A DNA stretch of 64,000 nt from assembly GCF_036002945.1 (NCBI RefSeq), contig NZ_CP108529.1, positions 930,001 to 994,000 of the forward strand, written 5' to 3'. Under the pieces are notes generated by a model. That model was not told where the DNA came from. It made no database searches and saw only the letters and a list, made by a program, of their open reading frames with translations. Positions within the stretch are counted from its first letter, which is position 1, and each line of letters begins with the position of its first letter. Of the stretch, positions 1 through 64,000 are shown in pieces. The stretch is from Streptomyces sp. NBC_01224 (lineage in GTDB: Bacteria > Actinomycetota > Actinomycetes > Streptomycetales > Streptomycetaceae). The translations under genes were made by a program, and so were the position numbers.

Positions 1-312
1 CGCCCGTGCCTACCTTCGCGGACCTCCGAACAGCCCTGGCAGAGCTGGACTATGAAGTCAAAAAATCACGCCGCTCAGCCGTGACCTCGACGAGTACCGG
101 CAACCCGAGAGTCGGATGGCCATCTACGTTGACACCCGAGACGGCGCCCTTCACCAGATCACCGGCCCGGTTGCCCCCGACTACGCGAACCTCCGCCAGG
201 GGCTCCGCTCCAGTCGGGCCGAGCGCGACCAGATCCGCCATCTTCTCGACGCCTCCGACGAGGACCGGCTGCGCTGGATTGGGCGCAACCAACCCCACGG
301 CGCCGAGCGACC

Positions 313-585
313 GGCCTGGACGCCCAGGCGAGCGCCGCCGCACAGGAAGCGCTCGTCACCGGCCGCACCGTCGCCGACATCGTCCTGGCACCTGGACTCC
401 TCACGCAGGCCAACCTCGACGACATTCTCCGCCCGGAAGCCTCGTACGGTCCGGCAGTTGCAGTTCCAGGTGACAGCGGGAAGGAAGCGGGCAGCGATGG
501 CGCAACCCGGCCGTCCCGTCGGCAACGCCCTCACCAACGGATGGCAGTGTTGGCGCATGGCCGAAAACGAAGATCCCCATCCTGA
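313..585 (+). pseudogene. aspartate ammonia-lyase C-terminal remnant
   Basis: Read from 313, this frame gives about 50 residues that look like the C-terminal tail of aspartate ammonia-lyase / class II fumarase: GLDAQASAAAQEAL, then TGRTVADIVL, GLLTQANLDDILRPE. The lyase core (substrate loop GSSxMPxKxNP) is not present upstream. Bases 1-312 are open in another frame (a 60-residue stretch from 116, starting MAIYVDTRDGALHQITG) that I do not recognise. The resemblance stops near 450 and the frame then runs on without conservation to a TGA at 583. I take it as a transferred or deleted-down fragment. Recognition is by eye only. Confidence 0.5.
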
Positions 586-1213
586 TGACTGGCCGACGCA
601 GGCACGCCAGTCGTTCCTCACCACTGTGTGGAACATGGCTGTCGACGAGGACGCCTACACCGACGGCTCCCCGTCGTGGATCGAGTCCTGGCTACGAGGC
701 CACGAACAGGGGAGCGTTCCCGGCAGCGCATCGGCTGCGGCGCTGCACCGGATCCTGGCGTGCGGGGCGGATCCGGACGATCTGACCGATGTGGTGCGGC
801 AGATGCAGCACGATCTTGCCTACAACGTCTGCCAGCTGATCGACGATCCAGGGCTGTTGGGCGTCGGACTGGACGAGGACTGGTCCGAGCAGACCGACTT
901 CCGCTGGGAGCTCGTGGCGGTCCGCACCGCACAGCCGACAGAGCGGGCACCGATCGATGGACTGCACTCCTCACTCGACGAGCTCGACCCCAGCGGCCGC
1001 GGCGGCGAGCCACGCGGCCGACCCGTTCCCGCCCGACTGCCGGGCTATCCCCTCCACGCGCGGCTGGCCGTTGCCCACGTACGCTCGGGCGACCGCATCC
1101 AGGCGATCAACACCTGGCGGAAGGCGACCGGCGCGTCGGTGATGGAGGCGAAGGCAGCCATCAACCAGCTTCTCGACCAGTTGCGGCAAGATCCGGAGAA
1201 CTCGCAGCAGTGA
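557..1213 (+). CDS. hypothetical protein with ribosomal L7/L12-like C-terminal segment
   Basis: A 218-residue protein from ATG 557; a longer upstream reading (from 116) crosses unrelated remnants, so I use the internal start, although its ribosome binding site is weak. Residues 1-160 are acidic (DPHPDDW, DEDAYTDGS, CGADPDDLTDVV) and match no family I know. Residues about 175-212 (RSGDRIQAINTWRKATG, then SVMEAKAAINQL) resemble the C-terminal fold of ribosomal protein L7/L12, in which the pattern K-x-x-A-I-K-x-x-R-x-x-T-G...L-x-E-A-K recurs. Small actinobacterial proteins with this module appended to other sequence are known, but their role is unclear. It is not a ribosomal protein: the true L7/L12 N-terminal dimerisation part is missing. 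Confidence 0.6.
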   Translation: MAENEDPHPDDWPTQARQSFLTTVWNMAVDEDAYTDGSPSWIESWLRGHEQGSVPGSASAAALHRILACGADPDDLTDVVRQMQHDLAYNVCQLIDDPGLLGVGLDEDWSEQTDFRWELVAVRTAQPTERAPIDGLHSSLDELDPSGRGGEPRGRPVPARLPGYPLHARLAVAHVRSGDRIQAINTWRKATGASVMEAKAAINQLLDQLRQDPENSQQ

Positions 1214-1514
1214 CCGAGGAACGGCTGTCGCACACGCCGTAGTTGTGACGGCCGGCGGAGATTCCCAACTACCTTACCGTGACCCCGAAATCCTTCGGTG
1301 AACACCGCAGAGCTTCCCTGGACCAGGATAGGATTGAATCCAATTCAACGGGGAATCGGGCTGCGCCCGAATTTGAGGGACTTACATACGGTTTTCGGGG
1401 CCCCGCACCGTGACCTGCTGATCAAACGTAGGCCCCGGGAACGAAATGCCCTCCGCCGAGCACACCAGGTGGGGTCCGCGACGGTCGGCCGTCGGGAGCG
1501 TAAGTGCCGGGGCC
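1214..1514. other. intergenic, no gene seen
   Basis: The 300 bases between two convergent genes hold no conserved reading frame. A slightly AT-richer patch near 1325-1400 is present. I found no clear terminator hairpin, RNA gene or repeat. Confidence 0.5.
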
Positions 1515-2315
1515 TCAGCTCCAGTCGAAGGTCAGCAGAGCCAACCGGTCTACGGGTTCGAAGAACAGCAGAATCTGGTCGGCGCCGCTGCGTCGGTAGT
1601 GCCAGCCCGGCACCGCCGCCACGAACTGGAACCGGTTTCCGGCCGGGCTGATCGGCCACGCGTGGTCGTCGTCGTACTCAAGGTGAAACAGGTCGGGATC
1701 TACCCAGTTGCTGTGGGCGTCGGCACGGCCGCCGAGTTGGTCCAGCAGAGCCACCGGGTCGCGCGTCCCGTACAACGGGGAACCCTCGTCGTCGAGCCTG
1801 AGCAGTTCGCCCTCACAGCGGAAGGTGTCCCGGTGAGCCTGGTAGCTGCGTTCTTGGCGCTCGCAGTGCTCATCGAGCCGGGCGCGGAATCCTTCCCAGA
1901 GCTCGGGTACTTCCTCGGGGGTTGCCGCCCGCGCGAAGTAGCGCACGTCGCCGAGCAGGCGGTAGCGGTCGCCGTCCATCGCGAACCCGAGCCAGTTGGT
2001 TGTCTGCAGGGCCGAGTGGAATGCCTGGGTGTGGTCACCGATGTACCCCTCCGCCGGTTCCAGCGGGCTGACCAGGTGGATCCAGCCGTGCCAGGCCGGG
2101 TTGACCTGGGCCAGATCGATGGAGATCAACGGGTGTAGGTGCCGGGCCAGTTCGACCTGGTCGGCGACGAACACGTCCGCAGGCTCGGGGTAGACCCGCA
2201 GGCCCGTCCCTGCCGTCATGACGTCTTCCCGCAACCGGGGCTCGCCCTCGCCCTCCCTTGGGCTGGACGGGGTGCCCATCGCGTGGCCGACAGCGGGAAA
2301 CGCCTCCGCGGACAT
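1515..2315 (-). CDS. hypothetical protein
   Basis: A 266-residue soluble protein. ATG 2315 is chosen because AAGGGG lies about 8 bases upstream; TTG 2333 would be the next option. The sequence is rich in aromatic and acidic residues (WHGWIHLVSPLEPAEGYIGD, DDDHAWPISPAGNRF, VPGWHYRRSG), with no signal peptide or membrane segment. I do not recognise the family. Its neighbours downstream on the same strand are SMI1/KNR4-type remnants. That makes an accessory or immunity-type role conceivable, but nothing in the sequence proves it. Confidence 0.6.
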   Translation of the reverse strand: MSAEAFPAVGHAMGTPSSPREGEGEPRLREDVMTAGTGLRVYPEPADVFVADQVELARHLHPLISIDLAQVNPAWHGWIHLVSPLEPAEGYIGDHTQAFHSALQTTNWLGFAMDGDRYRLLGDVRYFARAATPEEVPELWEGFRARLDEHCERQERSYQAHRDTFRCEGELLRLDDEGSPLYGTRDPVALLDQLGGRADAHSNWVDPDLFHLEYDDDHAWPISPAGNRFQFVAAVPGWHYRRSGADQILLFFEPVDRLALLTFDWS

Positions 2316-2446
2316 CAACGACCCCTTCTGCAACCCCGTACTTGTGATCGATCACGTGGCGATCAACCCTACCTACCGGAACTGACGGGGCTGGGAGCAC
2401 CGGGGAGGCCCGTACGCCGTCGTACTGTGCCTGCTCGCGCATGTTC

Positions 2447-3015
2447 TCACTGGCAGAGATGGTCCAGGAACGCCGCGGCGTCGACCTCAGGGGCGCGGTC
2501 ACGCAGGAGTACGGCGACTCGGTTGTGACAGGCGGGCGGCCGGCTTTCGTCCTCGGCCTCATCACCATCGGGTCGGTTGAGGCACTCCACGACGCAGGCC
2601 TGGGTGAAGCAGGCCAGCAGCATCATGAAGTCGGTCGGCGTGGGCTCGACCCAGAACGGCTTCCACGAGCCCGCGCCGTGGATCGCGATGCCGACGCGGG
2701 TGCCGGGGACCGAGGTGTCGGCGACAAACGGATCTGCCGAGTGGCTGGCGATGACCCCCACTCCTCCGGCCAACCGTCCAGGCGGTGCCCGTCATCGCCA
2801 CGCGAGCGGTAGCCGTACTGGAAGGACACCAGATCTCGACCGGGAGTGAAGGTGATCCCTCCGAGCGGGGCAGGGATATCGACACTGTCGAGCGGACCGG
2901 CAGTCCTGTAGAGGCTCCACATTTCCGCCGAAACCGGCAGGTCCCGAGCTACCGTCGGAAGACCGGCAACCGGGCAGGGCCCGAACGCCGCGCTGACGGC
3001 GGCACATTGCAACAC
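2447..3015 (-). pseudogene. SMI1/KNR4-type protein, frameshifted
   Basis: Two overlapping frames together make one SMI1/KNR4-like protein. The first, from GTG 3015, covers WSLYRTAGPLDSVDIPAP to DGHRLDGWPEEWG. The second continues VIASHSADPFVADTSVPGT, then GIAIHGAGSWKPFWVEPT. The step is in a run of five G near 2757-2762; six G would give EEWGVIASHSADPFV in one frame. The motif W-x-V-I-A-S-x-x-x-D-P-F is typical of the SMI1/KNR4 superfamily, many members of which are immunity proteins of contact-dependent toxins in other bacteria. The 5' end may extend further upstream in yet another frame. A base-calling error in the G run is a real alternative to true decay. Confidence 0.65.
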
Positions 3016-3120
3016 CTCGGTCAGCGGTCAGCATCGCAACCGCCAACCCGAGTGCCTCTGCGGACAACGCCATGCGGCAGAGCCTATGACCTTGGCGCGT
3101 CGTCATTGCCTGCACCAAGG

Positions 3121-3835
3121 TCAGGGCCACCGAGTGCTCGGTTCGGGGGCGGTCGGTAGCGCGGGTTGTCTCCGTACCTGAGAGCACGGGTAGTCGCCGT
3201 TGTCCGGTGCGGTATCGCCCCGGGACGCGAGGTCCAGGGCATCATCGAGCCATCGGGTGTACCACGTGAGAAAATCGACCTCGAGGCAGTACAGACCTGT
3301 GGCGTTGCTCAGGCGGTCGGCCCACACCGTGCCCCGGCGCGGACCGCGCAGCATGAGGAACAAACAGTCCCCGCAGCCGTAGTCGGCGATCGGAAGTCGG
3401 CCGTTGCACCACGGCTCGCCCAGATACGTCGCCTGCAGGCGGTCGAACCCGGCGGCGTAAGCCGGGTCGTTGTCCAGCAGAACCGCGTGGGCCTCCCAGT
3501 CGTCCGGTCCCCCCAGCAACTCGACGAAGTCGACGTCGCCAGTGAGCGGGCTGTCCGCGCCGAGCACGGCACGACCCCAACCCTTCTCTACGAACTCCAC
3601 GGCTCGGGCGAGCGAGTTGACGCCGTAGTAGGGTCCGGGAGCCCCGTCCCCGATCGTGGTGACGAACTCCCGGAAGTCCTCTGGCAGGCGAGTGCCGGCA
3701 AGGTCTTCGACACGGCCGAGGGCAGCCGGGGCCGCGGGCAGACCGATTTCGTACCCGTGAAGGGAAGACCCGCCGATCGGGGTCGGCCGCACGCAGCTCA
3801 GCCAGTTTGCCGCTGATCCTCGCCAAATCGGTCAT
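3121..3835 (-). pseudogene. SMI1/KNR4 family protein, frameshifted near the N-terminus
   Basis: The main frame (about 223 residues) contains the family core LPEDFREFVTTIGDGAPGPY, then a C-terminal Gly-Cys-Gly-Asp-Cys stretch and WYTRWLDDAL. The natural N-terminus, MTDLARISGKLAELRAADP followed by DRRVF, starts at ATG 3835 in another frame. The switch lies near 3770. Doubling the local 8-mer GGGTCTTC would restore RRVFGSSLHGYEIG in a single frame, so loss of one copy of an 8-bp tandem repeat explains the break. This could be a genuine deletion or a collapsed repeat in the read. It is the second SMI1/KNR4-type gene in a row; no cognate toxin gene is visible. Confidence 0.7.
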
Positions 3836-3925
3836 ACCCGAATCCTATGAGCCCGCATCCCTGGAGTCGCCGACGGGCTGAGGGCGTTACGCCGCACAGT
3901 GTCAGACACCCCATGTCGTTGAGGG

Positions 3926-4090
3926 TCAAGTAGCATGGGGGCTGGTGCGGTGTGACCAGGCGGTCGCTGCGTCGTAGCGGGTGCGGGTTTTGAGGCAGCC
4001 GTGGAGGATGCCGCCGAGGCGGTTGCCGAGCTGGTGCAGGGTGACGCCTTGCGGGTAGCGGCCGGCCGGCTCCAGGTCGTTCACCGTGCT
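3926..4090 (-). pseudogene. IS110-type transposase, C-terminal remnant
   Basis: About 45 residues ending at 3926 (LHQLGNRLGGILHGCLKTRT, then YDAATAWSHR) match the extreme C-terminus of IS110-family transposases, which usually reads R-Q-L-x-N-R-L-x-G-I-L-H-G-C-L. The catalytic serine domain is absent. An N-terminal remnant of the same family lies at 4868-5170 on the same strand, separated by an unrelated gene on the other strand. Confidence 0.65.
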
Positions 4091-4331
4091 GCAGAGGACG
4101 CTGCTGTCGCACCCCGCCGGGACGCCGTCCAGCAGCCGGCCGGGCGCCGCTGGGTCCACGCAGCAGCCCGGAGCTGTCCTCGCTGGTGCGCAAAGCCCGC
4201 CGGCTGGCTTCAGCGTTTCCCGCACACGCCGAAGGCCAGACCCCGCGAGGGCTTGGCGCCTTCGTCGCCCGGCCAGCTGTTCAGCCCGGCAGGCCGCACC
4301 GCAGCCCGCGGCCGATGTCATCCTGGTGGGC

Positions 4332-4880
4332 GTGAGTTCCTCTGATGCGACACCCAAGTCCGACCAGGTGCAGGACCGTTGGCGCGCCCGAGAGGCGCCC
4401 GCCGGGGACTTCATCGTGTATGCCGACGGCTCGCTGTCGGTGATGAACCTCCTGCGGCTCTACCAGTCCGGTCGGCGCCACGACACCCGCGCCCAGGACT
4501 GGCACTGGTCGGAGCTGCTCCGGGCCACCGCGTGGACCCCCAGCGACTGGATGGACGTCGACGCGACGTTCGCTTCGCGCGCTCACGCCGGAAGCCGTGC
4601 CCTGGCAGGCGAATCATCAGACCACGGCAGTATCGGCTGGGTTGCCCTGACCCGGGACGACGACGAAGGCGCCCTGGAGTGGCTCGCGGTCTCCTGCTAC
4701 TCCAACCCGTTCACCGACGTCACCCTGGGCGCCACCACGGTGACCGCCACCAGCACCTTGGGCCGGATCTGGACCTTCCCCCGCGACGCTCCCCACCAGG
4801 TGAAGATCACCGCCGATCCGGACTACCCGTGGCTCCAGGTGGACGACGGGCCGAGCGAGGACGGGGCTCAGCGGACGTAG
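4332..4880 (+). CDS. hypothetical protein lodged between IS110 halves
   Basis: A 182-residue protein from GTG 4332. The open frame reaches further upstream, but into the IS110-remnant zone. It contains DFIVYADGSLSVMNLLRLYQ, ELLRATAWTPSDWMDVDATF and an acidic end; no signal peptide, membrane span or known catalytic motif. It looks like a normal coding region by composition. It sits between an IS110 C-terminal remnant (left) and an IS110 N-terminal remnant (right, overlapping its last 13 bases), so it was probably carried in by rearrangement. I cannot name a family. Confidence 0.5.
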   Translation: MSSSDATPKSDQVQDRWRAREAPAGDFIVYADGSLSVMNLLRLYQSGRRHDTRAQDWHWSELLRATAWTPSDWMDVDATFASRAHAGSRALAGESSDHGSIGWVALTRDDDEGALEWLAVSCYSNPFTDVTLGATTVTATSTLGRIWTFPRDAPHQVKITADPDYPWLQVDDGPSEDGAQRT

Positions 4881-5170
4881 TGCTTGAGTGAACGCCTGCC
4901 GCTCTTGGCGCCGGAGGAGGCATACCGCTCCTTGAACCGGTTGACCTGACGGGGGTTGATCGCGAACACCTGATAACCAGAGGCGATCAGGGCCTGCACC
5001 CATGAGCCGCGGTCGGTCTCGATCCCGACCACCCCACCGGCTGGGTCCAGGTCCTCCTCTCCGCGGCGGGCGAGGAGTTCATGCAGCTTCGCGATGCCCG
5101 CCGCTCCCTCGGGCAGCTTCGCGGTGGCCAGGGCGACCCGTCGACCGCGCAGCCCGGCAGGCGTTGGATG
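4868..5170 (-). pseudogene. IS110-type transposase, N-terminal remnant
   Basis: About 95 residues read GRRVALATAKLPEGAAGIAK, then GIETDRGSWVQALIASGYQ, FAINPRQVNRFKERYASSGA. This is the DEDD domain part of IS110-family transposases, where GIETDRGxWVxALxAAGYxVxAINP and RYRxRxxxSGAKSD are family signatures. After GAKS the frame becomes unrelated and stops at 4868. The first acidic residue block (VGIDWAK) is not visible upstream, so the start is lost too. Confidence 0.7.
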
Positions 5171-5554
5171 AGCAGGACCGGCATCAGGCGCCGTCCATGG
5201 CTGCCGGACGGCCCGCCGCACTCTCGAAGGAGCACAGCACCGTGAACGATCCCTCAGTACGGCGGCCTGCGACGCCTCAACTGTCGTCGGCAGGGCCCGT
5301 ACCGCGGCGGTGTCCGTACTGTCCGTCGCCTCGCCCGCCGGCCCGTTCTCGACGGCGGTGCCGTCAGGTGCGGTGTGGACCGTGCCCAGCCGACGCACCG
5401 CGGACGTCCGGCCGTTCGCCCGCAGGACTGCCTGCGACGCGGACACCGCAGCCGTCCGGAACACGTCACGGTGCGGCACCGGGCAGGCCCCGGCGGGCGC
5501 CCGGCGTGCTGAGGGTTCGGTTTTCTCGGCGAGAGGCGGCTGGCAGCCTGGCGT
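5171..5554. other. non-coding or degraded stretch
   Basis: The nearly 400 bases between the IS110 fragment and the sugar permease have open frames on both strands, but only of biased, non-conserved sequence. I see no promoter, hairpin or recognisable gene fragment. Confidence 0.4.
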
Positions 5555-6388
5555 TCATTTGAGACCGGAGTGGGACAGTCCTTCGATGAAGTGGCGCTGG
5601 GCCAGGACGAAGACGATCAGCATCGGCAGGACGGTCATGGTGGCGGCGGCGAGTTGGGTGTTCCACATCGGGCCGCCGTAGGCGTCGGTGAAGCGGGTCA
5701 GGGCCTGCGGCAAGGTGAACAGTTCTGGTGAGGTGAGGTACACCGTGGGTTCCAGGTAGAGGTTCCAGGAGGCGAGGAACGTCAGGATCGCCACCGCCGA
5801 CAGGGCCGGTCTGGCCAGCGGCAGGCAGATCCGCCACCAGATCGCGGGACGGCCGAGGCCGTCGAGGCGGCCGGCCTCCTCCAGTTCGACAGGGAGGGCG
5901 ATGAAGAACTGCCGCATGATGAAAGTGGCCAGCACACACGGTCCGGCCAGCGCGGTCACCAGGATCAGCGGCCAGTGCGTGTTGATCAGGCCGGCCGCTT
6001 TGAACAGCTGGAACAGCGGCACGATCGTCACTTCGCTCGGTACCAGCATCCCGGTCAGCACTACCAGGAACAGCGCGTTCGCGCCGGGAAACCGGATCCG
6101 GGCGAAGGCGTACCCGGCCAGACTGGACACCAGCAGAGTGATCAGCGTGACCAGTACGGCGATGTAGACACTGTTGAAATACTGCCGGGCAAAGGGCTGG
6201 AAGCTGAATGCCTCGCGGTACGCGGACAGTGTCGGCGAGTCGGTCCACAGCGACGGCGGGGCCTTGAAGATCTCCGCCAGTGGTTTTACCGACGCGGCGA
6301 CCATCCAGATCGTCGGCACCACGAACGGGATCGCCAGCACGCTCAGAGCGACCACCAGCAGTACCGACCGGACTCTGTCAGTCCTCAT
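5555..6388 (-). CDS. sugar ABC transporter permease (MalG/AraQ type)
   Basis: A 277-residue membrane protein of the carbohydrate-uptake family 1 (CUT1), the second permease of such importers. It has six hydrophobic segments, beginning with VLLVVALSVLAIPFVVPTIW, and the cytoplasmic EAA loop EAGRLDGLGRPAIWWRICLP that contacts the ATPase. The end HFIEGLSHSGLK is typical. Its start overlaps the end of the upstream permease by 11 bases, so they formed an operon with the binding-protein gene. Both partners are broken, so this intact gene probably has no working transporter to join. No ATPase is encoded here; CUT1 systems often share an MsiK-type ATPase made elsewhere. Confidence 0.85.
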   Translation of the reverse strand: MRTDRVRSVLLVVALSVLAIPFVVPTIWMVAASVKPLAEIFKAPPSLWTDSPTLSAYREAFSFQPFARQYFNSVYIAVLVTLITLLVSSLAGYAFARIRFPGANALFLVVLTGMLVPSEVTIVPLFQLFKAAGLINTHWPLILVTALAGPCVLATFIMRQFFIALPVELEEAGRLDGLGRPAIWWRICLPLARPALSAVAILTFLASWNLYLEPTVYLTSPELFTLPQALTRFTDAYGGPMWNTQLAAATMTVLPMLIVFVLAQRHFIEGLSHSGLK

Positions 6389-7357
6389 AGAACACCCACT
6401 TACGGCGCAGCTGCCATTGCAGCAAGGTGAGCAGCATGACGAAGGACAGCAGCATCAGGGCCAGCGTCGAGCCGTAGCCGATGTCGTTGAACTCGAAGGC
6501 CTGCTGGAACACGTAGTACACGAGAACCGTGGTGGACAGCCCCGGCCCGCCACCGGTCAGGACGGCGATCTGGGCGAAGGACTGCAACGCCCCGGCCACC
6601 GTGACGATGACGGTCAGCAGCACCGTCGGTGAGATCATCGGCTACGTGATCCGGGCGAAGACCGTGCGGCTGTTCGCACCGTCGATGCGAGCGGCCTCGT
6701 ACAGCTCCCGTGGCAGCCCTGCAGGGCTGCCAGGAACAGCACCATGTTGACCCCGACGCCGCGCACCACCTGGGTGGGGATCACCGACACCATCGCGGTG
6801 TCGCCCTTCTGCAGCCAGTTCGGCCCGTCGATCCCGACGCTGCCCAGCAGGCCGCTGATGCCGCCGTTGTCCTGGAGCAGGAAGCCCCAGACCAGGGTCC
6901 AGGCGACCACGGAGACCACCACCGGGGAGAAGAACAGCGTCCGGAACACCGTGACACCGCGGAACTTCCGGTTGAGCAGGACGGCGATCAGCAGCCCGAG
7001 CGTGACGTTGGCGACCACCACCCCGCCTGAGAAGAAGACTGTTGCCAGCAGCACCTTGGGCAGTTGCGGGTCGTGGGCCAGGGCCGCGTAGTTGTCGCCG
7101 CCGACGAAGGTCTGTTTGCCGGTGAAGACGTTCCGCTTGTTCAGGCTGTACCAGATCGCCATGCCGACCGGCAGCAGGACGAACACCGCCACCCCGACGA
7201 GCTGCGGCAGGATGAACAGGTAGCCGGTCAGTACGTCCCGTCGGCGGGACGTCCAGAAGCCTGGCCCGGATGCGCGTGCGGTCCCGGCGGCGGCCCGTGC
7301 GGCCGCCTGCCCGGTGACCTGCGGGGTGGCCCGCTCGGCGGCCTTTTTCCTGGTCAC
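6378..7357 (-). pseudogene. sugar ABC transporter permease (MalF/UgpA type), broken
   Basis: The first permease of the importer. It starts at GTG 7357 (GTGA overlap with the binding-protein gene) and runs through LTGYLFILPQLVGVAVFVLL to VNMVLFLAALQG. Near 6720 one base is missing: GGCCTG is expected where GGCTG is read. The EAA loop LPRELYEAARIDGANSRTVF continues in the next frame. At 6642 the codon expected to be TGG (ARITWPMISP) is TAG. After it the same frame continues to WVFYED at 6378. Two independent lesions argue for real decay rather than a read error. Confidence 0.85.
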
Positions 7358-8608
7358 TTGGCCAGAATCGGATCGATCGCGGCGCAGACCGAGCGCAGGA
7401 CGGCCGGGATGTCGGCATCAGCGCGCCACATCGCGTCGAGCGCCGTTTTGCCCTTCTGGGCGATCTCCGCCGGGCTGGTGTGGTTGGGCAGCGGGACGGC
7501 GTCCGGCAGCTGGTCGACCACCGCGTCCTGGAGCTGGGCGGGCTTCAGGACCTTGTTGTTGGCGGCGAGCTTGTCCCCGGTCAGCAGCGACTTGCGCGGC
7601 GGCGGGAAGTACTGGGCCAGCTTGGCGGCGTTCTCCGGATCGGTCAGGTACGCGAGGAAGTCCGCCGCCTGGTCCGGGTGCTTGCTGGAGGCCAGCACGC
7701 CCATCCCGGCCTGGCCGAGGACGGAGTACGTGCCCTTGGGGCCCGCGGGCAGCGGGTACAGCCCGAACTTGAACGTGCCGGTCAGCAGCGAGGCGCGGGA
7801 GACCTGCGCGACGGTGAAGGCGGCATCGCCGGCGAAGAAGTCGGCGGTGGTGCCAGGGCCCGGCATCGCCTGGGTCTTGAACGCCGCGTCGTGCAGGAAG
7901 GTGAACGCCTGCTGCATCTCGTGGCTGTCGAAGGTGCAGGTCTTGCCGTCCGCGCTCCACGCCGACGCGCCCCAGCCGGTCCACACGGTGGCCAGCGTGT
8001 TCCACGCCTTGTAGTCGAAGTCCCGGACGACGAAGCCGGCCTTGCCGGTTTTGGCGTGGACGGCCGCTCCGGCGGCGGCGACCTGGTCCCAGGTCAGGGT
8101 GGCCGGGTCGATCTTCTGTCCGGCCTTGGCCAGCAGGTCGGTGTTCACGTAGAGGGCGTACGGCGAGTTGGAGAACGGGTAGGCGTACAGCGTGCCGTCG
8201 TGGCTGTACTCCGCTGTCGAGCAGGTCGTCGTACTTCCAGCCGGGGGTGGCCTTGAACTTGTCGGTCAGCCCGACGAGCGCGTCGGAGGCGATGAGATCC
8301 CGCGACAGGTCACCCATCCAGGCGAGATCCGGGGCGTTGCCGCCGGCGATCTGGGTGGTGAGCGTCGTGTTGTAGTCGGCGAACGGGAGGCTCTCGAAGG
8401 TGATCTTCGCGACGTCGGGATGGTCGGCCCGGTAGGCCGCCGCGATGCTGTCGAACAGCTTCAGCTGGGCTTTGTCCGAGGTCCAGACCGTCATCCGCAG
8501 CTCGACTGCCTTGTCCGAGGTGCCAGTCGCCGGCCCGGCGCAGGCGGCGCTGAGTGCGATGACCGTCGTCAGGGCGACGGTGCCGAGCACCTTTCTGGTT
8601 CTGATCAT
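7354..8608 (-). pseudogene. sugar ABC transporter substrate-binding lipoprotein, frameshifted
   Basis: A family 1 extracellular sugar-binding protein with lipoprotein signal MIRTRKVLGTVALTTVIALS followed by AACAG (lipobox, Cys 23). The frame from ATG 8608 carries the N-lobe (FADYNTTLTTQIAGGNAPDL, a family hallmark) as far as KYDDLLDS. Near 8213 it shifts; the other frame continues from EYSHDGTLYAYPFSNSPYAL to DPILAK at 7354. As read, the protein would end in unrelated Arg/Pro-rich sequence. The gene would be first in the operon with the two permeases. The next gene upstream on the same strand is a truncated FAD oxidoreductase. Confidence 0.85.
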
Positions 8609-8645
8609 GGTGGTTTCCTTCGACGTGCGGGGTGTCCGGTCCGGC

Positions 8646-9860
8646 TCAGTAGCCGACGACCTCGGGCCAGTGGAGTTCGACGCCGGCCTCGACCAGGCGG
8701 CGTTGGAGCTGATCGACGAGTGCGGGTTCGGCGGCGACCTGCTGCGGGCTCAGTCCGCGGTCCAGGCAGAACGCGGTGAGTTCGATCGCGGACTCGCCGA
8801 CGTTCCATTCGACCGGGTGGAGCCGGTAGGCGCCGTTGGTGATGTGGGTGGTGCCGATGTTCTTGGCGGCGGGGATCAGGTTCTGGGTCCGGACCGGGAC
8901 CAGGGCACCCAGCGGGATCTCGAACGGCGCCGACTCGACGTCGATGTAGTTGTCGCCGCCGGTCGAGGGGTGCAGGTCGATCCGGTACATCCCCACCCCG
9001 ACGGACGCATCGAACCGGGCCGGCGCGCCGGACCCGCGGGATGCGACCGAGATGTCCTGCTCGCGGACGGTGGTCAGCGCCTTGATCCGGCGGGATTCCC
9101 GGATGTACGGAGCCTGCGCGAAGCCGTCGCTGGTTCCTACCAGGTCCCCGCGCAGCCTCAGTCCGGGCCACCCTCGGCCGCCGTCGGGCCGGGGCGCCTC
9201 GGTCTGCAGCCAGTGGACGTAGGCCCGGGACTGCGCCTTCGCCGCGGCCAGGTGCCGCGCTCGTTCGTCGGTGTCGATGATCGAGCCGCCGACGTAATCC
9301 AGCTGGGGCCAGTTGGCCAGCACGATGTCGCTGTCGTACAGGCCGTCGGTGAAGGTCTGCCGGGCGGCAATCCGCCGGAACTGCCACAGGTCCCGGTCCC
9401 CGGCGTCGAACCGCGGATCACCGGAGACGTCCTGCTCCGGATTCACGATCATGGTGCGCTGCTCCGGCACCAGGGTGCGCGGATCGGGCGCGGTGAACGA
9501 CAGCATCGGCGCGCCCCAGTAGGGCAGCTCGAACGAGCGCCAGTCGTCGTAGTCGTCGGGCCGGGCGATCGTGTGATCCCCGGCGGCATGGTCGAAGACG
9601 AAGCACCACGCGATCGACTGCACGTTGGCCGGGTCGGCGACGTCGGGAGCGCTCGGCTCACCGGTGTCGGACCGCGCCTCGGTACCGACGACGTACTCGG
9701 TGCCGGTCAGCGGCAGCAGGTCACCGGTCTCGGTGCCGTCCAGCACGAACTCCGCCGTGATCACGCTCTGCGCCCCGGTCTGCGGATCCGCGACCGTAAC
9801 CGTGCGGACCACCCCGTCCACGACCTTCACTCCAGTGGCAGCTGAACTCGGCGGCCCTGC
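8646..9860 (-). pseudogene. FAD-dependent oxidoreductase, N-terminus lost
   Basis: About 400 residues of an FAD_oxidored-type protein: FVLDGTETGDLLPLTGTEYV, IAWCFVFDHAAGDHT, KNIGTTHITNGAYRLHPVEW and AFCLDRG. Members are usually over 500 residues and begin with a GxGxxG FAD-binding motif, sometimes secreted in sugar-use clusters. That N-terminal Rossmann part is missing. Homology-like sequence begins near 9850, and beyond it the frame is unrelated sequence leading to the terpene synthase. The 5' part was probably removed when the terpene-synthase segment joined here. The gene lies just upstream of, and in line with, the broken sugar importer. Confidence 0.75.
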
Positions 9861-10120
9861 AACGTCGCCCGCGTCGCCGACTGAATCGACACCGCACCCA
9901 GAACACGACGCCGGGCCACGCACTTCCGCACTCTGTGCTCAGCCACCGCATGATCTGCCCAACATCACCAGCAGAGTCGCGTCGTTGGGTTTCGCGTCGA
10001 GGGCGCGATGCATGAAGAGAGGGCGCCGTGTCCCGGCGGGGCGGGTAAAAGCCGGTCCGTAGGGAAAGATGACAAGGCGCGGTCCTTACCCGTGCTGTAG
10101 CGGGCTGGAGGGAAGTTCTC

Positions 10121-11176
10121 GTGAGACGAACGCCTGCAAGCGCAGGCACCGAGATCGCAGGGTGGGCCATCCCAGGGGACGGCGGGCAATGGTTTGCCCC
10201 CCTGCAGTGCAAAACCCGGGACCTCTCGCTGCTCAACCCCGGCCTTCCCCACGTAGAGCCGCACGTCACGGCGTGGGCGCAGAAAGTGGGGCTGCTGTCT
10301 GCGGAAGCGGCTGAGCAGGCCCGCAGGGAGCGTCATATTGCCTTCGCCGGACGGGTCTGGCCATGGGCACCCCCGGAGCGGCTGGCAGAGCTGTCTCGCT
10401 TGGCCCTGTGGATGTTCGTCGTCGATGACCGCAGTGACGCCCGCGGGGACGATTCCGGAGCGGTCGACACAGAGCTGCAAGCCATGATGCGCATCGTCAC
10501 CTGCGAACAGGACGTTGTGCCCGAAAAGGCGCCGGGGACCGTACGCGTCCTGGCAGAGGTCGTGCCCCGATTGGCCGATCAGATGAGCCCCGCATGGAAC
10601 GATCGCTTCCGCCGGCATCTGGCGGAATGGATACGCACCAACCGGGACATGATCCGGCGCCGGGTGGAACGCAGCGTACCCACGCCTCATGCCTACGTCG
10701 CCTGGCGCCGGGTCTCCGGAGCGGTCGGCTGGTGCTTCGACCTCACCGAATACGCACAGGACGCGGGACTCACCGAGCTGGTGTGGTCCTCGCCGGCCTG
10801 CCGACAGCTGCGGGATACCGCCGCCGACATCATCTGCTGGACCAACGACCTGTACTCCCTCGGCAAAGAACTACGCACCGGCGAAACCAGCAACCTCGTC
10901 GTGATACTGCAGCACCATCACCACTTGACGCTGCAGGACGCTGTCAACGAGGTGCACCGCCGGCTCTCCCTGCGAATCATCGAATTGCCTGCCGCAATAG
11001 TCAGTCTGCAGACCACCGCCTTCGCCATGAACCTGACGGTGCAGGAACAGGCCGCAGTTGACCGGTACGTGGACGGGATCCGCGCATGGGCTCGTGGATT
11101 TCTCGAATACAGCCAGGAATCGGCACGGTACGCCGAGGCCTCCGTTCCCCCAGCAACGGCGGGGCTGCGGTTGTGA
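10121..11176 (+). CDS. class I terpene synthase
   Basis: A 351-residue terpene cyclase that ionises a prenyl diphosphate with Mg2+. The Asp-rich motif is D102-D103-R-S-D106 (WMFVVDDRSDAR). The NSE triad is N242-D-L-Y-S246-L-G-K-E250 (ICWTNDLYSLGKE). A terminal Arg-Tyr (SARY) follows, as in bacterial sesquiterpene cyclases. GTG 10121 is chosen because GGAGGG lies about 10 bases before it. The length is normal for a single-domain enzyme. The product cannot be told from sequence by eye. It stands between two truncated genes (an FAD oxidoreductase and a GH35 galactosidase) and has no tailoring enzyme beside it. It appears intact and may have arrived as a single-gene insertion. Confidence 0.9.
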   Translation: MRRTPASAGTEIAGWAIPGDGGQWFAPLQCKTRDLSLLNPGLPHVEPHVTAWAQKVGLLSAEAAEQARRERHIAFAGRVWPWAPPERLAELSRLALWMFVVDDRSDARGDDSGAVDTELQAMMRIVTCEQDVVPEKAPGTVRVLAEVVPRLADQMSPAWNDRFRRHLAEWIRTNRDMIRRRVERSVPTPHAYVAWRRVSGAVGWCFDLTEYAQDAGLTELVWSSPACRQLRDTAADIICWTNDLYSLGKELRTGETSNLVVILQHHHHLTLQDAVNEVHRRLSLRIIELPAAIVSLQTTAFAMNLTVQEQAAVDRYVDGIRAWARGFLEYSQESARYAEASVPPATAGLRL

Positions 11177-11179
11177 GCC

Positions 11180-11544
11180 AGGATTACTTTGGAACGGGCG
11201 ACCGATCGATGTCCGCCCGACCGGCTCGGGAAACGTCCTGAGCGCACTGGCAGCAGGACCGCCCCCGGTCCTGCTGCCGGCCCTTCACCGGCTGGCGGTA
11301 CGCCCCGGAAAACCCCGAGGCCGACGCCGGGTTCGACGACTCGTCCTGGCGGCTCTGCGACCTCACCACGTCCCACAGGTGGCGCGCGAAGAGCACCCTC
11401 CTGGGCCAACGACGCCTTCACGTCGGCCCGTGGGCTGACCGCGGCCGGACTCGACGGCGACGCCACCGTGCTTGCCTGGCGCATCCAGGGCGGGACCGGG
11501 GACGAACTCGTCCGCGGACCGCTCAACGCCGGTGGATGTACTAA
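11180..11544 (+). pseudogene. GH35 beta-galactosidase remnant, left of the IS
   Basis: Degenerate pieces of the C-terminal jelly-roll region of an actinobacterial GH35 beta-galactosidase. They read WNGRPIDVRPTGSGNVLSAL, a frame change, LTGWRYAPENPEADAGFDDS, an internal gap, and then NDAFTSARGLTAAGLDGDAT with LAWRIQGG and VRGPLNAGG. The catalytic barrel is absent. The last codons run straight into the target duplication of the inserted element; the continuation is at 13308-13470. Confidence 0.7.
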
Positions 11545-11569
11545 GGGCCCGTAAAGAATCAACACGTTG
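11545..11569 (+). repeat. left inverted repeat of the ISAzo13-like element
   Basis: 25 bp, identical in reverse complement to 13283-13307; preceded by target duplication TAA. Confidence 0.93.
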
Positions 11570-11598
11570 CTTCACGGCCTCCCTGTCGTTGGTGTGGT

Positions 11599-13293
11599 AT
11601 GCGCATACCGAGCGAGGTTCGTGACCAACTTGCCCTGAGATTCGGAGTGTTGTTCCCTCACCTGAATGAGCGGCAGCAGCGGCTGGCGCTGGCCGCCGAG
11701 GCCCGGCTGCTGGGGCACGGCGGGGTCCGGGCCGTCGCGCGTGCCGCAGGGGTGAGCGAGACGACGGTGCGGAAGGGCGTCTTTGAGTTGGAGGGCGGTG
11801 AGGACCCACTGCCCGATGGCCGGGTCCGCCGGGACGGCGGCGGTCGCAAGAGCGCCGAGAAGCTTGACCGGCTGCTCGTTCCGGCGTTGCTGGCGCTGGT
11901 CGAGCCGGATGAGCGGGGCGATCCGATGTCGCCGCTGCGGTGGACGACCAAGTCGCTGCGGTCTCTGGCCGGGGAGCTGACGCGGCAGGGCCATGCCGCG
12001 TCAGCGCCGACCGTGGGCAGGCTGCTGCGGGAGAACGGCTTCAGTCTGCAGGCCAATGCCAAGACCCTTGAGGGCGCTCAGCACCCCGACCGGGACGCGC
12101 AGTTCCGCTACATCAACGACCAGGTCAAGGACCATCAGGCGGAGGGCGAGCCGGTGGTCAGTGTGGACACGAAGAAGAAGGAAGTCGTCGGGGAGTTCAA
12201 GAATGCGGGACGTCAGTGGCGGCCGGCCGGTGAACCCGTGCGGGTTGACGTCCATGACTTCCCCGGCGATGCACTGGGCAAGGCCCTGCCTTACGGCATC
12301 TACGATCTGGCGGCGGACACCGGCTGGGTGAATGTCGGTACGGATCACGACACCGCAGCCTTCGCGGTCGAATCGATCGGCCGTTGGTGGAACGGGCAAG
12401 GACGCCTCGACTACCCGCAGGCCAGACGTCTGCTGATCACTGCCGATGCCGGCGGCTCCAACGGCTACCGCACCCGGGCCTTCAAGACCGAGCTGGCCGC
12501 GTTCGCCGCCCGGACCGGCCTGGCCGTCACGGTCTGTCACATGCCGCCGGGCACATCGAAGTGGAACAAGGTGGAGCATCGGCTGTTCTCCGCCATCACC
12601 ATGAACTGGCGCGGCAGACCGCTGAACAGCCACGAGGTCGTCGTGCAGTCCATCGCCGCGACCACCACCCGCACCGGTCTCACCGTCCACGCCGAACTCG
12701 ACACCGGCACCTATCCCACCGGTGTGAAGGTCAGCGATGCGGAGCTGAACGCGGTGCCGGTCACCGGGCATGCCTTCCACGGCGAATGGAACTACACCGT
12801 GCACCCCCACCCCGCCAGCCCGGCAGGCCACACCAGGCCGCCGACGCCCGGGCCGGCAGCGGTCATCGACCGCGGTGCCCTGTCACACCCCGTGCTGACC
12901 GGCATGACCTGCACCGCACTGACCGAGCTGACCGAGACCCTGACCCCCGGCTGGCAGGCGCTGCAGAAACAGGACCCGGCCACCCGACGCGACGGCGGCA
13001 CCCGGCGCCGGGCCCCGGGCGGCGGCCGCAAAGCCAAACTCGACCTGGCCGACCGGGTCCTGGCCACCGTGCTGCAACAAAACCTCGCTCTGCCACCTAC
13101 CGTGCTGGCCCACCTCTTCGACGTCAGCAAGGACACCATCCGCCACACCACCAGCGAGATCCGACGACTGATGGACCAGCACGCGCACACATCCCAGCCC
13201 CCAGCAGCACACCTCAGCACCCTGGCAGGACTCCTCGTCCACGCCACCGCACACGGCGCGACCCTCACGACAAAGACCAAACCAACGTGTTGA
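11599..13293 (+). CDS. ISAzo13 family transposase
   Basis: A 564-residue DDE-type transposase. The N-terminal helix-turn-helix region reads VRAVARAAGVSETTVRKG; the core has LLRENGFSLQANAKTLEGAQ, then HPDRDAQFRYIN, VVSVDTKKKEVVGEF (first Asp), LLITADAGGSNGYRTR (second Asp) and HMPPGTSKWNKVEHRLFS (Glu). These blocks are diagnostic of the ISAzo13 / Rhodopirellula-type family. The part after about residue 400 is an extra domain ending in a second helix-turn-helix-like segment (LPPTVLAHLFDVSKDTIRHT). ATG 11599 lies 30 bases inside the left repeat, and the stop falls within the right repeat. No disabling change is seen, so the element could still be active. Confidence 0.93.
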   Translation: MRIPSEVRDQLALRFGVLFPHLNERQQRLALAAEARLLGHGGVRAVARAAGVSETTVRKGVFELEGGEDPLPDGRVRRDGGGRKSAEKLDRLLVPALLALVEPDERGDPMSPLRWTTKSLRSLAGELTRQGHAASAPTVGRLLRENGFSLQANAKTLEGAQHPDRDAQFRYINDQVKDHQAEGEPVVSVDTKKKEVVGEFKNAGRQWRPAGEPVRVDVHDFPGDALGKALPYGIYDLAADTGWVNVGTDHDTAAFAVESIGRWWNGQGRLDYPQARRLLITADAGGSNGYRTRAFKTELAAFAARTGLAVTVCHMPPGTSKWNKVEHRLFSAITMNWRGRPLNSHEVVVQSIAATTTRTGLTVHAELDTGTYPTGVKVSDAELNAVPVTGHAFHGEWNYTVHPHPASPAGHTRPPTPGPAAVIDRGALSHPVLTGMTCTALTELTETLTPGWQALQKQDPATRRDGGTRRRAPGGGRKAKLDLADRVLATVLQQNLALPPTVLAHLFDVSKDTIRHTTSEIRRLMDQHAHTSQPPAAHLSTLAGLLVHATAHGATLTTKTKPTC

Positions 13294-13307
13294 TTCTTTA
13301 CGGGCCC
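13283..13307 (-). repeat. right inverted repeat of the ISAzo13-like element
   Basis: 25 bp matching 11545-11569 in reverse complement; followed by target duplication TAA. The transposase gene ends inside it. Confidence 0.93.
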
Positions 13308-13470
13308 TAAGAACCGGGCCGGGTGGTATCTGCCCGGCTTCCCCGACACCAGTGGCAGCCCGTCGACCTGCCGCGGGACTGGACCCGCCAGGGGGTCGCC
13401 TGGTACCCCACGACGTTCCGCCTCGACCCGGACGACAAGGAAAACGGCCGTCGGAGCCGCGGACATGCCC
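13308..13470 (+). pseudogene. GH35 beta-galactosidase remnant, right of the IS
   Basis: It continues the galactosidase fragment: KNRAGWYLPGFPDTS, then, after a one-base frame change near 13352, WQPVDLPRDWTRQGVAWYPT and TFRLDPDDKE. This is the domain that follows the GPLNxGGLxGERxGWxLPGF block in Streptomyces GH35 enzymes. Similarity stops near 13450, so the true C-terminus is missing. The gene was already frameshifted or decayed afterwards. Confidence 0.7.
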
Positions 13471-13705
13471 CCGACGGTCCCGCACGCCGTTCTCCCAGGT
13501 CAACCCACGAATCCGCCGATCATGTGTGTCTGCCTACCGATGAAGTCGGGAGACCCCGGCGACGATGGCCCGTGAAGCCGAACCCCACGCCGGCGTTGCG
13601 AGATGCCACCGCACGATCAACCGCATCCAATCCCCCAACATCTCTGCCGTGTATATGTGTGTTTCGCTAGGCTCCCCAGCATGCTGGCAGAGCAGGGGGA
13701 ATAAA

Positions 13706-16456
13706 GTGTCGGAACGTCACCGCACCGAGAGGACCACCGTCGTGGACGGACGCGATCGGGTGGGTAAGCCCCTGTACGAGCGCCAAAACGAGGTGGTCGC
13801 TGCTCGGAATGCGGTGGAGGGGATCTGCGCAGGCGGCGGGGACCGCGAAGGCAAGCAGGGTGGGCTGCTGTTCTTCAGCGCTGCCGCCGGGCTGGGCAAG
13901 ACGACCGTGCTGGCCGAGGTCCGGCGCATCGCCACTGCCCGCGGCTGCACTGTACTGTCTGCCCGAGGCGGCGAGCAGGAGCATACCGTCCCCTTCCATG
14001 TCGTACGCCAGCTGCTGCAGCCCATCCTCGCTTCCTGCACCGAGGCCGAGCGTCGCGAGATATTCGGCGGGTGGTACGAGATCGCCGGCCCGGCCGTTGG
14101 TCTGTTCGCTCAGCAGACCGGTACCGCCGCCCCGGACCCGCAGGGCGTCCGGGACGGTCTGGACTGGGTCGTCACCCAGCTGGCCGTGCGACGGGCACCG
14201 ATAGTGATCGTTCTCGACGACGCCCACTGGGGTGATCTGGAGTCACTCGCCTGGCTCGCCGCGTTCGCGGTGAGAGCGCAGGAACTTCCCGTGCTGGTGG
14301 TCCTCGGCTACCGCCCGGACGAAGTGCCCACCGAGGCCGCGACGTTCCGCGAACTGATCGAAGGCCGCAGCGGACGCCCGATCCCCCTGCACGTTCTCAG
14401 CCCGGAGGCAGTGGGCGAACTGGTGCGAAGTTCGCTCGGAGCGGAAGCCGACGACCTCTTCTGCCGCGAGTGTTGGGCGGTCACCGGCGGCAACCCCTAC
14501 GAGGCCGTCGAGCTCATCGCCAAGGTCCAGGACCGCAGCCTCGCCCCGAACGCGGAGTCGGCCTCCCTGCTGCGCGAACTCGCTGCGAGCGCACGCGGCG
14601 CCGGACTGGTCAAACGGCTGGAGAGGCTCGGCCACGCCTCTGTCCGGGTTGCCTGGGCCGCCGCGGTGCTCGGCACCGAGATCTCCCCGGAGCTGGCCGC
14701 AGCAGTGGCCGGACTGCCACCGGCCGAGGCCCAGGACGCCGTGGACCGGCTGCGCGTCGCCCGTATTCTCACCGGCAGCCGGACACTCGAGTTCATCCAT
14801 CCACTCGTCGCCACCGCTGTGTACCAGGCCATCCCGCCGACCACCCGCACCGCGCTGCACGGTCAGGCCGCCTGGGCGGTGGCCGACGCGGGCCTGGGCG
14901 TCACAGCCGCCGCTCGGCATCTGCTCGAGACCCATCCCGAGGACGACCCACACACCGTCCTTCAACTGCGCGCTGCCGCGCGCGAGAATCTCCGTCTTGG
15001 CGCGCCCGACGCGGCTCGACGCTGTCTGGAACGTGCGCTGCGCGAACCGCCGGCGCCCGAGGATCGCGCGGGCGTGCTCTACGAACTCGGCTGCTCTGCC
15101 CTGCTCACTGCCCCGGCCGTCACCGTCAATCACCTCACGGCAGCCCTGGAGCAGCCCTTCCTGGACCCCGCGCTCAGGGAGGACGCCACCTTCCGGCTGG
15201 CTCAGGCATTCGCCCACAACGACCAGCCCGCCAGAGCGGCCGCCGTCGCGGGCGCCGAGGCAGCACAGGCAAAGTCCGCTCGAGCGCGGCTGCGCCTGCA
15301 GGCAGCGCATTATCTGTGGCTGGCCTTCGACGCGCACGAGGCGCAGGCGTCCGAGCGCTCCCGTCGGCTCGTACGGCTTGCCGAGCACGTGCCCGGAAAG
15401 GACATCGAGGAGCGGGCCCTGCTGTGCGTTCGAACCTGGGACGCGATGTTGCGCGGGGAGCCGACCGCGAACACGCTGGCCATCGCCGCACGTGCCCTGG
15501 GACTGAGCTACACCGACCCGGACTGGGGTTTCGAACTCCCGAGCCTGACCGCGCTCAGCTACATGTACGCCGACGAGTGCGACCGCGCGGAAGAACTGTT
15601 CAGTTCGGCCATCGCAGAGTGCGAGCAGGTCGGGTGGAGTGGTGCCCACCTCTCTTTCGGCTTCACTCTCCTCGGCCTGGTCTGGTTCCGGCGCGGGATG
15701 CTCGTCGAAGCAGAGGACTGCGCGCGTGAGGGAGTGCGCCTGGCCGAGCGGGTGGGCCCCCGGGTGCCCGCCCAATGGTATGCCGTCGGACTGTTGCTGG
15801 ACGTCCTGCTGTCCCGGGGCCGCGTCGAGGAGGCGCTTCGCGTCGCCGAGACGTACGACTTCGCGCCCCCCTACCCGAACGCGGTGGCCTTTCCCGACTC
15901 CCAAACCGTATACGGACGACTGCTTCTCGCCCGTGGTCTGCGCGAGGAGGCCGTGGCACAACTCACCGCGGCCGGGAAACGGCTGGAAGCCAAGGGCATC
16001 CTCAACCCGACCTGGTGTCCCTGGGCGGGATACCTCGCCATCGCCATCGCTGAGGAGGACCCCCAGCGCGCCCGCGCCCTCGCAGCGGAGATGCTGCGTC
16101 GGGCAGAGCGCTATGGCACGCCCACCGCCATCGGTGAGGCGCTGTGCTTCGGCGCGGCGGTGGACGAGGACGGGCAGGCGCTGCCCCAGCGAGAGCGCGC
16201 GGTGAAGGTACTGAGCCGGTCCCCCAACCGGCACGCGTACGCTGAGGCGCTGATTGACCTCGGCGCGGAGCTCAGGCGCGACGGCCGCACCGACAGGGTA
16301 GCCGAGCTGCTGTTCGAGGGTATCGAGCTGGCGGACCGATGTGGTGCCGACCATCTCGCTGAGCGAGGCCGTGCGGAGATGGCCAAGGCGGGGCTGCGGC
16401 TGCATCGGCAACGCACTTTGGCGCAGCGTCGGGTGAGCGCCGCAGAGCAGGGCTGA
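13706..16456 (+). CDS. LAL-type AAA ATPase regulator lacking the LuxR helix-turn-helix
   Basis: A 916-residue protein from GTG 13706, just after GCAGGGGGA; the frame is open 47 codons further but without a better start. It has the layout of large ATP-binding LuxR regulators (LAL, MalT-like). There is a Walker A (SAAAGLGKTT, with Ala where Gly usually stands first), Walker B (IVIVLDDAHWGD), and a long alpha-helical repeat region (residues about 420-880) with TPR-like segments. LAL proteins normally end in an LTxxExxVxxLxAxGxxNxEIA helix-turn-helix. Here the protein stops at KAGLRLHRQRTLAQRRVSAA, where that domain should begin. An IS5 fragment starts about 60 bases later. It may be a truncated regulator, or act without DNA binding. 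Confidence 0.85.
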   Translation: MSERHRTERTTVVDGRDRVGKPLYERQNEVVAARNAVEGICAGGGDREGKQGGLLFFSAAAGLGKTTVLAEVRRIATARGCTVLSARGGEQEHTVPFHVVRQLLQPILASCTEAERREIFGGWYEIAGPAVGLFAQQTGTAAPDPQGVRDGLDWVVTQLAVRRAPIVIVLDDAHWGDLESLAWLAAFAVRAQELPVLVVLGYRPDEVPTEAATFRELIEGRSGRPIPLHVLSPEAVGELVRSSLGAEADDLFCRECWAVTGGNPYEAVELIAKVQDRSLAPNAESASLLRELAASARGAGLVKRLERLGHASVRVAWAAAVLGTEISPELAAAVAGLPPAEAQDAVDRLRVARILTGSRTLEFIHPLVATAVYQAIPPTTRTALHGQAAWAVADAGLGVTAAARHLLETHPEDDPHTVLQLRAAARENLRLGAPDAARRCLERALREPPAPEDRAGVLYELGCSALLTAPAVTVNHLTAALEQPFLDPALREDATFRLAQAFAHNDQPARAAAVAGAEAAQAKSARARLRLQAAHYLWLAFDAHEAQASERSRRLVRLAEHVPGKDIEERALLCVRTWDAMLRGEPTANTLAIAARALGLSYTDPDWGFELPSLTALSYMYADECDRAEELFSSAIAECEQVGWSGAHLSFGFTLLGLVWFRRGMLVEAEDCAREGVRLAERVGPRVPAQWYAVGLLLDVLLSRGRVEEALRVAETYDFAPPYPNAVAFPDSQTVYGRLLLARGLREEAVAQLTAAGKRLEAKGILNPTWCPWAGYLAIAIAEEDPQRARALAAEMLRRAERYGTPTAIGEALCFGAAVDEDGQALPQRERAVKVLSRSPNRHAYAEALIDLGAELRRDGRTDRVAELLFEGIELADRCGADHLAERGRAEMAKAGLRLHRQRTLAQRRVSAAEQG

Positions 16457-16539
16457 CCTCGAGCGAGGCAACGGGGTCGGCCCCCCTGAATGGGGCCTGT
16501 GTGATGTCGTGATCAATCTTGCAGATCCGGATCCGCCTG

Positions 16540-16683
16540 GAAGGCGGATCCGGTGGGAAGACGATCGCGACGCGCAGGCAACTCACCGACGAACAGTGGA
16601 AGTTGATCGAGCCATTCCTGCCGATAGCTGAGTACGGCCCGTACCCCGAGCGGCTGCGGGATCAGTTTGAGGGGGTGATCTGT
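16540..16683 (+). pseudogene. IS5-type transposase N-terminal fragment
   Basis: About 48 residues (RRQLTDEQWKLIEPFLPIAE, YGPYPERLRDQFEGVI) match the conserved beginning of IS5/IS1647-group transposases common in Streptomyces, which normally continues WRFRTGxxWREMP. After EGVI the sequence changes abruptly to the next fragment at 16684. Only the N-terminal domain remains and no catalytic residue is present. Confidence 0.75.
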
Positions 16684-16927
16684 CACAATCGAGCTCACCT
16701 CCGACGAAGCCCTCGTCCTCTCGGACTGGCTGGAGCGAGTTCAGATGACCGACCTCAGCCGTCTGGTCGACGACCCAGCCGCATGGGTTCCGATCCACAA
16801 ACTCGCGGGGACATTGGACAAGACACTCCCCGGGATCTTCGCTGCTGACTACGCGGAGCGTCTGGCTCCGGCACGGCGCCGTCCGAGGGAGACCATGGGC
16901 AGCTTCGCTGAAGAGCAGGACGGCTGA
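16684..16927 (+). pseudogene. hypothetical protein, 5' end cut off
   Basis: About 80 residues: VTIELTSDEALVLSDWLERV, then DDPAAWVPIHKLAGTLDKTL and IFAADYAERLAPARRR. This resembles small conserved Streptomyces proteins of unknown role with the layout T-x-x-E-A-L-V-L-S-x-W-L ... D-D-x-A-x-W-x-P-x-x-x-L-A-G-T-L. The start codon was lost at the junction with the IS5 fragment. An internal ATG at 16745 could still give a 60-residue product. Confidence 0.5.
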
Positions 16928-17329
16928 GTCAGCTGTCCCATCCGTCAGCACGATTCCGTGAAAGCCATGTCAGTTGAGAATACTGAGGGCCAGCGTTCTC
17001 AATCAACGTGGCACCCCACCAGGTCAACGGCTCACCATCTGACAGATGCACTTCGACAGGACACGCTGGTCAGTTCCTCGGACGTTCCCACCCCGTCGGC
17101 GAGAACCGTGCGGATGTGGACCGGAGTTGAGAATCTCGCAGGCAGCATAGCGGGAGACTCCGTGAGAACGCCCAGGTCACCGCGTCGGTATATGGCGCGG
17201 GCGCTGAGAACCGCGCCAGTTTTCGTCCAGGGTCACGCGGTCCATGACGAGCGCATCCTGGCGGGCGGCACAGTCCGGGGGCGAGCAGTGAGAAGGCTGC
17301 GATCACAATGAGCATCGCGGTCAGCTTGG
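16928..17329. other. degraded intergenic stretch
   Basis: The 400 bases between the cut hypothetical gene and the IS701 remnant contain no conserved frame. Composition is less GC-rich than the flanks in 16960-17060. I see no RNA gene or hairpin. Confidence 0.4.
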
Positions 17330-17595
17330 CCCTCTACATCACGCGTGTGTGGGAGACAGCCGGGCCAGTCGGCCGGCAGCCAGCACTCCGGCAGCTGCGG
17401 CCCCTGGACCGCCTGCCGATCGCGTCCGGCAGGACGGATCCGCAAGGCCACAAACCGTGAATACATCCGTTTGAAGCCACTGCGGCCGGTGCCGGGCCGG
17501 GAGCCCTCACGCCATTGCACCGGCTTCGCTGCCTTCCGGCCCGCCGCGATGACCAGCTGCTTCACCGATTGCGGCTTGTCCGGGTACTTCGCCAC
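17330..17595 (-). pseudogene. IS701-type transposase remnant
   Basis: Read leftward from 17595: AKYPDKPQSVKQLVIAAGRK, PVQWREGSRPGTGRSGF, SRFVALRIRPAGR, then degenerate LPECWLPADWP. In intact IS701-family transposases the order is QSVxxLxxxLxRxAxxxVTWREGxRG...MxSRFAxxRVRPAxR...LPxEWLLxEWP. Both the catalytic core upstream and the C-terminal part are missing. The fragment abuts the broken integrase gene, whose 5' end was probably lost in the same event. Confidence 0.7.
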
Positions 17596-17654
17596 CGGCG
17601 GACGCCCGTTCCCGTTGTAGGGCTCGGTTCGCCCAAGTCGGTATCACTCCGAAC

Positions 17655-18657
17655 GTGGCCACCATGTCCCTGGCCGAGTACGGCGCAAGCAATATGGACC
17701 TGGCCCTGCGGGGCCTGGAGCTCACGACGCTCGATCCCTACCTCGCCGACCGGCGCTGCCGTGTGGTCCCGGCCCTCGGGCACTTCCCCGTCCGGATGAT
17801 CACCAACGGCGCCGTCGACCGCACCGTCCACGGCTGGATCGCCGACCAACACAGCCGCTCCACCGTCAAGAACAGCCTCGCCGTCCTCGTCCGCGTCATG
17901 GAACAAGCCGTCCGCGACGGGATCCTCACCGTCAACCCCGCCCGAGTCACCGGCTGGCAGCGCGAGTACAAACAGGCCGAGGACGAACTCGACAACCCCC
18001 GGCCCTCGCCCTGCGCGACTGGCCCACCCTGCTCCGCCTCGCCCAGGCACTCACCGACCGATCCCACGACCACTACCGAGGATGGCGCGTGGTCGTCGTC
18101 TTCGCCGCCGCGACCGCCGCCCGCATCGGCGAGGTCTCCGGCGTCCGCGCCTGCGACATCGACACCGAGAACTGGATCTGGACCGTCCGCCGGCAGACCA
18201 CCCCCGCACCCGGCGGACTCACCGACAAGAACACCAAAGGCAAACGCGCCCGCCAAGTCCCCCTCATCGAGGAAATCCGCCCGATGATCGCCGAACGCAT
18301 CCTCGCCGTCGGCCCCAACCCTGACGCGCGGCTCTTCACCGGCCCCCGCGGCGGGCGCATCTCCACCGCCGTCCTACGGGACGCAACCCACTGGGACAAG
18401 GTGGTCACCTCACTCGGCCACGAACACCTACGCCGCCACGACCTCCGCCACACAGGACTCACCTGGTTCGCCGACACGTCCCCGCCCACGTCCTCCGCAA
18501 AATCGCCCGACACGGCTCCCTCCTCACCACCCAGCGCTACCTCCACCCCGACATGACCCAGATCACCAACGCCGGCCACGCCCTCACCGCACACCTCAAC
18601 CCCATCCGCACACCCCTCACCCTCGCCGTCCAGCCGGCAGCAGGACGGCGCCGCTAG
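17655..18657 (+). pseudogene. tyrosine site-specific integrase, two frameshifts
   Basis: A phage-type integrase spread over three frames. Part 1 (from 17655): MSLAEYGASNMDLALRGLEL, a core-binding domain STVKNSLAVLVRVMEQAVRD, to QAEDELDNPR, with a break near 18000. Part 2: VVVFAAATAARIGEVSGVRA (catalytic Arg), NTKGKRARQVPLIEEIRP, HEHLRRHDLRHTGLTWFAD (His-x-x-Arg box), with a break near 18478. Part 3: VLRKIARHGSLLTTQRYLHP (catalytic Tyr) to TAG 18655. The N-terminal arm-binding domain is missing or very short; the frame stays open a little upstream of 17655. Its 3' end is 88 bases from the 3' end of tRNA-Pro, the classical arrangement of an element integrated in that tRNA. Inactive as read. Confidence 0.88.
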
Positions 18658-18745
18658 CCCCCGTGGTCCCCAACTGGTCCCCAAGAAACACGGAAAGGCG
18701 GTACCGGATTTCTCCGATACCGCCTGCGACCTGCGAAAACACAAG

Positions 18746-18819
<74 letters not shown>

Positions 18820-18946
18820 ATGCCCGCCTGACCTGGGGTTTCCCCCTGGCCGAACGCGCATGAGAACAATACCGCACTTCGATGGGTGGTCACGAACACC
18901 TTCCCCGGCTTGACCTCAACCAAACTTGATGTTCAACGCTGAGTCC

Positions 18947-19648
18947 ATGACGAACACAACTGCTGCGCCCACGGGCGACTACCGCGACATGAACCGGCTG
19001 ATGAGCCTGATGACGGGGGACGAGAAGCACGGCCCCGCCGCGACCTCCACGCTGGATGCCCTCTGGGTGCTGTACGACCGGGTGCTGCGGGTGACGCCCG
19101 GCACCGCCGACGCGCCCGACCGCGACCGTTTCCTGCTGTCCAAGGGGCACGGTCCGATGGCGTACTACGCGGTCCTGGCCGCGCACGGTTTCTTCGGCGA
19201 GGAACTGCTCTCCGGCTTCGGGGCGTACGACTCACCGCTCGGGCATCACCCGGACCGGACGCTGGCGCCGGGGATCGAGATCGGCAGCGGGTCGCTGGGG
19301 CACGGGCTGCCGCTGGCCGTGGGAAGCGTGCTCGGCCTACGGGCGCAGGGGCTGACCGACCCGAGGGTGTGGGTGCTGATCGGGGACGCCGAGCTGGACG
19401 AGGGCAGCAATCACGAGGCCCTCGCCTACGCGGGCCCGGCCGGGCTGGAACAGCTGCACACCGTGGTGATCGACAACGCGTCGGCCTCCTACGGCCGGCC
19501 CGGCGGCATCGCGGCCCGGTTCGAGGCTGCAGGCTGGTCGGTCGACTCCGTCGACGGACGCGACCACGAGGCGTTGTACGCGGCCTACACAGCGCCACAC
19601 CCTGGGCGGCCGCAGGCTGTGGTCGCACGCGTCGACCCCAAGAACTGA
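18947..19648 (+). CDS. transketolase, N-terminal (thiamine-diphosphate) subunit
   Basis: A 233-residue subunit of a split transketolase, which moves two-carbon ketol units between sugar phosphates. It has RFLLSKGHGPMAYYAVLAAH, the ThDP-binding block LIGDAELDEGSNHEALAYAG (GDxxxxEG form) and a second metal/ThDP Asn region VVIDNASASYGRPG. ATG 18947 is preferred over TTG 18926 and ATG 18929; none has a strong ribosome site. The C-terminal partner starts 60 bases downstream. Two-gene transketolases of this kind often sit in catabolic clusters rather than being the housekeeping enzyme. The sugar served is unknown. The gene lies directly beyond the tRNA-Pro boundary, in the non-degraded part of the region. 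Confidence 0.85.
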   Translation: MTNTTAAPTGDYRDMNRLMSLMTGDEKHGPAATSTLDALWVLYDRVLRVTPGTADAPDRDRFLLSKGHGPMAYYAVLAAHGFFGEELLSGFGAYDSPLGHHPDRTLAPGIEIGSGSLGHGLPLAVGSVLGLRAQGLTDPRVWVLIGDAELDEGSNHEALAYAGPAGLEQLHTVVIDNASASYGRPGGIAARFEAAGWSVDSVDGRDHEALYAAYTAPHPGRPQAVVARVDPKN

Positions 19649-19707
19649 ACGCACCGGGACGAAATCCGAAGAGACAGAAGCAACGAAACCGGAGAGGGAC
19701 ACTTCAC

Positions 19708-20610
19708 ATGGACACGATGCGTGACCGCTTCATCTCGACCACCTCACAGCTGCTGGACGAGGACCCCCGCCTTGCACTCGTGCTGGCCGAGATCAGCCGG
19801 GACGGCTTCGACCGGGCCGCGCGGGCCCATCCGGACCGGGTCATCAATGTGGGAATCAGGGAACAGCTGCTGATCGGGACGGGCGCCGGGATGGCGCTCA
19901 CCGGCCTGCGACCGATCGTGCACACCTTCGCCAGCTTTCTGGTCGAGCGGCCGTTCGAGCAGGTCAAGCTGGACTTCGGCCATCAGGGAGTGGGCGGTGT
20001 GCTGGTGAGTGCCGGAGGCTCGTACGACTGGCCGGCGGGCGGCTTCACCCACATGTCACCGGGCGATGTCGCTCTCATGGACACCCTCGACGGCTGGACG
20101 GTGCACGTCCCGGGCCACCCCGACGAGGCCGAGGAGCTGCTGCGGCAGGCTGCGGCCGGGGTCGGCCGGGTGTACGTACGGCTGTCGCTGCAGTCCAACG
20201 ACCGGGCGCGGCCGGTCGGCGCGGGGACCGGGTTCACAGCGGTGCGGGAGGGGGAGGGCGGGGTGGTGATCGCGGTCGGACCGATGCTCGACAATGTCCT
20301 CGCGGCGACCGACGGCCTCGATGTGACCGTGCTGTACGCGACGACGGTGCGCCCCTTCGACGGGGCCGGGCTGCGGCGGGCGGTCGGTGATCACGGGGCA
20401 GCCGATGTGGTGATCGTCGAGCCGTATCTGGCGGGCACGTCCACGGCCGCGGCCAATGACGCACTCGCCGAGCGGCCGCACCGCGTGCTGGGCCTCGGGG
20501 TGGGGCGGGCCGAGCTGCGCAAGTACGGGGAAATGGACGAGCACCTCGCCGCCCACGGTCTGGATCCGCGGGGGCTGCGGGAGCGGATCGGCGGGTTCCT
20601 CCACCGATGA
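19708..20610 (+). CDS. transketolase, C-terminal (pyrimidine-binding) subunit
   Basis: A 300-residue partner of the preceding subunit. ATG 19708 follows GGAGAGGGA by 9 bases. The pyrimidine-binding domain has DRVINVGIREQLLIGTGAGM, in which the Glu of GIREQ activates the ThDP cofactor, then THMSPGDVALMDTLDGW. The C-terminal transketolase domain (VTVLYATTVRPFDGAGLRRA, then VVIVEPYLAGTS) follows. Length fits DXS/transketolase-type beta subunits. It is co-transcribed with the N-subunit; the next gene has its own promoter. Confidence 0.87.
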   Translation: MDTMRDRFISTTSQLLDEDPRLALVLAEISRDGFDRAARAHPDRVINVGIREQLLIGTGAGMALTGLRPIVHTFASFLVERPFEQVKLDFGHQGVGGVLVSAGGSYDWPAGGFTHMSPGDVALMDTLDGWTVHVPGHPDEAEELLRQAAAGVGRVYVRLSLQSNDRARPVGAGTGFTAVREGEGGVVIAVGPMLDNVLAATDGLDVTVLYATTVRPFDGAGLRRAVGDHGAADVVIVEPYLAGTSTAAANDALAERPHRVLGLGVGRAELRKYGEMDEHLAAHGLDPRGLRERIGGFLHR

Positions 20611-20696
20611 CCGGGGCGGTGCCCTCGTACCGGGACAACCGCTCTCCCCCAACCCGCGCCAGAAGCCCCGAAGTCACAGAGTGCGCTCCCGGCCCA

Positions 20697-20725
20697 TTGA
20701 CCCCATCAAGACCTGAACCTACTCT
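20697..20725 (+). promoter_or_regulatory. predicted promoter of the ThuA/dehydrogenase gene
   Basis: TTGACC (20697-20702), a 17-base spacer and TACTCT (20720-20725), close to the vegetative-type promoter of Streptomyces. Transcription would start near 20732, about 60 bases before the ATG. Confidence 0.55.
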
Positions 20726-20739
20726 GAGCGATGCACTCC

Positions 20740-20753
20740 AGAAAGCGCTTTCT
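20740..20753. promoter_or_regulatory. LacI-type operator
   Basis: The perfect palindrome AGAAAGCGCTTTCT lies 14 bases after the predicted -10 hexamer, where a bound repressor would block early elongation. The same 14-mer occurs at 29926-29939, next to a LacI gene. The central CG within an AANCGNTT-like core is typical of LacI/GalR sites. Confidence 0.75.
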
Positions 20754-20791
20754 AAATCCCGTAGTCGGCATCTACCGCACAGGGAGCGCCC

Positions 20792-23700
20792 ATGAGTCAT
20801 CGCCCGCTGCAAAGCCGCCCGTTACGAGGTCGCCGCTTTCCTTCGCCGCTCATCGCCGTCACCGCGCTCCTGGCGTTGGTCGTCGGTCTTCTGGCGGCCT
20901 CGCCGCCCCGGGCCCACGCGGCTTCCTTCCGGGTCCTGGTCTACTCCGAGGTCACCAACTTCCCTCACGACTCGATTCCCGCCGGGATCGAAGCGATCCA
21001 GAAGCTCGGCGCCGAGAACGGCTTCGAGGTCGAGGCGACCGAAGACTCCGCCGTCTTCAACGACACCGATCTCACCCGCTTCCAGGCGGTCGTGTTCAAC
21101 AACACCAACTCCACACCGGAAACAGGTGACTTGCTGAACACCGACGAGCGGGCGGCCCTGCAGAAGTACATCCGTGCGGGAGGCGGCTGGGTCGGTCTGC
21201 ATGCCGCGTCCGCCAGTGAGCGCGACTGGGACTGGTACGAGGGTCTTACCGGTGCCATCTTCGACCAGCACCCGGCCGTGCAGACCGGCCGGATCAAGGT
21301 CCTCGATCACGCGCACCCCTCCACCAAGGGCCTTCCGGACCTCTGGGAGCGTACGGAGGAGTGGTACAACTGGCGCACCAATCCCACCTCCAAGGTGCAC
21401 ACCCTCGCGCAGATCAAGGTGCGCGACGGCATCACCGGGCTCGACGAGGGCGTGGACCATCCGTGGTCCTGGTGCCAGAACTACGACGGCGGCCGCTCCT
21501 GGTTCACCGCAGGCGGGCACGCGTCCTCGGCGTTCCAGGAGGAGGACTTCGTCCAGCACCTGCTCGGCGGTATCGAATGGGCCGCGGGTGCGAAGCCCGG
21601 TGACTGCACGGCGACGCGGACCGGTTCGTTCCAGCGGACCGCGCTGGCCACCAGCGACCTCGCCGACCCGTTCGAACTCGCCGTCGCCCCCGACCGCCGG
21701 GTGTTCTTCGCCCAGCGCACCGGGAAGCTGAAGGTCATCGACCAGCAGACGATGAAGGTGTCGACTGCGCTGGACTTCGCGTACACACCGGAGATGACCA
21801 GTCAGTCCGACGGACTGCTCGGCCTCGCCCTCGACCCGGGCTTCGCCACGAACAACTGGCTCTATCTGCTGCACTCCGACAAGACCGAGAAACAACTCGA
21901 TCTCTCCCGGTTCACCGTCACCGGCAATACAGTCGATCCCGCCTCGGAGAAGCGGCTGTTGACCATACCGACCTGGCGGGGTGAGGGCCGGGCCAATTCC
22001 CATATGGCCGGATCACTCGCCTTCGACAAGGCCGGCAACCTGTACGCGGCGACCGGGGACAACACCGATCCGTTCGCCTCGGACGGCTTCAACCCGATCG
22101 ACGAGGGCGCGGGCCGGCGCGCCTGGGACGCCCAGGGCACGGCGGGCAATACGAACGATCTGCGTGGCAAGATTCTGCGCATCACGCCCAGGGACAACGG
22201 TACGTACACCGTTCCCGAGGGCAATCTCTTCGCGCCCGGTACGGAGAAGACGCGTCCGGAGATCTACGCGATGGGGATGCGCAATCCCTTCCGGATCACC
22301 ACCGATCCGCTCAGCGGCGCGCTGATGGTCGCCGACTACGGTCCGGACGCCAAGGAGGCGGTCGCCGATCGCGGGCCCGAGGGGACCGTCGAGTACACCC
22401 GTATCACCAAGGCCGGGAACTTCGGCTGGCCGTACTGCATAGGCAACAACACCCCCTTCACTGACTACGACTTCACGACGAAGAAGTCGGGTCCGAAGTT
22501 CGACTGCGCGGCGCTCGTCAATGACTCACCGAACAACACCGGGCTGCGGCAGCTGCCGCCTGCCCAGCCCGCCACCGTCTGGTACGCCTACTCCGCATCC
22601 GCCGAATTCCCGGAGCTCGGCACCGGAGGCGGCGGCCCGATGAGCGGTCCCGTCTACGACTACGACCCGGACAACACCTACCGCACCAAATTCCCGGAGT
22701 ACTTCGAGGGGAAGTGGATCAACTACGAACTGACCCGCCGGTGGTTCAAGACGTTCTCCTTCCAGCAGAAGGACCAGACGTTCGACGATCCGCGGTTCGC
22801 TCCCGTCAAGGCCGGTGAACTCCAGTCCATCAACGGCATCTTCCAGGACATGCAGTGGAACCAGCCCTTCGATGCCGACTTCGGTCCCGACGGAGCGCTG
22901 TACGTCATCGACTTCGGGCTCGGCAGCGGTACGGGCCGCGGTGGCAGCAACGAGGGTGCCGGCATCTACCGGATCGACTACGTCGGTGACGGACGGCTGC
23001 CCGATGCGAAGATCACCACGAGCCGGGACAACGGTCCGGCGCCGCTGACGGTCGGCTTCTCCAGCGCCGGTTCCGGACTGCCCGGCGGCCGGCCTGTCTC
23101 GTATGCGTGGGACTTCGACGGGAACGGCACCACCGACTCGACCGACGCGAACCCCTCGTACACCTATCGCACGAAGGGGCTGGTCACCGCGCGGCTCACG
23201 GTCACCGGGCCCGGCGGTCTCACGGCGCAGGCCGTGCAGGACATCACCGTCGGCAACTCCCGTCCGGAAGTGACCATCAAACAGCCCCCGAACGGCGGGG
23301 TGTTCAGCTTCGGCGACACCATCCCCTTCACCGTCGAGGTCAAGGACAAGGAGGACAGGAAGAACGGTCCGATCGACTGCTCACGGGTGGTCGTGCAGTC
23401 GCAGCTCGGCCATGACACCCATCTGCATCCGCTCGACAACTACACCGGCTGCACAGGGGAGATCGTCACGGATGCCGGGGACAGCCACGGTCCGGGACAG
23501 AACCTGTACTACGGAATCACCGCCCAGTACGAGGACAAGGGCGCTCCGGGCGCACCCGCGCTGACCGGTTCCACCTCGCTCACTCTGCGTACCGCCTTCC
23601 GCGAGGCCGAGCACTTCACGGCGACCGGCGGTACTCACGGCGGCGCGGTGATCGGGAGCAGGCCCGATGCCTCCGGCGGGAAACGACTGACCGAGATCGA

Positions 23701-24274
23701 GGACGGTGACTGGATCAGCTTCGATCCGGTGAACCTGAAGAACATCGACTCGGTGACCGTCGGTGCGGCCTCCGGCGGGATCGGCGGGAATGTCGAATTC
23801 CGGGCCGGGTCACCGACGGGCCCACTGCTCGGCAAGGTGACCGTCCCGAACACCGGTGACTGGGGCAAGGTCGTCTCACCGACGACGGCACTGACGGATC
23901 CCGGCGGCAGCATGAAGCTGTACGCGGTGTTCAGCAACCCGGATTGGAGCAGCGACAAGGCCGATCTGTTCGCGGTCGACTGGCTGCATTTCAACGGTCC
24001 CGGCGTCGAGAAGAGGCACGGTACGAAGGTCGCGGTGAAGGCGGCCCCGGCGACGGGCACCGCACCGCTCGCCGTGGCACTGAGCAGCGTGGTGGAGCCG
24101 GTGGCCGGGCGCACGATCGCCTCGTACCACTGGGACTTCGGCGACAACACCAAAGCGGAGGGTGCGACTGCCACGCACACCTATGACCGGAAGGGTGCGT
24201 ACACCGCGCATCTGACGGTCACCGACGACAAGGGCGACACCAGCACCGGTTTTGTACGCATCGACGTGAGTTGA
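20792..24274 (+). CDS. secreted ThuA / sugar dehydrogenase / PKD / CBM6 / PKD protein
   Basis: A 1160-residue exported multidomain protein. The signal peptide ends at AHA-ASF (about 43). The ThuA-like (glutamine-amidotransferase fold) domain is residues about 45-270: FRVLVYSEVTNFPHDSIPAG, GWVGLHAAS. The soluble glucose-dehydrogenase beta-propeller is about 280-730: GLLGLALDPGFATNNWLYLL, YAMGMRNPFRITTD, GNFGWPYCIGNN. A PKD domain is about 735-823 (YAWDFDGNGTTDSTDANPSY), CBM6 about 935-1069 (FREAEHFTATGGTHGG), and a second PKD about 1076-1160. ThuA proteins oxidise or handle disaccharides in other bacteria, and PQQ-type propellers oxidise sugars, so oxidation of an extracellular sugar is a fair guess. 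It has its own promoter and LacI-type operator, and the sugar isomerase-like gene follows 14 bases after it. Confidence 0.9.
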   Translation: MSHRPLQSRPLRGRRFPSPLIAVTALLALVVGLLAASPPRAHAASFRVLVYSEVTNFPHDSIPAGIEAIQKLGAENGFEVEATEDSAVFNDTDLTRFQAVVFNNTNSTPETGDLLNTDERAALQKYIRAGGGWVGLHAASASERDWDWYEGLTGAIFDQHPAVQTGRIKVLDHAHPSTKGLPDLWERTEEWYNWRTNPTSKVHTLAQIKVRDGITGLDEGVDHPWSWCQNYDGGRSWFTAGGHASSAFQEEDFVQHLLGGIEWAAGAKPGDCTATRTGSFQRTALATSDLADPFELAVAPDRRVFFAQRTGKLKVIDQQTMKVSTALDFAYTPEMTSQSDGLLGLALDPGFATNNWLYLLHSDKTEKQLDLSRFTVTGNTVDPASEKRLLTIPTWRGEGRANSHMAGSLAFDKAGNLYAATGDNTDPFASDGFNPIDEGAGRRAWDAQGTAGNTNDLRGKILRITPRDNGTYTVPEGNLFAPGTEKTRPEIYAMGMRNPFRITTDPLSGALMVADYGPDAKEAVADRGPEGTVEYTRITKAGNFGWPYCIGNNTPFTDYDFTTKKSGPKFDCAALVNDSPNNTGLRQLPPAQPATVWYAYSASAEFPELGTGGGGPMSGPVYDYDPDNTYRTKFPEYFEGKWINYELTRRWFKTFSFQQKDQTFDDPRFAPVKAGELQSINGIFQDMQWNQPFDADFGPDGALYVIDFGLGSGTGRGGSNEGAGIYRIDYVGDGRLPDAKITTSRDNGPAPLTVGFSSAGSGLPGGRPVSYAWDFDGNGTTDSTDANPSYTYRTKGLVTARLTVTGPGGLTAQAVQDITVGNSRPEVTIKQPPNGGVFSFGDTIPFTVEVKDKEDRKNGPIDCSRVVVQSQLGHDTHLHPLDNYTGCTGEIVTDAGDSHGPGQNLYYGITAQYEDKGAPGAPALTGSTSLTLRTAFREAEHFTATGGTHGGAVIGSRPDASGGKRLTEIEDGDWISFDPVNLKNIDSVTVGAASGGIGGNVEFRAGSPTGPLLGKVTVPNTGDWGKVVSPTTALTDPGGSMKLYAVFSNPDWSSDKADLFAVDWLHFNGPGVEKRHGTKVAVKAAPATGTAPLAVALSSVVEPVAGRTIASYHWDFGDNTKAEGATATHTYDRKGAYTAHLTVTDDKGDTSTGFVRIDVS

Positions 24275-24288
24275 GAGGGGAGACCCGC

Positions 24289-25146
24289 ATGGACCGCACA
24301 CGACGCACCTTCCTTGGCACGGCCGTGGGCATCGCCGCTGCCGCAGGGCTCGGCACCGGCCCCGCGTCCGCCACCGAAGCCCGCCGCTGCCGGCGCATCC
24401 CGCCGTCCGGGATCGGCATGCACCTCTACACCATGCGTACGCCGTTGGCGACGGACTTCAGGGGCACTGTTGAGCGGCTGGCGGAGATCGGCTATGCCAC
24501 GGTCGGGGTGAGCGGCCGGCACGGCCACAGCGCGGCCGGCATCCGGCGGATGCTCGACGAGAGCCGGCTGCGGGCCGTTCTCGAACATGTCGGCTACGAC
24601 ATCGTGAAGGGGGCCGGACTCCCCCAGGCACTGGAGGACATCCACACCCTGGGCGGCAGGTGGATCGTCGTGCCCAGCCTGCCGGGTTCGCTGCACAGTC
24701 CGGCCGGATACCGCGAAGTGGCCAAGGAGTTCAACCGGGTGGGGCTCGCCGCGCGCGAGTCCGGGCTGAAGCTGCTGTACCACAATCACGGGACGGATCA
24801 TCAGGTGGTGGACGGCGTCAGCCTCTACGACATCCTGCTCACCGAAACCGACCCGGAACTGGTCGGTTTCGAGCTGGATCTGTACTGGGCGGCCAACGGC
24901 GGCGCCTCCGCGCCCGGGGAGCTCTTCGTACGGCATCCGCGACGCTTCCCGGCACTTCATGTGAAGGACATGGCGCCGAACGGGGACTTCGCGGACGTCG
25001 GCTCGGGGGTGCTGGACTTCCCGGCGATGTTCGACACGGCGCGGCAGGGCGGTGTGAAGCAGTGGCTGGTGGAGCACGACGCGCCGGCTGATCCGTTCGC
25101 CTCGGCGCTCGCGAGCTATACGTATCTTTCCCGGCTGCGCTACTGA
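24289..25146 (+). CDS. Tat-exported sugar phosphate isomerase/epimerase-family protein
   Basis: A 285-residue TIM-barrel protein of the AP-endonuclease-2 / xylose-isomerase-like superfamily. ATG 24289 follows GAGAGGGGAG. The twin-arginine signal is RTRRTFLGTAVGIAAAAGLG, cut near PASA-TEA. Barrel motifs are IGMHLYTMRTPL, LLYHNHGTDHQ (metal His), VGFELDLYWAANGGA (Asp/Glu), PALHVKDMAPNGDF (His, Asp) and WLVEHDAPA (Glu). These are the usual metal ligands. It lies right after the secreted ThuA/dehydrogenase gene, so both probably work on the same sugar outside the membrane. Export is unusual for sugar-phosphate enzymes; a free sugar or keto-sugar is the likelier substrate. It ends at a strong terminator. 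Confidence 0.85.
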   Translation: MDRTRRTFLGTAVGIAAAAGLGTGPASATEARRCRRIPPSGIGMHLYTMRTPLATDFRGTVERLAEIGYATVGVSGRHGHSAAGIRRMLDESRLRAVLEHVGYDIVKGAGLPQALEDIHTLGGRWIVVPSLPGSLHSPAGYREVAKEFNRVGLAARESGLKLLYHNHGTDHQVVDGVSLYDILLTETDPELVGFELDLYWAANGGASAPGELFVRHPRRFPALHVKDMAPNGDFADVGSGVLDFPAMFDTARQGGVKQWLVEHDAPADPFASALASYTYLSRLRY

Positions 25147-25168
25147 GACCGAGCTGGCAGGCACACGG

Positions 25169-25207
25169 AGCGGCCCCGGGTTGCGCGTACCGCAGCCCGG
25201 GGCCGCT
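25169..25207. terminator. bidirectional hairpin terminator
   Basis: A 17-bp stem (AGCGGCCCCGGGTTGCG pairs with 25191-25207, one G-T wobble) with loop CGTAC. It lies between convergent genes ending at 25146 and 25214. There is no U-run, as is normal for Streptomyces. Confidence 0.8.
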
Positions 25208-25213
25208 GCGCAT

Positions 25214-26161
25214 TCAGCGGGCGGCAAGCAGCTCCCCGTACCAGTCGAGCGTCGAATCCACCGTGGCGGAAAGGGGATTGGGGACGAGGCCGTACGCCTT
25301 CTCGATCGCCGAGGAGTCGACGATCTGCGCCTCCGTGTGCTGGTAGAACATCTCGGCGTACTCCGCCATGAAGACCTCGTCGAAGGGGCCGAACGGACGC
25401 GGTTCGTCGACGACCGTGATATTCAGGGGGCGGCCGGTGTGTTCCTCGATCATCGCGAAGATCTGTCGGGTGGTCTGTGCCGGGGCTGTCGGCAGGTGCC
25501 AGACCCGGCCGTCGGCGTCCGGATTCTCGCCCAGCGTGGCGAGCCCGGCGGCGACGTCGCCGATGTAGGTGTAGCTGTGCGGCAGGTCGATGTCGCCGAG
25601 GGCCGGGACCTCTCCCCCGGTCAGTGCGGCGGGGAAGACGGCGCCACCGAGGGTGGAGTTGAGGACGCCGGGTCCGACGAAGTCGGCGGACCGGCCCAGG
25701 ACGACACGGAGCCGCCCTTCCCTGTGTGCCGCGAGATAGCGGGCATCCAGCTCGGCACGCATCCGGCCCTTGCGGGTCGTCGCGTTCCATGGGGTGTCCT
25801 CGGTCATGACGGCGCCGTGCGTCTCGCCGTACGGGTAGAGCGTGTCGAGTACGACGAGGCGCGCACCGACTGCCTCGGCCGCTGCGAGAACCGCCTCCTG
25901 GATCCGTGGCATCACCTCGACCTGGAGGTGGTAGCCGACGTTGACACAGTGATACACGACGGCGGCGCCATCGGCCGCGGCGCGGGCGCCGTCCGCGGTC
26001 GCGACATCGGCGGCGAACCGCTCGACGCCCTCGATCGCGGGCCCGTCGCCCGCCCGGTCGACGAGCCGGACCGGGTGGCCGCGGTGGGCAAGTTCGACGG
26101 CGAGCGCGGTGCCGGCCGGGCCGGCGCCGAGAACGACCTGAAGATCACGTGTTGCGGTCAT
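25214..26161 (-). CDS. NAD(P)-dependent epimerase/dehydratase-like protein
   Basis: A 315-residue atypical short-chain dehydrogenase. ATG 26161 begins MTATRDLQVVLGAGPAGTAL; the dinucleotide-binding loop is GAGPAGTA, a variant of GxxGxxG. The rest follows the family: VVYHCVNVGYHLQ, LVVLDTLYPYGETHGAVMTE with Tyr in the active-site region (YxxxK is not obvious; TTRKG follows), and LPHSYTYIGDVAAGLATL for the substrate side. The substrate is unknown. It is transcribed divergently from a TetR gene; the 149-bp gap holds two matching 15-bp repeats, so TetR control is likely. The longer reading to 26275 would run through those repeats and is rejected. Confidence 0.82.
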   Translation of the reverse strand: MTATRDLQVVLGAGPAGTALAVELAHRGHPVRLVDRAGDGPAIEGVERFAADVATADGARAAADGAAVVYHCVNVGYHLQVEVMPRIQEAVLAAAEAVGARLVVLDTLYPYGETHGAVMTEDTPWNATTRKGRMRAELDARYLAAHREGRLRVVLGRSADFVGPGVLNSTLGGAVFPAALTGGEVPALGDIDLPHSYTYIGDVAAGLATLGENPDADGRVWHLPTAPAQTTRQIFAMIEEHTGRPLNITVVDEPRPFGPFDEVFMAEYAEMFYQHTEAQIVDSSAIEKAYGLVPNPLSATVDSTLDWYGELLAAR

Positions 26162-26219
26162 GGCATGCCCCTTTTGATCGACTCTGGATCGACTTGATTC
26201 GCTACGACTTCTTGCAACT

Positions 26220-26234
26220 GTTAGAGACAGTAAC
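26220..26234. promoter_or_regulatory. putative TetR operator, copy 1
   Basis: GTTAGAGACAGTAAC: GTTA and TAAC arms around a 7-base centre. It shares GTTAGAnnCnnTAAC with copy 2 and lies in the divergent gap between the epimerase-like and TetR genes. Confidence 0.6.
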
Positions 26235-26263
26235 TCTCGCAATGGGTCATCGCAAGATCCACT

Positions 26264-26278
26264 GTTAGACTCCATAAC
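26264..26278. promoter_or_regulatory. putative TetR operator, copy 2
   Basis: GTTAGACTCCATAAC; with one more base pair on each side and then another, the arms become CTGTTA and TAACAG (26262-26280). The distance to copy 1 is 44 bp, close to four helical turns, so both would face the same side of the DNA. Confidence 0.65.
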
Positions 26279-26310
26279 AGAAGTGAGTCCACCTAGCGAA
26301 GGACGAGCCG

Positions 26311-27039
26311 GTGATGGTCCGAGCCGAGCAGGGGCCGCGTGCCCGGTACCGGGAGCAAACCCGGTCGGAGATCAAGGAAGTCGCGCTTCAGCAGCTCGCC
26401 GATGGCGGGGTCGGGGCGCTCGCGCTGACCCGCATCGCCAAGGAAATGGGGCTTTCAGGACCGGCGCTCTACCGCTACTTCGCCAGCCGGGACGATCTGC
26501 TGAGCGCACTGATCCGGGATGCGTACGACGACGCGGCAGCGGCGATGGCCGAAGCGTCGGCCGACGCATCGACCGTCTCGCAGGGCCCTCGCGGACGGCT
26601 GCACACGCTTGCCGATGCCTACCGGGCCTGGGCGGTCGAGGAGCCGCACCGCTATCTGCTGATCCAGGGCGCACCCGTGCCGGGCTATGTCGCTCCGGAC
26701 GACACGCTGGACCGGGCCCGTGCCGTTCTCGGGCCTTTCCTGGCAGTCTTCGCTGACGGAACACCGGGAGCCCGGGTCGCTGCGGTGGTGGCAGAGATGA
26801 CGGTGTGGCTGGGCACGGACGGGGCTGTGGGCGATTGGGTGGCCGAGTACGCACCGACTGCGGCCGGGGACACCGGAAAGTCGGCACAGGCGTTGGCGGG
26901 TGCGGTGCTGGCGTGGGCACAGCTGCACGGTTCTGTGGGACTGGAGGCCGCAGGGCAGTTCGTGGGTATGGGCCACAGCGGCGCCACGTTGCTGGGCGCG
27001 CAAACGGAGATGCTGGCGGACGCGTTCGGGCTGGAGTGA
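26311..27039 (+). CDS. TetR/AcrR family regulator
   Basis: A 242-residue one-component regulator. GTG 26311 or ATG 26314 follow AAGGACGAG. The DNA-binding domain is residues about 15-65: RSEIKEVALQQLADGGVGAL, LTRIAKEMGLSGPALYRYFA (helices 2-3 of the HTH), SRDDLLSALIRDAYD. The C-terminal ligand domain contains YRAWAVEEPHRYLLIQGAPV, a pattern of the WHG/TetR_C_33 type. It faces a divergent epimerase-like gene across two matching palindromes and is the obvious candidate to repress both. Terminated by a hairpin shared with the converging ABC operon. Confidence 0.88.
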   Translation: MMVRAEQGPRARYREQTRSEIKEVALQQLADGGVGALALTRIAKEMGLSGPALYRYFASRDDLLSALIRDAYDDAAAAMAEASADASTVSQGPRGRLHTLADAYRAWAVEEPHRYLLIQGAPVPGYVAPDDTLDRARAVLGPFLAVFADGTPGARVAAVVAEMTVWLGTDGAVGDWVAEYAPTAAGDTGKSAQALAGAVLAWAQLHGSVGLEAAGQFVGMGHSGATLLGAQTEMLADAFGLE

Positions 27040-27068
27040 GCAGAACAGCCGTCCTGTCCTCGATCGCC

Positions 27069-27099
27069 CCGGACGGGCTCGGTCTTCAAGCCCGTCCGG
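27069..27099. terminator. hairpin terminator between convergent genes
   Basis: An 11-bp perfect stem (CCGGACGGGCT pairs with 27089-27099) and a 9-base loop. It separates the TetR gene from the end of the ABC operon. Confidence 0.75.
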
Positions 27100-27114
27100 C
27101 GGCCGAGGACACCG

Positions 27115-27936
27115 TCAGTCGTGCGCGGAAGCCGCACCCAGCAGGTCGCGGATGTGGGCGGCCGCGTCCCGGAACTCCGGGCGGCCCAGCGTCTCGCCGT
27201 ACTCCCGTTCCGCATCCAGCCCCACCTCGATGATCTCGGAGATCGTGCCGGGGCGCGGGCTCATCACCACCACGCGGTCGGCCAGGTAGACGGCCTCCGA
27301 GATGGAGTGGGTGACCAGCAGGACGGTGGTGCGGGTCTCGCGCCAGATGCGGTTCAGCTCCATGTTCATCTGCTCGCGGGTGAGCGCGTCGAGCGCGCCG
27401 AACGGCTCGTCCATCAAGAGCACCGGGGGTTCGTGGAGCAGCGCCCGGCACAACGCCACACGCTGCTGCATTCCACCGGACAGCTCATGCGGATACGCGT
27501 CCTCGAAGCCGGCCAGGCCCGTCATCCGGATCAGCTCGTCGGTCCGGCCGCGCGCCTGCGCCGGAGGCATCTTCCGGATCTCGGCCTGGAGCAGGATGTT
27601 GCGGCGCGCCGAGCGCCACTCCAGGAGGGCGGCACGCTGGAACACGTAACCGATGTCGTGCCGCACCCCGTCGACCTGCTCGCCGCCGAGCCGGACCTCG
27701 CCCGAGGACGGCTTCAGCAGTCCGGCGACCAGTTTGAGCAGGGTCGACTTGCCGCATCCGGACGGTCCGACGATCGCCACGAACTCACCGGGCGCCACAT
27801 CGAGCGATACCTCGCGCAACGCGGTGACATCGCGCTTCCTGCTGCGGAACCGGACCGCCACATCGGACAGTCCGACCGCCGCCGCGGCGGGAACCGATGC
27901 CTCGGTCCGCGTCGTGTACTGCTTCGGCATCGTCAT
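27115..27936 (-). CDS. ABC transporter ATPase (SsuB/TauB type)
   Basis: A 273-residue ATPase of a nitrate/sulfonate/taurine-type importer. ATG 27936 overlaps the stop of the binding-protein gene (ATGA). Walker A is GPSGCGKST, Q-loop VFQRAALLEWRSARRN, signature LSGGMQQRVALCRALLHEPP, Walker B VLLMDEPFGALD, H-loop LLVTHSISEAVYLADRV. It is the last gene of the three-gene operon 29854-27115. SsuB-type ATPases work with one permease dimer, matching the single permease gene here. Confidence 0.93.
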   Translation of the reverse strand: MTMPKQYTTRTEASVPAAAAVGLSDVAVRFRSRKRDVTALREVSLDVAPGEFVAIVGPSGCGKSTLLKLVAGLLKPSSGEVRLGGEQVDGVRHDIGYVFQRAALLEWRSARRNILLQAEIRKMPPAQARGRTDELIRMTGLAGFEDAYPHELSGGMQQRVALCRALLHEPPVLLMDEPFGALDALTREQMNMELNRIWRETRTTVLLVTHSISEAVYLADRVVVMSPRPGTISEIIEVGLDAEREYGETLGRPEFRDAAAHIRDLLGAASAHD

Positions 27937-28952
27937 CCCTTCAGCGCCGTCTTCTCGTCCCAGTAGTCCGCGACGGCCTTCGGCTTGCTGACCATGCCCG
28001 CCTCGGCGAAGACGTCGATGGTCTGCTGCCAGTCGGCCTCGTTGTTCACTCCGGGTGCCTTCCCTTCGGTCGACGAGGTGTGCAGCAGAGTGAGCGTCGT
28101 CTTGAACTGCTCGGCCAGGACCGTGGTCGGCGGCAGCTGCTCCGAGGCTCCGTCCATCGCCGCGACCGCCGGCCCGGGGGCCTTCTCGGCGGCCGCCCAC
28201 GACTCGCTGACCGCCTGCACCATGCGTCCGGCGAGTTCGGACTTCGTGGCGAGGATCTTCTGTCCGGCGAGCAGACCGTTGGAGTAGAAGTTCAGCCCGT
28301 TCTCGGAGAAACGCAGATACGAGACCTGCTTCTTGGCCTTGTCCTGCATGGTGGGGCCCTGGTCGCTGGCGTAGCCGAGGAGTCCGTCGGTCTTCCCGGA
28401 GATCACCGCGGCGATCTTGCCCGCCGGGTCGGTGTTCTGGACCTTGACGTCCGACGCGTCGAGGTTGTTCTTCTTCAGGAAGATGGGGAAGGTCTTGGAG
28501 AGCGCGTCACCGGCGGTCCCCGCAATGGTCTTTCCCTTGAGATCCGCAGGCGACTCGATGCCCTCGGCGTCGAAGGACTGCACCGACGCCGGGGTGGTCT
28601 GGAGGAAGACTCCGAGGCTTTTCACCTGGACGCCCTGGTCGACGCCCGCGAGCAGTGCCGGGGTGTCGGCCCAGCCGAAGTCGGTCTGGCCCGCGGCGGT
28701 GGCCTGCACCGTCTTCTGCGAGCCCTGACCTGCCTGGATCTCCAGGTCGATGCCGTGCTTCTCGAAGATCTTCTGCTGCTTGCCGTAGTAGAACGGCGCG
28801 TGTTCGCCGTACGGATACCAGTTGAGCGTCAGCGTGACCTTGTCCAGCTTCTTGCCGGAGTCGCTCGTGGTGGTCGACGCGTCGTTGCCACCGCAGGCCG
28901 TGGCCACCAGGACGAGGGGTACGACACCGATCAGGAGTCTGCGCGCATGCAT
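27933..28952 (-). CDS. ABC substrate-binding lipoprotein (NMT1/THI5-like)
   Basis: A 339-residue lipoprotein; signal MHARRLLIGVVPLVLVATAC with lipobox Cys 20. The mature part begins VTLTLNWYPYGEHAPFYYGK, QQKIFEKHGIDLEIQAGQGS and then QTDFGWADTPALLAGVDQGV, LKGKTIAGTAGD. This NWxPxxxHAPxYxAxxxGxF pattern marks the NMT1/THI5 family, whose members bind thiamine pyrimidine precursors, sulfonates, nitrile-like or riboflavin-type ligands. I cannot choose the ligand. The upstream operator and LacI gene suggest a sugar-linked signal, which would be unusual for this importer type. It sits between permease and ATPase genes. Confidence 0.9.
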   Translation of the reverse strand: MHARRLLIGVVPLVLVATACGGNDASTTTSDSGKKLDKVTLTLNWYPYGEHAPFYYGKQQKIFEKHGIDLEIQAGQGSQKTVQATAAGQTDFGWADTPALLAGVDQGVQVKSLGVFLQTTPASVQSFDAEGIESPADLKGKTIAGTAGDALSKTFPIFLKKNNLDASDVKVQNTDPAGKIAAVISGKTDGLLGYASDQGPTMQDKAKKQVSYLRFSENGLNFYSNGLLAGQKILATKSELAGRMVQAVSESWAAAEKAPGPAVAAMDGASEQLPPTTVLAEQFKTTLTLLHTSSTEGKAPGVNNEADWQQTIDVFAEAGMVSKPKAVADYWDEKTALKG

Positions 28953-28990
28953 GGGCTGGCCCTTCTCGCGACGAAATCGGTACGACGGAG

Positions 28991-29854
28991 TCAGTACGTG
29001 GTGGTGGCGGAGGCGTCCCGGCGGCTGGCGTGCCACGGGAGCAGCAGCATTTCGGCGATCTCGACGGCGACGAAGAGCACGACGCCGATGAGTGACATCA
29101 CGAGCAGCCCGGCGAAGAGCATCGGGGTGTCGAGGTTGCCGTTGGCCTGGAGGATCACATAGCCCAGGCCCTCGTTGGCGCCGACGAACTCGCCGACGAC
29201 CGCTCCGGTGACCGCCAGGGTGACCGCGACCTTGAGCCCGGAGAAGAGATGCGGGAGCGAGGCCGGAAAGCGGATCTTGAGGAAGGTCTGCCAGGGCTTG
29301 GCGCCCATGGTCGCCGACAGCTGGAGCATCTCCGGGTCGACCGCCTTGAGGCCGGTGACCATGGAGATCACGACGGGGAAGAAGGCGATGAGCACGGCGA
29401 TGAGGATCTTCGGCTCGATACCGAAGCCGAGCCAGACGACGAACAGCGGCGCGATCGCGATCTTCGGTACGACCTGGGCGAACAACAGAATGGGATAGAG
29501 CGTGCGCTCGACGGTCGAGGAGTACACCATGACGACTGCCGCCAGTACACCGACGGCCACGGCGATCAGGAAGCCGAGCAGCGTTTCGTATGTGGTCACC
29601 CAGGTGTGCTGCCAGAGATAACCGGCCTTGCCGGTAAGGACATCGAGGGTCGCCCCGGGTGACGGTACGAGATACGGCTTCACCAGCTCCGCCGCCGAGA
29701 TCACCCACCAGACGGCGAAACAGGCCAGCAGCAGGGCGACGGGCCGCCAGCTCTGCTCGGCCGCCCGCGCGAACCGCTCCCCCGCCGAGGGACCGGCCCG
29801 CCGGACAACTCCTGCCGCTTCAGGGGGACTTTTGGTCAACGCGCTCTGGCTCAC
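28991..29854 (-). CDS. ABC transporter permease (SsuC/TauC type)
   Basis: A 287-residue permease with five or six membrane segments, among them VALLLACFAVWWVISAAEL and FLIAVAVGVLAAVVMVYSST. The BPD_transp loop is LQLSATMGAKPWQTFLKIRF, then PASLPHLFSGLKVAVTLAVT; the end GLGYVILQANGNLDTPMLFA is typical of the nitrate/sulfonate/taurine group. It is the first gene of the operon, about 70 bases downstream of the palindromic operator. The N-terminal 40 residues are hydrophilic and poorly conserved, so a later start is possible. Confidence 0.9.
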   Translation of the reverse strand: MSQSALTKSPPEAAGVVRRAGPSAGERFARAAEQSWRPVALLLACFAVWWVISAAELVKPYLVPSPGATLDVLTGKAGYLWQHTWVTTYETLLGFLIAVAVGVLAAVVMVYSSTVERTLYPILLFAQVVPKIAIAPLFVVWLGFGIEPKILIAVLIAFFPVVISMVTGLKAVDPEMLQLSATMGAKPWQTFLKIRFPASLPHLFSGLKVAVTLAVTGAVVGEFVGANEGLGYVILQANGNLDTPMLFAGLLVMSLIGVVLFVAVEIAEMLLLPWHASRRDASATTTY

Positions 29855-29924
29855 TGTGAACTCCCGCCGCTTCGGGTGCAGTTTTGGAGAGCTGTGCGAT
29901 CCTGCGATGACGAGAAGGCGCTTT

Positions 29925-29940
29925 CAGAAAGCGCTTTCTG
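29925..29940. promoter_or_regulatory. LacI-type operator of the ABC importer
   Basis: A perfect 16-bp palindrome, CAGAAAGCGCTTTCTG, 15 bases downstream of the predicted leftward -10 hexamer. The inner 14 bases equal 20740-20753. A weaker half-like copy (GAAGGCGCTTTC) adjoins at 29914-29925 and could help a second dimer bind. Confidence 0.8.
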
Positions 29941-29954
29941 ATAAGGTTTTCGCC

Positions 29955-29984
29955 ACGCTAATGACTGCCTGCACGCACGGTCAA
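29955..29984 (-). promoter_or_regulatory. predicted promoter of the ABC importer
   Basis: On the minus strand TTGACC (29984-29979), an 18-base spacer and TAGCGT (29960-29955). The operator follows at the same relative place as at 20697-20753. Confidence 0.55.
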
Positions 29985-30025
29985 TAGGTCGTCGACAAGT
30001 TTCGGGGCCTTCCACCACCGCGCCC

Positions 30026-31123
30026 TTGGGGGTCGAGTTGAGTGAACGGGGAACACCGCACCAACCGCAGCCGCGCGGCGGCCTTCCCGCAGCGGCGCAT
30101 GTGACGCTCGACGCCGTGGCTCGGGAGGCCGGGGTATCACCCGCCACCGCCTCGCGCGCCCTCAACGGCACGACCCGGGTACGCGACGATCTGCGAGAGC
30201 GGGTACGGGCGGCGGCGGAGCGGCTCGATTACATCCCCAACGCCCATGCGCAGGCTCTCGCGAATTCGACCAACAACCGTACGGTGGGCGTCATCTGTCA
30301 TGACGTGAGTGATCCGTACTTCGCCGCCGTGTCGAGTGGCGTGATGCGCGCCGCGGCCGAGCAGGATCTGCTGGTGATGCTGGCCTCCACCTTCCGGGAA
30401 CCCGCCCGGGAGATCGCCTACGTCTCGATGCTGCGGGCTCAGCGCGCCCGGGCGATCCTGCTCATCGGCTCCGGCTTCCAGGACCGGGCGTGGGAGCGGG
30501 CCCTGGATGCCGAACTGGAGCCTTACGTACGGGGCGGGGGGCGGGTGGCCGTCGTCAGCAGGCACCGCAGCCTGCGGGTGGACACCGTACAGCCGGAGAA
30601 CCGGGCGGGGGCGGCCGCGCTCGCCCGGACGCTGGTGGGGCTCGGGCACCGCACGTTCGCGGTGCTCACCGGCCCACCCGCGCTGACCACTGTCTCCGAC
30701 CGGCTCACCGGCTTCCGGGAAGGGCTCGCGGAGTCGGGAATCGGGCTCGACCGGATGGTGGAGGGCGCGTTCACTCGCGACGGCGGGTATGCGGCGGCCC
30801 GGCGGTTGCTGGCCTGCGGCCGACCGCGGCCGACCTGCGTGTTCGCGGTCACCGATGTGATGGCGGTCGGTGCGCTCGCCGCGCTGCGGGAGGAGGGGCT
30901 GCGCGTGCCGGAGGATGTCTCGCTCGCCGGGTTCGACGACATTCCGCTGGTACGGGAGTTGTCGCCGGCGCTCACCACGGTGGCGCTGCCGCTGACCTCG
31001 ATGGGCGAGGACGTGATCGCGCTGGCTCTGCGGGAGCCGTCCGCGGGGCGGCGGGCCCGGGTGGTGCGGGTGACGGGGGAGGTGGTGGTGCGCGCGAGCA
31101 CGGGAACGCCGCCGGTCGGGTGA
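30026..31123 (+). CDS. LacI family regulator (regulator A)
   Basis: A 365-residue repressor-type protein. The headpiece is at residues 28-75: VTLDAVAREAGVSPATASRA, LNGTTRVRDDLRERV, RLDYIPNAHAQALAN (hinge helix). The periplasmic-binding-like core follows: TVGVICHDVSDPYFAAVSSG to VPEDVSLAGFDDIPLVRELS and LTTVALPLTSMGEDV. It starts at TTG 30026 or TTG 30038; both are weak. It is divergent from the ABC importer, with the perfect palindrome in between, and probably also controls the identical site before the ThuA/dehydrogenase gene 9 kb away. Its stop codon lies inside a strong terminator hairpin. Confidence 0.9.
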   Translation: MGVELSERGTPHQPQPRGGLPAAAHVTLDAVAREAGVSPATASRALNGTTRVRDDLRERVRAAAERLDYIPNAHAQALANSTNNRTVGVICHDVSDPYFAAVSSGVMRAAAEQDLLVMLASTFREPAREIAYVSMLRAQRARAILLIGSGFQDRAWERALDAELEPYVRGGGRVAVVSRHRSLRVDTVQPENRAGAAALARTLVGLGHRTFAVLTGPPALTTVSDRLTGFREGLAESGIGLDRMVEGAFTRDGGYAAARRLLACGRPRPTCVFAVTDVMAVGALAALREEGLRVPEDVSLAGFDDIPLVRELSPALTTVALPLTSMGEDVIALALREPSAGRRARVVRVTGEVVVRASTGTPPVG

Positions 31124-31135
31124 CCGGCGGCGTTC
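31104..31135. terminator. terminator hairpin overlapping the LacI stop codon
   Basis: A perfect 14-bp stem (31104-31117 with 31122-31135; AACGCCGCCGGTC arm) and a GGGT loop. The TGA stop of the LacI gene (31121-31123) is inside it. It also faces the end of the converging beta-helix gene at 31188. Confidence 0.85.
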
Positions 31136-31187
31136 GGGTGCCGAGGTGCCCTCCATCGCGATTCGCCCGGCGACGGAGGCCGGACCA

Positions 31188-33404
31188 CTACGGGTGGACG
31201 AGTACCTGGGAGAGTGCCACGCGTCCCGTACCGGAGGTCACGATCTTCACCGTGCGGGTCCGGCTGTCCAGGTTCAGGACCGTCGGGCGCAGCGCCTTCC
31301 CGCTGACGTGGACTGTCGTGTCGTCGGTGATGACATCGAAGTCGGCGGTCGTGGAAGAGGAGTTGTTCCAGATCTCGATCTGACGGATGCGCTGTTCGCT
31401 GCCCAGGTCGACCTGCCACCAGGCGCCCGCCTCCGACAGCGTGCGGGTGTCCGTGTTGGTGTCGGCATCCAGTGCGAGCGCCGCGGCCGCCGTGCCCTCG
31501 GTGGAGGACTGGGTCGCGGTGCCGGTACGGGCCAGGTCGGTCCGCAGCTGCTCGACGGGGCCGCCGTGGGAGCCTGCCCCGGCTGCGACGGCGAGGGCTT
31601 CGGCCGGCAGTCGGTCCAGGCCGGTGAGGTTGTCCGTCATGACCGAGCCGTTGCCGGCGAGTGCCGGCGCCGCTGTGTCGGTCCAGTTGCCCCGGGCGAT
31701 GTTCTGGATGCCGTAATCCGCCCAGTTCGAGACCCACTTGTAGCCGATGCGGGTGATGACGTTCTTCTCGACGACGATGTGCGAGGACTGCTCGTCGAGG
31801 TAGATGCCGTTGCCGTCGCGCTCGGTGTTGCCGAAGGCGGAGCGGTTGATGTAGTTGCCGGAGACGACCGTGCCCGGCTGCGCGCCCTGGGTGTAGATCG
31901 CGCCGCCGTCGTGCTGCGCCTGGGCGACTTCCATGACATCGGTGATGCGGTTGTCGGTCACCTTGTTGTCGCGCAGCACGGACTTCTGGGCCTCGGGCTG
32001 GTTCCAGCCCCAGCCGACCGAGATCCCGGAGTACGGAAGATGGTCCAGGCTGTTGTGGTCGACGGTCAGCTCCGCCTCGTAACCGGCCCAGATGCCCACC
32101 GCGTCGGTGTACTCGACGCCGGAGCGGGTGATGGTGTTGTACGCGATCGTGTTCCGCTCCCCCGCGAGCGCCGCCCCGGGCATCGGCTCGGTGTCGCCCA
32201 CGTACACCGCGCCCGAGGACAGATCGGTGAAGGACGAGCGGGTCAGGGAACTGTCCTTGGTGCCCGCTTCGAGGATGGCGCCCGCCCCGCCGAGCCGGCT
32301 GAACCGGGCGTTCTCGATGCTGATGTGCTGTCCGCCGCGGACGGTGACCGCGGCGGACGGCTTGGTGTAGAAGCGGCCCGCATGGTCGACGGGGCCGGTG
32401 GCTCCGGTCAGGGTGAGACCGGCCTGCATGCCCGCGTAGCCCTCGTCGGTGTCCGGCTGGCGGTACGCCGCGTAGGCGAATCCGATTCCGCTGACGGTGA
32501 GGTCATGGGCACCGTCGACGACGAGCAGCTGCTCGGTGTGCGGGGTGACGGCCTGCGCCCGGCGCATGTTCTCGCCCTTGCGTGGCAGGTACGTCACGGT
32601 GTGGTCCTGCGAGTTCCACACGAACTCACCCGGTTCGTCGAGGAGTTCGGGGGCATTCTCGAAGAAGGCGACGCCGCTGTAGCGGGTGGAGTCGACCGCG
32701 GTGGAGTCCCAGGCGGGTCCGGTGCGGTTCGTGCCGCTCGCCGAGTTGCTCCAGCAGGGCTGGGCGAAGGTCATGACGTCGCCGCTGACTCCGGTGATCC
32801 GGCAGTGGTAGTTGCGCCAGCGGACCCGGATGACGGCTTCGGCGTCGGTGGGGCGCTGCCACCGGTCGATCCCGGTGGCGACGGCGCCGGTCATCCCGGT
32901 CCTGGTGGCGTCGCAGGTACTCGCCGCGCAGGCCGCGCCCCGGGCGCGGGTGGCGCGCCTGCCGTCGATGAAGAGCTGGCGGGGGGTGACACCGGCCGGG
33001 ACGTCGGCGGTCCAGGTGCCGTCGGGGTTCTGCCGCCAGCCGGTGATGTGCTGTCCGCCGGAGAGGACGGGGCGGGCTCCGGGAGCCGCGGTCCAGGTGA
33101 CCGTGTGGCCGTCCTTCCCGGAGTCGGCGGCGCCGAGCTTCAGGGGTTCGTCGCGCTTGTACGTACCGTTCTTCAGAAGTACGCGGACGTCGCGGCCGGT
33201 CTCGGTGCGTGCCTGGTCGCGAGCGCCTTCCGGGGTACAGGGGCGGGCGACCGTACAGGAGGTGCCGTGTCCGTCCGGGGCCGCGTACAGGGTGCGGGGG
33301 CCGGATGCGGCCTGGGCGGTCGGGGCGGCGAGAAGCGCGGCCAGGAAGGCGGCGGTGGCGGCAGCGGCGGTTCCTCGTACGACGTTCAGTGAGCGGCGGT
33401 TCAC
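31188..33404 (-). CDS. secreted right-handed parallel beta-helix protein with F5/8-type C-terminal domain
   Basis: A 738-residue exported protein from GTG 33404, overlapping the stop of the M1 peptidase gene. Signal: VNRRSLNVVRGTAAAATAAF, cut at AQA-ASG. Next is a pectate-lyase-like N-part (LYAAPDGHGTSCTVARPCTP, EGARDQARTETGRDVRVLLK NGTY), a long beta-helix (residues about 250-600) with repeated N-x-I/V-T/S and G-I/A-x turns such as YNTITRSGVEYTDAVGIWAG and DGNGIYLDEQSSHIVVEKNV. A discoidin-type carbohydrate-binding module closes it (about 625-738: TATQSSTEGTAAAALALDAD, WWQVDLGSEQRIRQIEIWNN). Such proteins are often polysaccharide lyases or glycosidases; the catalytic residues are not assignable by eye. 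It is the last gene of a five-gene operon. Confidence 0.85.
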   Translation of the reverse strand: MNRRSLNVVRGTAAAATAAFLAALLAAPTAQAASGPRTLYAAPDGHGTSCTVARPCTPEGARDQARTETGRDVRVLLKNGTYKRDEPLKLGAADSGKDGHTVTWTAAPGARPVLSGGQHITGWRQNPDGTWTADVPAGVTPRQLFIDGRRATRARGAACAASTCDATRTGMTGAVATGIDRWQRPTDAEAVIRVRWRNYHCRITGVSGDVMTFAQPCWSNSASGTNRTGPAWDSTAVDSTRYSGVAFFENAPELLDEPGEFVWNSQDHTVTYLPRKGENMRRAQAVTPHTEQLLVVDGAHDLTVSGIGFAYAAYRQPDTDEGYAGMQAGLTLTGATGPVDHAGRFYTKPSAAVTVRGGQHISIENARFSRLGGAGAILEAGTKDSSLTRSSFTDLSSGAVYVGDTEPMPGAALAGERNTIAYNTITRSGVEYTDAVGIWAGYEAELTVDHNSLDHLPYSGISVGWGWNQPEAQKSVLRDNKVTDNRITDVMEVAQAQHDGGAIYTQGAQPGTVVSGNYINRSAFGNTERDGNGIYLDEQSSHIVVEKNVITRIGYKWVSNWADYGIQNIARGNWTDTAAPALAGNGSVMTDNLTGLDRLPAEALAVAAGAGSHGGPVEQLRTDLARTGTATQSSTEGTAAAALALDADTNTDTRTLSEAGAWWQVDLGSEQRIRQIEIWNNSSSTTADFDVITDDTTVHVSGKALRPTVLNLDSRTRTVKIVTSGTGRVALSQVLVHP

Positions 33405-34867
33405 GCGGAGGCCTTCCAGTCGGGGTGGCCGGGCATGGGCGGGTTCACGGCTCCGAAGAGCCAGTCGCGCAGGAACGGGTCGAGGGACCTGTCGCCGGTG
33501 ACGTCGACCGTGTGCCGGATGAAGGCCTCGCTGGTGTAGGTGGAGTCCTTGAAGCGCTTCACCCACTCACGCATGACCCGGTCGAACCGCCGCTGACCGA
33601 TCTGAAGGCTGAGGGCGTACAGGACGAGTGCGCCACCGTCATAGATATTGGTGCCGCCGAGCGCCTTCGGGAGTCCGGGCGGGCCGTCGGTGGCGCGGAT
33701 GGCGTCGAGCGTCGCGTACGTGGCCTTCATCTTGTCCTCGAAGACCGACCAGCCGCGCTCCTCGCCGTACAGGCCGGCGTAGTACACGGCGGGGCCCTCG
33801 TTGAGCCAGGCCTGCTGCCAGTCGTTCGGCGTGACGGAGTCTCCGAACCACTGGTGGACGAGCTCGTGGACCATGGTGGTCTCGTAGCCGGGCTGCCCAT
33901 TGGCGTTGAGCTTGAACCAGTTGGTGGAGAACAGGGAGAGGGTCTGGTTCTCCAGGGCGTCGGTGTAGCCGTCGTAGATGTGGACGCCGTAGACGGAGAA
34001 CGGGTAGCGGCCGAACTTCGCCTCCAGCCAGGCCAGATGGTCCGCAGTACGCGCGACGATCGGACCGTACTTGTCCTCCTGTCCCTGCGGGACGATGTGC
34101 CGCAGCGGCAGTCCGCGGTGGCTGGTGCCATACAGATAAGTGCCCTTGACGACGGCGATGCCGATGAGTTCGGTCGCCATGCGCTCGCGCAGGGCGAAGT
34201 GCCAGACGGTGGAGCCGTCGGCGCGCGGAGTCTTGTGAAGCAGTTCGCCGTTGGCGGCGGCGACATAGCCCTGCGGTGCGCTGATGTGGAAGGTCCACGT
34301 CGCCTTGTCGGACGGGGTGTCGTTGCAGGGCAGGAAGGTGTCGGCGCGGGAGGACTGGGCGGCGGAGGCGAAGCCGCCGTCGGTGCCGAACTTCCAGCCG
34401 GTCAGCCCGAGTCGGGGCGCCTTGCCGTTGCCCCGGTAGCCCACCTCGACGGTGAACGCCTGCCCGTTGTGGAGCGGGCGGGCGGGGGAGATGGTGAACT
34501 CCTGGCCGCTCTTGCCGGGCGAGAGCTCCCAGGTGGCGGGGCGGCCTGCGACGGTGACGGAGTCGATGGTGTGGCCGTCGGTGTCCAGGTTGAAGGCGGA
34601 GAGGTCCTGGGTGGCCTTGGCGTTGATCTTCACGACGGCGGTGAAGTCGTAGGTCACCGGGGTGAAGTCGAAGGTGAGGTCGTAGTGCACGACCTGGTAG
34701 CCGCCGTTGCCGAGGGTCGGGAAGAGCGGGTCGCCGACGCCGTCGGAGCCGGGCTTCGGGTCGAAGCCGTGCGGCTGTGCGATGGCGGTCGAGCCGAGTG
34801 CGGGTACGGCGACGGCCGCTGCCACCGCCGCGCCGCCGAGTCTGAGGGCCGAGCGTCGCGTCGTCAC
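33401..34867 (-). CDS. exported M1 family zinc aminopeptidase
   Basis: A 488-residue peptidase with Tat-type signal MTTRRSALRLGGAAVAAAVA ending near AIA-QPH. The zinc site is H334-E335-L-V-H338 with the third ligand E357 (AWLNEGPAVYY), the HExxH-x18-E spacing of M1. A substrate-side motif DALENQTLSLFS replaces the usual GAMEN, as in many secreted actinobacterial M1 enzymes. The N-terminal beta domain (YQVVHYDLTFDFTPVTYDFT) is typical; the C-terminal helical domain is short. It is translationally coupled to the binding-protein gene before it (overlap at 34864-34867) and the beta-helix gene after it, so peptide trimming is tied to polysaccharide use in this operon. Confidence 0.92.
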   Translation of the reverse strand: MTTRRSALRLGGAAVAAAVAVPALGSTAIAQPHGFDPKPGSDGVGDPLFPTLGNGGYQVVHYDLTFDFTPVTYDFTAVVKINAKATQDLSAFNLDTDGHTIDSVTVAGRPATWELSPGKSGQEFTISPARPLHNGQAFTVEVGYRGNGKAPRLGLTGWKFGTDGGFASAAQSSRADTFLPCNDTPSDKATWTFHISAPQGYVAAANGELLHKTPRADGSTVWHFALRERMATELIGIAVVKGTYLYGTSHRGLPLRHIVPQGQEDKYGPIVARTADHLAWLEAKFGRYPFSVYGVHIYDGYTDALENQTLSLFSTNWFKLNANGQPGYETTMVHELVHQWFGDSVTPNDWQQAWLNEGPAVYYAGLYGEERGWSVFEDKMKATYATLDAIRATDGPPGLPKALGGTNIYDGGALVLYALSLQIGQRRFDRVMREWVKRFKDSTYTSEAFIRHTVDVTGDRSLDPFLRDWLFGAVNPPMPGHPDWKASA

Positions 34868-36537
34868 TTCTTCCCCTTCTGGAAGGCGTCCTCGAACTCG
34901 CCGCGGGCCTGCTCGCCGCCCTTGGCCAGGTAGTCCTTGACGAGCTGGTCGTAGGCGGACATGGGCTTGCGGCCCGCGATGATGTCCTTGAGCGCGTCCT
35001 GCTTGAACGTGTAGAGGCTGCCGAATCCCTTCGAGTCCCAGGTGGGCGAGGAGTACTGGAGCGTCGGGTCCTGCTCCATGATCGGGATCATCTTGGTGAA
35101 GGCCTCGTGGACGTGACGGACGCCCTGCTCCGAGTCGGCGCTGAAGATGGCGGGGACGGCGGAGGCCATGAACTTCCAGGGCACGGTGACGTCCTGGGTG
35201 CCCTGCTTGGTGAGGGCCGGGTTGCCCTTGGCATCACGGGTGAAGTCCTTGCCCTCGACGCCGTAGTTGATGAGCGTGTACTCCTGGCTGCCGAACGGGG
35301 AGGCGGCGAAGTCGGCGAGTGCGAGGATCTGCTTGACCCGTTCCGCGGACGCCTTCTTGACGTGGGTGTTCTCCAGCTTGAGGTTGTCCATCCAGGAGAT
35401 GGCGTCCTTGCCGATCGGGACGAAGGGGCGCGGGTCGTACTTCTTGTCGATCGCTCCCATGGAGGCGATGTACCCGACGCCGGGGGCCAGGTAGGTGGGC
35501 ATGCCGTCGTAGACGTACGCACCCTTGCCGTTCTTGAACATGTCCGTGTACTGGGCCTTCTGCGCCCCGGACATCTGAAGGGTGCCCGGGTAGTAGCAGC
35601 CGGACTTGTACAGCTCCCGGGCGGTCTCCACGGCCTTGCGGTACTCCGGCGTCTCCAGGTCGGAGGTGAACTTGCCGGTCTTCTCGTCCAGCCGCCAGGC
35701 GTAGGGAGCGCCCGCGGACATGGCGAGCATCGTGGTGGCGCCCGCGATGATTGCGTACTGGTCCTTCTTCGGCCGGGTCAGTTCCTTGCAGACCTCGACG
35801 AACCGGTCGAGGTCGGTGATCTGGTCGAGGCTGGTGACGCCGACCTCCTCGAACAGGTCGTGGCGGTAGAAGCCGGCGCCGCCGGTGCCGGTGCGGGCGA
35901 TCGGGATGCCGAACAGCTTCCCGCCGAAGATCGCGGCCTGCCAGGCGCCCTTCGGGATCGCGGCCAGGTTCGGGTAGTCCTTGATCTTTTCCCCGGCGAG
36001 GTACGGAGTCAGGTCGGCGCACTTGGCCTGGAGGAAGGCCGCCTTGTTGTCGACGCCCCCGACCTCGGGATACATGAAGAGATCGGGCAGGCTGTCGCTC
36101 GCGACCATGGTGGAGAACTTGGTGCCGTAGTCGTCGGCGGGGACGGCGGTGATGTTCACCTGGCCGCCGAGGAGCTTCTCGATCTCCTGCCAGGCGGCGT
36201 TCTTGCCGCGGGCGGGCGGCGGCGGGGAGAAGGTCTCCATCGTCGCGCTGATCGGCTTGGCACCCTTGAGCGGCGTGCCCTTCGTGGCCCGCAGCGGCTT
36301 GGCCGGGTAGCTGAAGTAGCCCTGCGGAACACCGGCGGCGGTGCCCGCCAGGTCGGGCTTGAGGCCGATGTTGCGGACCGCGGTGTCCGGGAGCAGCGAG
36401 GCGCTCTTGGCCTCCGCCTTCGCGGTCGTGCCGCCGTCGCCGCAAGCGGCGAGCAGCGGGGCGGCGGCCAGTCCCAGACCGACGCCCGCACCCATGCGGA
36501 ACAGCGCTCTGCGATTGATGGGGGTGGAGCTCGACAC
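34864..36537 (-). CDS. extracellular solute-binding lipoprotein (LplA-type)
   Basis: A 557-residue family 1 binding protein; Tat-lipoprotein signal NRRALFRMGAGVGLGLAAAP followed by LLAACGDG (lipobox Cys). The large size and motifs (VNITAVPADDYGTKFSTMVA, DLFMYPEVGG, FEEVGVTSLDQITDLDRFVE, WRLDEKTGKF) match LplA/YtcQ-type receptors for oligosaccharides, often uronate-containing ones. It is followed by permeases in the same operon; no ATPase gene is present. It overlaps the M1 gene by 4 bases. The ligand is unknown. Confidence 0.92.
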   Translation of the reverse strand: MSSSTPINRRALFRMGAGVGLGLAAAPLLAACGDGGTTAKAEAKSASLLPDTAVRNIGLKPDLAGTAAGVPQGYFSYPAKPLRATKGTPLKGAKPISATMETFSPPPPARGKNAAWQEIEKLLGGQVNITAVPADDYGTKFSTMVASDSLPDLFMYPEVGGVDNKAAFLQAKCADLTPYLAGEKIKDYPNLAAIPKGAWQAAIFGGKLFGIPIARTGTGGAGFYRHDLFEEVGVTSLDQITDLDRFVEVCKELTRPKKDQYAIIAGATTMLAMSAGAPYAWRLDEKTGKFTSDLETPEYRKAVETARELYKSGCYYPGTLQMSGAQKAQYTDMFKNGKGAYVYDGMPTYLAPGVGYIASMGAIDKKYDPRPFVPIGKDAISWMDNLKLENTHVKKASAERVKQILALADFAASPFGSQEYTLINYGVEGKDFTRDAKGNPALTKQGTQDVTVPWKFMASAVPAIFSADSEQGVRHVHEAFTKMIPIMEQDPTLQYSSPTWDSKGFGSLYTFKQDALKDIIAGRKPMSAYDQLVKDYLAKGGEQARGEFEDAFQKGKK

Positions 36538-36588
36538 CTGAATCTCCTTGAGAGAGGGGAAGGAAGGAGTGGGGGGCGGTGGCTGCGC

Positions 36589-37545
36589 TCAGCCCTTGAC
36601 GGCGCCTGTGAGGACGCCCTTGGTGAAGTAGCGCTGGAGGAACGGGTAGACACAGAGGATCGGCACGACGGCGATCACAAGAACCGCCATCTGGACGGCC
36701 TGCTGCGGGGCGAGCACCTCGCCGGCCGATGCGGCGTTCAGGCTCTGGCCCTGCAGGACGTAGGTGCGCAGCACCATCGGCAGCGGCCACTTGTCGGAGT
36801 CGTTGAGGTACAGGAGCGAGTTGAAGAAGGCGTTCCAGTACGTCACCGCGTAGAAGAGGCTGATCACTGCGAGGACGGCCTTGGACAGCGGCAGGACGAT
36901 CCGCACCAGGATGCGGAAGTCACCGGCCCCGTCGACCTTCGCGGCGTCGTACAACTCCTCCGGCAGGTTCATGAAGAAGGACCGCAGGACGACGAGGTTG
37001 AAGGCGCTGACCAGGGTGGGCATGACGAGCGCCGCGTAGGTGTCGTACAGGCCGAGTCCCTTGACCAGCAGGAAGTTCGGGATGATGCCCGCGTTGAAGA
37101 GCATCGTGAACAGGGCCGTCATCAGGATGAAGCGGGAGCCCGTGACATCGCGGCGGGAGAGTCCGTACGCCATGCCGACGGTGACGAGCAGGCTGGCGAG
37201 GGTGCCGAATACGGTGATGCCGACGGAGACGATCAGCGCCCGGGTGACGACTCCGCCGGTGAAGATGGTGCGGTAGGCGTCCAGGGTGGGGTGGTCCGGC
37301 CACAGGACGAGGCCGGAGCTCTTGATGATGTCGGTCTGCGAGGCGAAGCTCGTGCCGATGACGCCGACCAGCGGGTAGGCGACGGCGAGCACGACCACGA
37401 CGATGGCGATCGCCTTGGCGGTCTGCCCGATGCGGGTCGGCCGCTCCATCCACGGGGGCCGGCCGTCGGACTTCCGGGCGGTGGCGGGCCGGGGCGCCGG
37501 TGCGGTGGATTCCGATGTGGCGCGCGTTTTCTCAGCGGTCAGCAC
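36589..37545 (-). CDS. ABC transporter permease (LplC/YtcP type)
   Basis: A 318-residue permease starting at GTG 37545, inside the end of the LplB-type gene. Membrane spans include AIAIVVVVLAVAYPLVGVIG. The EAA loop is LYDAAKVDGAGDFRILVRIV, then LPLSKAVLAVISLFYAVTYW, WNAFFNSLLYLND. The end QRYFTKGVLTGAVKG is the family hallmark. It forms a heterodimeric channel with the preceding permease. Confidence 0.93.
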   Translation of the reverse strand: MLTAEKTRATSESTAPAPRPATARKSDGRPPWMERPTRIGQTAKAIAIVVVVLAVAYPLVGVIGTSFASQTDIIKSSGLVLWPDHPTLDAYRTIFTGGVVTRALIVSVGITVFGTLASLLVTVGMAYGLSRRDVTGSRFILMTALFTMLFNAGIIPNFLLVKGLGLYDTYAALVMPTLVSAFNLVVLRSFFMNLPEELYDAAKVDGAGDFRILVRIVLPLSKAVLAVISLFYAVTYWNAFFNSLLYLNDSDKWPLPMVLRTYVLQGQSLNAASAGEVLAPQQAVQMAVLVIAVVPILCVYPFLQRYFTKGVLTGAVKG

Positions 37546-38545
37546 CGCGGTACACCCCTTCATGGCCGAGTCGGTGGGCGAACTTGTTCGCGCCCAGGAC
37601 GAGTGCGGTGCCGATGACCGCCTTGACGAGTCCGACGGCGGCGGCGACGCCCCAGTCGTTGTCCTTGATGCCGTGGTAGTAGACGTAGGTGTCGAGGACC
37701 TCACCGGCGTCCGGGCCGACCGCGTCGCGCTGGAGCAGGATCTGCTCGAAGCCGACGGAAAGGATCTGCCCGAGGTTGAGGATCAGCAGCAGGATGAGTA
37801 CGGGGGCGATGCCCGGCAGGGTCACGTGCCAGAGGCGGCGTCGCGGACCCGCGCCATCGATCGCGGCGGCCTCGTACTGCTGTCTGTCGATGTTCAGCAG
37901 CGCGGCGAGGATGATGATCGTGCCCCAGCCGGCGTCCTTCCAGGCCACCTGGAGGGTCAGCAGCCAGGGGAAGGCGTCGGGGTCGCTCATCATGTCGTAG
38001 CGCGGCAGCCCCAACCCGCCGAGTACGTCGGGCAGGAGCCCGGCGCCGCCCAGTATCTGCTGGAAGATCGAGACGATGATGACCCAGCCGATGAAGTGCG
38101 GCAGATAGACGACGCTCTGGACAAAGCGCCTGATGCGGTCGCTGGCGATGCTGTTGAGCAGCAGGGCCAGGGCGACGGGGATCGGAAAGAAGAACACCAG
38201 CTGGACGAGGGCGATCTCCAGGGTGTTGAACGTCGCGGACCAGAAGGCCGGCTCACCGAACGCCGCGGAGAAGTTGGCGAACCCCACCCAGACGCTGTGC
38301 ATGTAGCCGAGGTACGGCTGGTAGTCCTGGAACGCCACGACATAGCCGAGCAGCGGTACGTAGTGGAAAACGACAAAGTACAGCAGGCCGGGCAGGGTGA
38401 GCAGCAGCATCACCCGGTCCCGCTTGATCCGCTGCCAGAGTGTCAGCCGGTGCTGTGCGACAACGGCCTGGGCAGCGGGCGGGGAGGGTATTTCAGCCTT
38501 CTGCCGCCGCTTCTCCCGCGGCAACGGGGGTGCTGTTTCAGCCAT
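37532..38545 (-). CDS. ABC transporter permease (LplB/YtcO type)
   Basis: A 337-residue permease from ATG 38545. It has RDRVMLLLTLPGLLYFVVFH, YVPLLGYVVAFQDYQPYLG (typical of LplB), EAA loop YEAAAIDGAGPRRRLWHVTL, and ends EVLDTYVYYHGIKDNDWGVA, VGLVKAVIGTALVLGANKFA HRLG. It is the first gene of the operon 38545-31188. A conserved 10-base element with a LacI-like core lies about 55 bases upstream. Confidence 0.93.
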   Translation of the reverse strand: MAETAPPLPREKRRQKAEIPSPPAAQAVVAQHRLTLWQRIKRDRVMLLLTLPGLLYFVVFHYVPLLGYVVAFQDYQPYLGYMHSVWVGFANFSAAFGEPAFWSATFNTLEIALVQLVFFFPIPVALALLLNSIASDRIRRFVQSVVYLPHFIGWVIIVSIFQQILGGAGLLPDVLGGLGLPRYDMMSDPDAFPWLLTLQVAWKDAGWGTIIILAALLNIDRQQYEAAAIDGAGPRRRLWHVTLPGIAPVLILLLILNLGQILSVGFEQILLQRDAVGPDAGEVLDTYVYYHGIKDNDWGVAAAVGLVKAVIGTALVLGANKFAHRLGHEGVYRGADR

Positions 38546-38596
38546 GGTGCGTCCTGTTCGGCTGGGTGGCGCATGGTGAGCCTTCTGGGGCCGCAA

Positions 38597-38613
38597 GTTA
38601 GTAAGCGGTTAAC
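38597..38613. promoter_or_regulatory. LacI-type operator upstream of the LplB operon
   Basis: GTTAGTAAGCGGTTAAC on the plus strand; the minus strand contains AACCGCTTAC, also found at 41106-41115. The core TAAsCGsTTA is nearly symmetric and resembles LacI/GalR sites. Confidence 0.6.
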
Positions 38614-38800
38614 CCAAGCGTCAAGAGATCCGGGCAAATGTCGTCGAGACGCGATGTCCTCATCATCAAAACCAGCCCAACGAATCAACAAAAATACTTC
38701 TTAAGTGGACAGTTGGGGCGGCCGCGAGCTTGACGGTCGGCCGTCACGCTCCTTAGCGTTCCGGTCATTCCATAGAACGCGATTACTATCCGGAGGCAGG

Positions 38801-39871
38801 GTGCGAACCACCGAAGAGGCACCGGCTCATTCCGGTAGCGATGCTGCGGCACCGCCCCCGCGACGGCCGCGCACGGTCCTGGCCATGAGCCCCGGACTGC
38901 TCGACGACGTCTTTCCGCCACCGGTGCGGGCTCGTCTCGAGGAGACCGCCGACCTCCTCAACCCGTCCGTGATCAGCGAGTTCGACTCCCCGGACGCCTC
39001 CGCGGCACTGAATGCGGCGGAGGTCCTGCTCACCGGTTGGGGATGCCCGCCCGTCGACGCCGCGCTGCTGGACCGGACACCCGCGCTGCGCGCCGTGATC
39101 CATGCGGCCGGCACGGTGAAAACGTTTCTGTCCCCGGCCGCGTTCGACCGCGGGATCGTCGTTTCCTCGGCCGCCGCCGCCAATGCCGTACCGGTCGCCG
39201 AGTTCACCCTGGCGGCGATCATCATGGGCGCCAAACGAGTCTTTCCGCTGGCCGGGCTCTACCGCACCCGGCGCACCCACCGCACCGGCGCCGACCTCGA
39301 CCGCCAGCACTGGCTCGGCACGCACGGCCTGACCATCGGCATCGTCGGGGCGTCCCGGATCGGCCGCCGGGTGATCGAACTACTCCGGGTCCTCGATGCC
39401 GAGGTACTGCTGTACGACCCGTACGTCGGTGCGGCCGAGGCGGAACTGCTCGGTGTCACCCCGACCGACCTGGACACCCTGGTGGCGACCAGCGACGTGG
39501 TGAGCGTCCATGCCCCCGACACGCCGGAGACCCGCGGGATCATCGACGCCAGGCGGATCGCCCTGATGCGGCCCGGCACCCTGCTCGTCAACACGGCCCG
39601 CGGCCCCCTGGTGGACACCGAGGCGCTGACCGGGCACCTGGTCAGCGGGCGGCTGGACGCCGTCCTCGATGTGACATCGCCCGAGCCACTGCCGGACGGC
39701 CACCCGCTGTGGGACCTGCCGAACGTCTTCCTCACCCCGCATCTCGCGGGCGCCCAGGGCAACGAGGTGGGACGGCTCGGTGCGCTCGCAGTGGACGAGC
39801 TGGCGCGGTTCGCGCGGGGCGCACCGTTCGACCACCCGGTGCACCGGGCCGACCTGGGGAGGATCGCATGA
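38801..39871 (+). CDS. D-isomer-specific 2-hydroxyacid dehydrogenase
   Basis: A 356-residue NAD-dependent enzyme; GTG 38801 follows GGAGG by 4-8 bases. The Rossmann loop is GIVGASRIGRRVIELL (GxxxxxG variant). Catalytic residues are Arg in LVNTARGPLVDTEAL, Glu in TSPEPLPDGHPLW and His in LTPHLAGAQG. The N-terminal half (GVEVLLTGWG-like EVLLTGWGCPPV) is standard. Substrates of this family range from glycerate and phosphoglycerate to uronate-derived hydroxyacids; in this locus a uronate breakdown product is a fair guess. It is divergent from the LplB operon and overlaps the LacI start (ATGA). Confidence 0.9.
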   Translation: MRTTEEAPAHSGSDAAAPPPRRPRTVLAMSPGLLDDVFPPPVRARLEETADLLNPSVISEFDSPDASAALNAAEVLLTGWGCPPVDAALLDRTPALRAVIHAAGTVKTFLSPAAFDRGIVVSSAAAANAVPVAEFTLAAIIMGAKRVFPLAGLYRTRRTHRTGADLDRQHWLGTHGLTIGIVGASRIGRRVIELLRVLDAEVLLYDPYVGAAEAELLGVTPTDLDTLVATSDVVSVHAPDTPETRGIIDARRIALMRPGTLLVNTARGPLVDTEALTGHLVSGRLDAVLDVTSPEPLPDGHPLWDLPNVFLTPHLAGAQGNEVGRLGALAVDELARFARGAPFDHPVHRADLGRIA

Positions 39872-41028
39872 GCTCCGTCCCGGCACAGGCTCTAGGCTCG
39901 GCGTCACACAACAGCCACCAGGGGGTGAGCCGGATGCGCCGGCAGAGCACAGCCGCGGACGGACAACGGCGCGCGACGGTCACCGATGTCGCGCGGCGCG
40001 CGGGCGTCTCGACGGCCACGGTCTCCCGCGTACTGAACCGCAACTACCCTGTCGCCGAGGCGACCCGGGAGCGTGTCGAGTCCGCGATGCGCGAGCTCGG
40101 ATATGTCGTCAACGCCCATGCCCGTGCGCTGGCCGGTGTCTCCAACCGCACTGTCGGCATCATCGTCAACGAGGTCATCGACCCGTTCTACGCGTACATC
40201 GCGCGTGGCGTGGAGCGGGAGGCGGCACTCGGCGGACGGCTCTGTCTGGTCTGCTGCACCCAGGGCGACCCGCAGCGCGAGCTGGCCTTCATCGATCTGA
40301 TGCATGAGCGCAGGGCGGACGCCGTGGTCGTGGTCGGCGGCTCCCTCGCGGACCGCGGCTACACCACCGAGCTGGCCCGCAGGGCGCGCGAGCTGGACGC
40401 GGGCGGATCGAAACTCGTGCTGTGCGGCAGGCCGCCGCTGGGCGAGCAGGCCCCGACCGCCGCCGTCGAGTACGACAACGAGGGCGGCGCGTTCGCCATC
40501 ACCGACCATCTGCTGATGCAGGGGCACGAGCGGATCCTCTACCTCGGCGGCCCGCCCAAGCTCTCCACCACCCGCGACCGGCTGGCCGGGCACCAGCGGG
40601 CCCTTGAGCTGCGGGGCATCACCCCGGACCCCGAGCTGGTCCAGCCCGGCGCCTTCAGCCGTAACTTCGGGTACCGGCGGATGGCCGAACTACTGCGGGA
40701 CGGACCGGACTTCACTGCGGTCTTCGCCGCCAACGACGTGGTGGCGGCAGGCGCGGCGCAGGCTCTGGAGGAGGCCGGGGTACGGGTGCCGAAGGACGTG
40801 TCCCTGGTGGGGTACGACGACATTCCGGTGGCCCAGGAGCTGCGGCCGCGGCTGACCACCGTCCATGTGCCGCTGGAGGAGATGGGGCGCCAGGCGGTAC
40901 GACTGGCCGTCACCGGCGGGGACGAGGACGACTGGCGCGAACCGACCACGGGTGCGCTGCGCCTCGGCACCCACATCGTGGTACGCGATTCCGTTGCGCC
41001 ACGAACCGGCCGACCCACCCGGATGTGA
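39868..41028 (+). CDS. LacI family regulator (regulator B)
   Basis: A 386-residue regulator. ATG 39868 overlaps the dehydrogenase stop and follows GGGGAGG; ATG 39934 is an alternative that trims the unconserved N-terminus. Headpiece: ATVTDVARRAGVSTATVSRV, LNRNYPVAEATRERVESAMR, LGYVVNAHARALAG. Core: TVGIIVNEVIDPFYAYIARG, AVEYDNEGGAFAITDHL, VPKDVSLVGYDDIPVAQELR. Its likely targets are the AACCGCTTAC sites before the importer operon and before the M60/PL8 genes, which flank it on both sides. Confidence 0.9.
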   Translation: MSSVPAQALGSASHNSHQGVSRMRRQSTAADGQRRATVTDVARRAGVSTATVSRVLNRNYPVAEATRERVESAMRELGYVVNAHARALAGVSNRTVGIIVNEVIDPFYAYIARGVEREAALGGRLCLVCCTQGDPQRELAFIDLMHERRADAVVVVGGSLADRGYTTELARRARELDAGGSKLVLCGRPPLGEQAPTAAVEYDNEGGAFAITDHLLMQGHERILYLGGPPKLSTTRDRLAGHQRALELRGITPDPELVQPGAFSRNFGYRRMAELLRDGPDFTAVFAANDVVAAGAAQALEEAGVRVPKDVSLVGYDDIPVAQELRPRLTTVHVPLEEMGRQAVRLAVTGGDEDDWREPTTGALRLGTHIVVRDSVAPRTGRPTRM

Positions 41029-41105
41029 CCGGTTACTTCCCTCCTGTCCGCAGTTGGCCATAGAAAATCACAGTAACTTCCCGACTCCCCTTGCGACTCG
41101 ATAGC

Positions 41106-41115
41106 AACCGCTTAC
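41106..41115. promoter_or_regulatory. LacI-type operator upstream of the M60/PL8 genes
   Basis: AACCGCTTAC, identical to the minus-strand core at 38601-38610, about 70 bases before the M60 start. Confidence 0.6.
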
Positions 41116-41185
41116 ATGCTGGCGCCGAGTAGCACCCGTTCCGCACGCTTCCGCCCCTCACTCGTTTCTGCAGGGAGAGTTCCGC

Positions 41186-42577
41186 ATGCGTATGCCCACA
41201 GACTCCGCCGGCCCCTCCACCGCCCCTTCCTCCGCTTCCTCCCTCGTCGGCCGGCGTTCCGTTCTCGCCGCCGCGGCCGGAGCCGGAGCGGCGCTCGCCC
41301 TGGGCACCGGCACGGCCCGGGCCACGACGGCCGACACCTCCGTTTCGCGGGGGGCCCGCCCGGTCCACCTGACCGTGACCGCCCGGCCCGCCGCAGAGGC
41401 CGAGCGGCTGCGGCTCGGACAGGCCCTGCGCGGCTCGGAGTTCCAGCCCACCGGCCTGTACGTCCCGGCCGGTACGCCCCTCTCCCTCACCGTCCAGCCG
41501 TACGACGACCTGCTGCCCACCCTCTGGATCGGCGCCTGGGACTACTACGGCGAGATCACCGAGCCCCGCAGCTATCCGCTGACCGCCGGTGCGAACACCG
41601 TGACGGACCCGCACGGCGGCCCGGTCTACCTCACCATGACGGGCCGCGGCGAGCGGGCCGGTGTGCTGGTCCGCTCCGGCGCCGTCCCCATGCCCGTCTT
41701 CGCCCTGGGCCGCACCTCGCAGGCCGACTACCAGCAACAGCTGGACACGCTCACCGCATCGCCCTACGTCGAACTCCACGCGCCTCACACGATCATGACG
41801 CTCACCCGCGAGGGCGCGCTGCTGTACCGCGACGAGGACCATGCCGCACTGCTCGGACTGGTCGAGACGATCATCGACTCGCACGCCCGGATCAGCGGCC
41901 TCGACGGTTCGAAGCCGGTGCACCGGCGCAAGGCGGGTCCGTACCACTTCACCGAGGTCAGCAAGGTTCCCGCCGGTGTCGGTGCCTACGCCACGCACGG
42001 CTACAACGGCTTCCCGCGGGCCTACCTCGACCGGGCCACGACCGTCGAGGGGCTGCGGACCCGCGGCTGGGGGCTCTACCACGAACTCGGCCACCTACAC
42101 CAGCAGATGGCGTACAAGCCGGGCGGTCTGACCGAGGTCACGGTCAACATCTATTCGCTGGCCGCGCAGCGCACCCTGCAGCAGCCGTCCAACCTGCTCA
42201 CGGTCGACGCGACGACCGGGCTCACCTACTTCCAGTCCGCGCAGCGCAAGTTCGGCACGGCCGGGCTGACGTACGAAAAGTCCTTCGGCGCCTACGAGAA
42301 GCTCGTCCCGCTGCGCCAGTTGGAGCTCGCCTTCGGTGACGACTTCTGGCCCCGGCTGCACAAGCTGGTGCGCGAGGAGAACCCCCAGTCGGACTACACG
42401 GAGAACGACAAGCGCTACCGGGCCCTCGCCACCTACTCCAGCCGCGTCGCCGGCTACGACCTCACGGACTTCTTCGTGAACACCTGGGCGTTCCCGATCG
42501 ACGCCACCGGCAAGGCCGAGCTGGCCGCGCTGAACCTGCCGAAGCCCTCCATCGACCCGTCCACGCTGTCGGACTGA
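41186..42577 (+). CDS. exported M60 (enhancin-like) metallopeptidase
   Basis: A 463-residue zinc peptidase with Tat-like signal (GRRSVLAAAAGAGAALALGT ending ARA-TTA); ATG 41186 follows GCAGGGAG. The zinc site is H299-E300-L-G-H303 within WGLYHELGHLHQQMAYKPGG, followed by LTEVTVNIYSLAAQR, in which the Glu after T is the expected third ligand region of M60 (GxHExxxH...E). An upstream domain contains GLYVPAGTPLSLTVQPYDDL, typical of the family. M60 peptidases cleave heavily glycosylated proteins such as mucins. The next two genes encode a polysaccharide lyase and a DUF2264 protein, spaced 22 and 37 bases, so glycan and protein removal are made together. Confidence 0.9.
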   Translation: MRMPTDSAGPSTAPSSASSLVGRRSVLAAAAGAGAALALGTGTARATTADTSVSRGARPVHLTVTARPAAEAERLRLGQALRGSEFQPTGLYVPAGTPLSLTVQPYDDLLPTLWIGAWDYYGEITEPRSYPLTAGANTVTDPHGGPVYLTMTGRGERAGVLVRSGAVPMPVFALGRTSQADYQQQLDTLTASPYVELHAPHTIMTLTREGALLYRDEDHAALLGLVETIIDSHARISGLDGSKPVHRRKAGPYHFTEVSKVPAGVGAYATHGYNGFPRAYLDRATTVEGLRTRGWGLYHELGHLHQQMAYKPGGLTEVTVNIYSLAAQRTLQQPSNLLTVDATTGLTYFQSAQRKFGTAGLTYEKSFGAYEKLVPLRQLELAFGDDFWPRLHKLVREENPQSDYTENDKRYRALATYSSRVAGYDLTDFFVNTWAFPIDATGKAELAALNLPKPSIDPSTLSD

Positions 42578-42599
42578 CCACCGGAGACAAGGAGCCACT

Positions 42600-45032
42600 G
42601 TGAACCTCAGCAGAAGAACCCTTCTGGCGGCGAGCAGCGCCACGGCCGTCACAGCCGCGACGACGCTCATGACGTCGGCCGGCGCCGCGCACGCGCGGCC
42701 CATCGCGGCCGCATCCGCCGAAGCCGCGGTGACCGCCGACTTCGACACCCTCCTCCGGCGGGCCGAAACGCTGCTCACCGGCGGCGAGTTCGACCCGGCC
42801 GACACCGACTTCACAGCGGCGCTCGCCGCCCTGTCCACCACGGCCAAGGGGCTCTGGGACGCCCTCGACCGCGGCGCCGGACGGACCGCGCTCTGGCCCG
42901 ACCTCGCACCGCTCACCGACCCGGGCAACTTCGGTCAGAGCTACACCCGGCTGCGCACGATCGCGGTCGCCTGGGCGACCGAGGGCACCTCCCTCGCCGG
43001 GAGCACGGAGGTGGCGGACGCCCTCGTGGCCGCGCTGCGCTTCACGTACGACACCGCGTACAACCCGGCCAAGCGCGAGACCGGCAACTGGTGGTTCTGG
43101 GAGATCGGCGCCCCGCGTGCCCTGATGGACTGCTCCGTCATCCTCCGCGACCGGCTTCCCGCAGGCGATCTGACGGACTATCTGTCGGTCGTCGACCGGT
43201 TCTGCCCGGACGCGGACCGTCGTACCAACTCCCCCTCGCTCGCGGAGACCGGCGCGAACCGCACCGACAAGGCAGTCATCGTGGCGCTGCGCGGGCTGCT
43301 GGGGCAGGACACCGCCAAGCTCGTCTCCGCCCGTGACGCGCTCTCCGATGTCCGCGACACGGGTCGCAACAGCCTTTTCCGTTACACGAGTTCGGGTGAC
43401 GGCTTCTACGAGGACGGTTCGTTCGTCCAGCACGACGACGTCGCCTACACCGGTTCGTACGGCATCGTGCTGCTCAATGGCACGGCCTATCTGCTGGCGC
43501 TGCTGGCGGGCTCCGAGTGGGCGGTCGCCGACCCGAAGGTGTCGGTGATGTACGAGGCCGTCGAGCGGACCTTCGCCCCGGTGATCTTCGACGGGCTGAT
43601 GATGGACTCGGTGCGCGGCCGGGCGATCTCCCGGGAACGCGCCGGTGACCACCGCGACGGTGCGACGGCCATCGCCGCGATCCTGCTCCTCGCGTCCGGC
43701 GCGCCCGCCGAGTACGCGGGGCGCTGGCGGGCGCTGGTCAAAGGGTGGCTGACCCGAAACCGCACCACTCCCTTCACGGCTCTTGCGACGCTTCCCCAGC
43801 TCGCCCTGGCGAAAGCCGTCCTGAACGACCGGACGGTGAAGGCCGAGGCTCGTACGACCGGCAGCTTCGTCTTCGCCGACATGGACCGCGTCGTGCACCG
43901 CCGTCCCGGCTGGGCCTGCGCGCTGTCGCTTTCATCGAAGCGGATCTCGGCGTACGAGGCGGGCAACGGCGAGAATCTGCACGGCTGGTACACCGGCGAC
44001 GGCATGACGTATCTGTACGACGGCGACGACCTGGGGCAGTTCAACGACGGCTTCTGGCCCACCGTCGATCCGTACCGGCTCCCCGGCACCACGGTCGACA
44101 CCCGGCAGCGGACCGATCTCGGCACGGGCGCCGGCACGTCCACCTACCGTCCGACGAACGCCGTCGCGGGCGGGGCCGTGCTGGACGGCCGGTACGGAGC
44201 CGCCGCGATGGAGGTGATCGGCGCCCAGGGAACCACCCTGCGGGCGAAGAAATGCTGGTTCCTGCTGGACAACGCGGTGATCGCGCTCGGCTCGGGCATC
44301 ACCGCGAGCGACGGTCGGCCGGTGGAGACGATCGTCGAGAACCGCAACCTCGGCACGGACGGCGGTAACCGGCTGCTGATCGACGGGATCCGTCAGCCCG
44401 TCGAACAGGGCTGGGCCGAGGACTTCGGCCGAGCACGATGGGCACACGTCGACGGCGTGGGCGGCTATGTCTTCCCTGAGGGGACCGCCCTGCACGCCCT
44501 GCGGGAGCAGCGCACCGGCACCTGGCGGGCCATCGACACCGGGGCGGACACGGGCGGCAGCACCGATCCGGTCACCCGCCGCTATCTCACGCTCCGGGTC
44601 GATCACGGCATCTCCCCCACCGACGCCCGGTACGCCTATGTGCTGCTGCCCGGCGCATCGGCGGCGGCGACCGCGGTCTGGTCGCACTCCCGGCCGGTCC
44701 GGATCGTCGCCAACGACGCCACCGCGCAGGCCGTGGAGGTGCGCCGGGCGGGACTGACCGCGGTGAACTTCTGGGGCGCCGGGACCGCGGCCGGGATCAC
44801 GGCCTCCGGTCCGGCATCGGTGCTCGTGCAGCGCCGGGGCGGACACGTCTGCGTCGCGGTCGCCGACCCGGGCCGGACGCTCACCACGCTCTCGGTCGAG
44901 CTGCCGTTCCACGTACGGTCGGTGGTGGACGCCGATGACACGGTGAGCCTCGCCCCGGGCCGCAGGCCCGTACTCACCGTCGCCGTCGGCGGCTCGCGCG
45001 GCCACACCCACCGAGCCGAACTCATCCAGTAA
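42600..45032 (+). CDS. exported polysaccharide lyase family 8 (hyaluronate/chondroitin/xanthan lyase type)
   Basis: An 810-residue lyase that cuts uronate-containing polysaccharides by beta-elimination. The Tat signal is LSRRTLLAASSATAVTAATT, cut near AHA-RPI. The alpha/alpha-toroid part has NWWFWEIGAPRALMDCSVIL and TGANRTDKAV; the catalytic set is N220, H278 and Y287 (FVQHDDVAYTGSYG), with the nine-residue His-Tyr distance of PL8 enzymes. The beta-sandwich C-part (GENLHGWYTGDGMTYLYDGD, WFLLDNAVIALGSGI) follows. GTG 42600 follows GGAGACAAGGAG. Whether the polymer is hyaluronan, chondroitin or xanthan cannot be told from this. Confidence 0.93.
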   Translation: MNLSRRTLLAASSATAVTAATTLMTSAGAAHARPIAAASAEAAVTADFDTLLRRAETLLTGGEFDPADTDFTAALAALSTTAKGLWDALDRGAGRTALWPDLAPLTDPGNFGQSYTRLRTIAVAWATEGTSLAGSTEVADALVAALRFTYDTAYNPAKRETGNWWFWEIGAPRALMDCSVILRDRLPAGDLTDYLSVVDRFCPDADRRTNSPSLAETGANRTDKAVIVALRGLLGQDTAKLVSARDALSDVRDTGRNSLFRYTSSGDGFYEDGSFVQHDDVAYTGSYGIVLLNGTAYLLALLAGSEWAVADPKVSVMYEAVERTFAPVIFDGLMMDSVRGRAISRERAGDHRDGATAIAAILLLASGAPAEYAGRWRALVKGWLTRNRTTPFTALATLPQLALAKAVLNDRTVKAEARTTGSFVFADMDRVVHRRPGWACALSLSSKRISAYEAGNGENLHGWYTGDGMTYLYDGDDLGQFNDGFWPTVDPYRLPGTTVDTRQRTDLGTGAGTSTYRPTNAVAGGAVLDGRYGAAAMEVIGAQGTTLRAKKCWFLLDNAVIALGSGITASDGRPVETIVENRNLGTDGGNRLLIDGIRQPVEQGWAEDFGRARWAHVDGVGGYVFPEGTALHALREQRTGTWRAIDTGADTGGSTDPVTRRYLTLRVDHGISPTDARYAYVLLPGASAAATAVWSHSRPVRIVANDATAQAVEVRRAGLTAVNFWGAGTAAGITASGPASVLVQRRGGHVCVAVADPGRTLTTLSVELPFHVRSVVDADDTVSLAPGRRPVLTVAVGGSRGHTHRAELIQ

Positions 45033-45069
45033 TCCACCCCTTCGCACCCCTTCCAGGAGCAGCACCACC

Positions 45070-46980
45070 ATGTCCGTCGCACCGCATCTGCAACTGCCGC
45101 CGCCCGACCGGATCCTGTCCTCCCGTACCGGCTGGACCCGGGCCCACTGGGAGGCCACAGCCGACCGGATGCTGGACGCGTTGGTGCCGTACGCGACACC
45201 CGGCTATGCGCAGTACCGCCTGCCCGGCCGTAACAGCTGGTCGGGGGTCGTCTCGGACGGTCTGGAAGGATTTGCCCGGTCGTTCCTGCTCGCCGCCTGC
45301 CGGATCGCGGGCGCGGGCGGGGCGGTCGACCCCGCATTGATCGAGCGGTACACGGCGGGCCTGGCCGCGGGCACGGACCCCGGGAGCGGTGAGTCCTGGC
45401 CGCGGCTGACGGACTGTTCGCAGCAGATGGTGGAGGCGGCGTCGGTCGCGGTCGCACTGCACGAGACCCGGCCGTGGATCTGGGACCGGCTGGACGCCCG
45501 GGTCCAGCAGCGGGTCGTCGACTGGTTCTCCGGGTTCGTCGGCGGGCGTACCTGGGACAACAACTGGCGGCTCTTCCAGGTGGTGTCCGAGCAGTTCCTC
45601 GCCTCGGTCGGCGCCCCGTACAGCCGCTCCGACATCGAGAGCAATCTGGACAGGATCGAGGACTGGTACGTCGGTGACGGCTGGTACACCGACGGCGACG
45701 GCCGGAACTTCGACTACTACATCGGCTGGGCCATGCATCTGTACCCGCTGCTGTGGTCGCGGATCGCGGGCGCCGACGACGGGGGCAGGACCGAGGTCTA
45801 CCGGCAGCGGCTCAGCCGGTTCCTGGAGGACTACCCGCACTTCTTCGGCTCCGACGGTGCGCCGGTCCACCAGGGCCGTTCCCTGACGTACCGGTTCGCC
45901 GCTCTCGCACCGGTGTGGATGGGGGCGCTGGCCGACTGCACCCCGCTCGCGCCGGGGCTCACTCGCCGGCTCGCCTCGGGCACGATGCGGCACTTCGCGG
46001 AGCGCGGTGTGCCGGACGAGCGGGGGCTGCTGACACTCGGCTGGTACGACACGTTCCTGCCGAGCACCCAGCCCTACTCCGGTCCCGCCTCACCGTACTG
46101 GGCGAGCAAGGGATTCCTCGGGCTGCTGCTCCCGGCGGACCATCCGGTGTGGACGGCACGGGAACTCCCGCTGCCCGTCGAGGAGTCCGACCAGTACACC
46201 GCGCTGCCCGCACCCGGCTGGCTGCTGCACGGCACCCGCGACGACGGCATCGTGCGGCTGATCAATCACGGCAGCGACCACAATCCGCCGTACGACGGGG
46301 CGGCCGACCCGTCCGAGGGTGGCGACGATCCGCACTACGCGAAGTTCGCCTACTCGACGGCGACTGCCCCCGAAGCCGCCCCGCACGCCGTGACACGCTC
46401 CATCGACGGCCATCTGGCACTCGTCGCCCCGGACGGCACCCCGTCGCTGCGACGCCGGATCCATCCACTGCGCTGCGAGGACCGCGTCGCCGCTTCCTGG
46501 TACGCGGCCCGGCTGCCCGGTGACGATCAGCCGTACCGGATCGAGACGACGAGTGTGCTGCACGGCGCGTGGGAGATCCGGGTGCACCGGGTCGAAGCGC
46601 CCGAGGGTGCGGTGGTGCGGGAGGGGGGTCACGCGGTGGCTCATGCGCAGAACCCGTTCGCCCTGTCGGGTCCCGACTGGGCGCTCGCCCGTACGGCCGA
46701 CGGTCTGAGCAGCGCCCTGATCGCGCTGTACGGCTGGGACGGTGGCGCTGAAGGGGCCGCTGTGGCGCGTGACGTCCAGTCCAATGCGTACGGACCGCGT
46801 TCCGCGATCCCGTATCTGCGCAGCGGACCGCACCCGGGCGGGCAAAGCATCCATGTATCGCTGGTCGCCCTCTCCCGGGACACCGTTCATCCGGAGGCGC
46901 TGCGCGACTCGGTGCGGGTACGAGCGGGTGCGGACTCGGTGGTGCTGACATTCCTGGACGGTACGACGGTCGAGGTCTGA
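45070..46980 (+). CDS. DUF2264 domain protein
   Basis: A 636-residue protein without signal peptide, starting at ATG 45070 after CCAGGAGCAGC. The DUF2264 part (residues about 15-370) has EGFARSFLLAACRIAGAGGA, WDNNWRLFQVVSEQFLASVG, WYTDGDGRNFDYYIGWAMHL, GRSLTYRFAALAPVWMGALA, TLGWYDTFLPSTQPYSGPAS. A beta-rich C-terminal part follows. Members are thought to be alpha/alpha-barrel proteins related to unsaturated glucuronyl hydrolases and often neighbour polysaccharide lyases. Its place right after PL8 suggests it handles the unsaturated oligosaccharides inside the cell, after import. Activity is inferred. Confidence 0.85.
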   Translation: MSVAPHLQLPPPDRILSSRTGWTRAHWEATADRMLDALVPYATPGYAQYRLPGRNSWSGVVSDGLEGFARSFLLAACRIAGAGGAVDPALIERYTAGLAAGTDPGSGESWPRLTDCSQQMVEAASVAVALHETRPWIWDRLDARVQQRVVDWFSGFVGGRTWDNNWRLFQVVSEQFLASVGAPYSRSDIESNLDRIEDWYVGDGWYTDGDGRNFDYYIGWAMHLYPLLWSRIAGADDGGRTEVYRQRLSRFLEDYPHFFGSDGAPVHQGRSLTYRFAALAPVWMGALADCTPLAPGLTRRLASGTMRHFAERGVPDERGLLTLGWYDTFLPSTQPYSGPASPYWASKGFLGLLLPADHPVWTARELPLPVEESDQYTALPAPGWLLHGTRDDGIVRLINHGSDHNPPYDGAADPSEGGDDPHYAKFAYSTATAPEAAPHAVTRSIDGHLALVAPDGTPSLRRRIHPLRCEDRVAASWYAARLPGDDQPYRIETTSVLHGAWEIRVHRVEAPEGAVVREGGHAVAHAQNPFALSGPDWALARTADGLSSALIALYGWDGGAEGAAVARDVQSNAYGPRSAIPYLRSGPHPGGQSIHVSLVALSRDTVHPEALRDSVRVRAGADSVVLTFLDGTTVEV

Positions 46981-47063
46981 AGACGGTCGAGGTCGCGTCG
47001 TGGTCAAAAGGCCTGATCGCGGTCGAAGCCCGTTCACGGACCGGCCTGCTGGGAACCGCCCGG

Positions 47064-47651
47064 TCAGATCCCGATGCTGCTGTCCTCCCGCCGATGCAGG
47101 TGGCCGACGAGTTCCTGCGCCAGCGACTTGATCGTGTCGAGCCCTGCCCTGCCCCATGCGCGGGGCACGGTGTCGACCGCGCACACGGCGCCCAGGGCGA
47201 TGCCCGTGCGATCGATGAGGGGCGCGCCGAGGTAGGAGCGGATGCCTATTTCGTCGACTACCGGATTTCCGGCGAACCGTGGGTAGTCGCAGACGTCCTC
47301 CAGCACGAGCGCCTTGCGCCGTACGACGACATGCGGGCAGTAGCCGCGGTCAAGGGCCACATACCGGCCGCCGCGGCCGCTGCCCGCGGCCGTTGCGCCC
47401 AGGTCAAAGCCCTTGAGCGTGCCGGCCGGGGTGTGCAGTCCGGCGTGGAACTGCCGGTTCCCGTCGATGAAGTTGACCATCGAGAACGGCACTTCGGTCA
47501 CTTCGGCCACCCGGTCGGCGAAGGCGTCGAAGTTGTCGAACGAGGCATCGGCGCGTTCCCCGAGGCCAAGGGTCCGCAGCCGCTGGGTACGGACGAGGGC
47601 GTCGAGGTCGACAGGCGTGAGCAGCATCCGGCCGCCGACATGCAGGGTCAC
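47064..47651 (-). CDS. GAF domain protein, last gene of conservon 1
   Basis: A 195-residue soluble sensor-type protein. GTG 47651 overlaps the stop of the GTPase gene (GTGA). It holds a single GAF domain (residues about 30-180): DAFADRVAEVTEVPFSMVNF, IDGNRQFHAGLHTPAG, YCPHVVVRRKALVLEDVCDY, RFAGNPVVDEIGIRSYLGAP, TGIALGAVCAVDTVPRAWG. Such free-standing GAF proteins (often binding small molecules or sensing redox/light) recur at the end of some Streptomyces conservons. No output domain is attached, so it presumably acts on the proteins encoded before it. Confidence 0.87.
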   Translation of the reverse strand: MTLHVGGRMLLTPVDLDALVRTQRLRTLGLGERADASFDNFDAFADRVAEVTEVPFSMVNFIDGNRQFHAGLHTPAGTLKGFDLGATAAGSGRGGRYVALDRGYCPHVVVRRKALVLEDVCDYPRFAGNPVVDEIGIRSYLGAPLIDRTGIALGAVCAVDTVPRAWGRAGLDTIKSLAQELVGHLHRREDSSIGI

Positions 47652-48460
47652 GGGTGTGCTCCGAAGCCGGACAAGGGGGCCGGGGCGGAGGTGGCGTTGA
47701 TCAGGTGCTGGACCAGTGTGACCAGTACCCCGGTACCGGAGCTGGCGATCCGGGCGTCGCAGAGCACGACCGGCACGTCCGGCCCCAGGTCGAGCGCGGC
47801 CCGTACTTCCTGGGGCGCGTAGCGGTAGGCGTCGTCGAACTCGTTCACCGCGACGATGAATCCGATGCCGCGCCGTTCGAAGAAGTCGACGGCGGCGAAG
47901 CACTCCGCGAGCCTGCGGGTGTCCGCGATCACGACCGCTCCGAGCGCCCCGTGGGAGAGTTCGTCCCACATGAACCAGAAGCGTTCCTGGCCGGGGGTGC
48001 CGAACAGATAGAGCACGTGCTGCTCGTCGAGCGTGATGCGGCCGAAGTCCATCGCCACGGTGGTGGAGGTCTTGGACTCGATGCCGTCGAGGCTGTCGGT
48101 GGCGGCGCTGACCTGGGTCAGCAGCTCTTCCGTGCTCAGCGGTGCGATTTCGCTGACCGCGCCGACGAAGGTCGTCTTGCCGACGCCGAACCCGCCTGCT
48201 ACCAGCACTTTGAGCGCGACGGGAAAACCTTCGGAGCCACCGGAGTCATGGGCTCCACCGGTTCCGGCGGCTCCACCGGCGTCATGACGGCCACCGAAGA
48301 CATGGGTGTCGCCGGAGCCATAGGCACCACGGGGGTCGCCGTAGCCTTGCAGATGGCGATGTCTTGCGTGGCTTGCGTGGCTTCCGAAGCCTTCGGAGCC
48401 TGCGCTGTTCTCGTACGCGGCGGAGCTGCCGAAGCCATCAGAGCTGTCGTCGTAAGCCAT
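47648..48460 (-). CDS. conservon GTPase (CvnD-like) with long N-terminal extension
   Basis: A 270-residue small GTPase. ATG 48460 follows GGAGG; the gene overlaps the DUF742 gene by 23 bases. The G1 loop is G89-GFGVGKT96. Others: TTVAMDFGRITLDEQ (G2/G3 region), LFGTPGQERFWFMWDEL (DxxG replaced by GTPGQ), VAVNEFDD (G4-like). Residues 1-78 are a Gly/Ser/His-rich, low-complexity leader (GFGSSAAYENSAGSEGFGSH), absent from the second conservon GTPase in this window. CvnD proteins are thought to switch with the sensor-like CvnA and roadblock CvnB at the membrane. Confidence 0.9.
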   Translation of the reverse strand: MAYDDSSDGFGSSAAYENSAGSEGFGSHASHARHRHLQGYGDPRGAYGSGDTHVFGGRHDAGGAAGTGGAHDSGGSEGFPVALKVLVAGGFGVGKTTFVGAVSEIAPLSTEELLTQVSAATDSLDGIESKTSTTVAMDFGRITLDEQHVLYLFGTPGQERFWFMWDELSHGALGAVVIADTRRLAECFAAVDFFERRGIGFIVAVNEFDDAYRYAPQEVRAALDLGPDVPVVLCDARIASSGTGVLVTLVQHLINATSAPAPLSGFGAHP

Positions 48461-48815
48461 CGAGCACTGCCTCCAGCAGAGATCGGTCGGTGGGCATGTC
48501 ATGGAAGGCGGGCGGGTGCGCGGTGACTGCCCCGCAGTCCACCAGGTCGGAGACGAGCACCTTGGTGACGACTGCGGGCAGCCGCAGATGGGCGGCGATC
48601 TCGGCCACCGAGGTGGGGCCGCCGCACAGCCCCAGCGCGACGGAGTGCTCGGGACCGAGATGGATCTGCGGCTCGGTCCCGGTGGCCATCACCAGGGAGA
48701 GCAGGTCGAGCACGGTCGTCGGACGGGTACGGCCGTTGCTCACGGTGTACGGGCGGATGAGCCGGCCTGCCGCGTCGTCGAGCAACGGCCCGTCCTGCGG
48801 AACCGACACCCTCAC
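48438..48815 (-). CDS. conservon DUF742 protein (CvnC-like)
   Basis: A 125-residue protein; GTG 48815 overlaps the roadblock stop (GTGA). It shows the DUF742 pattern RLIRPYTVSNGRTRPTTVLD, LLSLVMATG, LCGGPTSVAEIAAHLRLPAV, VTKVLVSDLVDCGAVTAHPP, LLEAVLDGLRRQL, a winged-helix-like fold. It is found as the third gene of every conservon; its action is unclear, probably modulating the GTPase. Confidence 0.92.
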   Translation of the reverse strand: MRVSVPQDGPLLDDAAGRLIRPYTVSNGRTRPTTVLDLLSLVMATGTEPQIHLGPEHSVALGLCGGPTSVAEIAAHLRLPAVVTKVLVSDLVDCGAVTAHPPAFHDMPTDRSLLEAVLDGLRRQL

Positions 48816-49246
48816 AACCCCGCGGCGCTCGATGTCCCGGCCGCTTGTCTCGCCGGAGTCATCAGATAGGGCCGGACGCTCTTGACCAGCATGGTCATCT
48901 CGTAGCCGAGCACCGCCGCGTCCGCCTCGCGGCCGGCGAGAACGGCGAGGCAGGTGCCCGACCCGGCGGTGGAGACGAACAGCAGCGTCGAGTCGAGCTC
49001 GACCACCACCTGTCTTACGTCGCCGCTGTCGCCGAAGCGCGCGCCGGCACTGCGGCCGAGCGAGTACAGGCCGGCGGCCAGCGCCGCCATGTGGTCGGCG
49101 CTGTCGGCGTCCATGCCGTGGAGGGATTTCACCAGCCCGTCGGCGGAGAGGAGGACTGCGCTGCGTGTGTACGGCACGCGCTGGACCAGTCCGCTCAGCA
49201 GCCAGTCGAGGTCCGAGACCTGACCGGACGGCATATCGGTCGCCAT
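48812..49246 (-). CDS. conservon roadblock/LC7 protein (CvnB-like)
   Basis: A 144-residue roadblock fold protein from ATG 49246. It has LDWLLSGLVQRVPYTRSAVL, LSADGLVKSLHGMDADSADH, LAAGLYSLGRSAGARFGDSG and LLFVSTAGSGTCLAVLAGRE. In bacteria such proteins serve as GTPase partners or activating proteins (MglB-like). It starts 7 bases after the sensor-like gene ends. Confidence 0.92.
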   Translation of the reverse strand: MATDMPSGQVSDLDWLLSGLVQRVPYTRSAVLLSADGLVKSLHGMDADSADHMAALAAGLYSLGRSAGARFGDSGDVRQVVVELDSTLLFVSTAGSGTCLAVLAGREADAAVLGYEMTMLVKSVRPYLMTPARQAAGTSSAAGL

Positions 49247-49253
49247 GGTGCAT

Positions 49254-51230
49254 CTACTCCTTGGAGGCATTCGCTTCGAGAGGGTCGGTGGCTGGGGCCG
49301 CGTCCTGATCCAAGGAAGGACCCGGTGCCGGGGACGGGTGGCGCGGTGCGACGGTCGCGACGAGTCCGCGGACCGGCAGCGGTCCGGGCGGGTTCTGGGC
49401 CTGCCAGGTCTGCGGGGCCGCCGTTTCGAGGCTCGTGTCCGGGCCCCGTTCGGTGTCCGCCTCGGATTCGCTCCGGGCCTCCGCGAGTTCGATGCCCCGC
49501 CGGAAGGCTGCCATGAGTCCCGGGTCGTGGAGGGCTTGTTCGTCCTCGGTGCGCGGGGCCGGTGCCTCCCTGAGCTGCGGAACCAGGTGCTCCTGGTGGG
49601 CGCGCCTGGGGAGTTGAGGCCTGCCCATGGTGCCTCGTACGACTCCGGGCTCGGAGTGGAGCGCCGTAGCGGTTTCGTCCGTGCGCCGGATTCCGGGGCG
49701 GGCCTCGGGCGGGGTGGGGCGGTCGAGGCGCTCGGCGCGCAGTGGGAGCGGTGGGGCTTCGCCCTCGCGTCTCGCCTGCTGGGGGGGTTGATGCAGGCGA
49801 AGCGGTTGAGTGGGTACGTACGGCTGCCGGTTGGCGCTCGCCTGCGGGCCCGGTGACGGGCCCGGACCGGCGCCCGGTCCGGGATTCAGGGTCGGGTTCG
49901 GCTTGCGATGGCTTCCGGTGTCGTCCTCGGCCGGCGGACGGTGCACGGGCCCCGGGGGCGGGACCGGCGCCGCGTCGGCCTCGGCCGGAGCGTCCCCGTC
50001 CACGCCCAGCAGGGACTGCGGGAGGACGAGTACGGCCTGCGTGCCTCCATAGATGTTGCTCTGCAGCCTGACCGCGATGCCGTGCCGTCGGGCGAGTGAG
50101 GCGACGACGAACAGGCCGATCCGGCCGTCCTGCAGGAGATGGGACACATTGACCTGGTCGGGGTCGGTGAGCAGGGCGTTCATCCGCTGCTGCTCGTTGC
50201 CCGGCATGCCCAGGCCCCGGTCCTCGACCTCCAGGGCCAGTCCGGCGGTGACCTGCTGGGCACGGAGCAGCACTTGGGTGTGCGGGGCGGAGAACACGGT
50301 GGCGTTCTCCACGAGTTCGGCCAGCAGATGGATCACATCGGCCACGGCGTGTCCGCGCAGCGTACCGTCGATCGGCGGTACCAGTTTGACCCGCGGGTAC
50401 TGCTCCACCTCGGCGATCGCCGAGCGCAGCACCTCGGTCATGGTGACCGGGTTGCTCCACTGGCGCCGGGAGACGGCGCCACCGAGGACGGCGAGGTTCT
50501 CGGCATGCCTGCGGATGCGGGTGGCGAGATGGTCGACGTGGAAGAGACCCTTGAGCAGATCCGGGTCTTCGACCTCGTGCTCCAGCTCGTCGAGCAGCTG
50601 GATCTCTCGGTGTACGAGCGACTGCAGTCGGCGGGCGAGATTGACGAACACCTCGACTTTCTGGTCCTCGCCGGTGTGGTCGGAGAGCCGGGACGCCTGC
50701 ATGACCGCGGCCACGGCAACTTCCTGCTGGCGGCCGAGTTCCTGCGCAAGCAGCTCGAAGGCGTCGCTGCCGGGTGCGGCGGGCCGCGCGGGCCTGCGTG
50801 CGGGCACGGGCTCGCCGTTGCGGAGCTGTTCCACCACCCGCTGAAGTTCGGCCTGGCCCTGTGCGCTGGCGCGGCGGAGCGCCAGGCAGCGGCCGAAGAC
50901 GGTGGTGGCGACTCGGTTGGCGGCCAAGTACGCGGCCAGCACGGAGGCGACGGACAGTGCACCGGCCCCGCCCAGCGCGGTCCACAGTTCGGTGGAGGGC
51001 CGGGCTCCGGTGGAGCGGACGGTGAAGATGACCGCTGCGGCTCCGCTCAGCACGGCGGCGACGGTCGGCAGCACCGCGGTGCGCAGGAGTTGGGGGCGTA
51101 TACGCGCTTCGGAGGATGGCTGGACGGCACGCGGCCTGGCCGTGGCCGAGTGGGAACGGGCACCCGGTCGGCCGTGCCGTCCGCCCTCTCGGCGTTCCGG
51201 TCGCGCTTCGGGTGCGCGAAGTTGAGACAT
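49254..51230 (-). CDS. conservon histidine-kinase-like sensor (CvnA-like)
   Basis: A 658-residue membrane protein from ATG 51230 (GAGGAC upstream). Two spans lie near the N-terminus (LLRTAVLPTVAAVLSGAAAV IFTV; ALGGAGALSVASVLAAYLA). A long helical part with AVMQASRLSDHTGEDQKVEV follows, then a HATPase domain (residues about 330-445): HLLAELVENATVFSAPHTQV, LALEVEDRGLGMPGNEQQRM, GLFVVASLARRHGIAVRLQS. No phospho-acceptor His box is obvious. The last about 200 residues are a Pro-rich, low-complexity tail (PPPGPVHRPPAE, GAGPGPSPGPQASANRQPYV). Conservon A proteins are usually not classical two-component kinases; no response regulator is nearby. Confidence 0.9.
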   Translation of the reverse strand: MSQLRAPEARPERREGGRHGRPGARSHSATARPRAVQPSSEARIRPQLLRTAVLPTVAAVLSGAAAVIFTVRSTGARPSTELWTALGGAGALSVASVLAAYLAANRVATTVFGRCLALRRASAQGQAELQRVVEQLRNGEPVPARRPARPAAPGSDAFELLAQELGRQQEVAVAAVMQASRLSDHTGEDQKVEVFVNLARRLQSLVHREIQLLDELEHEVEDPDLLKGLFHVDHLATRIRRHAENLAVLGGAVSRRQWSNPVTMTEVLRSAIAEVEQYPRVKLVPPIDGTLRGHAVADVIHLLAELVENATVFSAPHTQVLLRAQQVTAGLALEVEDRGLGMPGNEQQRMNALLTDPDQVNVSHLLQDGRIGLFVVASLARRHGIAVRLQSNIYGGTQAVLVLPQSLLGVDGDAPAEADAAPVPPPGPVHRPPAEDDTGSHRKPNPTLNPGPGAGPGPSPGPQASANRQPYVPTQPLRLHQPPQQARREGEAPPLPLRAERLDRPTPPEARPGIRRTDETATALHSEPGVVRGTMGRPQLPRRAHQEHLVPQLREAPAPRTEDEQALHDPGLMAAFRRGIELAEARSESEADTERGPDTSLETAAPQTWQAQNPPGPLPVRGLVATVAPRHPSPAPGPSLDQDAAPATDPLEANASKE

Positions 51231-51826
51231 CAGTGTCCTCGGTACGTGGGGCACCAGGAATCGGCGTTCATGCGGTGGCACCTACGGTGGTCGGTCAGGC
51301 TGGGTTCATCGGTCGGGCAGGCTCGAAAGATATGAGCCCACCGTTAATCACCGAACACACACGGTAGTCGCCAGTCACGCAGGTGCGACGGGCAGTTGTC
51401 GAACTTGCCCGCCATCCGTCCCGCTCTGGTATGACCTCTCGCACAAGAGACCGATCACTCCAAATTGACACCTGGTCGACGGAGACCCGAACGGCCTACG
51501 GGAGCGAACCGTCCGTTCCCTCGGTACGGCGCCAGGGGTGTGCGATCGGGGCAGCCACGGCCCGCCACCAGGGATCGACGGGAAGCGTTCCCGCGGGCTC
51601 GAAGGGCTCGCCCGGCCCGGAACTTCCGGCCCCGGACGATACCGGGCGTGCAGGGCCGGCGCGGACGTCGACCATGCGAAGACACGGGTCTCAGAGACCG
51701 TTCGCCGCTTGAGTCGCACCGTGCCGCTCCTGCCGGATCACCCCAGATCTTGACAAGTCCCTTTGTGCTAGCGCCAGATGGAACTCTCAGGGCAGTCGAC
51801 ACGGACGGCGCCCGCTCGGAGTAAAG
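51231..51826. other. 600-bp divergent intergenic region
   Basis: It separates conservon 1 from the two-gene unit at 51827. No conserved frame is present. A TTGACA at 51750-51755 could be a -35 box for the rightward gene, but a matching -10 is weak. AT-richer sequence at 51320-51370 lies ahead of the sensor-like gene. I see no RNA gene. Confidence 0.45.
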
Positions 51827-52357
51827 GTGTCCATGTTGCGCCATCACTACGACCGTGAGCAGACCGCTCGGGTTGCCCGTTCGGCGGTGGCTGACATCGC
51901 GCCGGAAGAGCTGGAGCTCTTCGACGAGACGGCCGAGGCGTTCTTCGCCCGGCCGGTTCCCCGCCGTGCGGTGACGCTTCAGGACCCTGTCGGTATGGGG
52001 CTGGAGACCGTTGTGGGGGTGTTATCGGGCGTGGCGTTAGCCGTGACCACCTCGGTGCTTCAGCATATTGCCGTACAGACGGCGGACCGAACCACGAACT
52101 GGTTCCGGTTCGGACGGAGGCGGCAGGCCCGGTCCGTTCCGGACCTGGAGCCGGTCCCCGACGCTCACCTGGGCAAGCTGCGCGAGCTCGCTCAGAAACG
52201 AGGCATGGAGCTGGGGCTCTCCGCAGAGCGTGCGGAGTTGCTGGCGGACGCTCTCGTCGGTGGCCTGGCGCGCAGCGCCCAGGACAGCGGTGAGGAACAA
52301 GGCGGCGGCCACAGCACCCTGCGCGAAGGGTCCGCGGATCCCGGCACGGGACAGTGA
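51827..52357 (+). CDS. hypothetical protein with two TTA codons
   Basis: A 176-residue protein from GTG 51827 or ATG 51833; GGAG lies about 10 bases upstream. It has acidic and helical ends around a hydrophobic middle (GMGLETVVGVLSGVALAVTT SVLQ, residues about 64-87) that could cross or lie on the membrane. Two TTA (Leu) codons stand at 52022 and 52037, five codons apart. In Streptomyces TTA is read only by the bldA tRNA, so production is probably limited to the late/developmental phase. Its stop overlaps the GTG of the M48 protease (GTGA), so the protease should depend on its translation. Family unknown. Confidence 0.75.
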   Translation: MSMLRHHYDREQTARVARSAVADIAPEELELFDETAEAFFARPVPRRAVTLQDPVGMGLETVVGVLSGVALAVTTSVLQHIAVQTADRTTNWFRFGRRRQARSVPDLEPVPDAHLGKLRELAQKRGMELGLSAERAELLADALVGGLARSAQDSGEEQGGGHSTLREGSADPGTGQ

Positions 52358-54111
52358 GTTCCGCGGCGGCCGGTGCGCGGCCGACGCCCTCTCCCCTCTC
52401 CCCTTTCTCGCTTCCCTCCGGCACAACTTTCCGTTTCGCTCTCCTCATCATTGCTATCTCCGGAACGGTCATCTCGGTCGGCCTCTTCTGGGCTCGGCCG
52501 TTCCTCGGAGACCGCGCGGTCGGCATGGATGCCACCCATGCGTGCGTCGAGAAGTACGCCCCGGGCGCAGCCTCAGGTGACACAGAGGCCGCAAGTCATC
52601 TCGCCCAGTGCGGGGGCCTGTCCGACACCGCTCTCCTGTGGATCCAGCTCGGCGTCCTGGGATGCTTCTGGGCCCTGGTGGCCCTCGTGTACTGGGTCCT
52701 TCCTGGCTGGCGCATACGCCGGAGGGGCTATACCCCATTCAACACCCGTACGCTTCCGGGCATTCAGGAGGAGCTGGCTCGGCTGATGCGTTCGGTCGGC
52801 GTGGACCGGCGGGTGAACCTGCTGGTGGATCTCCTCGACGGAAGAGTGACCGCGCTCGCCTTCGGCAGGGTGGGCAAGCGTTATGTCCTGCTCAGCCGTG
52901 GTCTGATCGCGCTGCACCACACCGACCCCGGAGCCTTCCGGGCGATCGTCCTGCACGAGCTGGCGCACCTGCGGAACCGCGACGTCGACATCGCGTACCT
53001 CACGCTGATCTCGTCCTCGGTCTTCAGCAGCATGGTGGCAATCCCCGTCACTCTCGCCTTCCCGCTCGCTGCCCTGGATCCGTCCGCAGGACCGGCCTCT
53101 TTCTACCTGGGCACCGCCGCAGGAGTGCTTGTCTTCGGGCTGGCGGTGCCACTGACCCGCAACGCGGTGTTGCGCAGCCGCGAGTTCCACGCAGATGCCC
53201 GCGCCGCCTCCTGGGAGAACGGTGCGACCAGACTCACAGCGGTACTCTCCACGCAACGCGAGACGGACTCCCAGGCCGCCGTTCCTCCCGTGGAGTTCCT
53301 GCGCCCACACCCCCTGGCAGCCCGCCGCCTGGATGCACTGCGTGACCCCACTCCGCTCTTCTCCTTCGTCCCCTGGGAGGGATTCGCGCTGGGCCTGGTC
53401 TGCGCAATGGCGCAGGGCCCGGTCACCGCCTTCACCAGCGGGTTCCTTGGACTCCCCCCTAGTCACCCCCTGGCAGCACTGCCCGCTGCCCTGCCACTGG
53501 CTGTCGGGGCCGCGTACGGGCTCTGGCGCGCGGAGTGGGCTGCCTTCTTCCTCGGCCGGGGCTTGAGCAGTGCCCATCGGGTAGCGGTCGCCACAGGGAT
53601 CGGTTTCGTGACCGGGACGGTCACCAGGCCGACCAACCTCGGCATGCCCCAGACGGGGCCGTCAGCCCCTGCGGGCGAGCTGGCCGCCTGGCTCTTCCTC
53701 CTGTTCCTCGGCAGCTACGTCTTCACCTGGTGGCTCGCGTACACGGCGCGCGCCTGGGCTCCCCTCACAGCAGGCGGCGGACTCAGGGGACTCCTCGTGG
53801 TCAGCGTGATCTGCTGCGCCCTTGTACCGCTCAGCTTCGGGCTGGGCCTGTCCTACGTGATCCACCCCACCGACCTGGCACTCACCTTCTCAGCGTCCCC
53901 CCACGCGAGTGACCGAGGAGTACCCACCTATCTGATACGCGTACTGGCCGTGACGCATGCCAAGATCCCTTTGGTGTACGGAGTCCTTGCGACCGTCGCC
54001 CTCGCGGTGGTACCGCTGAGCGGGCGCATCACCGCACGGGGTCGAAAGCCGCCCGAGCACCCACCACGGACCCTCCCACACCCAGATCAGTCTTGGCGGA
54101 TCGGGCCCTGA
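52354..54111 (+). CDS. M48-type membrane metalloprotease
   Basis: A 585-residue integral membrane peptidase. The zinc site is H201-E-L-A-H205 (IVLHELAHLRNRDVD), with third ligand E277 and D281 in LRSREFHADARAASW, the HtpX/Ste24 pattern. Membrane segments flank it: FALLIIAISGTVISVGLFWA and ALLWIQLGVLGCFWALVALV before; VAIPVTLAFPLAALD and then six or more in the C-half (AAWLFLLFLGSYVFTWWLAY). M48 proteins of normal size have about 300 residues; here an extra multi-span C-terminal region is present. GTG 52354 overlaps the stop of the TTA-containing gene, so the two are coupled. Confidence 0.88.
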   Translation: MSSAAAGARPTPSPLSPFSLPSGTTFRFALLIIAISGTVISVGLFWARPFLGDRAVGMDATHACVEKYAPGAASGDTEAASHLAQCGGLSDTALLWIQLGVLGCFWALVALVYWVLPGWRIRRRGYTPFNTRTLPGIQEELARLMRSVGVDRRVNLLVDLLDGRVTALAFGRVGKRYVLLSRGLIALHHTDPGAFRAIVLHELAHLRNRDVDIAYLTLISSSVFSSMVAIPVTLAFPLAALDPSAGPASFYLGTAAGVLVFGLAVPLTRNAVLRSREFHADARAASWENGATRLTAVLSTQRETDSQAAVPPVEFLRPHPLAARRLDALRDPTPLFSFVPWEGFALGLVCAMAQGPVTAFTSGFLGLPPSHPLAALPAALPLAVGAAYGLWRAEWAAFFLGRGLSSAHRVAVATGIGFVTGTVTRPTNLGMPQTGPSAPAGELAAWLFLLFLGSYVFTWWLAYTARAWAPLTAGGGLRGLLVVSVICCALVPLSFGLGLSYVIHPTDLALTFSASPHASDRGVPTYLIRVLAVTHAKIPLVYGVLATVALAVVPLSGRITARGRKPPEHPPRTLPHPDQSWRIGP

Positions 54112-54302
54112 GAGACGGGCGGCCTCCCAGGGGTCGAGCCGCAGCGAGCATTCAAGCGGCGAGCTGCCGCAGACGATGCTCAGGGTGCACGCGAGGGGCC
54201 CCCTTGCAGCACTTCGCCCCGCCGCACAACGACGGGGCGAAGCAACCGGGCCCGAATCGACCATCAGCGTCAAGCATGCTCCGCCGGGCCTCGCACACAG
54301 GG

Positions 54303-55535
54303 TCAGATATTACCGAGCCGTACAGGCAGGGTCGAGGAACTGTTCGAGAAGAGGGACGGCACCGCGATGAGGGCGTCCGGATCGACTGCCATCGCGAGAT
54401 CCGGGTACCGCTCGAACACTGCGGGCAGGGCCACCGCGGCCTCCAGCCGCGCCAGCGGCGCGCCGAGGCAGAAGTGCGGGCCGTTACTGAAGGCCAGGTG
54501 CTTGCGCTGTTCCCGGGTGATGTCGAACCGGTCGGCATCCTCGCCGTGCTGGGCCGTGTCACGCCCCACAGCGCTGAACGGAGCCATGATCGCCTCCCCC
54601 TTCGGGATGCGCACCCCGGCGATCTCGACGTCCTCAAGGGGATAGCGGAAGGGGAAGTTCCCAATCGGGGCGTCCCAGCGCAGCGTCTCCTCCACCACGT
54701 TCGCCCAGGTGTCCGCGTCGCCCCGTACGGCAATCTCCCGCTGGTCGGGATGGGTCAGCAGCGCGCGCACCGCATTGGTGATCAGGCTCAGGGTGGTCTC
54801 CTGCCCTGCCGACAGCATGAGCAGCAGAGTACCGACCAGCTCCTCCTCGCTGAGCGCGTCGGGGTTCCCGGCACGGGCCGCGATCATCGCGCTGGTGAGG
54901 TCGCTTCCCGGCTCACGCCTGCGGCCTTCGACCACCCGCGCCAGCAGTTCGTACTGCTCGATCTGGCTGGCGCTGACCTCCTCGGGCAGCAGATCGGAGC
55001 GGAAGATGTTGTCCATCAGCTCCTGCAGGCGGGGACGCTCGTCGGCCGGAACACCGAACAGCTCGCAGATGACCTGCATGGGCACAGGGTGCGCGAAGTG
55101 ACGGCGGAGGTCGACACTGCCGTCGGCGGCGGCATGCGAAGGCAGGTCATCCAGCAGGTCGTCCACGATCTGCTGGATACGGGGACGCAGTTCCTGGACG
55201 CGGCGCGGTGTGAAGGTCTGGGTGACGAGTTTGCGCAGGCGGCGGTGTTCCTGGCCGTCCGAGGTCACCATGTTGGTGACTTTCACCATGCCGATGAGGG
55301 GCCAGCCGTCCGAAATCTCGCCTCGGATGATGGCGTTCCAATTGCGCCAGTCCTTGCTGAAGCGGGGGTCGGTGATCATCTCATTCAGCAGGGCGTGATC
55401 CGTCACGGACCAGGCCATCACGTCGCCGGGCAGCTGGACCCGCACCACGGGGCCGAGTTCACGGAGCTTGGCGGCCTCGCCGTGATGGTCCGCGCCATGA
55501 GGATCCAGAGCGATGACAGGTATATGTGGCGTCAT
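54303..55535 (-). CDS. cytochrome P450 (CYP154-like)
   Basis: A 410-residue P450. I-helix oxygen site: LLLMLSAGQETTLSLITNAV. K-helix E283-T-L-R286 (VVEETLRWDAPIGNFPFRY). Heme loop with C356: HLAFSNGPHFCLGAPLARLE. It is a complete set, unlike the partner gene upstream. CYP154 members often follow a CYP157 gene at the end of conservons in Streptomyces; this pairing plus motifs supports the family call, but numbering needs a sequence identity check. It starts 57 bases after the first P450 and is the last gene of the operon. Confidence 0.92.
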   Translation of the reverse strand: MTPHIPVIALDPHGADHHGEAAKLRELGPVVRVQLPGDVMAWSVTDHALLNEMITDPRFSKDWRNWNAIIRGEISDGWPLIGMVKVTNMVTSDGQEHRRLRKLVTQTFTPRRVQELRPRIQQIVDDLLDDLPSHAAADGSVDLRRHFAHPVPMQVICELFGVPADERPRLQELMDNIFRSDLLPEEVSASQIEQYELLARVVEGRRREPGSDLTSAMIAARAGNPDALSEEELVGTLLLMLSAGQETTLSLITNAVRALLTHPDQREIAVRGDADTWANVVEETLRWDAPIGNFPFRYPLEDVEIAGVRIPKGEAIMAPFSAVGRDTAQHGEDADRFDITREQRKHLAFSNGPHFCLGAPLARLEAAVALPAVFERYPDLAMAVDPDALIAVPSLFSNSSSTLPVRLGNI

Positions 55536-55592
55536 GCCGAACTGCTCCTAATCTCAGGACCCGCCGTGCGGTGGTCCTGTCGGATACGGGGT

Positions 55593-56867
55593 TCATCGAC
55601 CCGTCCTGGTAGGGATACGGGCCGGGATACGGGCCGCGGAGAACTCCGCGGGCAGTGCGACCGGCACCCTCGTCCAGGGAGAGGGACGCCAGGCCACCTC
55701 GTCCGCCGGAATGCCGAGTCTCATGTCCGGCAGCAGATGCAGAGCGGTCTGCACCGCGGTACGAGTGATCAGCCGAGCGGGCACCTGTGCGGGACACACA
55801 TGCGGGCCGGCCGAAAAGGCCAGATGCGAGCGGTTTCCCCAGCCTTCGTCCGCACCCTCCGGCCGGACCTCGGGATCGTCGTTGGCGGCTGCGTGCCCGA
55901 GGATGAGGCAGTCGCCGCGCTGGATGTACCGGCCTCCCAGCTCGGTGTCGTGAAGCGCGTACCGGGCGGGCATGTTGTTCATGGGGGGATCGCGCCACAG
56001 TGCCTCGTCGAGCGCGTCATCCACTCCGAGCCTCCCGCCGTGCAGGCGGGCGGCGAAACGCGGATCGGTGAGCATGAGCCGGAGTGTGTGCGAGATCCAG
56101 GCGGTGACCGTCTCGTTTCCTGCGGAGATCATCACGACGATGGACTGCAGGCGCTCCGCCTCGTTGCGCAGGTTGGGGTGGTTGATGAAGACCGTCGTCA
56201 TGTCGTCGGTCGGATTGCTCCGCCGCTCTCGCACCGTATCGAGGAGGATCTGCTCGAAGTCGCGGTTGCCGGCCTGGGAGTCCGCCGCGCTGCCGAACAG
56301 TGCGATGAGCGCGTCGAGCAGTTCCCGGCCTTCTTCGCTGTCCAGGCCGAACAACGAAGCGAGCGACAGCATCGGCACGATCGTGGCGTATTCGTTGACC
56401 AGATCAGCGCTGCCACGCTCGGAGAACGTCGCGATCAGATCCGTGCACAACGCCTCCACCTCACGACGCACCCTGCGCTGGTCCATCCGCGCGATCCCGT
56501 CGTCGAGAGGCTTGCGCAGCCGCCGGTGTTCGGGGCCGTCGGCTCCGATGACGTTGGCACGCCATCCCATCATCGGGAGGAGCCCCGAATGCGGCGAGAC
56601 GACCCCCTCGTTCAGGTCGCGCCAGTTACGGGCGTCGCGGGAGTAGAGCTGCTCCTGCCGGGTGATGACCAGCAGTTCCCGGTAGCCCATGACCAGCCAG
56701 GCAGGCACTCCCGGCTCCAGCTCGACCTTCGCGACGCTGCCCCACTCCTCGCGGAGCCTGCGGTAGACCGCACGTGGGTCGGACGAGCCGACGACTGCGG
56801 ACAGCTGAAGCAGTCCGGTGCCGTGCTGTGCGTGCGCCGGGCACCCCGGCGGCGGCAGAGTGCTCAT
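55593..56867 (-). CDS. cytochrome P450 without ExxR (CYP157-like)
   Basis: A 424-residue P450 starting at ATG 56867, overlapping the GTPase stop (ATGA). I-helix: IVVMISAGNETVTAWISHTL. Heme loop: HLAFSAGPHVCPAQVPARLI with C358; the usual Gly after Cys-x is replaced (C-P-A). In the K-helix, where every classical P450 has E-x-x-R, it reads E288-A-L-W291 (LDEALWRDPPMNN). Loss of this Arg is the known mark of CYP157 enzymes of Streptomyces conservons. Whether it is catalytic or a sensor/partner of the next P450 is open. Confidence 0.92.
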   Translation of the reverse strand: MSTLPPPGCPAHAQHGTGLLQLSAVVGSSDPRAVYRRLREEWGSVAKVELEPGVPAWLVMGYRELLVITRQEQLYSRDARNWRDLNEGVVSPHSGLLPMMGWRANVIGADGPEHRRLRKPLDDGIARMDQRRVRREVEALCTDLIATFSERGSADLVNEYATIVPMLSLASLFGLDSEEGRELLDALIALFGSAADSQAGNRDFEQILLDTVRERRSNPTDDMTTVFINHPNLRNEAERLQSIVVMISAGNETVTAWISHTLRLMLTDPRFAARLHGGRLGVDDALDEALWRDPPMNNMPARYALHDTELGGRYIQRGDCLILGHAAANDDPEVRPEGADEGWGNRSHLAFSAGPHVCPAQVPARLITRTAVQTALHLLPDMRLGIPADEVAWRPSPWTRVPVALPAEFSAARIPARIPTRTGR

Positions 56868-57472
56868 GGGGCTGTCTCCAGGGTGCGCGCCGCATGGGTG
56901 CCCGATACGTGTTCCACCAACCTGATCAGGGAATCGACCGATGCGGTGCGGTCGCGCGCGTCGCAGGTCACTATGGGTGTCTCGGGCAGCAGATCGAGCG
57001 CACCGCGCAGTTCGTCGTCGGTGTAGCGCTCGCTGTCCGGGAACTGATTGATCGCGACCGCGAACGGGAGCCCGCGGATCTCCAATTGCTCCAGTACGTC
57101 GAAACTCTCCTCCAGCCTGCGGGTATCGATCAGCACGAGCACACCGAGGGCGCCCTCGGCCAGCCCTTCCCACAGATCCCAGAACCGCCGCTGGCCAGGC
57201 GTGCCGAACAGATAGAGGACCAGTCGCGAGCTGAGCGTGACACGGCCGAAGTCCATGGCGACGGTGGTGGTCGTCTTGTCGCTCAGACCGGCCAGTTCGT
57301 CGACCCCCACGCTCGCCGCCGTCATCACCTCCTCGGTGCGCAGCGGTTCGATCTCGCTGACGGATCCGACGAGCGTGGTCTTGCCTACGCCGAACGCGCC
57401 CACGACGAGGATCTTGACGGCCTGCTGCACCGTGTCGGGCAAGTAGCGGTCAGCGGAACCGACGGAGACCAT
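56864..57472 (-). CDS. conservon GTPase (CvnD-like)
   Basis: A 202-residue small GTPase. ATG 57472 lies within the end of the DUF742 gene, a 23-base overlap exactly as in conservon 1. The P-loop is G25-AFGVGKT32, then TTVAMDFGRVTLSSRLVLYL, LFGTPGQRRFWDLWEGLAEG, VAINQFPD. It has the standard short N-terminus. The P450 gene starts at its stop codon. Confidence 0.92.
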   Translation of the reverse strand: MVSVGSADRYLPDTVQQAVKILVVGAFGVGKTTLVGSVSEIEPLRTEEVMTAASVGVDELAGLSDKTTTTVAMDFGRVTLSSRLVLYLFGTPGQRRFWDLWEGLAEGALGVLVLIDTRRLEESFDVLEQLEIRGLPFAVAINQFPDSERYTDDELRGALDLLPETPIVTCDARDRTASVDSLIRLVEHVSGTHAARTLETAP

Positions 57473-57815
57473 CCAGTACCTCCTGTAGCAGTTGCTTATC
57501 GGGCAGGGCGGCCCGTGGAACACCGGAGCGTGCGGACAGATGTCCGCTGTCGACGAGGTCGGACGCCAGCACCCTCACCAGGCTGACCGGCAGCCCGAGA
57601 TGAGCGGCGGCCTCCACGAGGGACAGCAGCTGCGCGCACATGCGCACGAGGGCGATCTCTTCCCTGGTCGCGGAGACAGGGAGGGCTCGTAGGGGGTCCA
57701 TCGCCACGAGGAGCGTCTCGACGCCGATCGTGTTACGGGTTGGCCGGGAGCGCCCCTTCGTGATCACGTACGGGCGTAACGCACCGTCCGAGAACCCCGC
57801 TCCCGGCCCGCTCAC
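57450..57815 (-). CDS. conservon DUF742 protein (CvnC-like) with a TTA codon
   Basis: A 121-residue protein from GTG 57815 (GTGA overlap with the roadblock gene). DUF742 blocks: GALRPYVITKGRSRPTRNTI, AQLLSLVEAAAHLGLPVSLV, RVLASDLVDSGHLSA, LLQEVLDGLRRFR. Leu 13 is encoded by TTA (57779-57777), the only TTA I found in this operon. As the genes are overlapped and coupled, translation of the GTPase and the P450s may also depend on bldA. Confidence 0.9.
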   Translation of the reverse strand: MSGPGAGFSDGALRPYVITKGRSRPTRNTIGVETLLVAMDPLRALPVSATREEIALVRMCAQLLSLVEAAAHLGLPVSLVRVLASDLVDSGHLSARSGVPRAALPDKQLLQEVLDGLRRFR

Positions 57816-58225
57816 GCGGGGCCCTGGCGCGGCGGGCTGCTGAGATTGCGCGCCCCGATCTTCATCACCTGCGCCTGCATCTGCCGGGCGACGAGCTTCG
57901 GGTCGATCACGGGGCCCGTCACGACGGCGAGATGTGCTCCGTCGGCACTGCGCATAAACAGGAAACCGCCGTTGAACTCCACCATCTGCTGGTGCACGGC
58001 GCCGCCGTCCTCACCGAACTCCCGTCCGAGACCGCGGCCGAGGGACTGAAGACCCGAGCAGCTCGCCGACAACCGGTCGGCGGAGTCGCGGTCCATGCCC
58101 TCCGAGTTGGCCAACAGCAGACCGTCGGAACTGAAGACGATCGCCAGCCGTACGCCGGGCACTGCGGCGACTTCGGAGATCATCCAGCCACGCTGCTCCG
58201 GGTTCTCCACGTAATTCATGCTCAC
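57812..58225 (-). CDS. conservon roadblock/LC7 protein (CvnB-like)
   Basis: A roughly 137-residue roadblock fold: RGWMISEVAAVPGVRLAIVF, SSDGLLLANSEGMDRDSADR, LSASCSGLQSLGRGLGREFG, GGFLFMRSADGAHLAVVTGP. It starts at GTG 58225 (overlapping the sensor-gene stop) or ATG 58219; both are in frame. Confidence 0.92.
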   Translation of the reverse strand: MSMNYVENPEQRGWMISEVAAVPGVRLAIVFSSDGLLLANSEGMDRDSADRLSASCSGLQSLGRGLGREFGEDGGAVHQQMVEFNGGFLFMRSADGAHLAVVTGPVIDPKLVARQMQAQVMKIGARNLSSPPRQGPA

Positions 58226-59832
58226 ATCTGTCCTTTCGAGGAATCGGGGGTGGCGGAGGAGTCGTACGGGGGGTCGTGCGGGTCGTGACCGGGAGCGGAG
58301 CCGGATGCGGGGGGCGTGGTCCGGCCGCCTTCGAAGAATTGCCCCATCCAGTCGCCGGCGTCCTCCGGCGAACCCGGCGGAGTGACAGCGGTCGGCGCCT
58401 CCTCCACCGCGGGGACGTATCCGTCACGTCGAGACCTGCGCTGGGGCAACCGGTGGTGACGTGCGGCCGGACCATCGGTGGCAGGCGGGAGCGAATCGGA
58501 CCGGTCCGCCTCCCGGGGCGGCTCGGGCGATGGGGCGGGTTCGGCCGCCGGAGCCGGGGCTTGCGCAGGAACGGTGCGGCCGGGGGCGGCCGGGGTGACG
58601 TCGGCGGAGGGCACGGCCGGTGATGGTGACGGCGGAGCGGGCGGCGGTGTGGGAAGTACCCGCCCGCCGGGCACTCCGGCGGGCGCGAGGGTCTTCAGGA
58701 GCTCCAGCGGCACGAGGATCACCGCGCGGACACCTCCGTACGGCGACGGACCCAGATCGACACTGAGACCGTGCCGGTGGGCGAAGCGGCCGACGACTGC
58801 GAAGCCGGTCTGCGGGATCTCGCCGACATCACCGACGCCGAGAAGGCGGCGGCCCGAGACGATGTCACGTGCTTCGGCCAGCCGGTACTCGTCCAGGCCC
58901 AGGCCGCCGTCATCCACCTCGATGACCGCACCACGCTGCACGGTCCGCACCGTGACGGGCACGCTGGTCCTCGGCGGTGAGTACTCGGTCGCGTTGGCGA
59001 GCAGCTCCGCGATGAGATGGATCAGTGGTTCGACCACCGATGCGGTGATGCCGACATCCGGGTCACCGGTGACCTCGACACGCTTGAACGAGACGATCCG
59101 GCCCGAGGCGGCCCGCACCACATCGACCAGCGCCAGCGGCTTCTGCCACTGCTGGCCGGGCCACTCCCCGCACAGCACCTTGAGACTCTGGGCGTGTCGC
59201 GCCTGCTGAGTCGCCGCGTGGTCCACATGCATGGTGGCCTCGAGCAGGTCTGCGTCGCCCGGGTGACGCTCCGCCACACCCGTGATCGTCGCCTGAATTC
59301 GGTGTGCCGAGGTCTGGACTCTGCTCGCCAGCTCGACCAACGCGATGCGCTGCGACTCCTCGCGGTTGTCGATCGCCTCGGACACATCCGTGAGCAGCTG
59401 GTCGAAGCGCTTGGAGAGCTCCCGGACGAGTGGCTCCGAACTGTCCCGCGATGCGGGAATCCCGCTCCTGCCGAGAGCGGCAGGCAGCCGCTCCTCCAGG
59501 AGGAACTCCGCCTCCTGGAGTGTCGCTTCTGACTGCGTACGTACATATGCGTGCCAGTCGGCGTCACGGCGTGCGGTTTCCGCCTCACGCTCACGTATCT
59601 CGGCACCCAGACGGGTGGCTTCGGCCACGCTCGCTCGGTGCTGCCTGCGCAGGTGCACGAGGCAGGCGAAGACCAGCAGAAAAGCCACGGCGTATGCCAC
59701 GGTCGCGGCCACGCCGACGCCTGCGACGGGCACCACGGCTCCTGAGAAGGCAAGGAGCGTGAGCACGAGAGACACCGCCCAAAGGCCGTTGCTCCTACGG
59801 GGTTTGACAATGGGCGCGGGGGAACGGGCCAT
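58222..59832 (-). CDS. conservon histidine-kinase-like sensor (CvnA-like)
   Basis: A 536-residue membrane protein from ATG 59832. Two spans are close together (LWAVSLVLTLLAFSGAVVPV; VAATVAYAVAFLLVFACLVH), followed by a helical linker (AEIREREAETARRDADWHAY) and a HATPase domain: LIHLIAELLANATEYSPPRT, AVIEVDDGGLGLDEYRLAEA, GFAVVGRFAHRHGLSVDLGP. The last about 130 residues are Pro/Ala-rich (PAPPSPSPAV, PEPPREADRSDSLPP). No His phospho-site or response regulator is seen. It is the first gene of the operon. Confidence 0.9.
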   Translation of the reverse strand: MARSPAPIVKPRRSNGLWAVSLVLTLLAFSGAVVPVAGVGVAATVAYAVAFLLVFACLVHLRRQHRASVAEATRLGAEIREREAETARRDADWHAYVRTQSEATLQEAEFLLEERLPAALGRSGIPASRDSSEPLVRELSKRFDQLLTDVSEAIDNREESQRIALVELASRVQTSAHRIQATITGVAERHPGDADLLEATMHVDHAATQQARHAQSLKVLCGEWPGQQWQKPLALVDVVRAASGRIVSFKRVEVTGDPDVGITASVVEPLIHLIAELLANATEYSPPRTSVPVTVRTVQRGAVIEVDDGGLGLDEYRLAEARDIVSGRRLLGVGDVGEIPQTGFAVVGRFAHRHGLSVDLGPSPYGGVRAVILVPLELLKTLAPAGVPGGRVLPTPPPAPPSPSPAVPSADVTPAAPGRTVPAQAPAPAAEPAPSPEPPREADRSDSLPPATDGPAARHHRLPQRRSRRDGYVPAVEEAPTAVTPPGSPEDAGDWMGQFFEGGRTTPPASGSAPGHDPHDPPYDSSATPDSSKGQM

Positions 59833-60180
59833 GGAAAACCTTTGATTCGGCAATAAGTCGATGTCTGGTGGAAGCCAGGCGTCGGACATCAAGCGATGTG
59901 CGGTGGGGGGAGGACCGGGCGGGTGGCAGCACGGGGGTCCGCGAACCCGGGCGACCTGTCGGCATCGCCCCGGTTCGTCATCGTCTTCATGAGAGGAACC
60001 ACTCCTGCGCAAGAGGTTGTCTGAAGATCGTATCTTCGATCCGCTTCAGCGGAAGTGCTGGCCGGGCATGAACAGTCATGGCCCCCTTCCCACTTGGGCG
60101 CGCTGCGCCACAGCTCACGCCTTGCAGGGCGGCAATCAAGGCTTCGGCGGCGGCGCCGTGAGCGGGGCCGGACGGCGGCG
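59833..60180. other. intergenic region upstream of conservon 2
   Basis: About 350 bases with no conserved frame. They should hold the leftward promoter of conservon 2, but I cannot pick one with confidence. Confidence 0.4.
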
Positions 60181-60395
60181 ATGCCAACGTTCACCCCGTA
60201 CCCCGTGGAAGTCCTCCAGAAAATGCAGAACGCCGCAGGGCACCCCTACCTGGGCCTCGGAACCGGGCCGGGTGTCTCTTCGCGCTCACCGCCGCAATCA
60301 CCGCGCCCGGGTGGGTAGTTGGTGTCGAACGGGACGAGCGCATGGCCGCGTTCACGCAGAACAACCTCGACCGGCCCGGCGTCGGCGAGCGATGG
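60181..60395 (+). pseudogene. isoaspartyl-methyltransferase-like fragment
   Basis: TFTPYPVEVLQKMQNAAGHP, then GLGTGPG, and in the next frame ALTAAITAPGWVVGVERDER, MAAFTQNNLDRPG. This follows the SAM-binding part of PCMT-type methyltransferases (PxxVxxMLxxL...VLEIGTGTGYNAALL...VxxVExD...A...NL), with a frame change near 60275. Only about 70 residues remain. Confidence 0.55.
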
Positions 60396-60403
60396 AGGTC
60401 TTC

Positions 60404-60571
60404 GACGCTCCACGTCCGCCGCCACCGCTGCACCGACCGGACGCTGACCCGTAGGTCCTTTGTAATCACCGCACTCGCCTCACCCAGGGCGAACCGATCC
60501 GCAGCCTGGAGCAGTAACTCCTCGCGGAACTCCTGCCGTTCGGCGGACACCTCCCCTTGTGGATACCTCAT
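60404..60571 (-). pseudogene. IS630-type transposase N-terminal fragment
   Basis: MRYPQGEVSAERQEFREELL, LQAADRFALGEASAVITKDL, RVSVRSVQRWRRTWSVEDL: the helix-turn-helix start of IS630-family transposases of Streptomyces. After about 55 residues it becomes unrelated. The DDE core is absent. Confidence 0.75.
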
Positions 60572-60617
60572 GCCCCGGTGATACCCCAGCAGGTGACCAG
60601 CCGTCGGCTTTTACCCC

Positions 60618-60830
60618 CTGTCGACGCAGTCCGTGGACCCAGAGACCGGGTCTCGCCCGTTCGACGTCAAGCGGTCCGGGTTCGTTATGGGCGAGGGCGC
60701 GGGGATGATGGTGCTCGAACGCGCCGAGTTCGCCCGGGCCCGTGGAGCACGTGCCTACGGCACGCCGGCCGGCAGTGCCGCGAGTTCGAGCGCGAACCAC
60801 ATCACGGCCTTTGACGCGGAAGGCCCGGCC
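60618..60830 (+). pseudogene. beta-ketoacyl synthase (KAS II type) fragment
   Basis: About 70 residues: VDPETGSRPFDVKRSGFVMG, EGAGMMVLERAEFARARGAR, SSSANHITAFDAEGPAF. In FabF and polyketide ketosynthases the block ASRPFDxxRDGFVMGEGAGxLVLE...HITAPDPxG carries the first catalytic His (HITAP). Here it reads HITAF. There is no Cys domain before it and no HxxxTG domain after it. Confidence 0.75.
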
Positions 60831-60988
60831 TTCGCTTCGTCACAAGCCTGCTCCCCCACCCGTCGAAGCGGCGAGCCGCCCGGTTCGGCCAGTCGCACCA
60901 ATGCCCGGGCCGCATGTGGTGGGAGTGGACGAAGAGGGCGGTTTCCGCAGGTCCTAAGCTCCTGCGCAGTCGAGCAGGGAGGGGTGCC

Positions 60989-62401
60989 GTGCAGAAGCTG
61001 GACGGGTCGGATCAGCTGAACAAGCTGGAGGAGGTCGGTGCCTGGTTGCGCCGCCGGTTGCCGGATCTGCTCGTCGAGAGCCAGGTGCCCGGGGCAGCCG
61101 TGGCGGTCCAAGCCGGTGATGAATGGGTCGAATCCGCGGCCGGTGTGCTGAGCACGGCCACAGGGGTCGACGCCACGGTGGACTCTCTCTTCCAGATCGG
61201 GTCGATCACCAAGGTGATGACCGCGACGCTGGTCATGCAGTTGGCCGACGAGGGACGACTGGATCTGGACGCTCCCGTACAGGCCGTCCTGCCGGAGTTC
61301 CGGATCGCCGACGAGGAAGCGGCGCGAGGGATCACCACGCGGCATTTGCTGAGTCACGTCGCGGGTTTCGAGGGGGACATCTTCACCGACACCGGCAAGG
61401 GTGACGACTGCCTGGAAAAGTACCTGGGCGTCCTGCGGGACGTGCCGCAGCTCTTCGAGCCGGGCGCGATGTTCTCGTACAACAACGCCGGGTACTGCGT
61501 GCTCGGGCGGATCGTCGAGGTGCTGCGCGAGGAGCCGTTCGACGTCTGCGCCCGGCGGCACCTGTTCACTCCGCTGGGTATGAGTCACACCGCGAGTGAC
61601 CCCTACGAGGCGATCGTCCACCGCACGGCAGTGGGTCACATCGAGACGGTGCCGGGGGCGCCGCTCGAGCCGACGCCGGTGTGGGCCCTGGCACGCTCGA
61701 ACGCACCGGCCGGATCGATGCTGGCGATGCGTGCGCGCGATCTGCTGGCCTTCGCCCGGATGCACCTCGCCGGAGGCCGGGGCCCCGACGGGGTGACCGT
61801 GCTCCGCCCGGAGACCGTCCGGGCCATGCAGCGGCCGCAGGTCACGCTGCCCGACATCGACCAGGGCGCCGCCTGGGGGCTCGGCTGGGAGCTCTTCGAC
61901 CTGTCGGGCGGCATGGTCATCGGACACGACGGGAACACCATCGGTCAGTCGGCGTTCCTGCGCCTGGTGCCGGAGCGGGATGTCGCGGTGGCGATCGTCA
62001 CCAACGGCGGCCTGTCACGGCGCGTGTACACGGAGATCGCGGGCCGGGTCCTCGGTGAACTCGCCGGGGTCGGTCTGCCCGCCTCGCCGGTGCCGGACGT
62101 GGGCGCTCGCGTTGCGGAGACGTCCCGGTATGTAGGTACGTACACGTCCAGCACCGCCGAGACCACGGTGAGCCGGGACACCGCTGGGCGGCTGTGGCTG
62201 GAGCGCACTCCCCGGGGAGCCATCGCCGAACTGGACGAGGCGCCGTACCGCACGGAACTGGTCGGCAGGCGCGGTGACACCCTGATCCCGGTCGAGCCGG
62301 AGCGCGGGGTCCACGCCCCGCTCGCCTTCCTCGGTGACGACGGGCAGGGACGCGCGCTGTATCTGCACACCGGCCGGGCCGAGCGGCGGGCACAGCGATG
62401 A
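60989..62401 (+). CDS. serine hydrolase of the beta-lactamase/AmpH (class C) superfamily
   Basis: A 470-residue enzyme from GTG 60989 after AGGGAGGGG. Active-site motifs: S72-x-x-K75 (QIGSITKVM), Y164-N-N166 (FSYNNAGY) and H313-D-G (VIGHDGN), the third box of class C-like peptidases. A C-terminal lipocalin-like domain (residues about 370-470) follows (ETSRYVGTYTSSTAETTVSR). No signal peptide, so it probably acts in the cytoplasm, as a D-peptidase, esterase or amide hydrolase. It overlaps the next gene (ATGA) coding for a dipeptidase. Confidence 0.9.
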   Translation: MQKLDGSDQLNKLEEVGAWLRRRLPDLLVESQVPGAAVAVQAGDEWVESAAGVLSTATGVDATVDSLFQIGSITKVMTATLVMQLADEGRLDLDAPVQAVLPEFRIADEEAARGITTRHLLSHVAGFEGDIFTDTGKGDDCLEKYLGVLRDVPQLFEPGAMFSYNNAGYCVLGRIVEVLREEPFDVCARRHLFTPLGMSHTASDPYEAIVHRTAVGHIETVPGAPLEPTPVWALARSNAPAGSMLAMRARDLLAFARMHLAGGRGPDGVTVLRPETVRAMQRPQVTLPDIDQGAAWGLGWELFDLSGGMVIGHDGNTIGQSAFLRLVPERDVAVAIVTNGGLSRRVYTEIAGRVLGELAGVGLPASPVPDVGARVAETSRYVGTYTSSTAETTVSRDTAGRLWLERTPRGAIAELDEAPYRTELVGRRGDTLIPVEPERGVHAPLAFLGDDGQGRALYLHTGRAERRAQR

Positions 62402-63435
62402 ACGAGATGCACCGACGCGCGATCGTGGCAGACCTGCACAACGACCTGCTGTGTGCGGTGGTCGCCCGGCCGGTGGACCACTGGGCGGAGTTCTTCCGGG
62501 AGCGCTGGCTGCCGCAATTGCGGGCCGGCGGGGTGAACCTTCAGGCGCTGCCGGTGTTCGTCGAAGATCCGTACCGGCCGGAGGGGGCGCTTCGCCGCAC
62601 GCTGCGCATGATCGAGGCGGCGCACCGGCTCGCGGCCGGCAACGCCGATGCCGTCACGCTGTGCACGGACGGCGCCGAGGTCGACCAGACGCTGGCCGAG
62701 GGCCGGATCGCCCTGGTGCTGGCACTGGAGAGCGCACCCGGCGTGGGCGAGGACGTGGAGCTACTGGAGACCCTGTTCCGGCTGGGGGTCAGGATCGCGT
62801 CCCTGGCCCACTTCGGTCGCACCTCCCTGGCCGACGGCAGCGGCGAGGACGCGACGGGCGGCCGGCTGACCCGCTCCGGGGTCGCGGCGCTGGCCGAGAT
62901 GGAGCGCCTCGGCATGCTCTACGACATCAGTCATCTCGGCGCGTCCGGGGTCGAGCATGTCCTGGAGCTGTCCTCACGGCCGTTGATCGCCACGCACTCC
63001 AGCGCACGGGCGCTCTTCGACCACCACCGCAACCTTGACGACGAGCAGATCCGGGGCGTCGCCGCGGGCGGCGGAGTGGTGTGCGTGAACTTCTTCGCTC
63101 CGTACCTGCACGAGAGCGACTACTCGATCGGCCGACTGATCGACCACATCGAGCACATTGCCGGGGTGGCCGGCGTCGAGCACGTCGGGCTGGGTCCCGA
63201 CTTCATCAAGGAAGTACTTGCCGACACCACTCCCCCCTGCTGCGAGCCGGCCTTCGTCGAGGGAGTGCCGGCCGACGCCTATCTGCCCGGGCTTGCGGGT
63301 CCGGCCGGGCTGCCGCTGGTCACCGATGCGCTGCAACAGCGGGGGTGGCCGGAGCGCGACATCTTCGCGGTCCTGGGGGAGAACGTACGGCGCCTGCTGC
63401 GGAACGAACTGGGCCGGCCCGCGTCCGCCGGCTGA
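62398..63435 (+). CDS. M19 family (renal dipeptidase-like) dipeptidase
   Basis: A 345-residue zinc peptidase of the amidohydrolase fold. Metal site H14-N-D16 (IVADLHNDLLC), a bridging Glu region (LVLALESAPGVGEDVELLET), His in YDISHLGASGVEHVL and ATHSSARALFDHHRNLDD, Asp in HVGLGPDFIKEV. M19 enzymes split dipeptides, including those with a C-terminal D-amino acid. Coupled to the serine hydrolase before it; a dipeptide-type ABC gene follows 108 bases later. Together they suggest uptake and cleavage of dipeptides, perhaps with D-residues from cell walls. Confidence 0.93.
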   Translation: MNEMHRRAIVADLHNDLLCAVVARPVDHWAEFFRERWLPQLRAGGVNLQALPVFVEDPYRPEGALRRTLRMIEAAHRLAAGNADAVTLCTDGAEVDQTLAEGRIALVLALESAPGVGEDVELLETLFRLGVRIASLAHFGRTSLADGSGEDATGGRLTRSGVAALAEMERLGMLYDISHLGASGVEHVLELSSRPLIATHSSARALFDHHRNLDDEQIRGVAAGGGVVCVNFFAPYLHESDYSIGRLIDHIEHIAGVAGVEHVGLGPDFIKEVLADTTPPCCEPAFVEGVPADAYLPGLAGPAGLPLVTDALQQRGWPERDIFAVLGENVRRLLRNELGRPASAG

Positions 63436-63543
63436 GCGCTGTGCGCGGCAGGAGATTCCCTTCGTGCGATCGGAACGACGCACACCTGAATGTTCAGTGA
63501 ACCCGACGAACGACGCCTGAAGTACGTGTCTCAAAATCGTCGG

Positions 63544-64000
63544 ATGGTCGAGGAGATGGAGAGCCATATCGTGCGCGCGAGCGATGGTTTTGAGAACGCA
63601 CGTGAGCCCGCGGACGGCAGCCGAGTGCTGACGATCCGCAATCTGTCGGTCGAGATCCGCCGGGGCGACCGGATCGTCCACCCGGTCTCGGGCGTCAGTC
63701 TGGCGCTCGATCGCGGGGAGACCCTGGGGATCGTCGGGGAGACCGGATCCGGCAAGTCCATGACCGGCCTGGCCGTGATGGGCATGCTGCCGGCCGGTGG
63801 CCGGGTGACCGGCGGCTCGATCGACTTCGGCGGTACGGAGCTCGTCGGACTCCCCACGGACCGGTACCGGGCCCTGCGCGGCAACGACATCGCGATGGTG
63901 TTCCAGGATTCGATGACGGCCTTGAACCCCACCCGCCGCATCGGCGAACAGGTCGCCGAACCGGTGCGGTTGCACCAGGGCGCATCGAAGCAGGCCGCGC
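63544..64000 (+). CDS. dipeptide/oligopeptide ABC transporter ATPase, partial
   Basis: The 5' part (about 150 codons) of a DppD/OppD-type ATPase, cut by the window edge. It has VLTIRNLSVEIRRGDRIVHP, Walker A GETGSGKSMTGLAVMGMLP, VTGGSIDFGGTELVGLP, Q-loop MVFQDSMTALNPTRRIGEQV. ATG 63544 is the first start; ATG 63556 and GTG 63571 (GGAG 9 bases upstream) are possible and would remove an unconserved leader. Confidence 0.9.
   Translation, partial: MVEEMESHIVRASDGFENAREPADGSRVLTIRNLSVEIRRGDRIVHPVSGVSLALDRGETLGIVGETGSGKSMTGLAVMGMLPAGGRVTGGSIDFGGTELVGLPTDRYRALRGNDIAMVFQDSMTALNPTRRIGEQVAEPVRLHQGASKQAA

Follow-up and report, generated by a model that had tools for sequence, protein, structure and literature searches.

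The window, a 64,000-nucleotide stretch of DNA from Streptomyces sp. NBC_01224 (positions 930001–994000 of the contig in a 10.0 Mb genome), features a locus of ten genes in two arms, the left on the minus strand and the right on the plus strand, as judged by Pfam, NCBIfam and gene calls. The set is a genuine, conserved and probably co-regulated locus, and its nearest relatives, compared by locus, are Streptomyces. From computed gene content, catalytic residues, gene order, operator-like sites and folds we infer substrate, order of steps, LacI control and activities, and the reading toward which we lean is that of a locus under LacI control for the use of a fucosylated glycoprotein or proteoglycan that contains uronate. 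On comparison of gene content, the locus looks like an actinobacterial counterpart of PUL25 of Bacteroides caccae, minus the GH88 partner. Its features are collected in Table 1.

Table 1. Genes and operator-like sites of the two-arm locus, in window coordinates.
Feature	Position	Strand	Evidence
GH141-like right-handed beta-helix enzyme, secreted, with C-terminal F5/8C (fucolectin-like) module	31188..33404	-	Pfam, BT_1002 match, model
M1 metallo-aminopeptidase, secreted, HELVH-x18-E	33401..34867	-	Pfam, motif in translation
Solute-binding lipoprotein of carbohydrate ABC importer	34864..36537	-	Pfam SBP_bac_8 1.6e-12, lipobox
ABC permease, MalG/UgpE type	36589..37563	-	Pfam PF00528, gene call, NCBIfam
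ABC permease, UgpA type	37532..38596	-	NCBIfam permease models
Operator-like decamer GTAAGCGGTT before importer arm and HADH	38601..38610	+	Region comparison
D-2-hydroxyacid dehydrogenase (HADH), start ~38801 or 38885	38885..39871	+	Pfam 2-Hacid_dh_C 6.3e-49
LacI-family regulator, start may be 39934	39868..41028	+	Pfam LacI + Peripla_BP_3, gene call
Second operator-like decamer GTAAGCGGTT, before M60	41106..41115	-	Region comparison
M60 metallopeptidase, secreted, HELGH + E317	41186..42577	+	Pfam PF13402, motif
Polysaccharide lyase family 8 (PL8), secreted, N220/H278/Y287	42600..45032	+	Pfam PF08124, PF02278, PF02884
DUF2264 uronate-dehydratase-like protein, cytoplasmic, with C-terminal beta-sandwich	45070..46980	+	Pfam PF10022 1.6e-119, BcGDH match, model

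The first three genes of the left arm overlap by 4 bp. In the right arm, M60 and PL8 are spaced by 22 bp and PL8 and DUF2264 by 37 bp, a tight arrangement of three genes that a first-pass annotation had grouped; of the interval given there, 42600–46980, PL8 and DUF2264 lie inside and M60 lies outside, at 41186–42577. The gap between lacI and M60 amounts to 157 bp and holds one of the operator-like sites, so that HADH–lacI and M60–PL8–DUF2264 may represent two transcription units. The catalytic sets claimed earlier (HELGH, N220/H278/Y287 in the same numbering and HELVH-x18-E) are all read in the translations, and Pfam and NCBIfam recover the M1, importer, LacI and beta-helix-plus-discoidin families that had been named. 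Overlooked were the D-2-hydroxyacid dehydrogenase, the relation of the beta-helix protein to GH141, the function of DUF2264 and the absence of GH88/GH105. Inspection by eye yields twin-arginine-like signals on M60, PL8 and M1 and a lipobox LAAC in the solute-binding protein; no signal peptide is seen by eye on the DUF2264 protein. The solute-binding protein weakly matches one that binds arabino-oligosaccharides.

In a locus scan limited to a single genome for each species, 39 loci besides the window hold a relative of M60, and in 29 of these all ten genes are detected and colinear—a count over related genomes and hence not over independent samples, like the other locus and genome counts given here. 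The gene-order comparison across Streptomyces proposed in the first-pass annotation thereby supports a dedicated, conserved two-arm locus. Four of the 29 include partial genes; partial genes in colinear loci occur in L010 (GH141 13%, PL8 21%) and L040 (M60 52%, PL8 73%), and GH141 is also partial in L024 (22%, at the edge of the examined DNA) and L039 (17%). Among the other ten are an M60 locus without PL8 (L007), one with M60 and PL8 and no DUF2264 in ~7 kb downstream (L012), one without GH141, at the edge of the examined DNA (L035), and five loci cut by contig ends (L008, L017, L021, L022 and L028). M60 stands alone in L036 and L037, whose genomes also hold a full locus (L027 and L005), and in L057. 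The gene order is lacI–PL8–M60–DUF2264 in genome G081 (L041); in G098 (L071), lacI is inverted and the importer arm is absent from the ~16 kb examined before it. Outside Streptomyces, the locus occurs in Nonomuraea (L039, 43–70% identity) and Peterkaempfera (L028). Extra M60 genes with HELGH lie within L006, L035 (two), L039 and L060.

Among 199 evenly drawn Streptomyces genomes, the window's genome included, M60 occurs in 21 (24 copies), PL8-N in 154 and DUF2264 in 152. In 18 of the 21 M60-bearing genomes, M60 has both PL8 and DUF2264 no more than a few kilobases away, 17 of these being taken from listed match positions and one (G161) from a neighbourhood search. The three exceptions are G083 and G175, whose searched M60 neighbourhoods hold no PL8 or DUF2264 match, and G102, which has a weak M60 fragment on a short contig. 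A survey of 346 Actinomycetota genomes detected M60 in five, four of them with weak partial matches. The first-pass annotation had named a separation of PL8 and M60 homologues in most genomes as counterevidence: seen from M60, the genes belong together, as the 18 of 21 genomes indicate, whereas PL8, present in 154 of 199 genomes, mostly occurs without M60.

The DUF2264 family is the former GH154, whose members have lately been identified as uronate dehydratases. Among solved proteins, its nearest matches are the B. caccae glucuronate dehydratase BcGDH (9o4u, 7.9e-27; 9nwf) and 8oi4. BcGDH is reported to lack hydrolase activity and to form a 4,5-unsaturated uronate from chondrosine that is then cleaved by GH88, and ten alanine mutants are described as inactive (PMC12269599); the older GH154 label of beta-glucuronidase was dropped on account of the dehydratase activity and the lack of hydrolase activity. 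In the alignment, N177, W178, F181, Y229, R285, Y289 and Y354 of BcGDH correspond to N165, W166, F169, Y217, R270, Y274 and Y336, invariant in 33/33 rows; E74/R78 are matched to E66/R70 by the E-x3-R spacing only and are likewise kept in 33/33 rows, and N176 corresponds to N164, which is Asn in 26 rows and Ser in 7. All 33 rows hence keep nine of the ten inactivating positions, and 26 rows keep the remaining one. The model of the DUF2264 protein has a mean pLDDT of 68.9, with the barrel mostly at 50–70 and a well-predicted β-rich part at ~460–636, and its residues 14–381 superimpose on BcGDH with a Z of 31.0 and an rmsd of 3.5 over 357 aligned residues. By sequence and model, the protein features the DUF2264 domain, the fold and the active-site residues of BcGDH, and it shares domain and active-site residues with the GH154 family (BcGDH 9o4u/9nwf; BD-beta-Gal 8oi4; BT3677). 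It differs from BcGDH by an extra C-terminal β-sandwich of ~260 residues, which BcGDH does not have. Over its whole length, the model resembles chondroitinase 9o3q (475 aligned residues at Z 15.3 and rmsd 5.0), GAGase VII 8khw (477 at Z 14.6 and rmsd 4.3) and the human dermatan sulfate epimerase 6hzn (522 at Z 14.7 and rmsd 4.6). Many unrelated alpha/alpha barrels reach a Z of up to 18.5, and because the values for the glycosaminoglycan lyases are no higher, the claim is restricted to a two-domain architecture and does not extend to lyase homology: as modelled, the protein is a dehydratase barrel with a second, β-sandwich domain, like glycosaminoglycan lyases in architecture.

The PL8 protein has the three domains PF08124, PF02278 and PF02884 and the residues N220, H278 and Y287, kept in 20/20 rows, as in the solved PL8 lyases (1rwa; 2wco/2wda; 2e24). 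It differs from these by being roughly equidistant from three specificities and by forming its own conserved clade at the locus. Profile scores are 653 bits to chondroitin AC lyase, 638 to the S. coelicolor lyase and 631 to xanthan lyase, and a single-sequence search gives 517 to 483 bits to the same lyases. Assignment of hyaluronan, chondroitin or xanthan by similarity was dropped, as these scores nearly tie. One Streptomyces PL8 is reported to act on glycosaminoglycans (GAGs), xanthan and alginate (PMC11596371). Owing to the near-tie and this broad activity, the PL8 sequence does not reveal the substrate.

For the beta-helix protein, Pfam returns Beta_helix, GH141_M (27.2 bits at a cut-off of 27) and F5_F8_type_C_2, the last part matching fucolectin-type modules. 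It matches BT_1002 with an E of 3.7e-40, and its model superimposes on 5mqp with a Z of 41.3 and an rmsd of 4.2 over 424 residues, the next row having a Z of 30.9. The catalytic Asp residues D499 and D537 correspond to D523/D564 of BT_1002 and are present in 17/17 rows; the chain count of PDB entry 5mqp runs 5 ahead of the published numbering (PMC10154630, PMC12786026). The protein has the β-helix, the GH141 insertion domain and both catalytic Asp residues of the GH141 enzymes compared (BT_1002 5mqp; Xyn141E; the Wf141 endo-fucanases), and is set apart from them by its C-terminal F5/8C module. BT_1002 is described as acting on rhamnogalacturonan-II (PMC10154630), and the family is reported to include a xylanase and endo-fucanases too (PMC12786026). 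The model is similar, too, to alginate epimerases and to a lyase of biofilm polysaccharide. In Nonomuraea (L039), the stretch equivalent to residues 113–607 of the GH141 protein has been lost between the two preserved ends, and the remnant has a gene for a GH29 alpha-L-fucosidase as its neighbour. This single genome is suggestive of a functional replacement of GH141 by GH29, and the deleted core with GH29 alongside hints at a fucosylated target.

The Peptidase_M60 domain scores 162.4 bits against a Pfam cut-off of 25.8 (2.1e-47). Its motif HELGH spans residues 299–303, and H299, E300, H303 and E317 are present in 25/25 rows. The closest M60 structure is 4fca, which is not a characterised mucinase, followed by B. 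caccae O-glycopeptidases. With 4fca and the O-glycopeptidases (BcM60F/B/C/K, BT4244), the protein shares the N-terminal domain, the catalytic domain, HELGH...E and the conserved residues W295 and N321. It differs from the O-glycopeptidases in having no CBM32/CBM51 module and in being nearest in sequence to the uncharacterised 4fca. Characterised M60s are described as requiring O-GalNAc (PMC13355702).

PUL25 of B. caccae is reported to hold PL35, GH88, GH109, the "GH154" BcGDH and M60-like genes, and its authors propose a proteoglycan as its target (PMC12269599). Both loci combine a secreted-type uronate lyase, a DUF2264/GH154 dehydratase and an M60 peptidase. The lyase is PL8 here and PL35 there; GH88 is missing here from locus and genome, and Pfam finds neither GH88 nor GH109 in the window locus. 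M1, GH141, HADH, an ABC importer and LacI are present here, in place of the outer-membrane machinery of Bacteroides, and the DUF2264 protein here has two domains. Because PUL25 is a close functional precedent, the locus is best seen as an actinobacterial variant and not as a new category. The earlier statement that no Streptomyces system of this kind had been described agrees with the literature searched, in which neither a Streptomyces description of the gene set nor a study of a Streptomyces M60 peptidase was found; its novelty is tempered by the precedent in Bacteroides. The combination of glycoprotein protease, uronate lyase and uronate dehydratase, so far known from a gut Bacteroides locus, thus recurs among actinomycetes of the soil, where it forms a conserved and probably co-regulated unit. 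Its occurrence in another phylum lends weight to a role of DUF2264/GH154 dehydratases on proteoglycan-type substrates, and the locus offers orthologous sets of M60, PL8, GH141 and two-domain DUF2264 proteins for biochemical study.

A profile search did not find PF07470 (GH88/GH105) in the window's genome, and the family occurs in 0 of 18 locus-bearing genomes vs 48 of 199 overall. With genomes treated as independent, the probability of this depletion is 0.005 for all 48 genomes and 0.046 for strong matches only (30 genomes, again 0/18). KduI, a later step, is present. Since GH88/GH105 is absent, the described relay of dehydratase and GH88 is incomplete, unless a hydrolase outside PF07470 exists, which raises the testable question of how these organisms remove the unsaturated uronate. 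Co-localisation of GH154 genes with GH88/GH105 is described as frequent without being called necessary (PMC12269599). It is conceivable, if rather unlikely, that the two-domain DUF2264 protein, alone or with HADH, replaces GH88/GH105 and either releases the uronate or feeds a hydrolase of an unknown family. If so, the genus as a whole would have an alternative route, as PF07470 is absent from 108 of the 152 DUF2264-bearing Streptomyces genomes sampled (present in 44).

Common regulation of the arms is indicated by the decamer GTAAGCGGTT, which is shared by the importer/HADH promoter region (region A, 38601–38610, +) and the lacI/M60 promoter region (region B, 41106–41115, -). It was spotted by eye on comparing the two regions and then tested statistically; a simple palindrome search of the regions gave no shared operator. 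The degenerate form GTAANCGNTT occurs in 36/39 A regions and 40/40 B regions, where shuffles expect 0.19 and 0.12, and in 35/37 and 38/38 after removal of duplicate records (two regions per set). It was not found in region A of L026 and L027, and in the window it occurs only twice, once per promoter region. Both sites are present in 36 loci, and of these 28 have identical A and B decamers and 8 have differing ones. Diverged loci can change both decamers together, as in L023, L028 and L030 with GTAAGCGTTT, and both read GTAAGCGCTT in Nonomuraea. Across 16 diverged loci, the decamer core lies within the commonest 8-mers in 13/16 A regions (tied with other words) and in 16/16 B regions. The exact 11-mer GTAAGCGGTTR has three copies genome-wide, two of them at the locus, and the reversed control pattern one. 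A 2-mismatch pattern alone is at chance level (11 found vs 10.03 expected), so the weight is placed on the exact and conserved copies. The local LacI probably binds these predicted operators and controls both arms—in keeping with the single regulator claimed at first pass.

In the mechanism proposed, four enzymes would work outside the cell: M60 cleaving the glycosylated protein core, M1 trimming the peptides, PL8 breaking the uronate chain by β-elimination and the GH141 enzyme attacking fucosyl (or related) residues. Uptake of the resulting oligosaccharides would fall to the lipoprotein and the two permeases. Inside the cell, DUF2264 would dehydrate a uronate at the non-reducing end, and an α-keto acid product may be processed by the D-2-hydroxyacid dehydrogenase. 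The uronate-rich glycoprotein target suggested at first pass gains from the DUF2264 match and the PUL25 parallel, but the polymer itself is not readable from PL8. Several points speak against the preferred reading: the locus holds no sulfatase or hexosaminidase, a PUL25-type cycle cannot run as described because GH88/GH105 is absent from the 18 locus genomes, PL8 does not single out a substrate, GH141 also covers a xylanase and endo-fucanases, and the M60 structure closest to ours is not a characterised mucinase. To these come the loci that lack a gene, the importer arm or the region A decamer, and the M60 genes that stand alone. As Streptomyces live in soil, a plant target comes into question, namely arabinogalactan-protein or pectin, with PL8 and DUF2264 acting on GlcA caps, GH141 on fucosyl or xylosyl residues and M60/M1 on the protein. 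The activity of BT_1002, the closest GH141 relative, on rhamnogalacturonan-II fits such a target; we nevertheless consider it unlikely, as Pfam finds neither a pectinase nor a galactanase, arabinanase or rhamnosidase among its genes, characterised M60s need O-GalNAc and the known PL8 members act on GAGs, xanthan or alginate.

Still less likely is a microbial exopolysaccharide or a bacterial or fungal cell-surface glycoprotein, be it xanthan-like, glucuronoxylomannan-like or a neighbour's envelope. The closeness of the xanthan lyase score to that of chondroitin AC lyase and the resemblance of the GH141 model to a biofilm polysaccharide lyase and to alginate epimerases agree with it, but M60 is constant and even duplicated in the locus, which is unexpected for a pure polysaccharide, and mannosidase and glucanase are absent from the locus. 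The locus might, lastly, combine two functions, a PL8–DUF2264 polysaccharide module and an M60/M1 peptidase module, co-regulated and directed at different foods. PL8 and DUF2264 are indeed common without M60, as the survey counts indicate, and M60-less PL8–DUF2264 pairs exist in L042–L044. L042, however, looks like a decayed full locus, since lacI and GH141 fragments persist beside PL8; M60 sits between lacI and PL8, at 22 bp from the latter, in an order kept over wide divergence, and Nonomuraea retains the locus at 43–70% identity. Independent modules of this kind are the least probable explanation, and the fucosylated, uronate-containing glycoprotein or proteoglycan remains the preferred target.

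A Gfo/Idh/MocA gene accompanies part of the loci. It directly follows GH141 in L066, L067, L068, L074, L075 and L076, lies near the locus in L039, L042 and L044, and is absent at the locus in the window, L065, L069, L070, L072, L073 and L077. Its identification as GH109 was rejected, as the ranked matches among the best 60 of 82 in solved structures are dehydrogenases, one of them a glucuronide-3-dehydrogenase, and none of the 60 carries the name GH109. The window's genome carries a relative, 65% identical, elsewhere beside another importer.

A sister locus (loci L046–L051 and L053) features the permease type of the main locus, a LacI of ~50% and a DUF2264 protein of 60–65% identity to the locus counterparts, and a more distant binding protein; neither PL8 nor M60 is present in it. 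This may point to another DUF2264 substrate.

The secreted DUF3472-like proteins of other loci share 78–82% mutual identity and are possible partners of M60. The M60 genes preceding them are mostly lone copies (L028, L036, L037, L057).

Features next to M60, at the locus borders and elsewhere in the own genome
Feature	Coordinates	Strand	Remark
DUF3472-like, secreted	L028:7701-8510		directly after M60 gene
DUF3472-like, secreted	L036:11283-12032		directly after M60 gene
DUF3472-like, secreted	L037:11397-12215		directly after M60 gene
DUF3472-like, secreted	L057:8242-9054		directly after M60 gene
Second LacI-family gene	window 30101-31123	+	41% identity to locus LacI
NMT1-type ABC transporter	window 27115-29854	-	neighbour of second LacI-family gene
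Conservon-like cluster (ATP-binding protein, histidine-kinase-like ATPase)	window 47064-51074	-	3' of DUF2264
Another importer of locus type + Gfo/Idh/MocA oxidoreductase	L078:10050-14908 = own genome C1 (contig 1):2227050-2231908

The second LacI-family gene and the NMT1-type transporter, immediate neighbours of the locus, look like a unit apart from it. In L041, L043, and L044, genes resembling the conservon-like cluster adjoin either the locus itself or a form of it that lacks M60. The Gfo/Idh/MocA oxidoreductase of L078, a region elsewhere in the same genome, has 65% identity to the one that accompanies the locus in other species.
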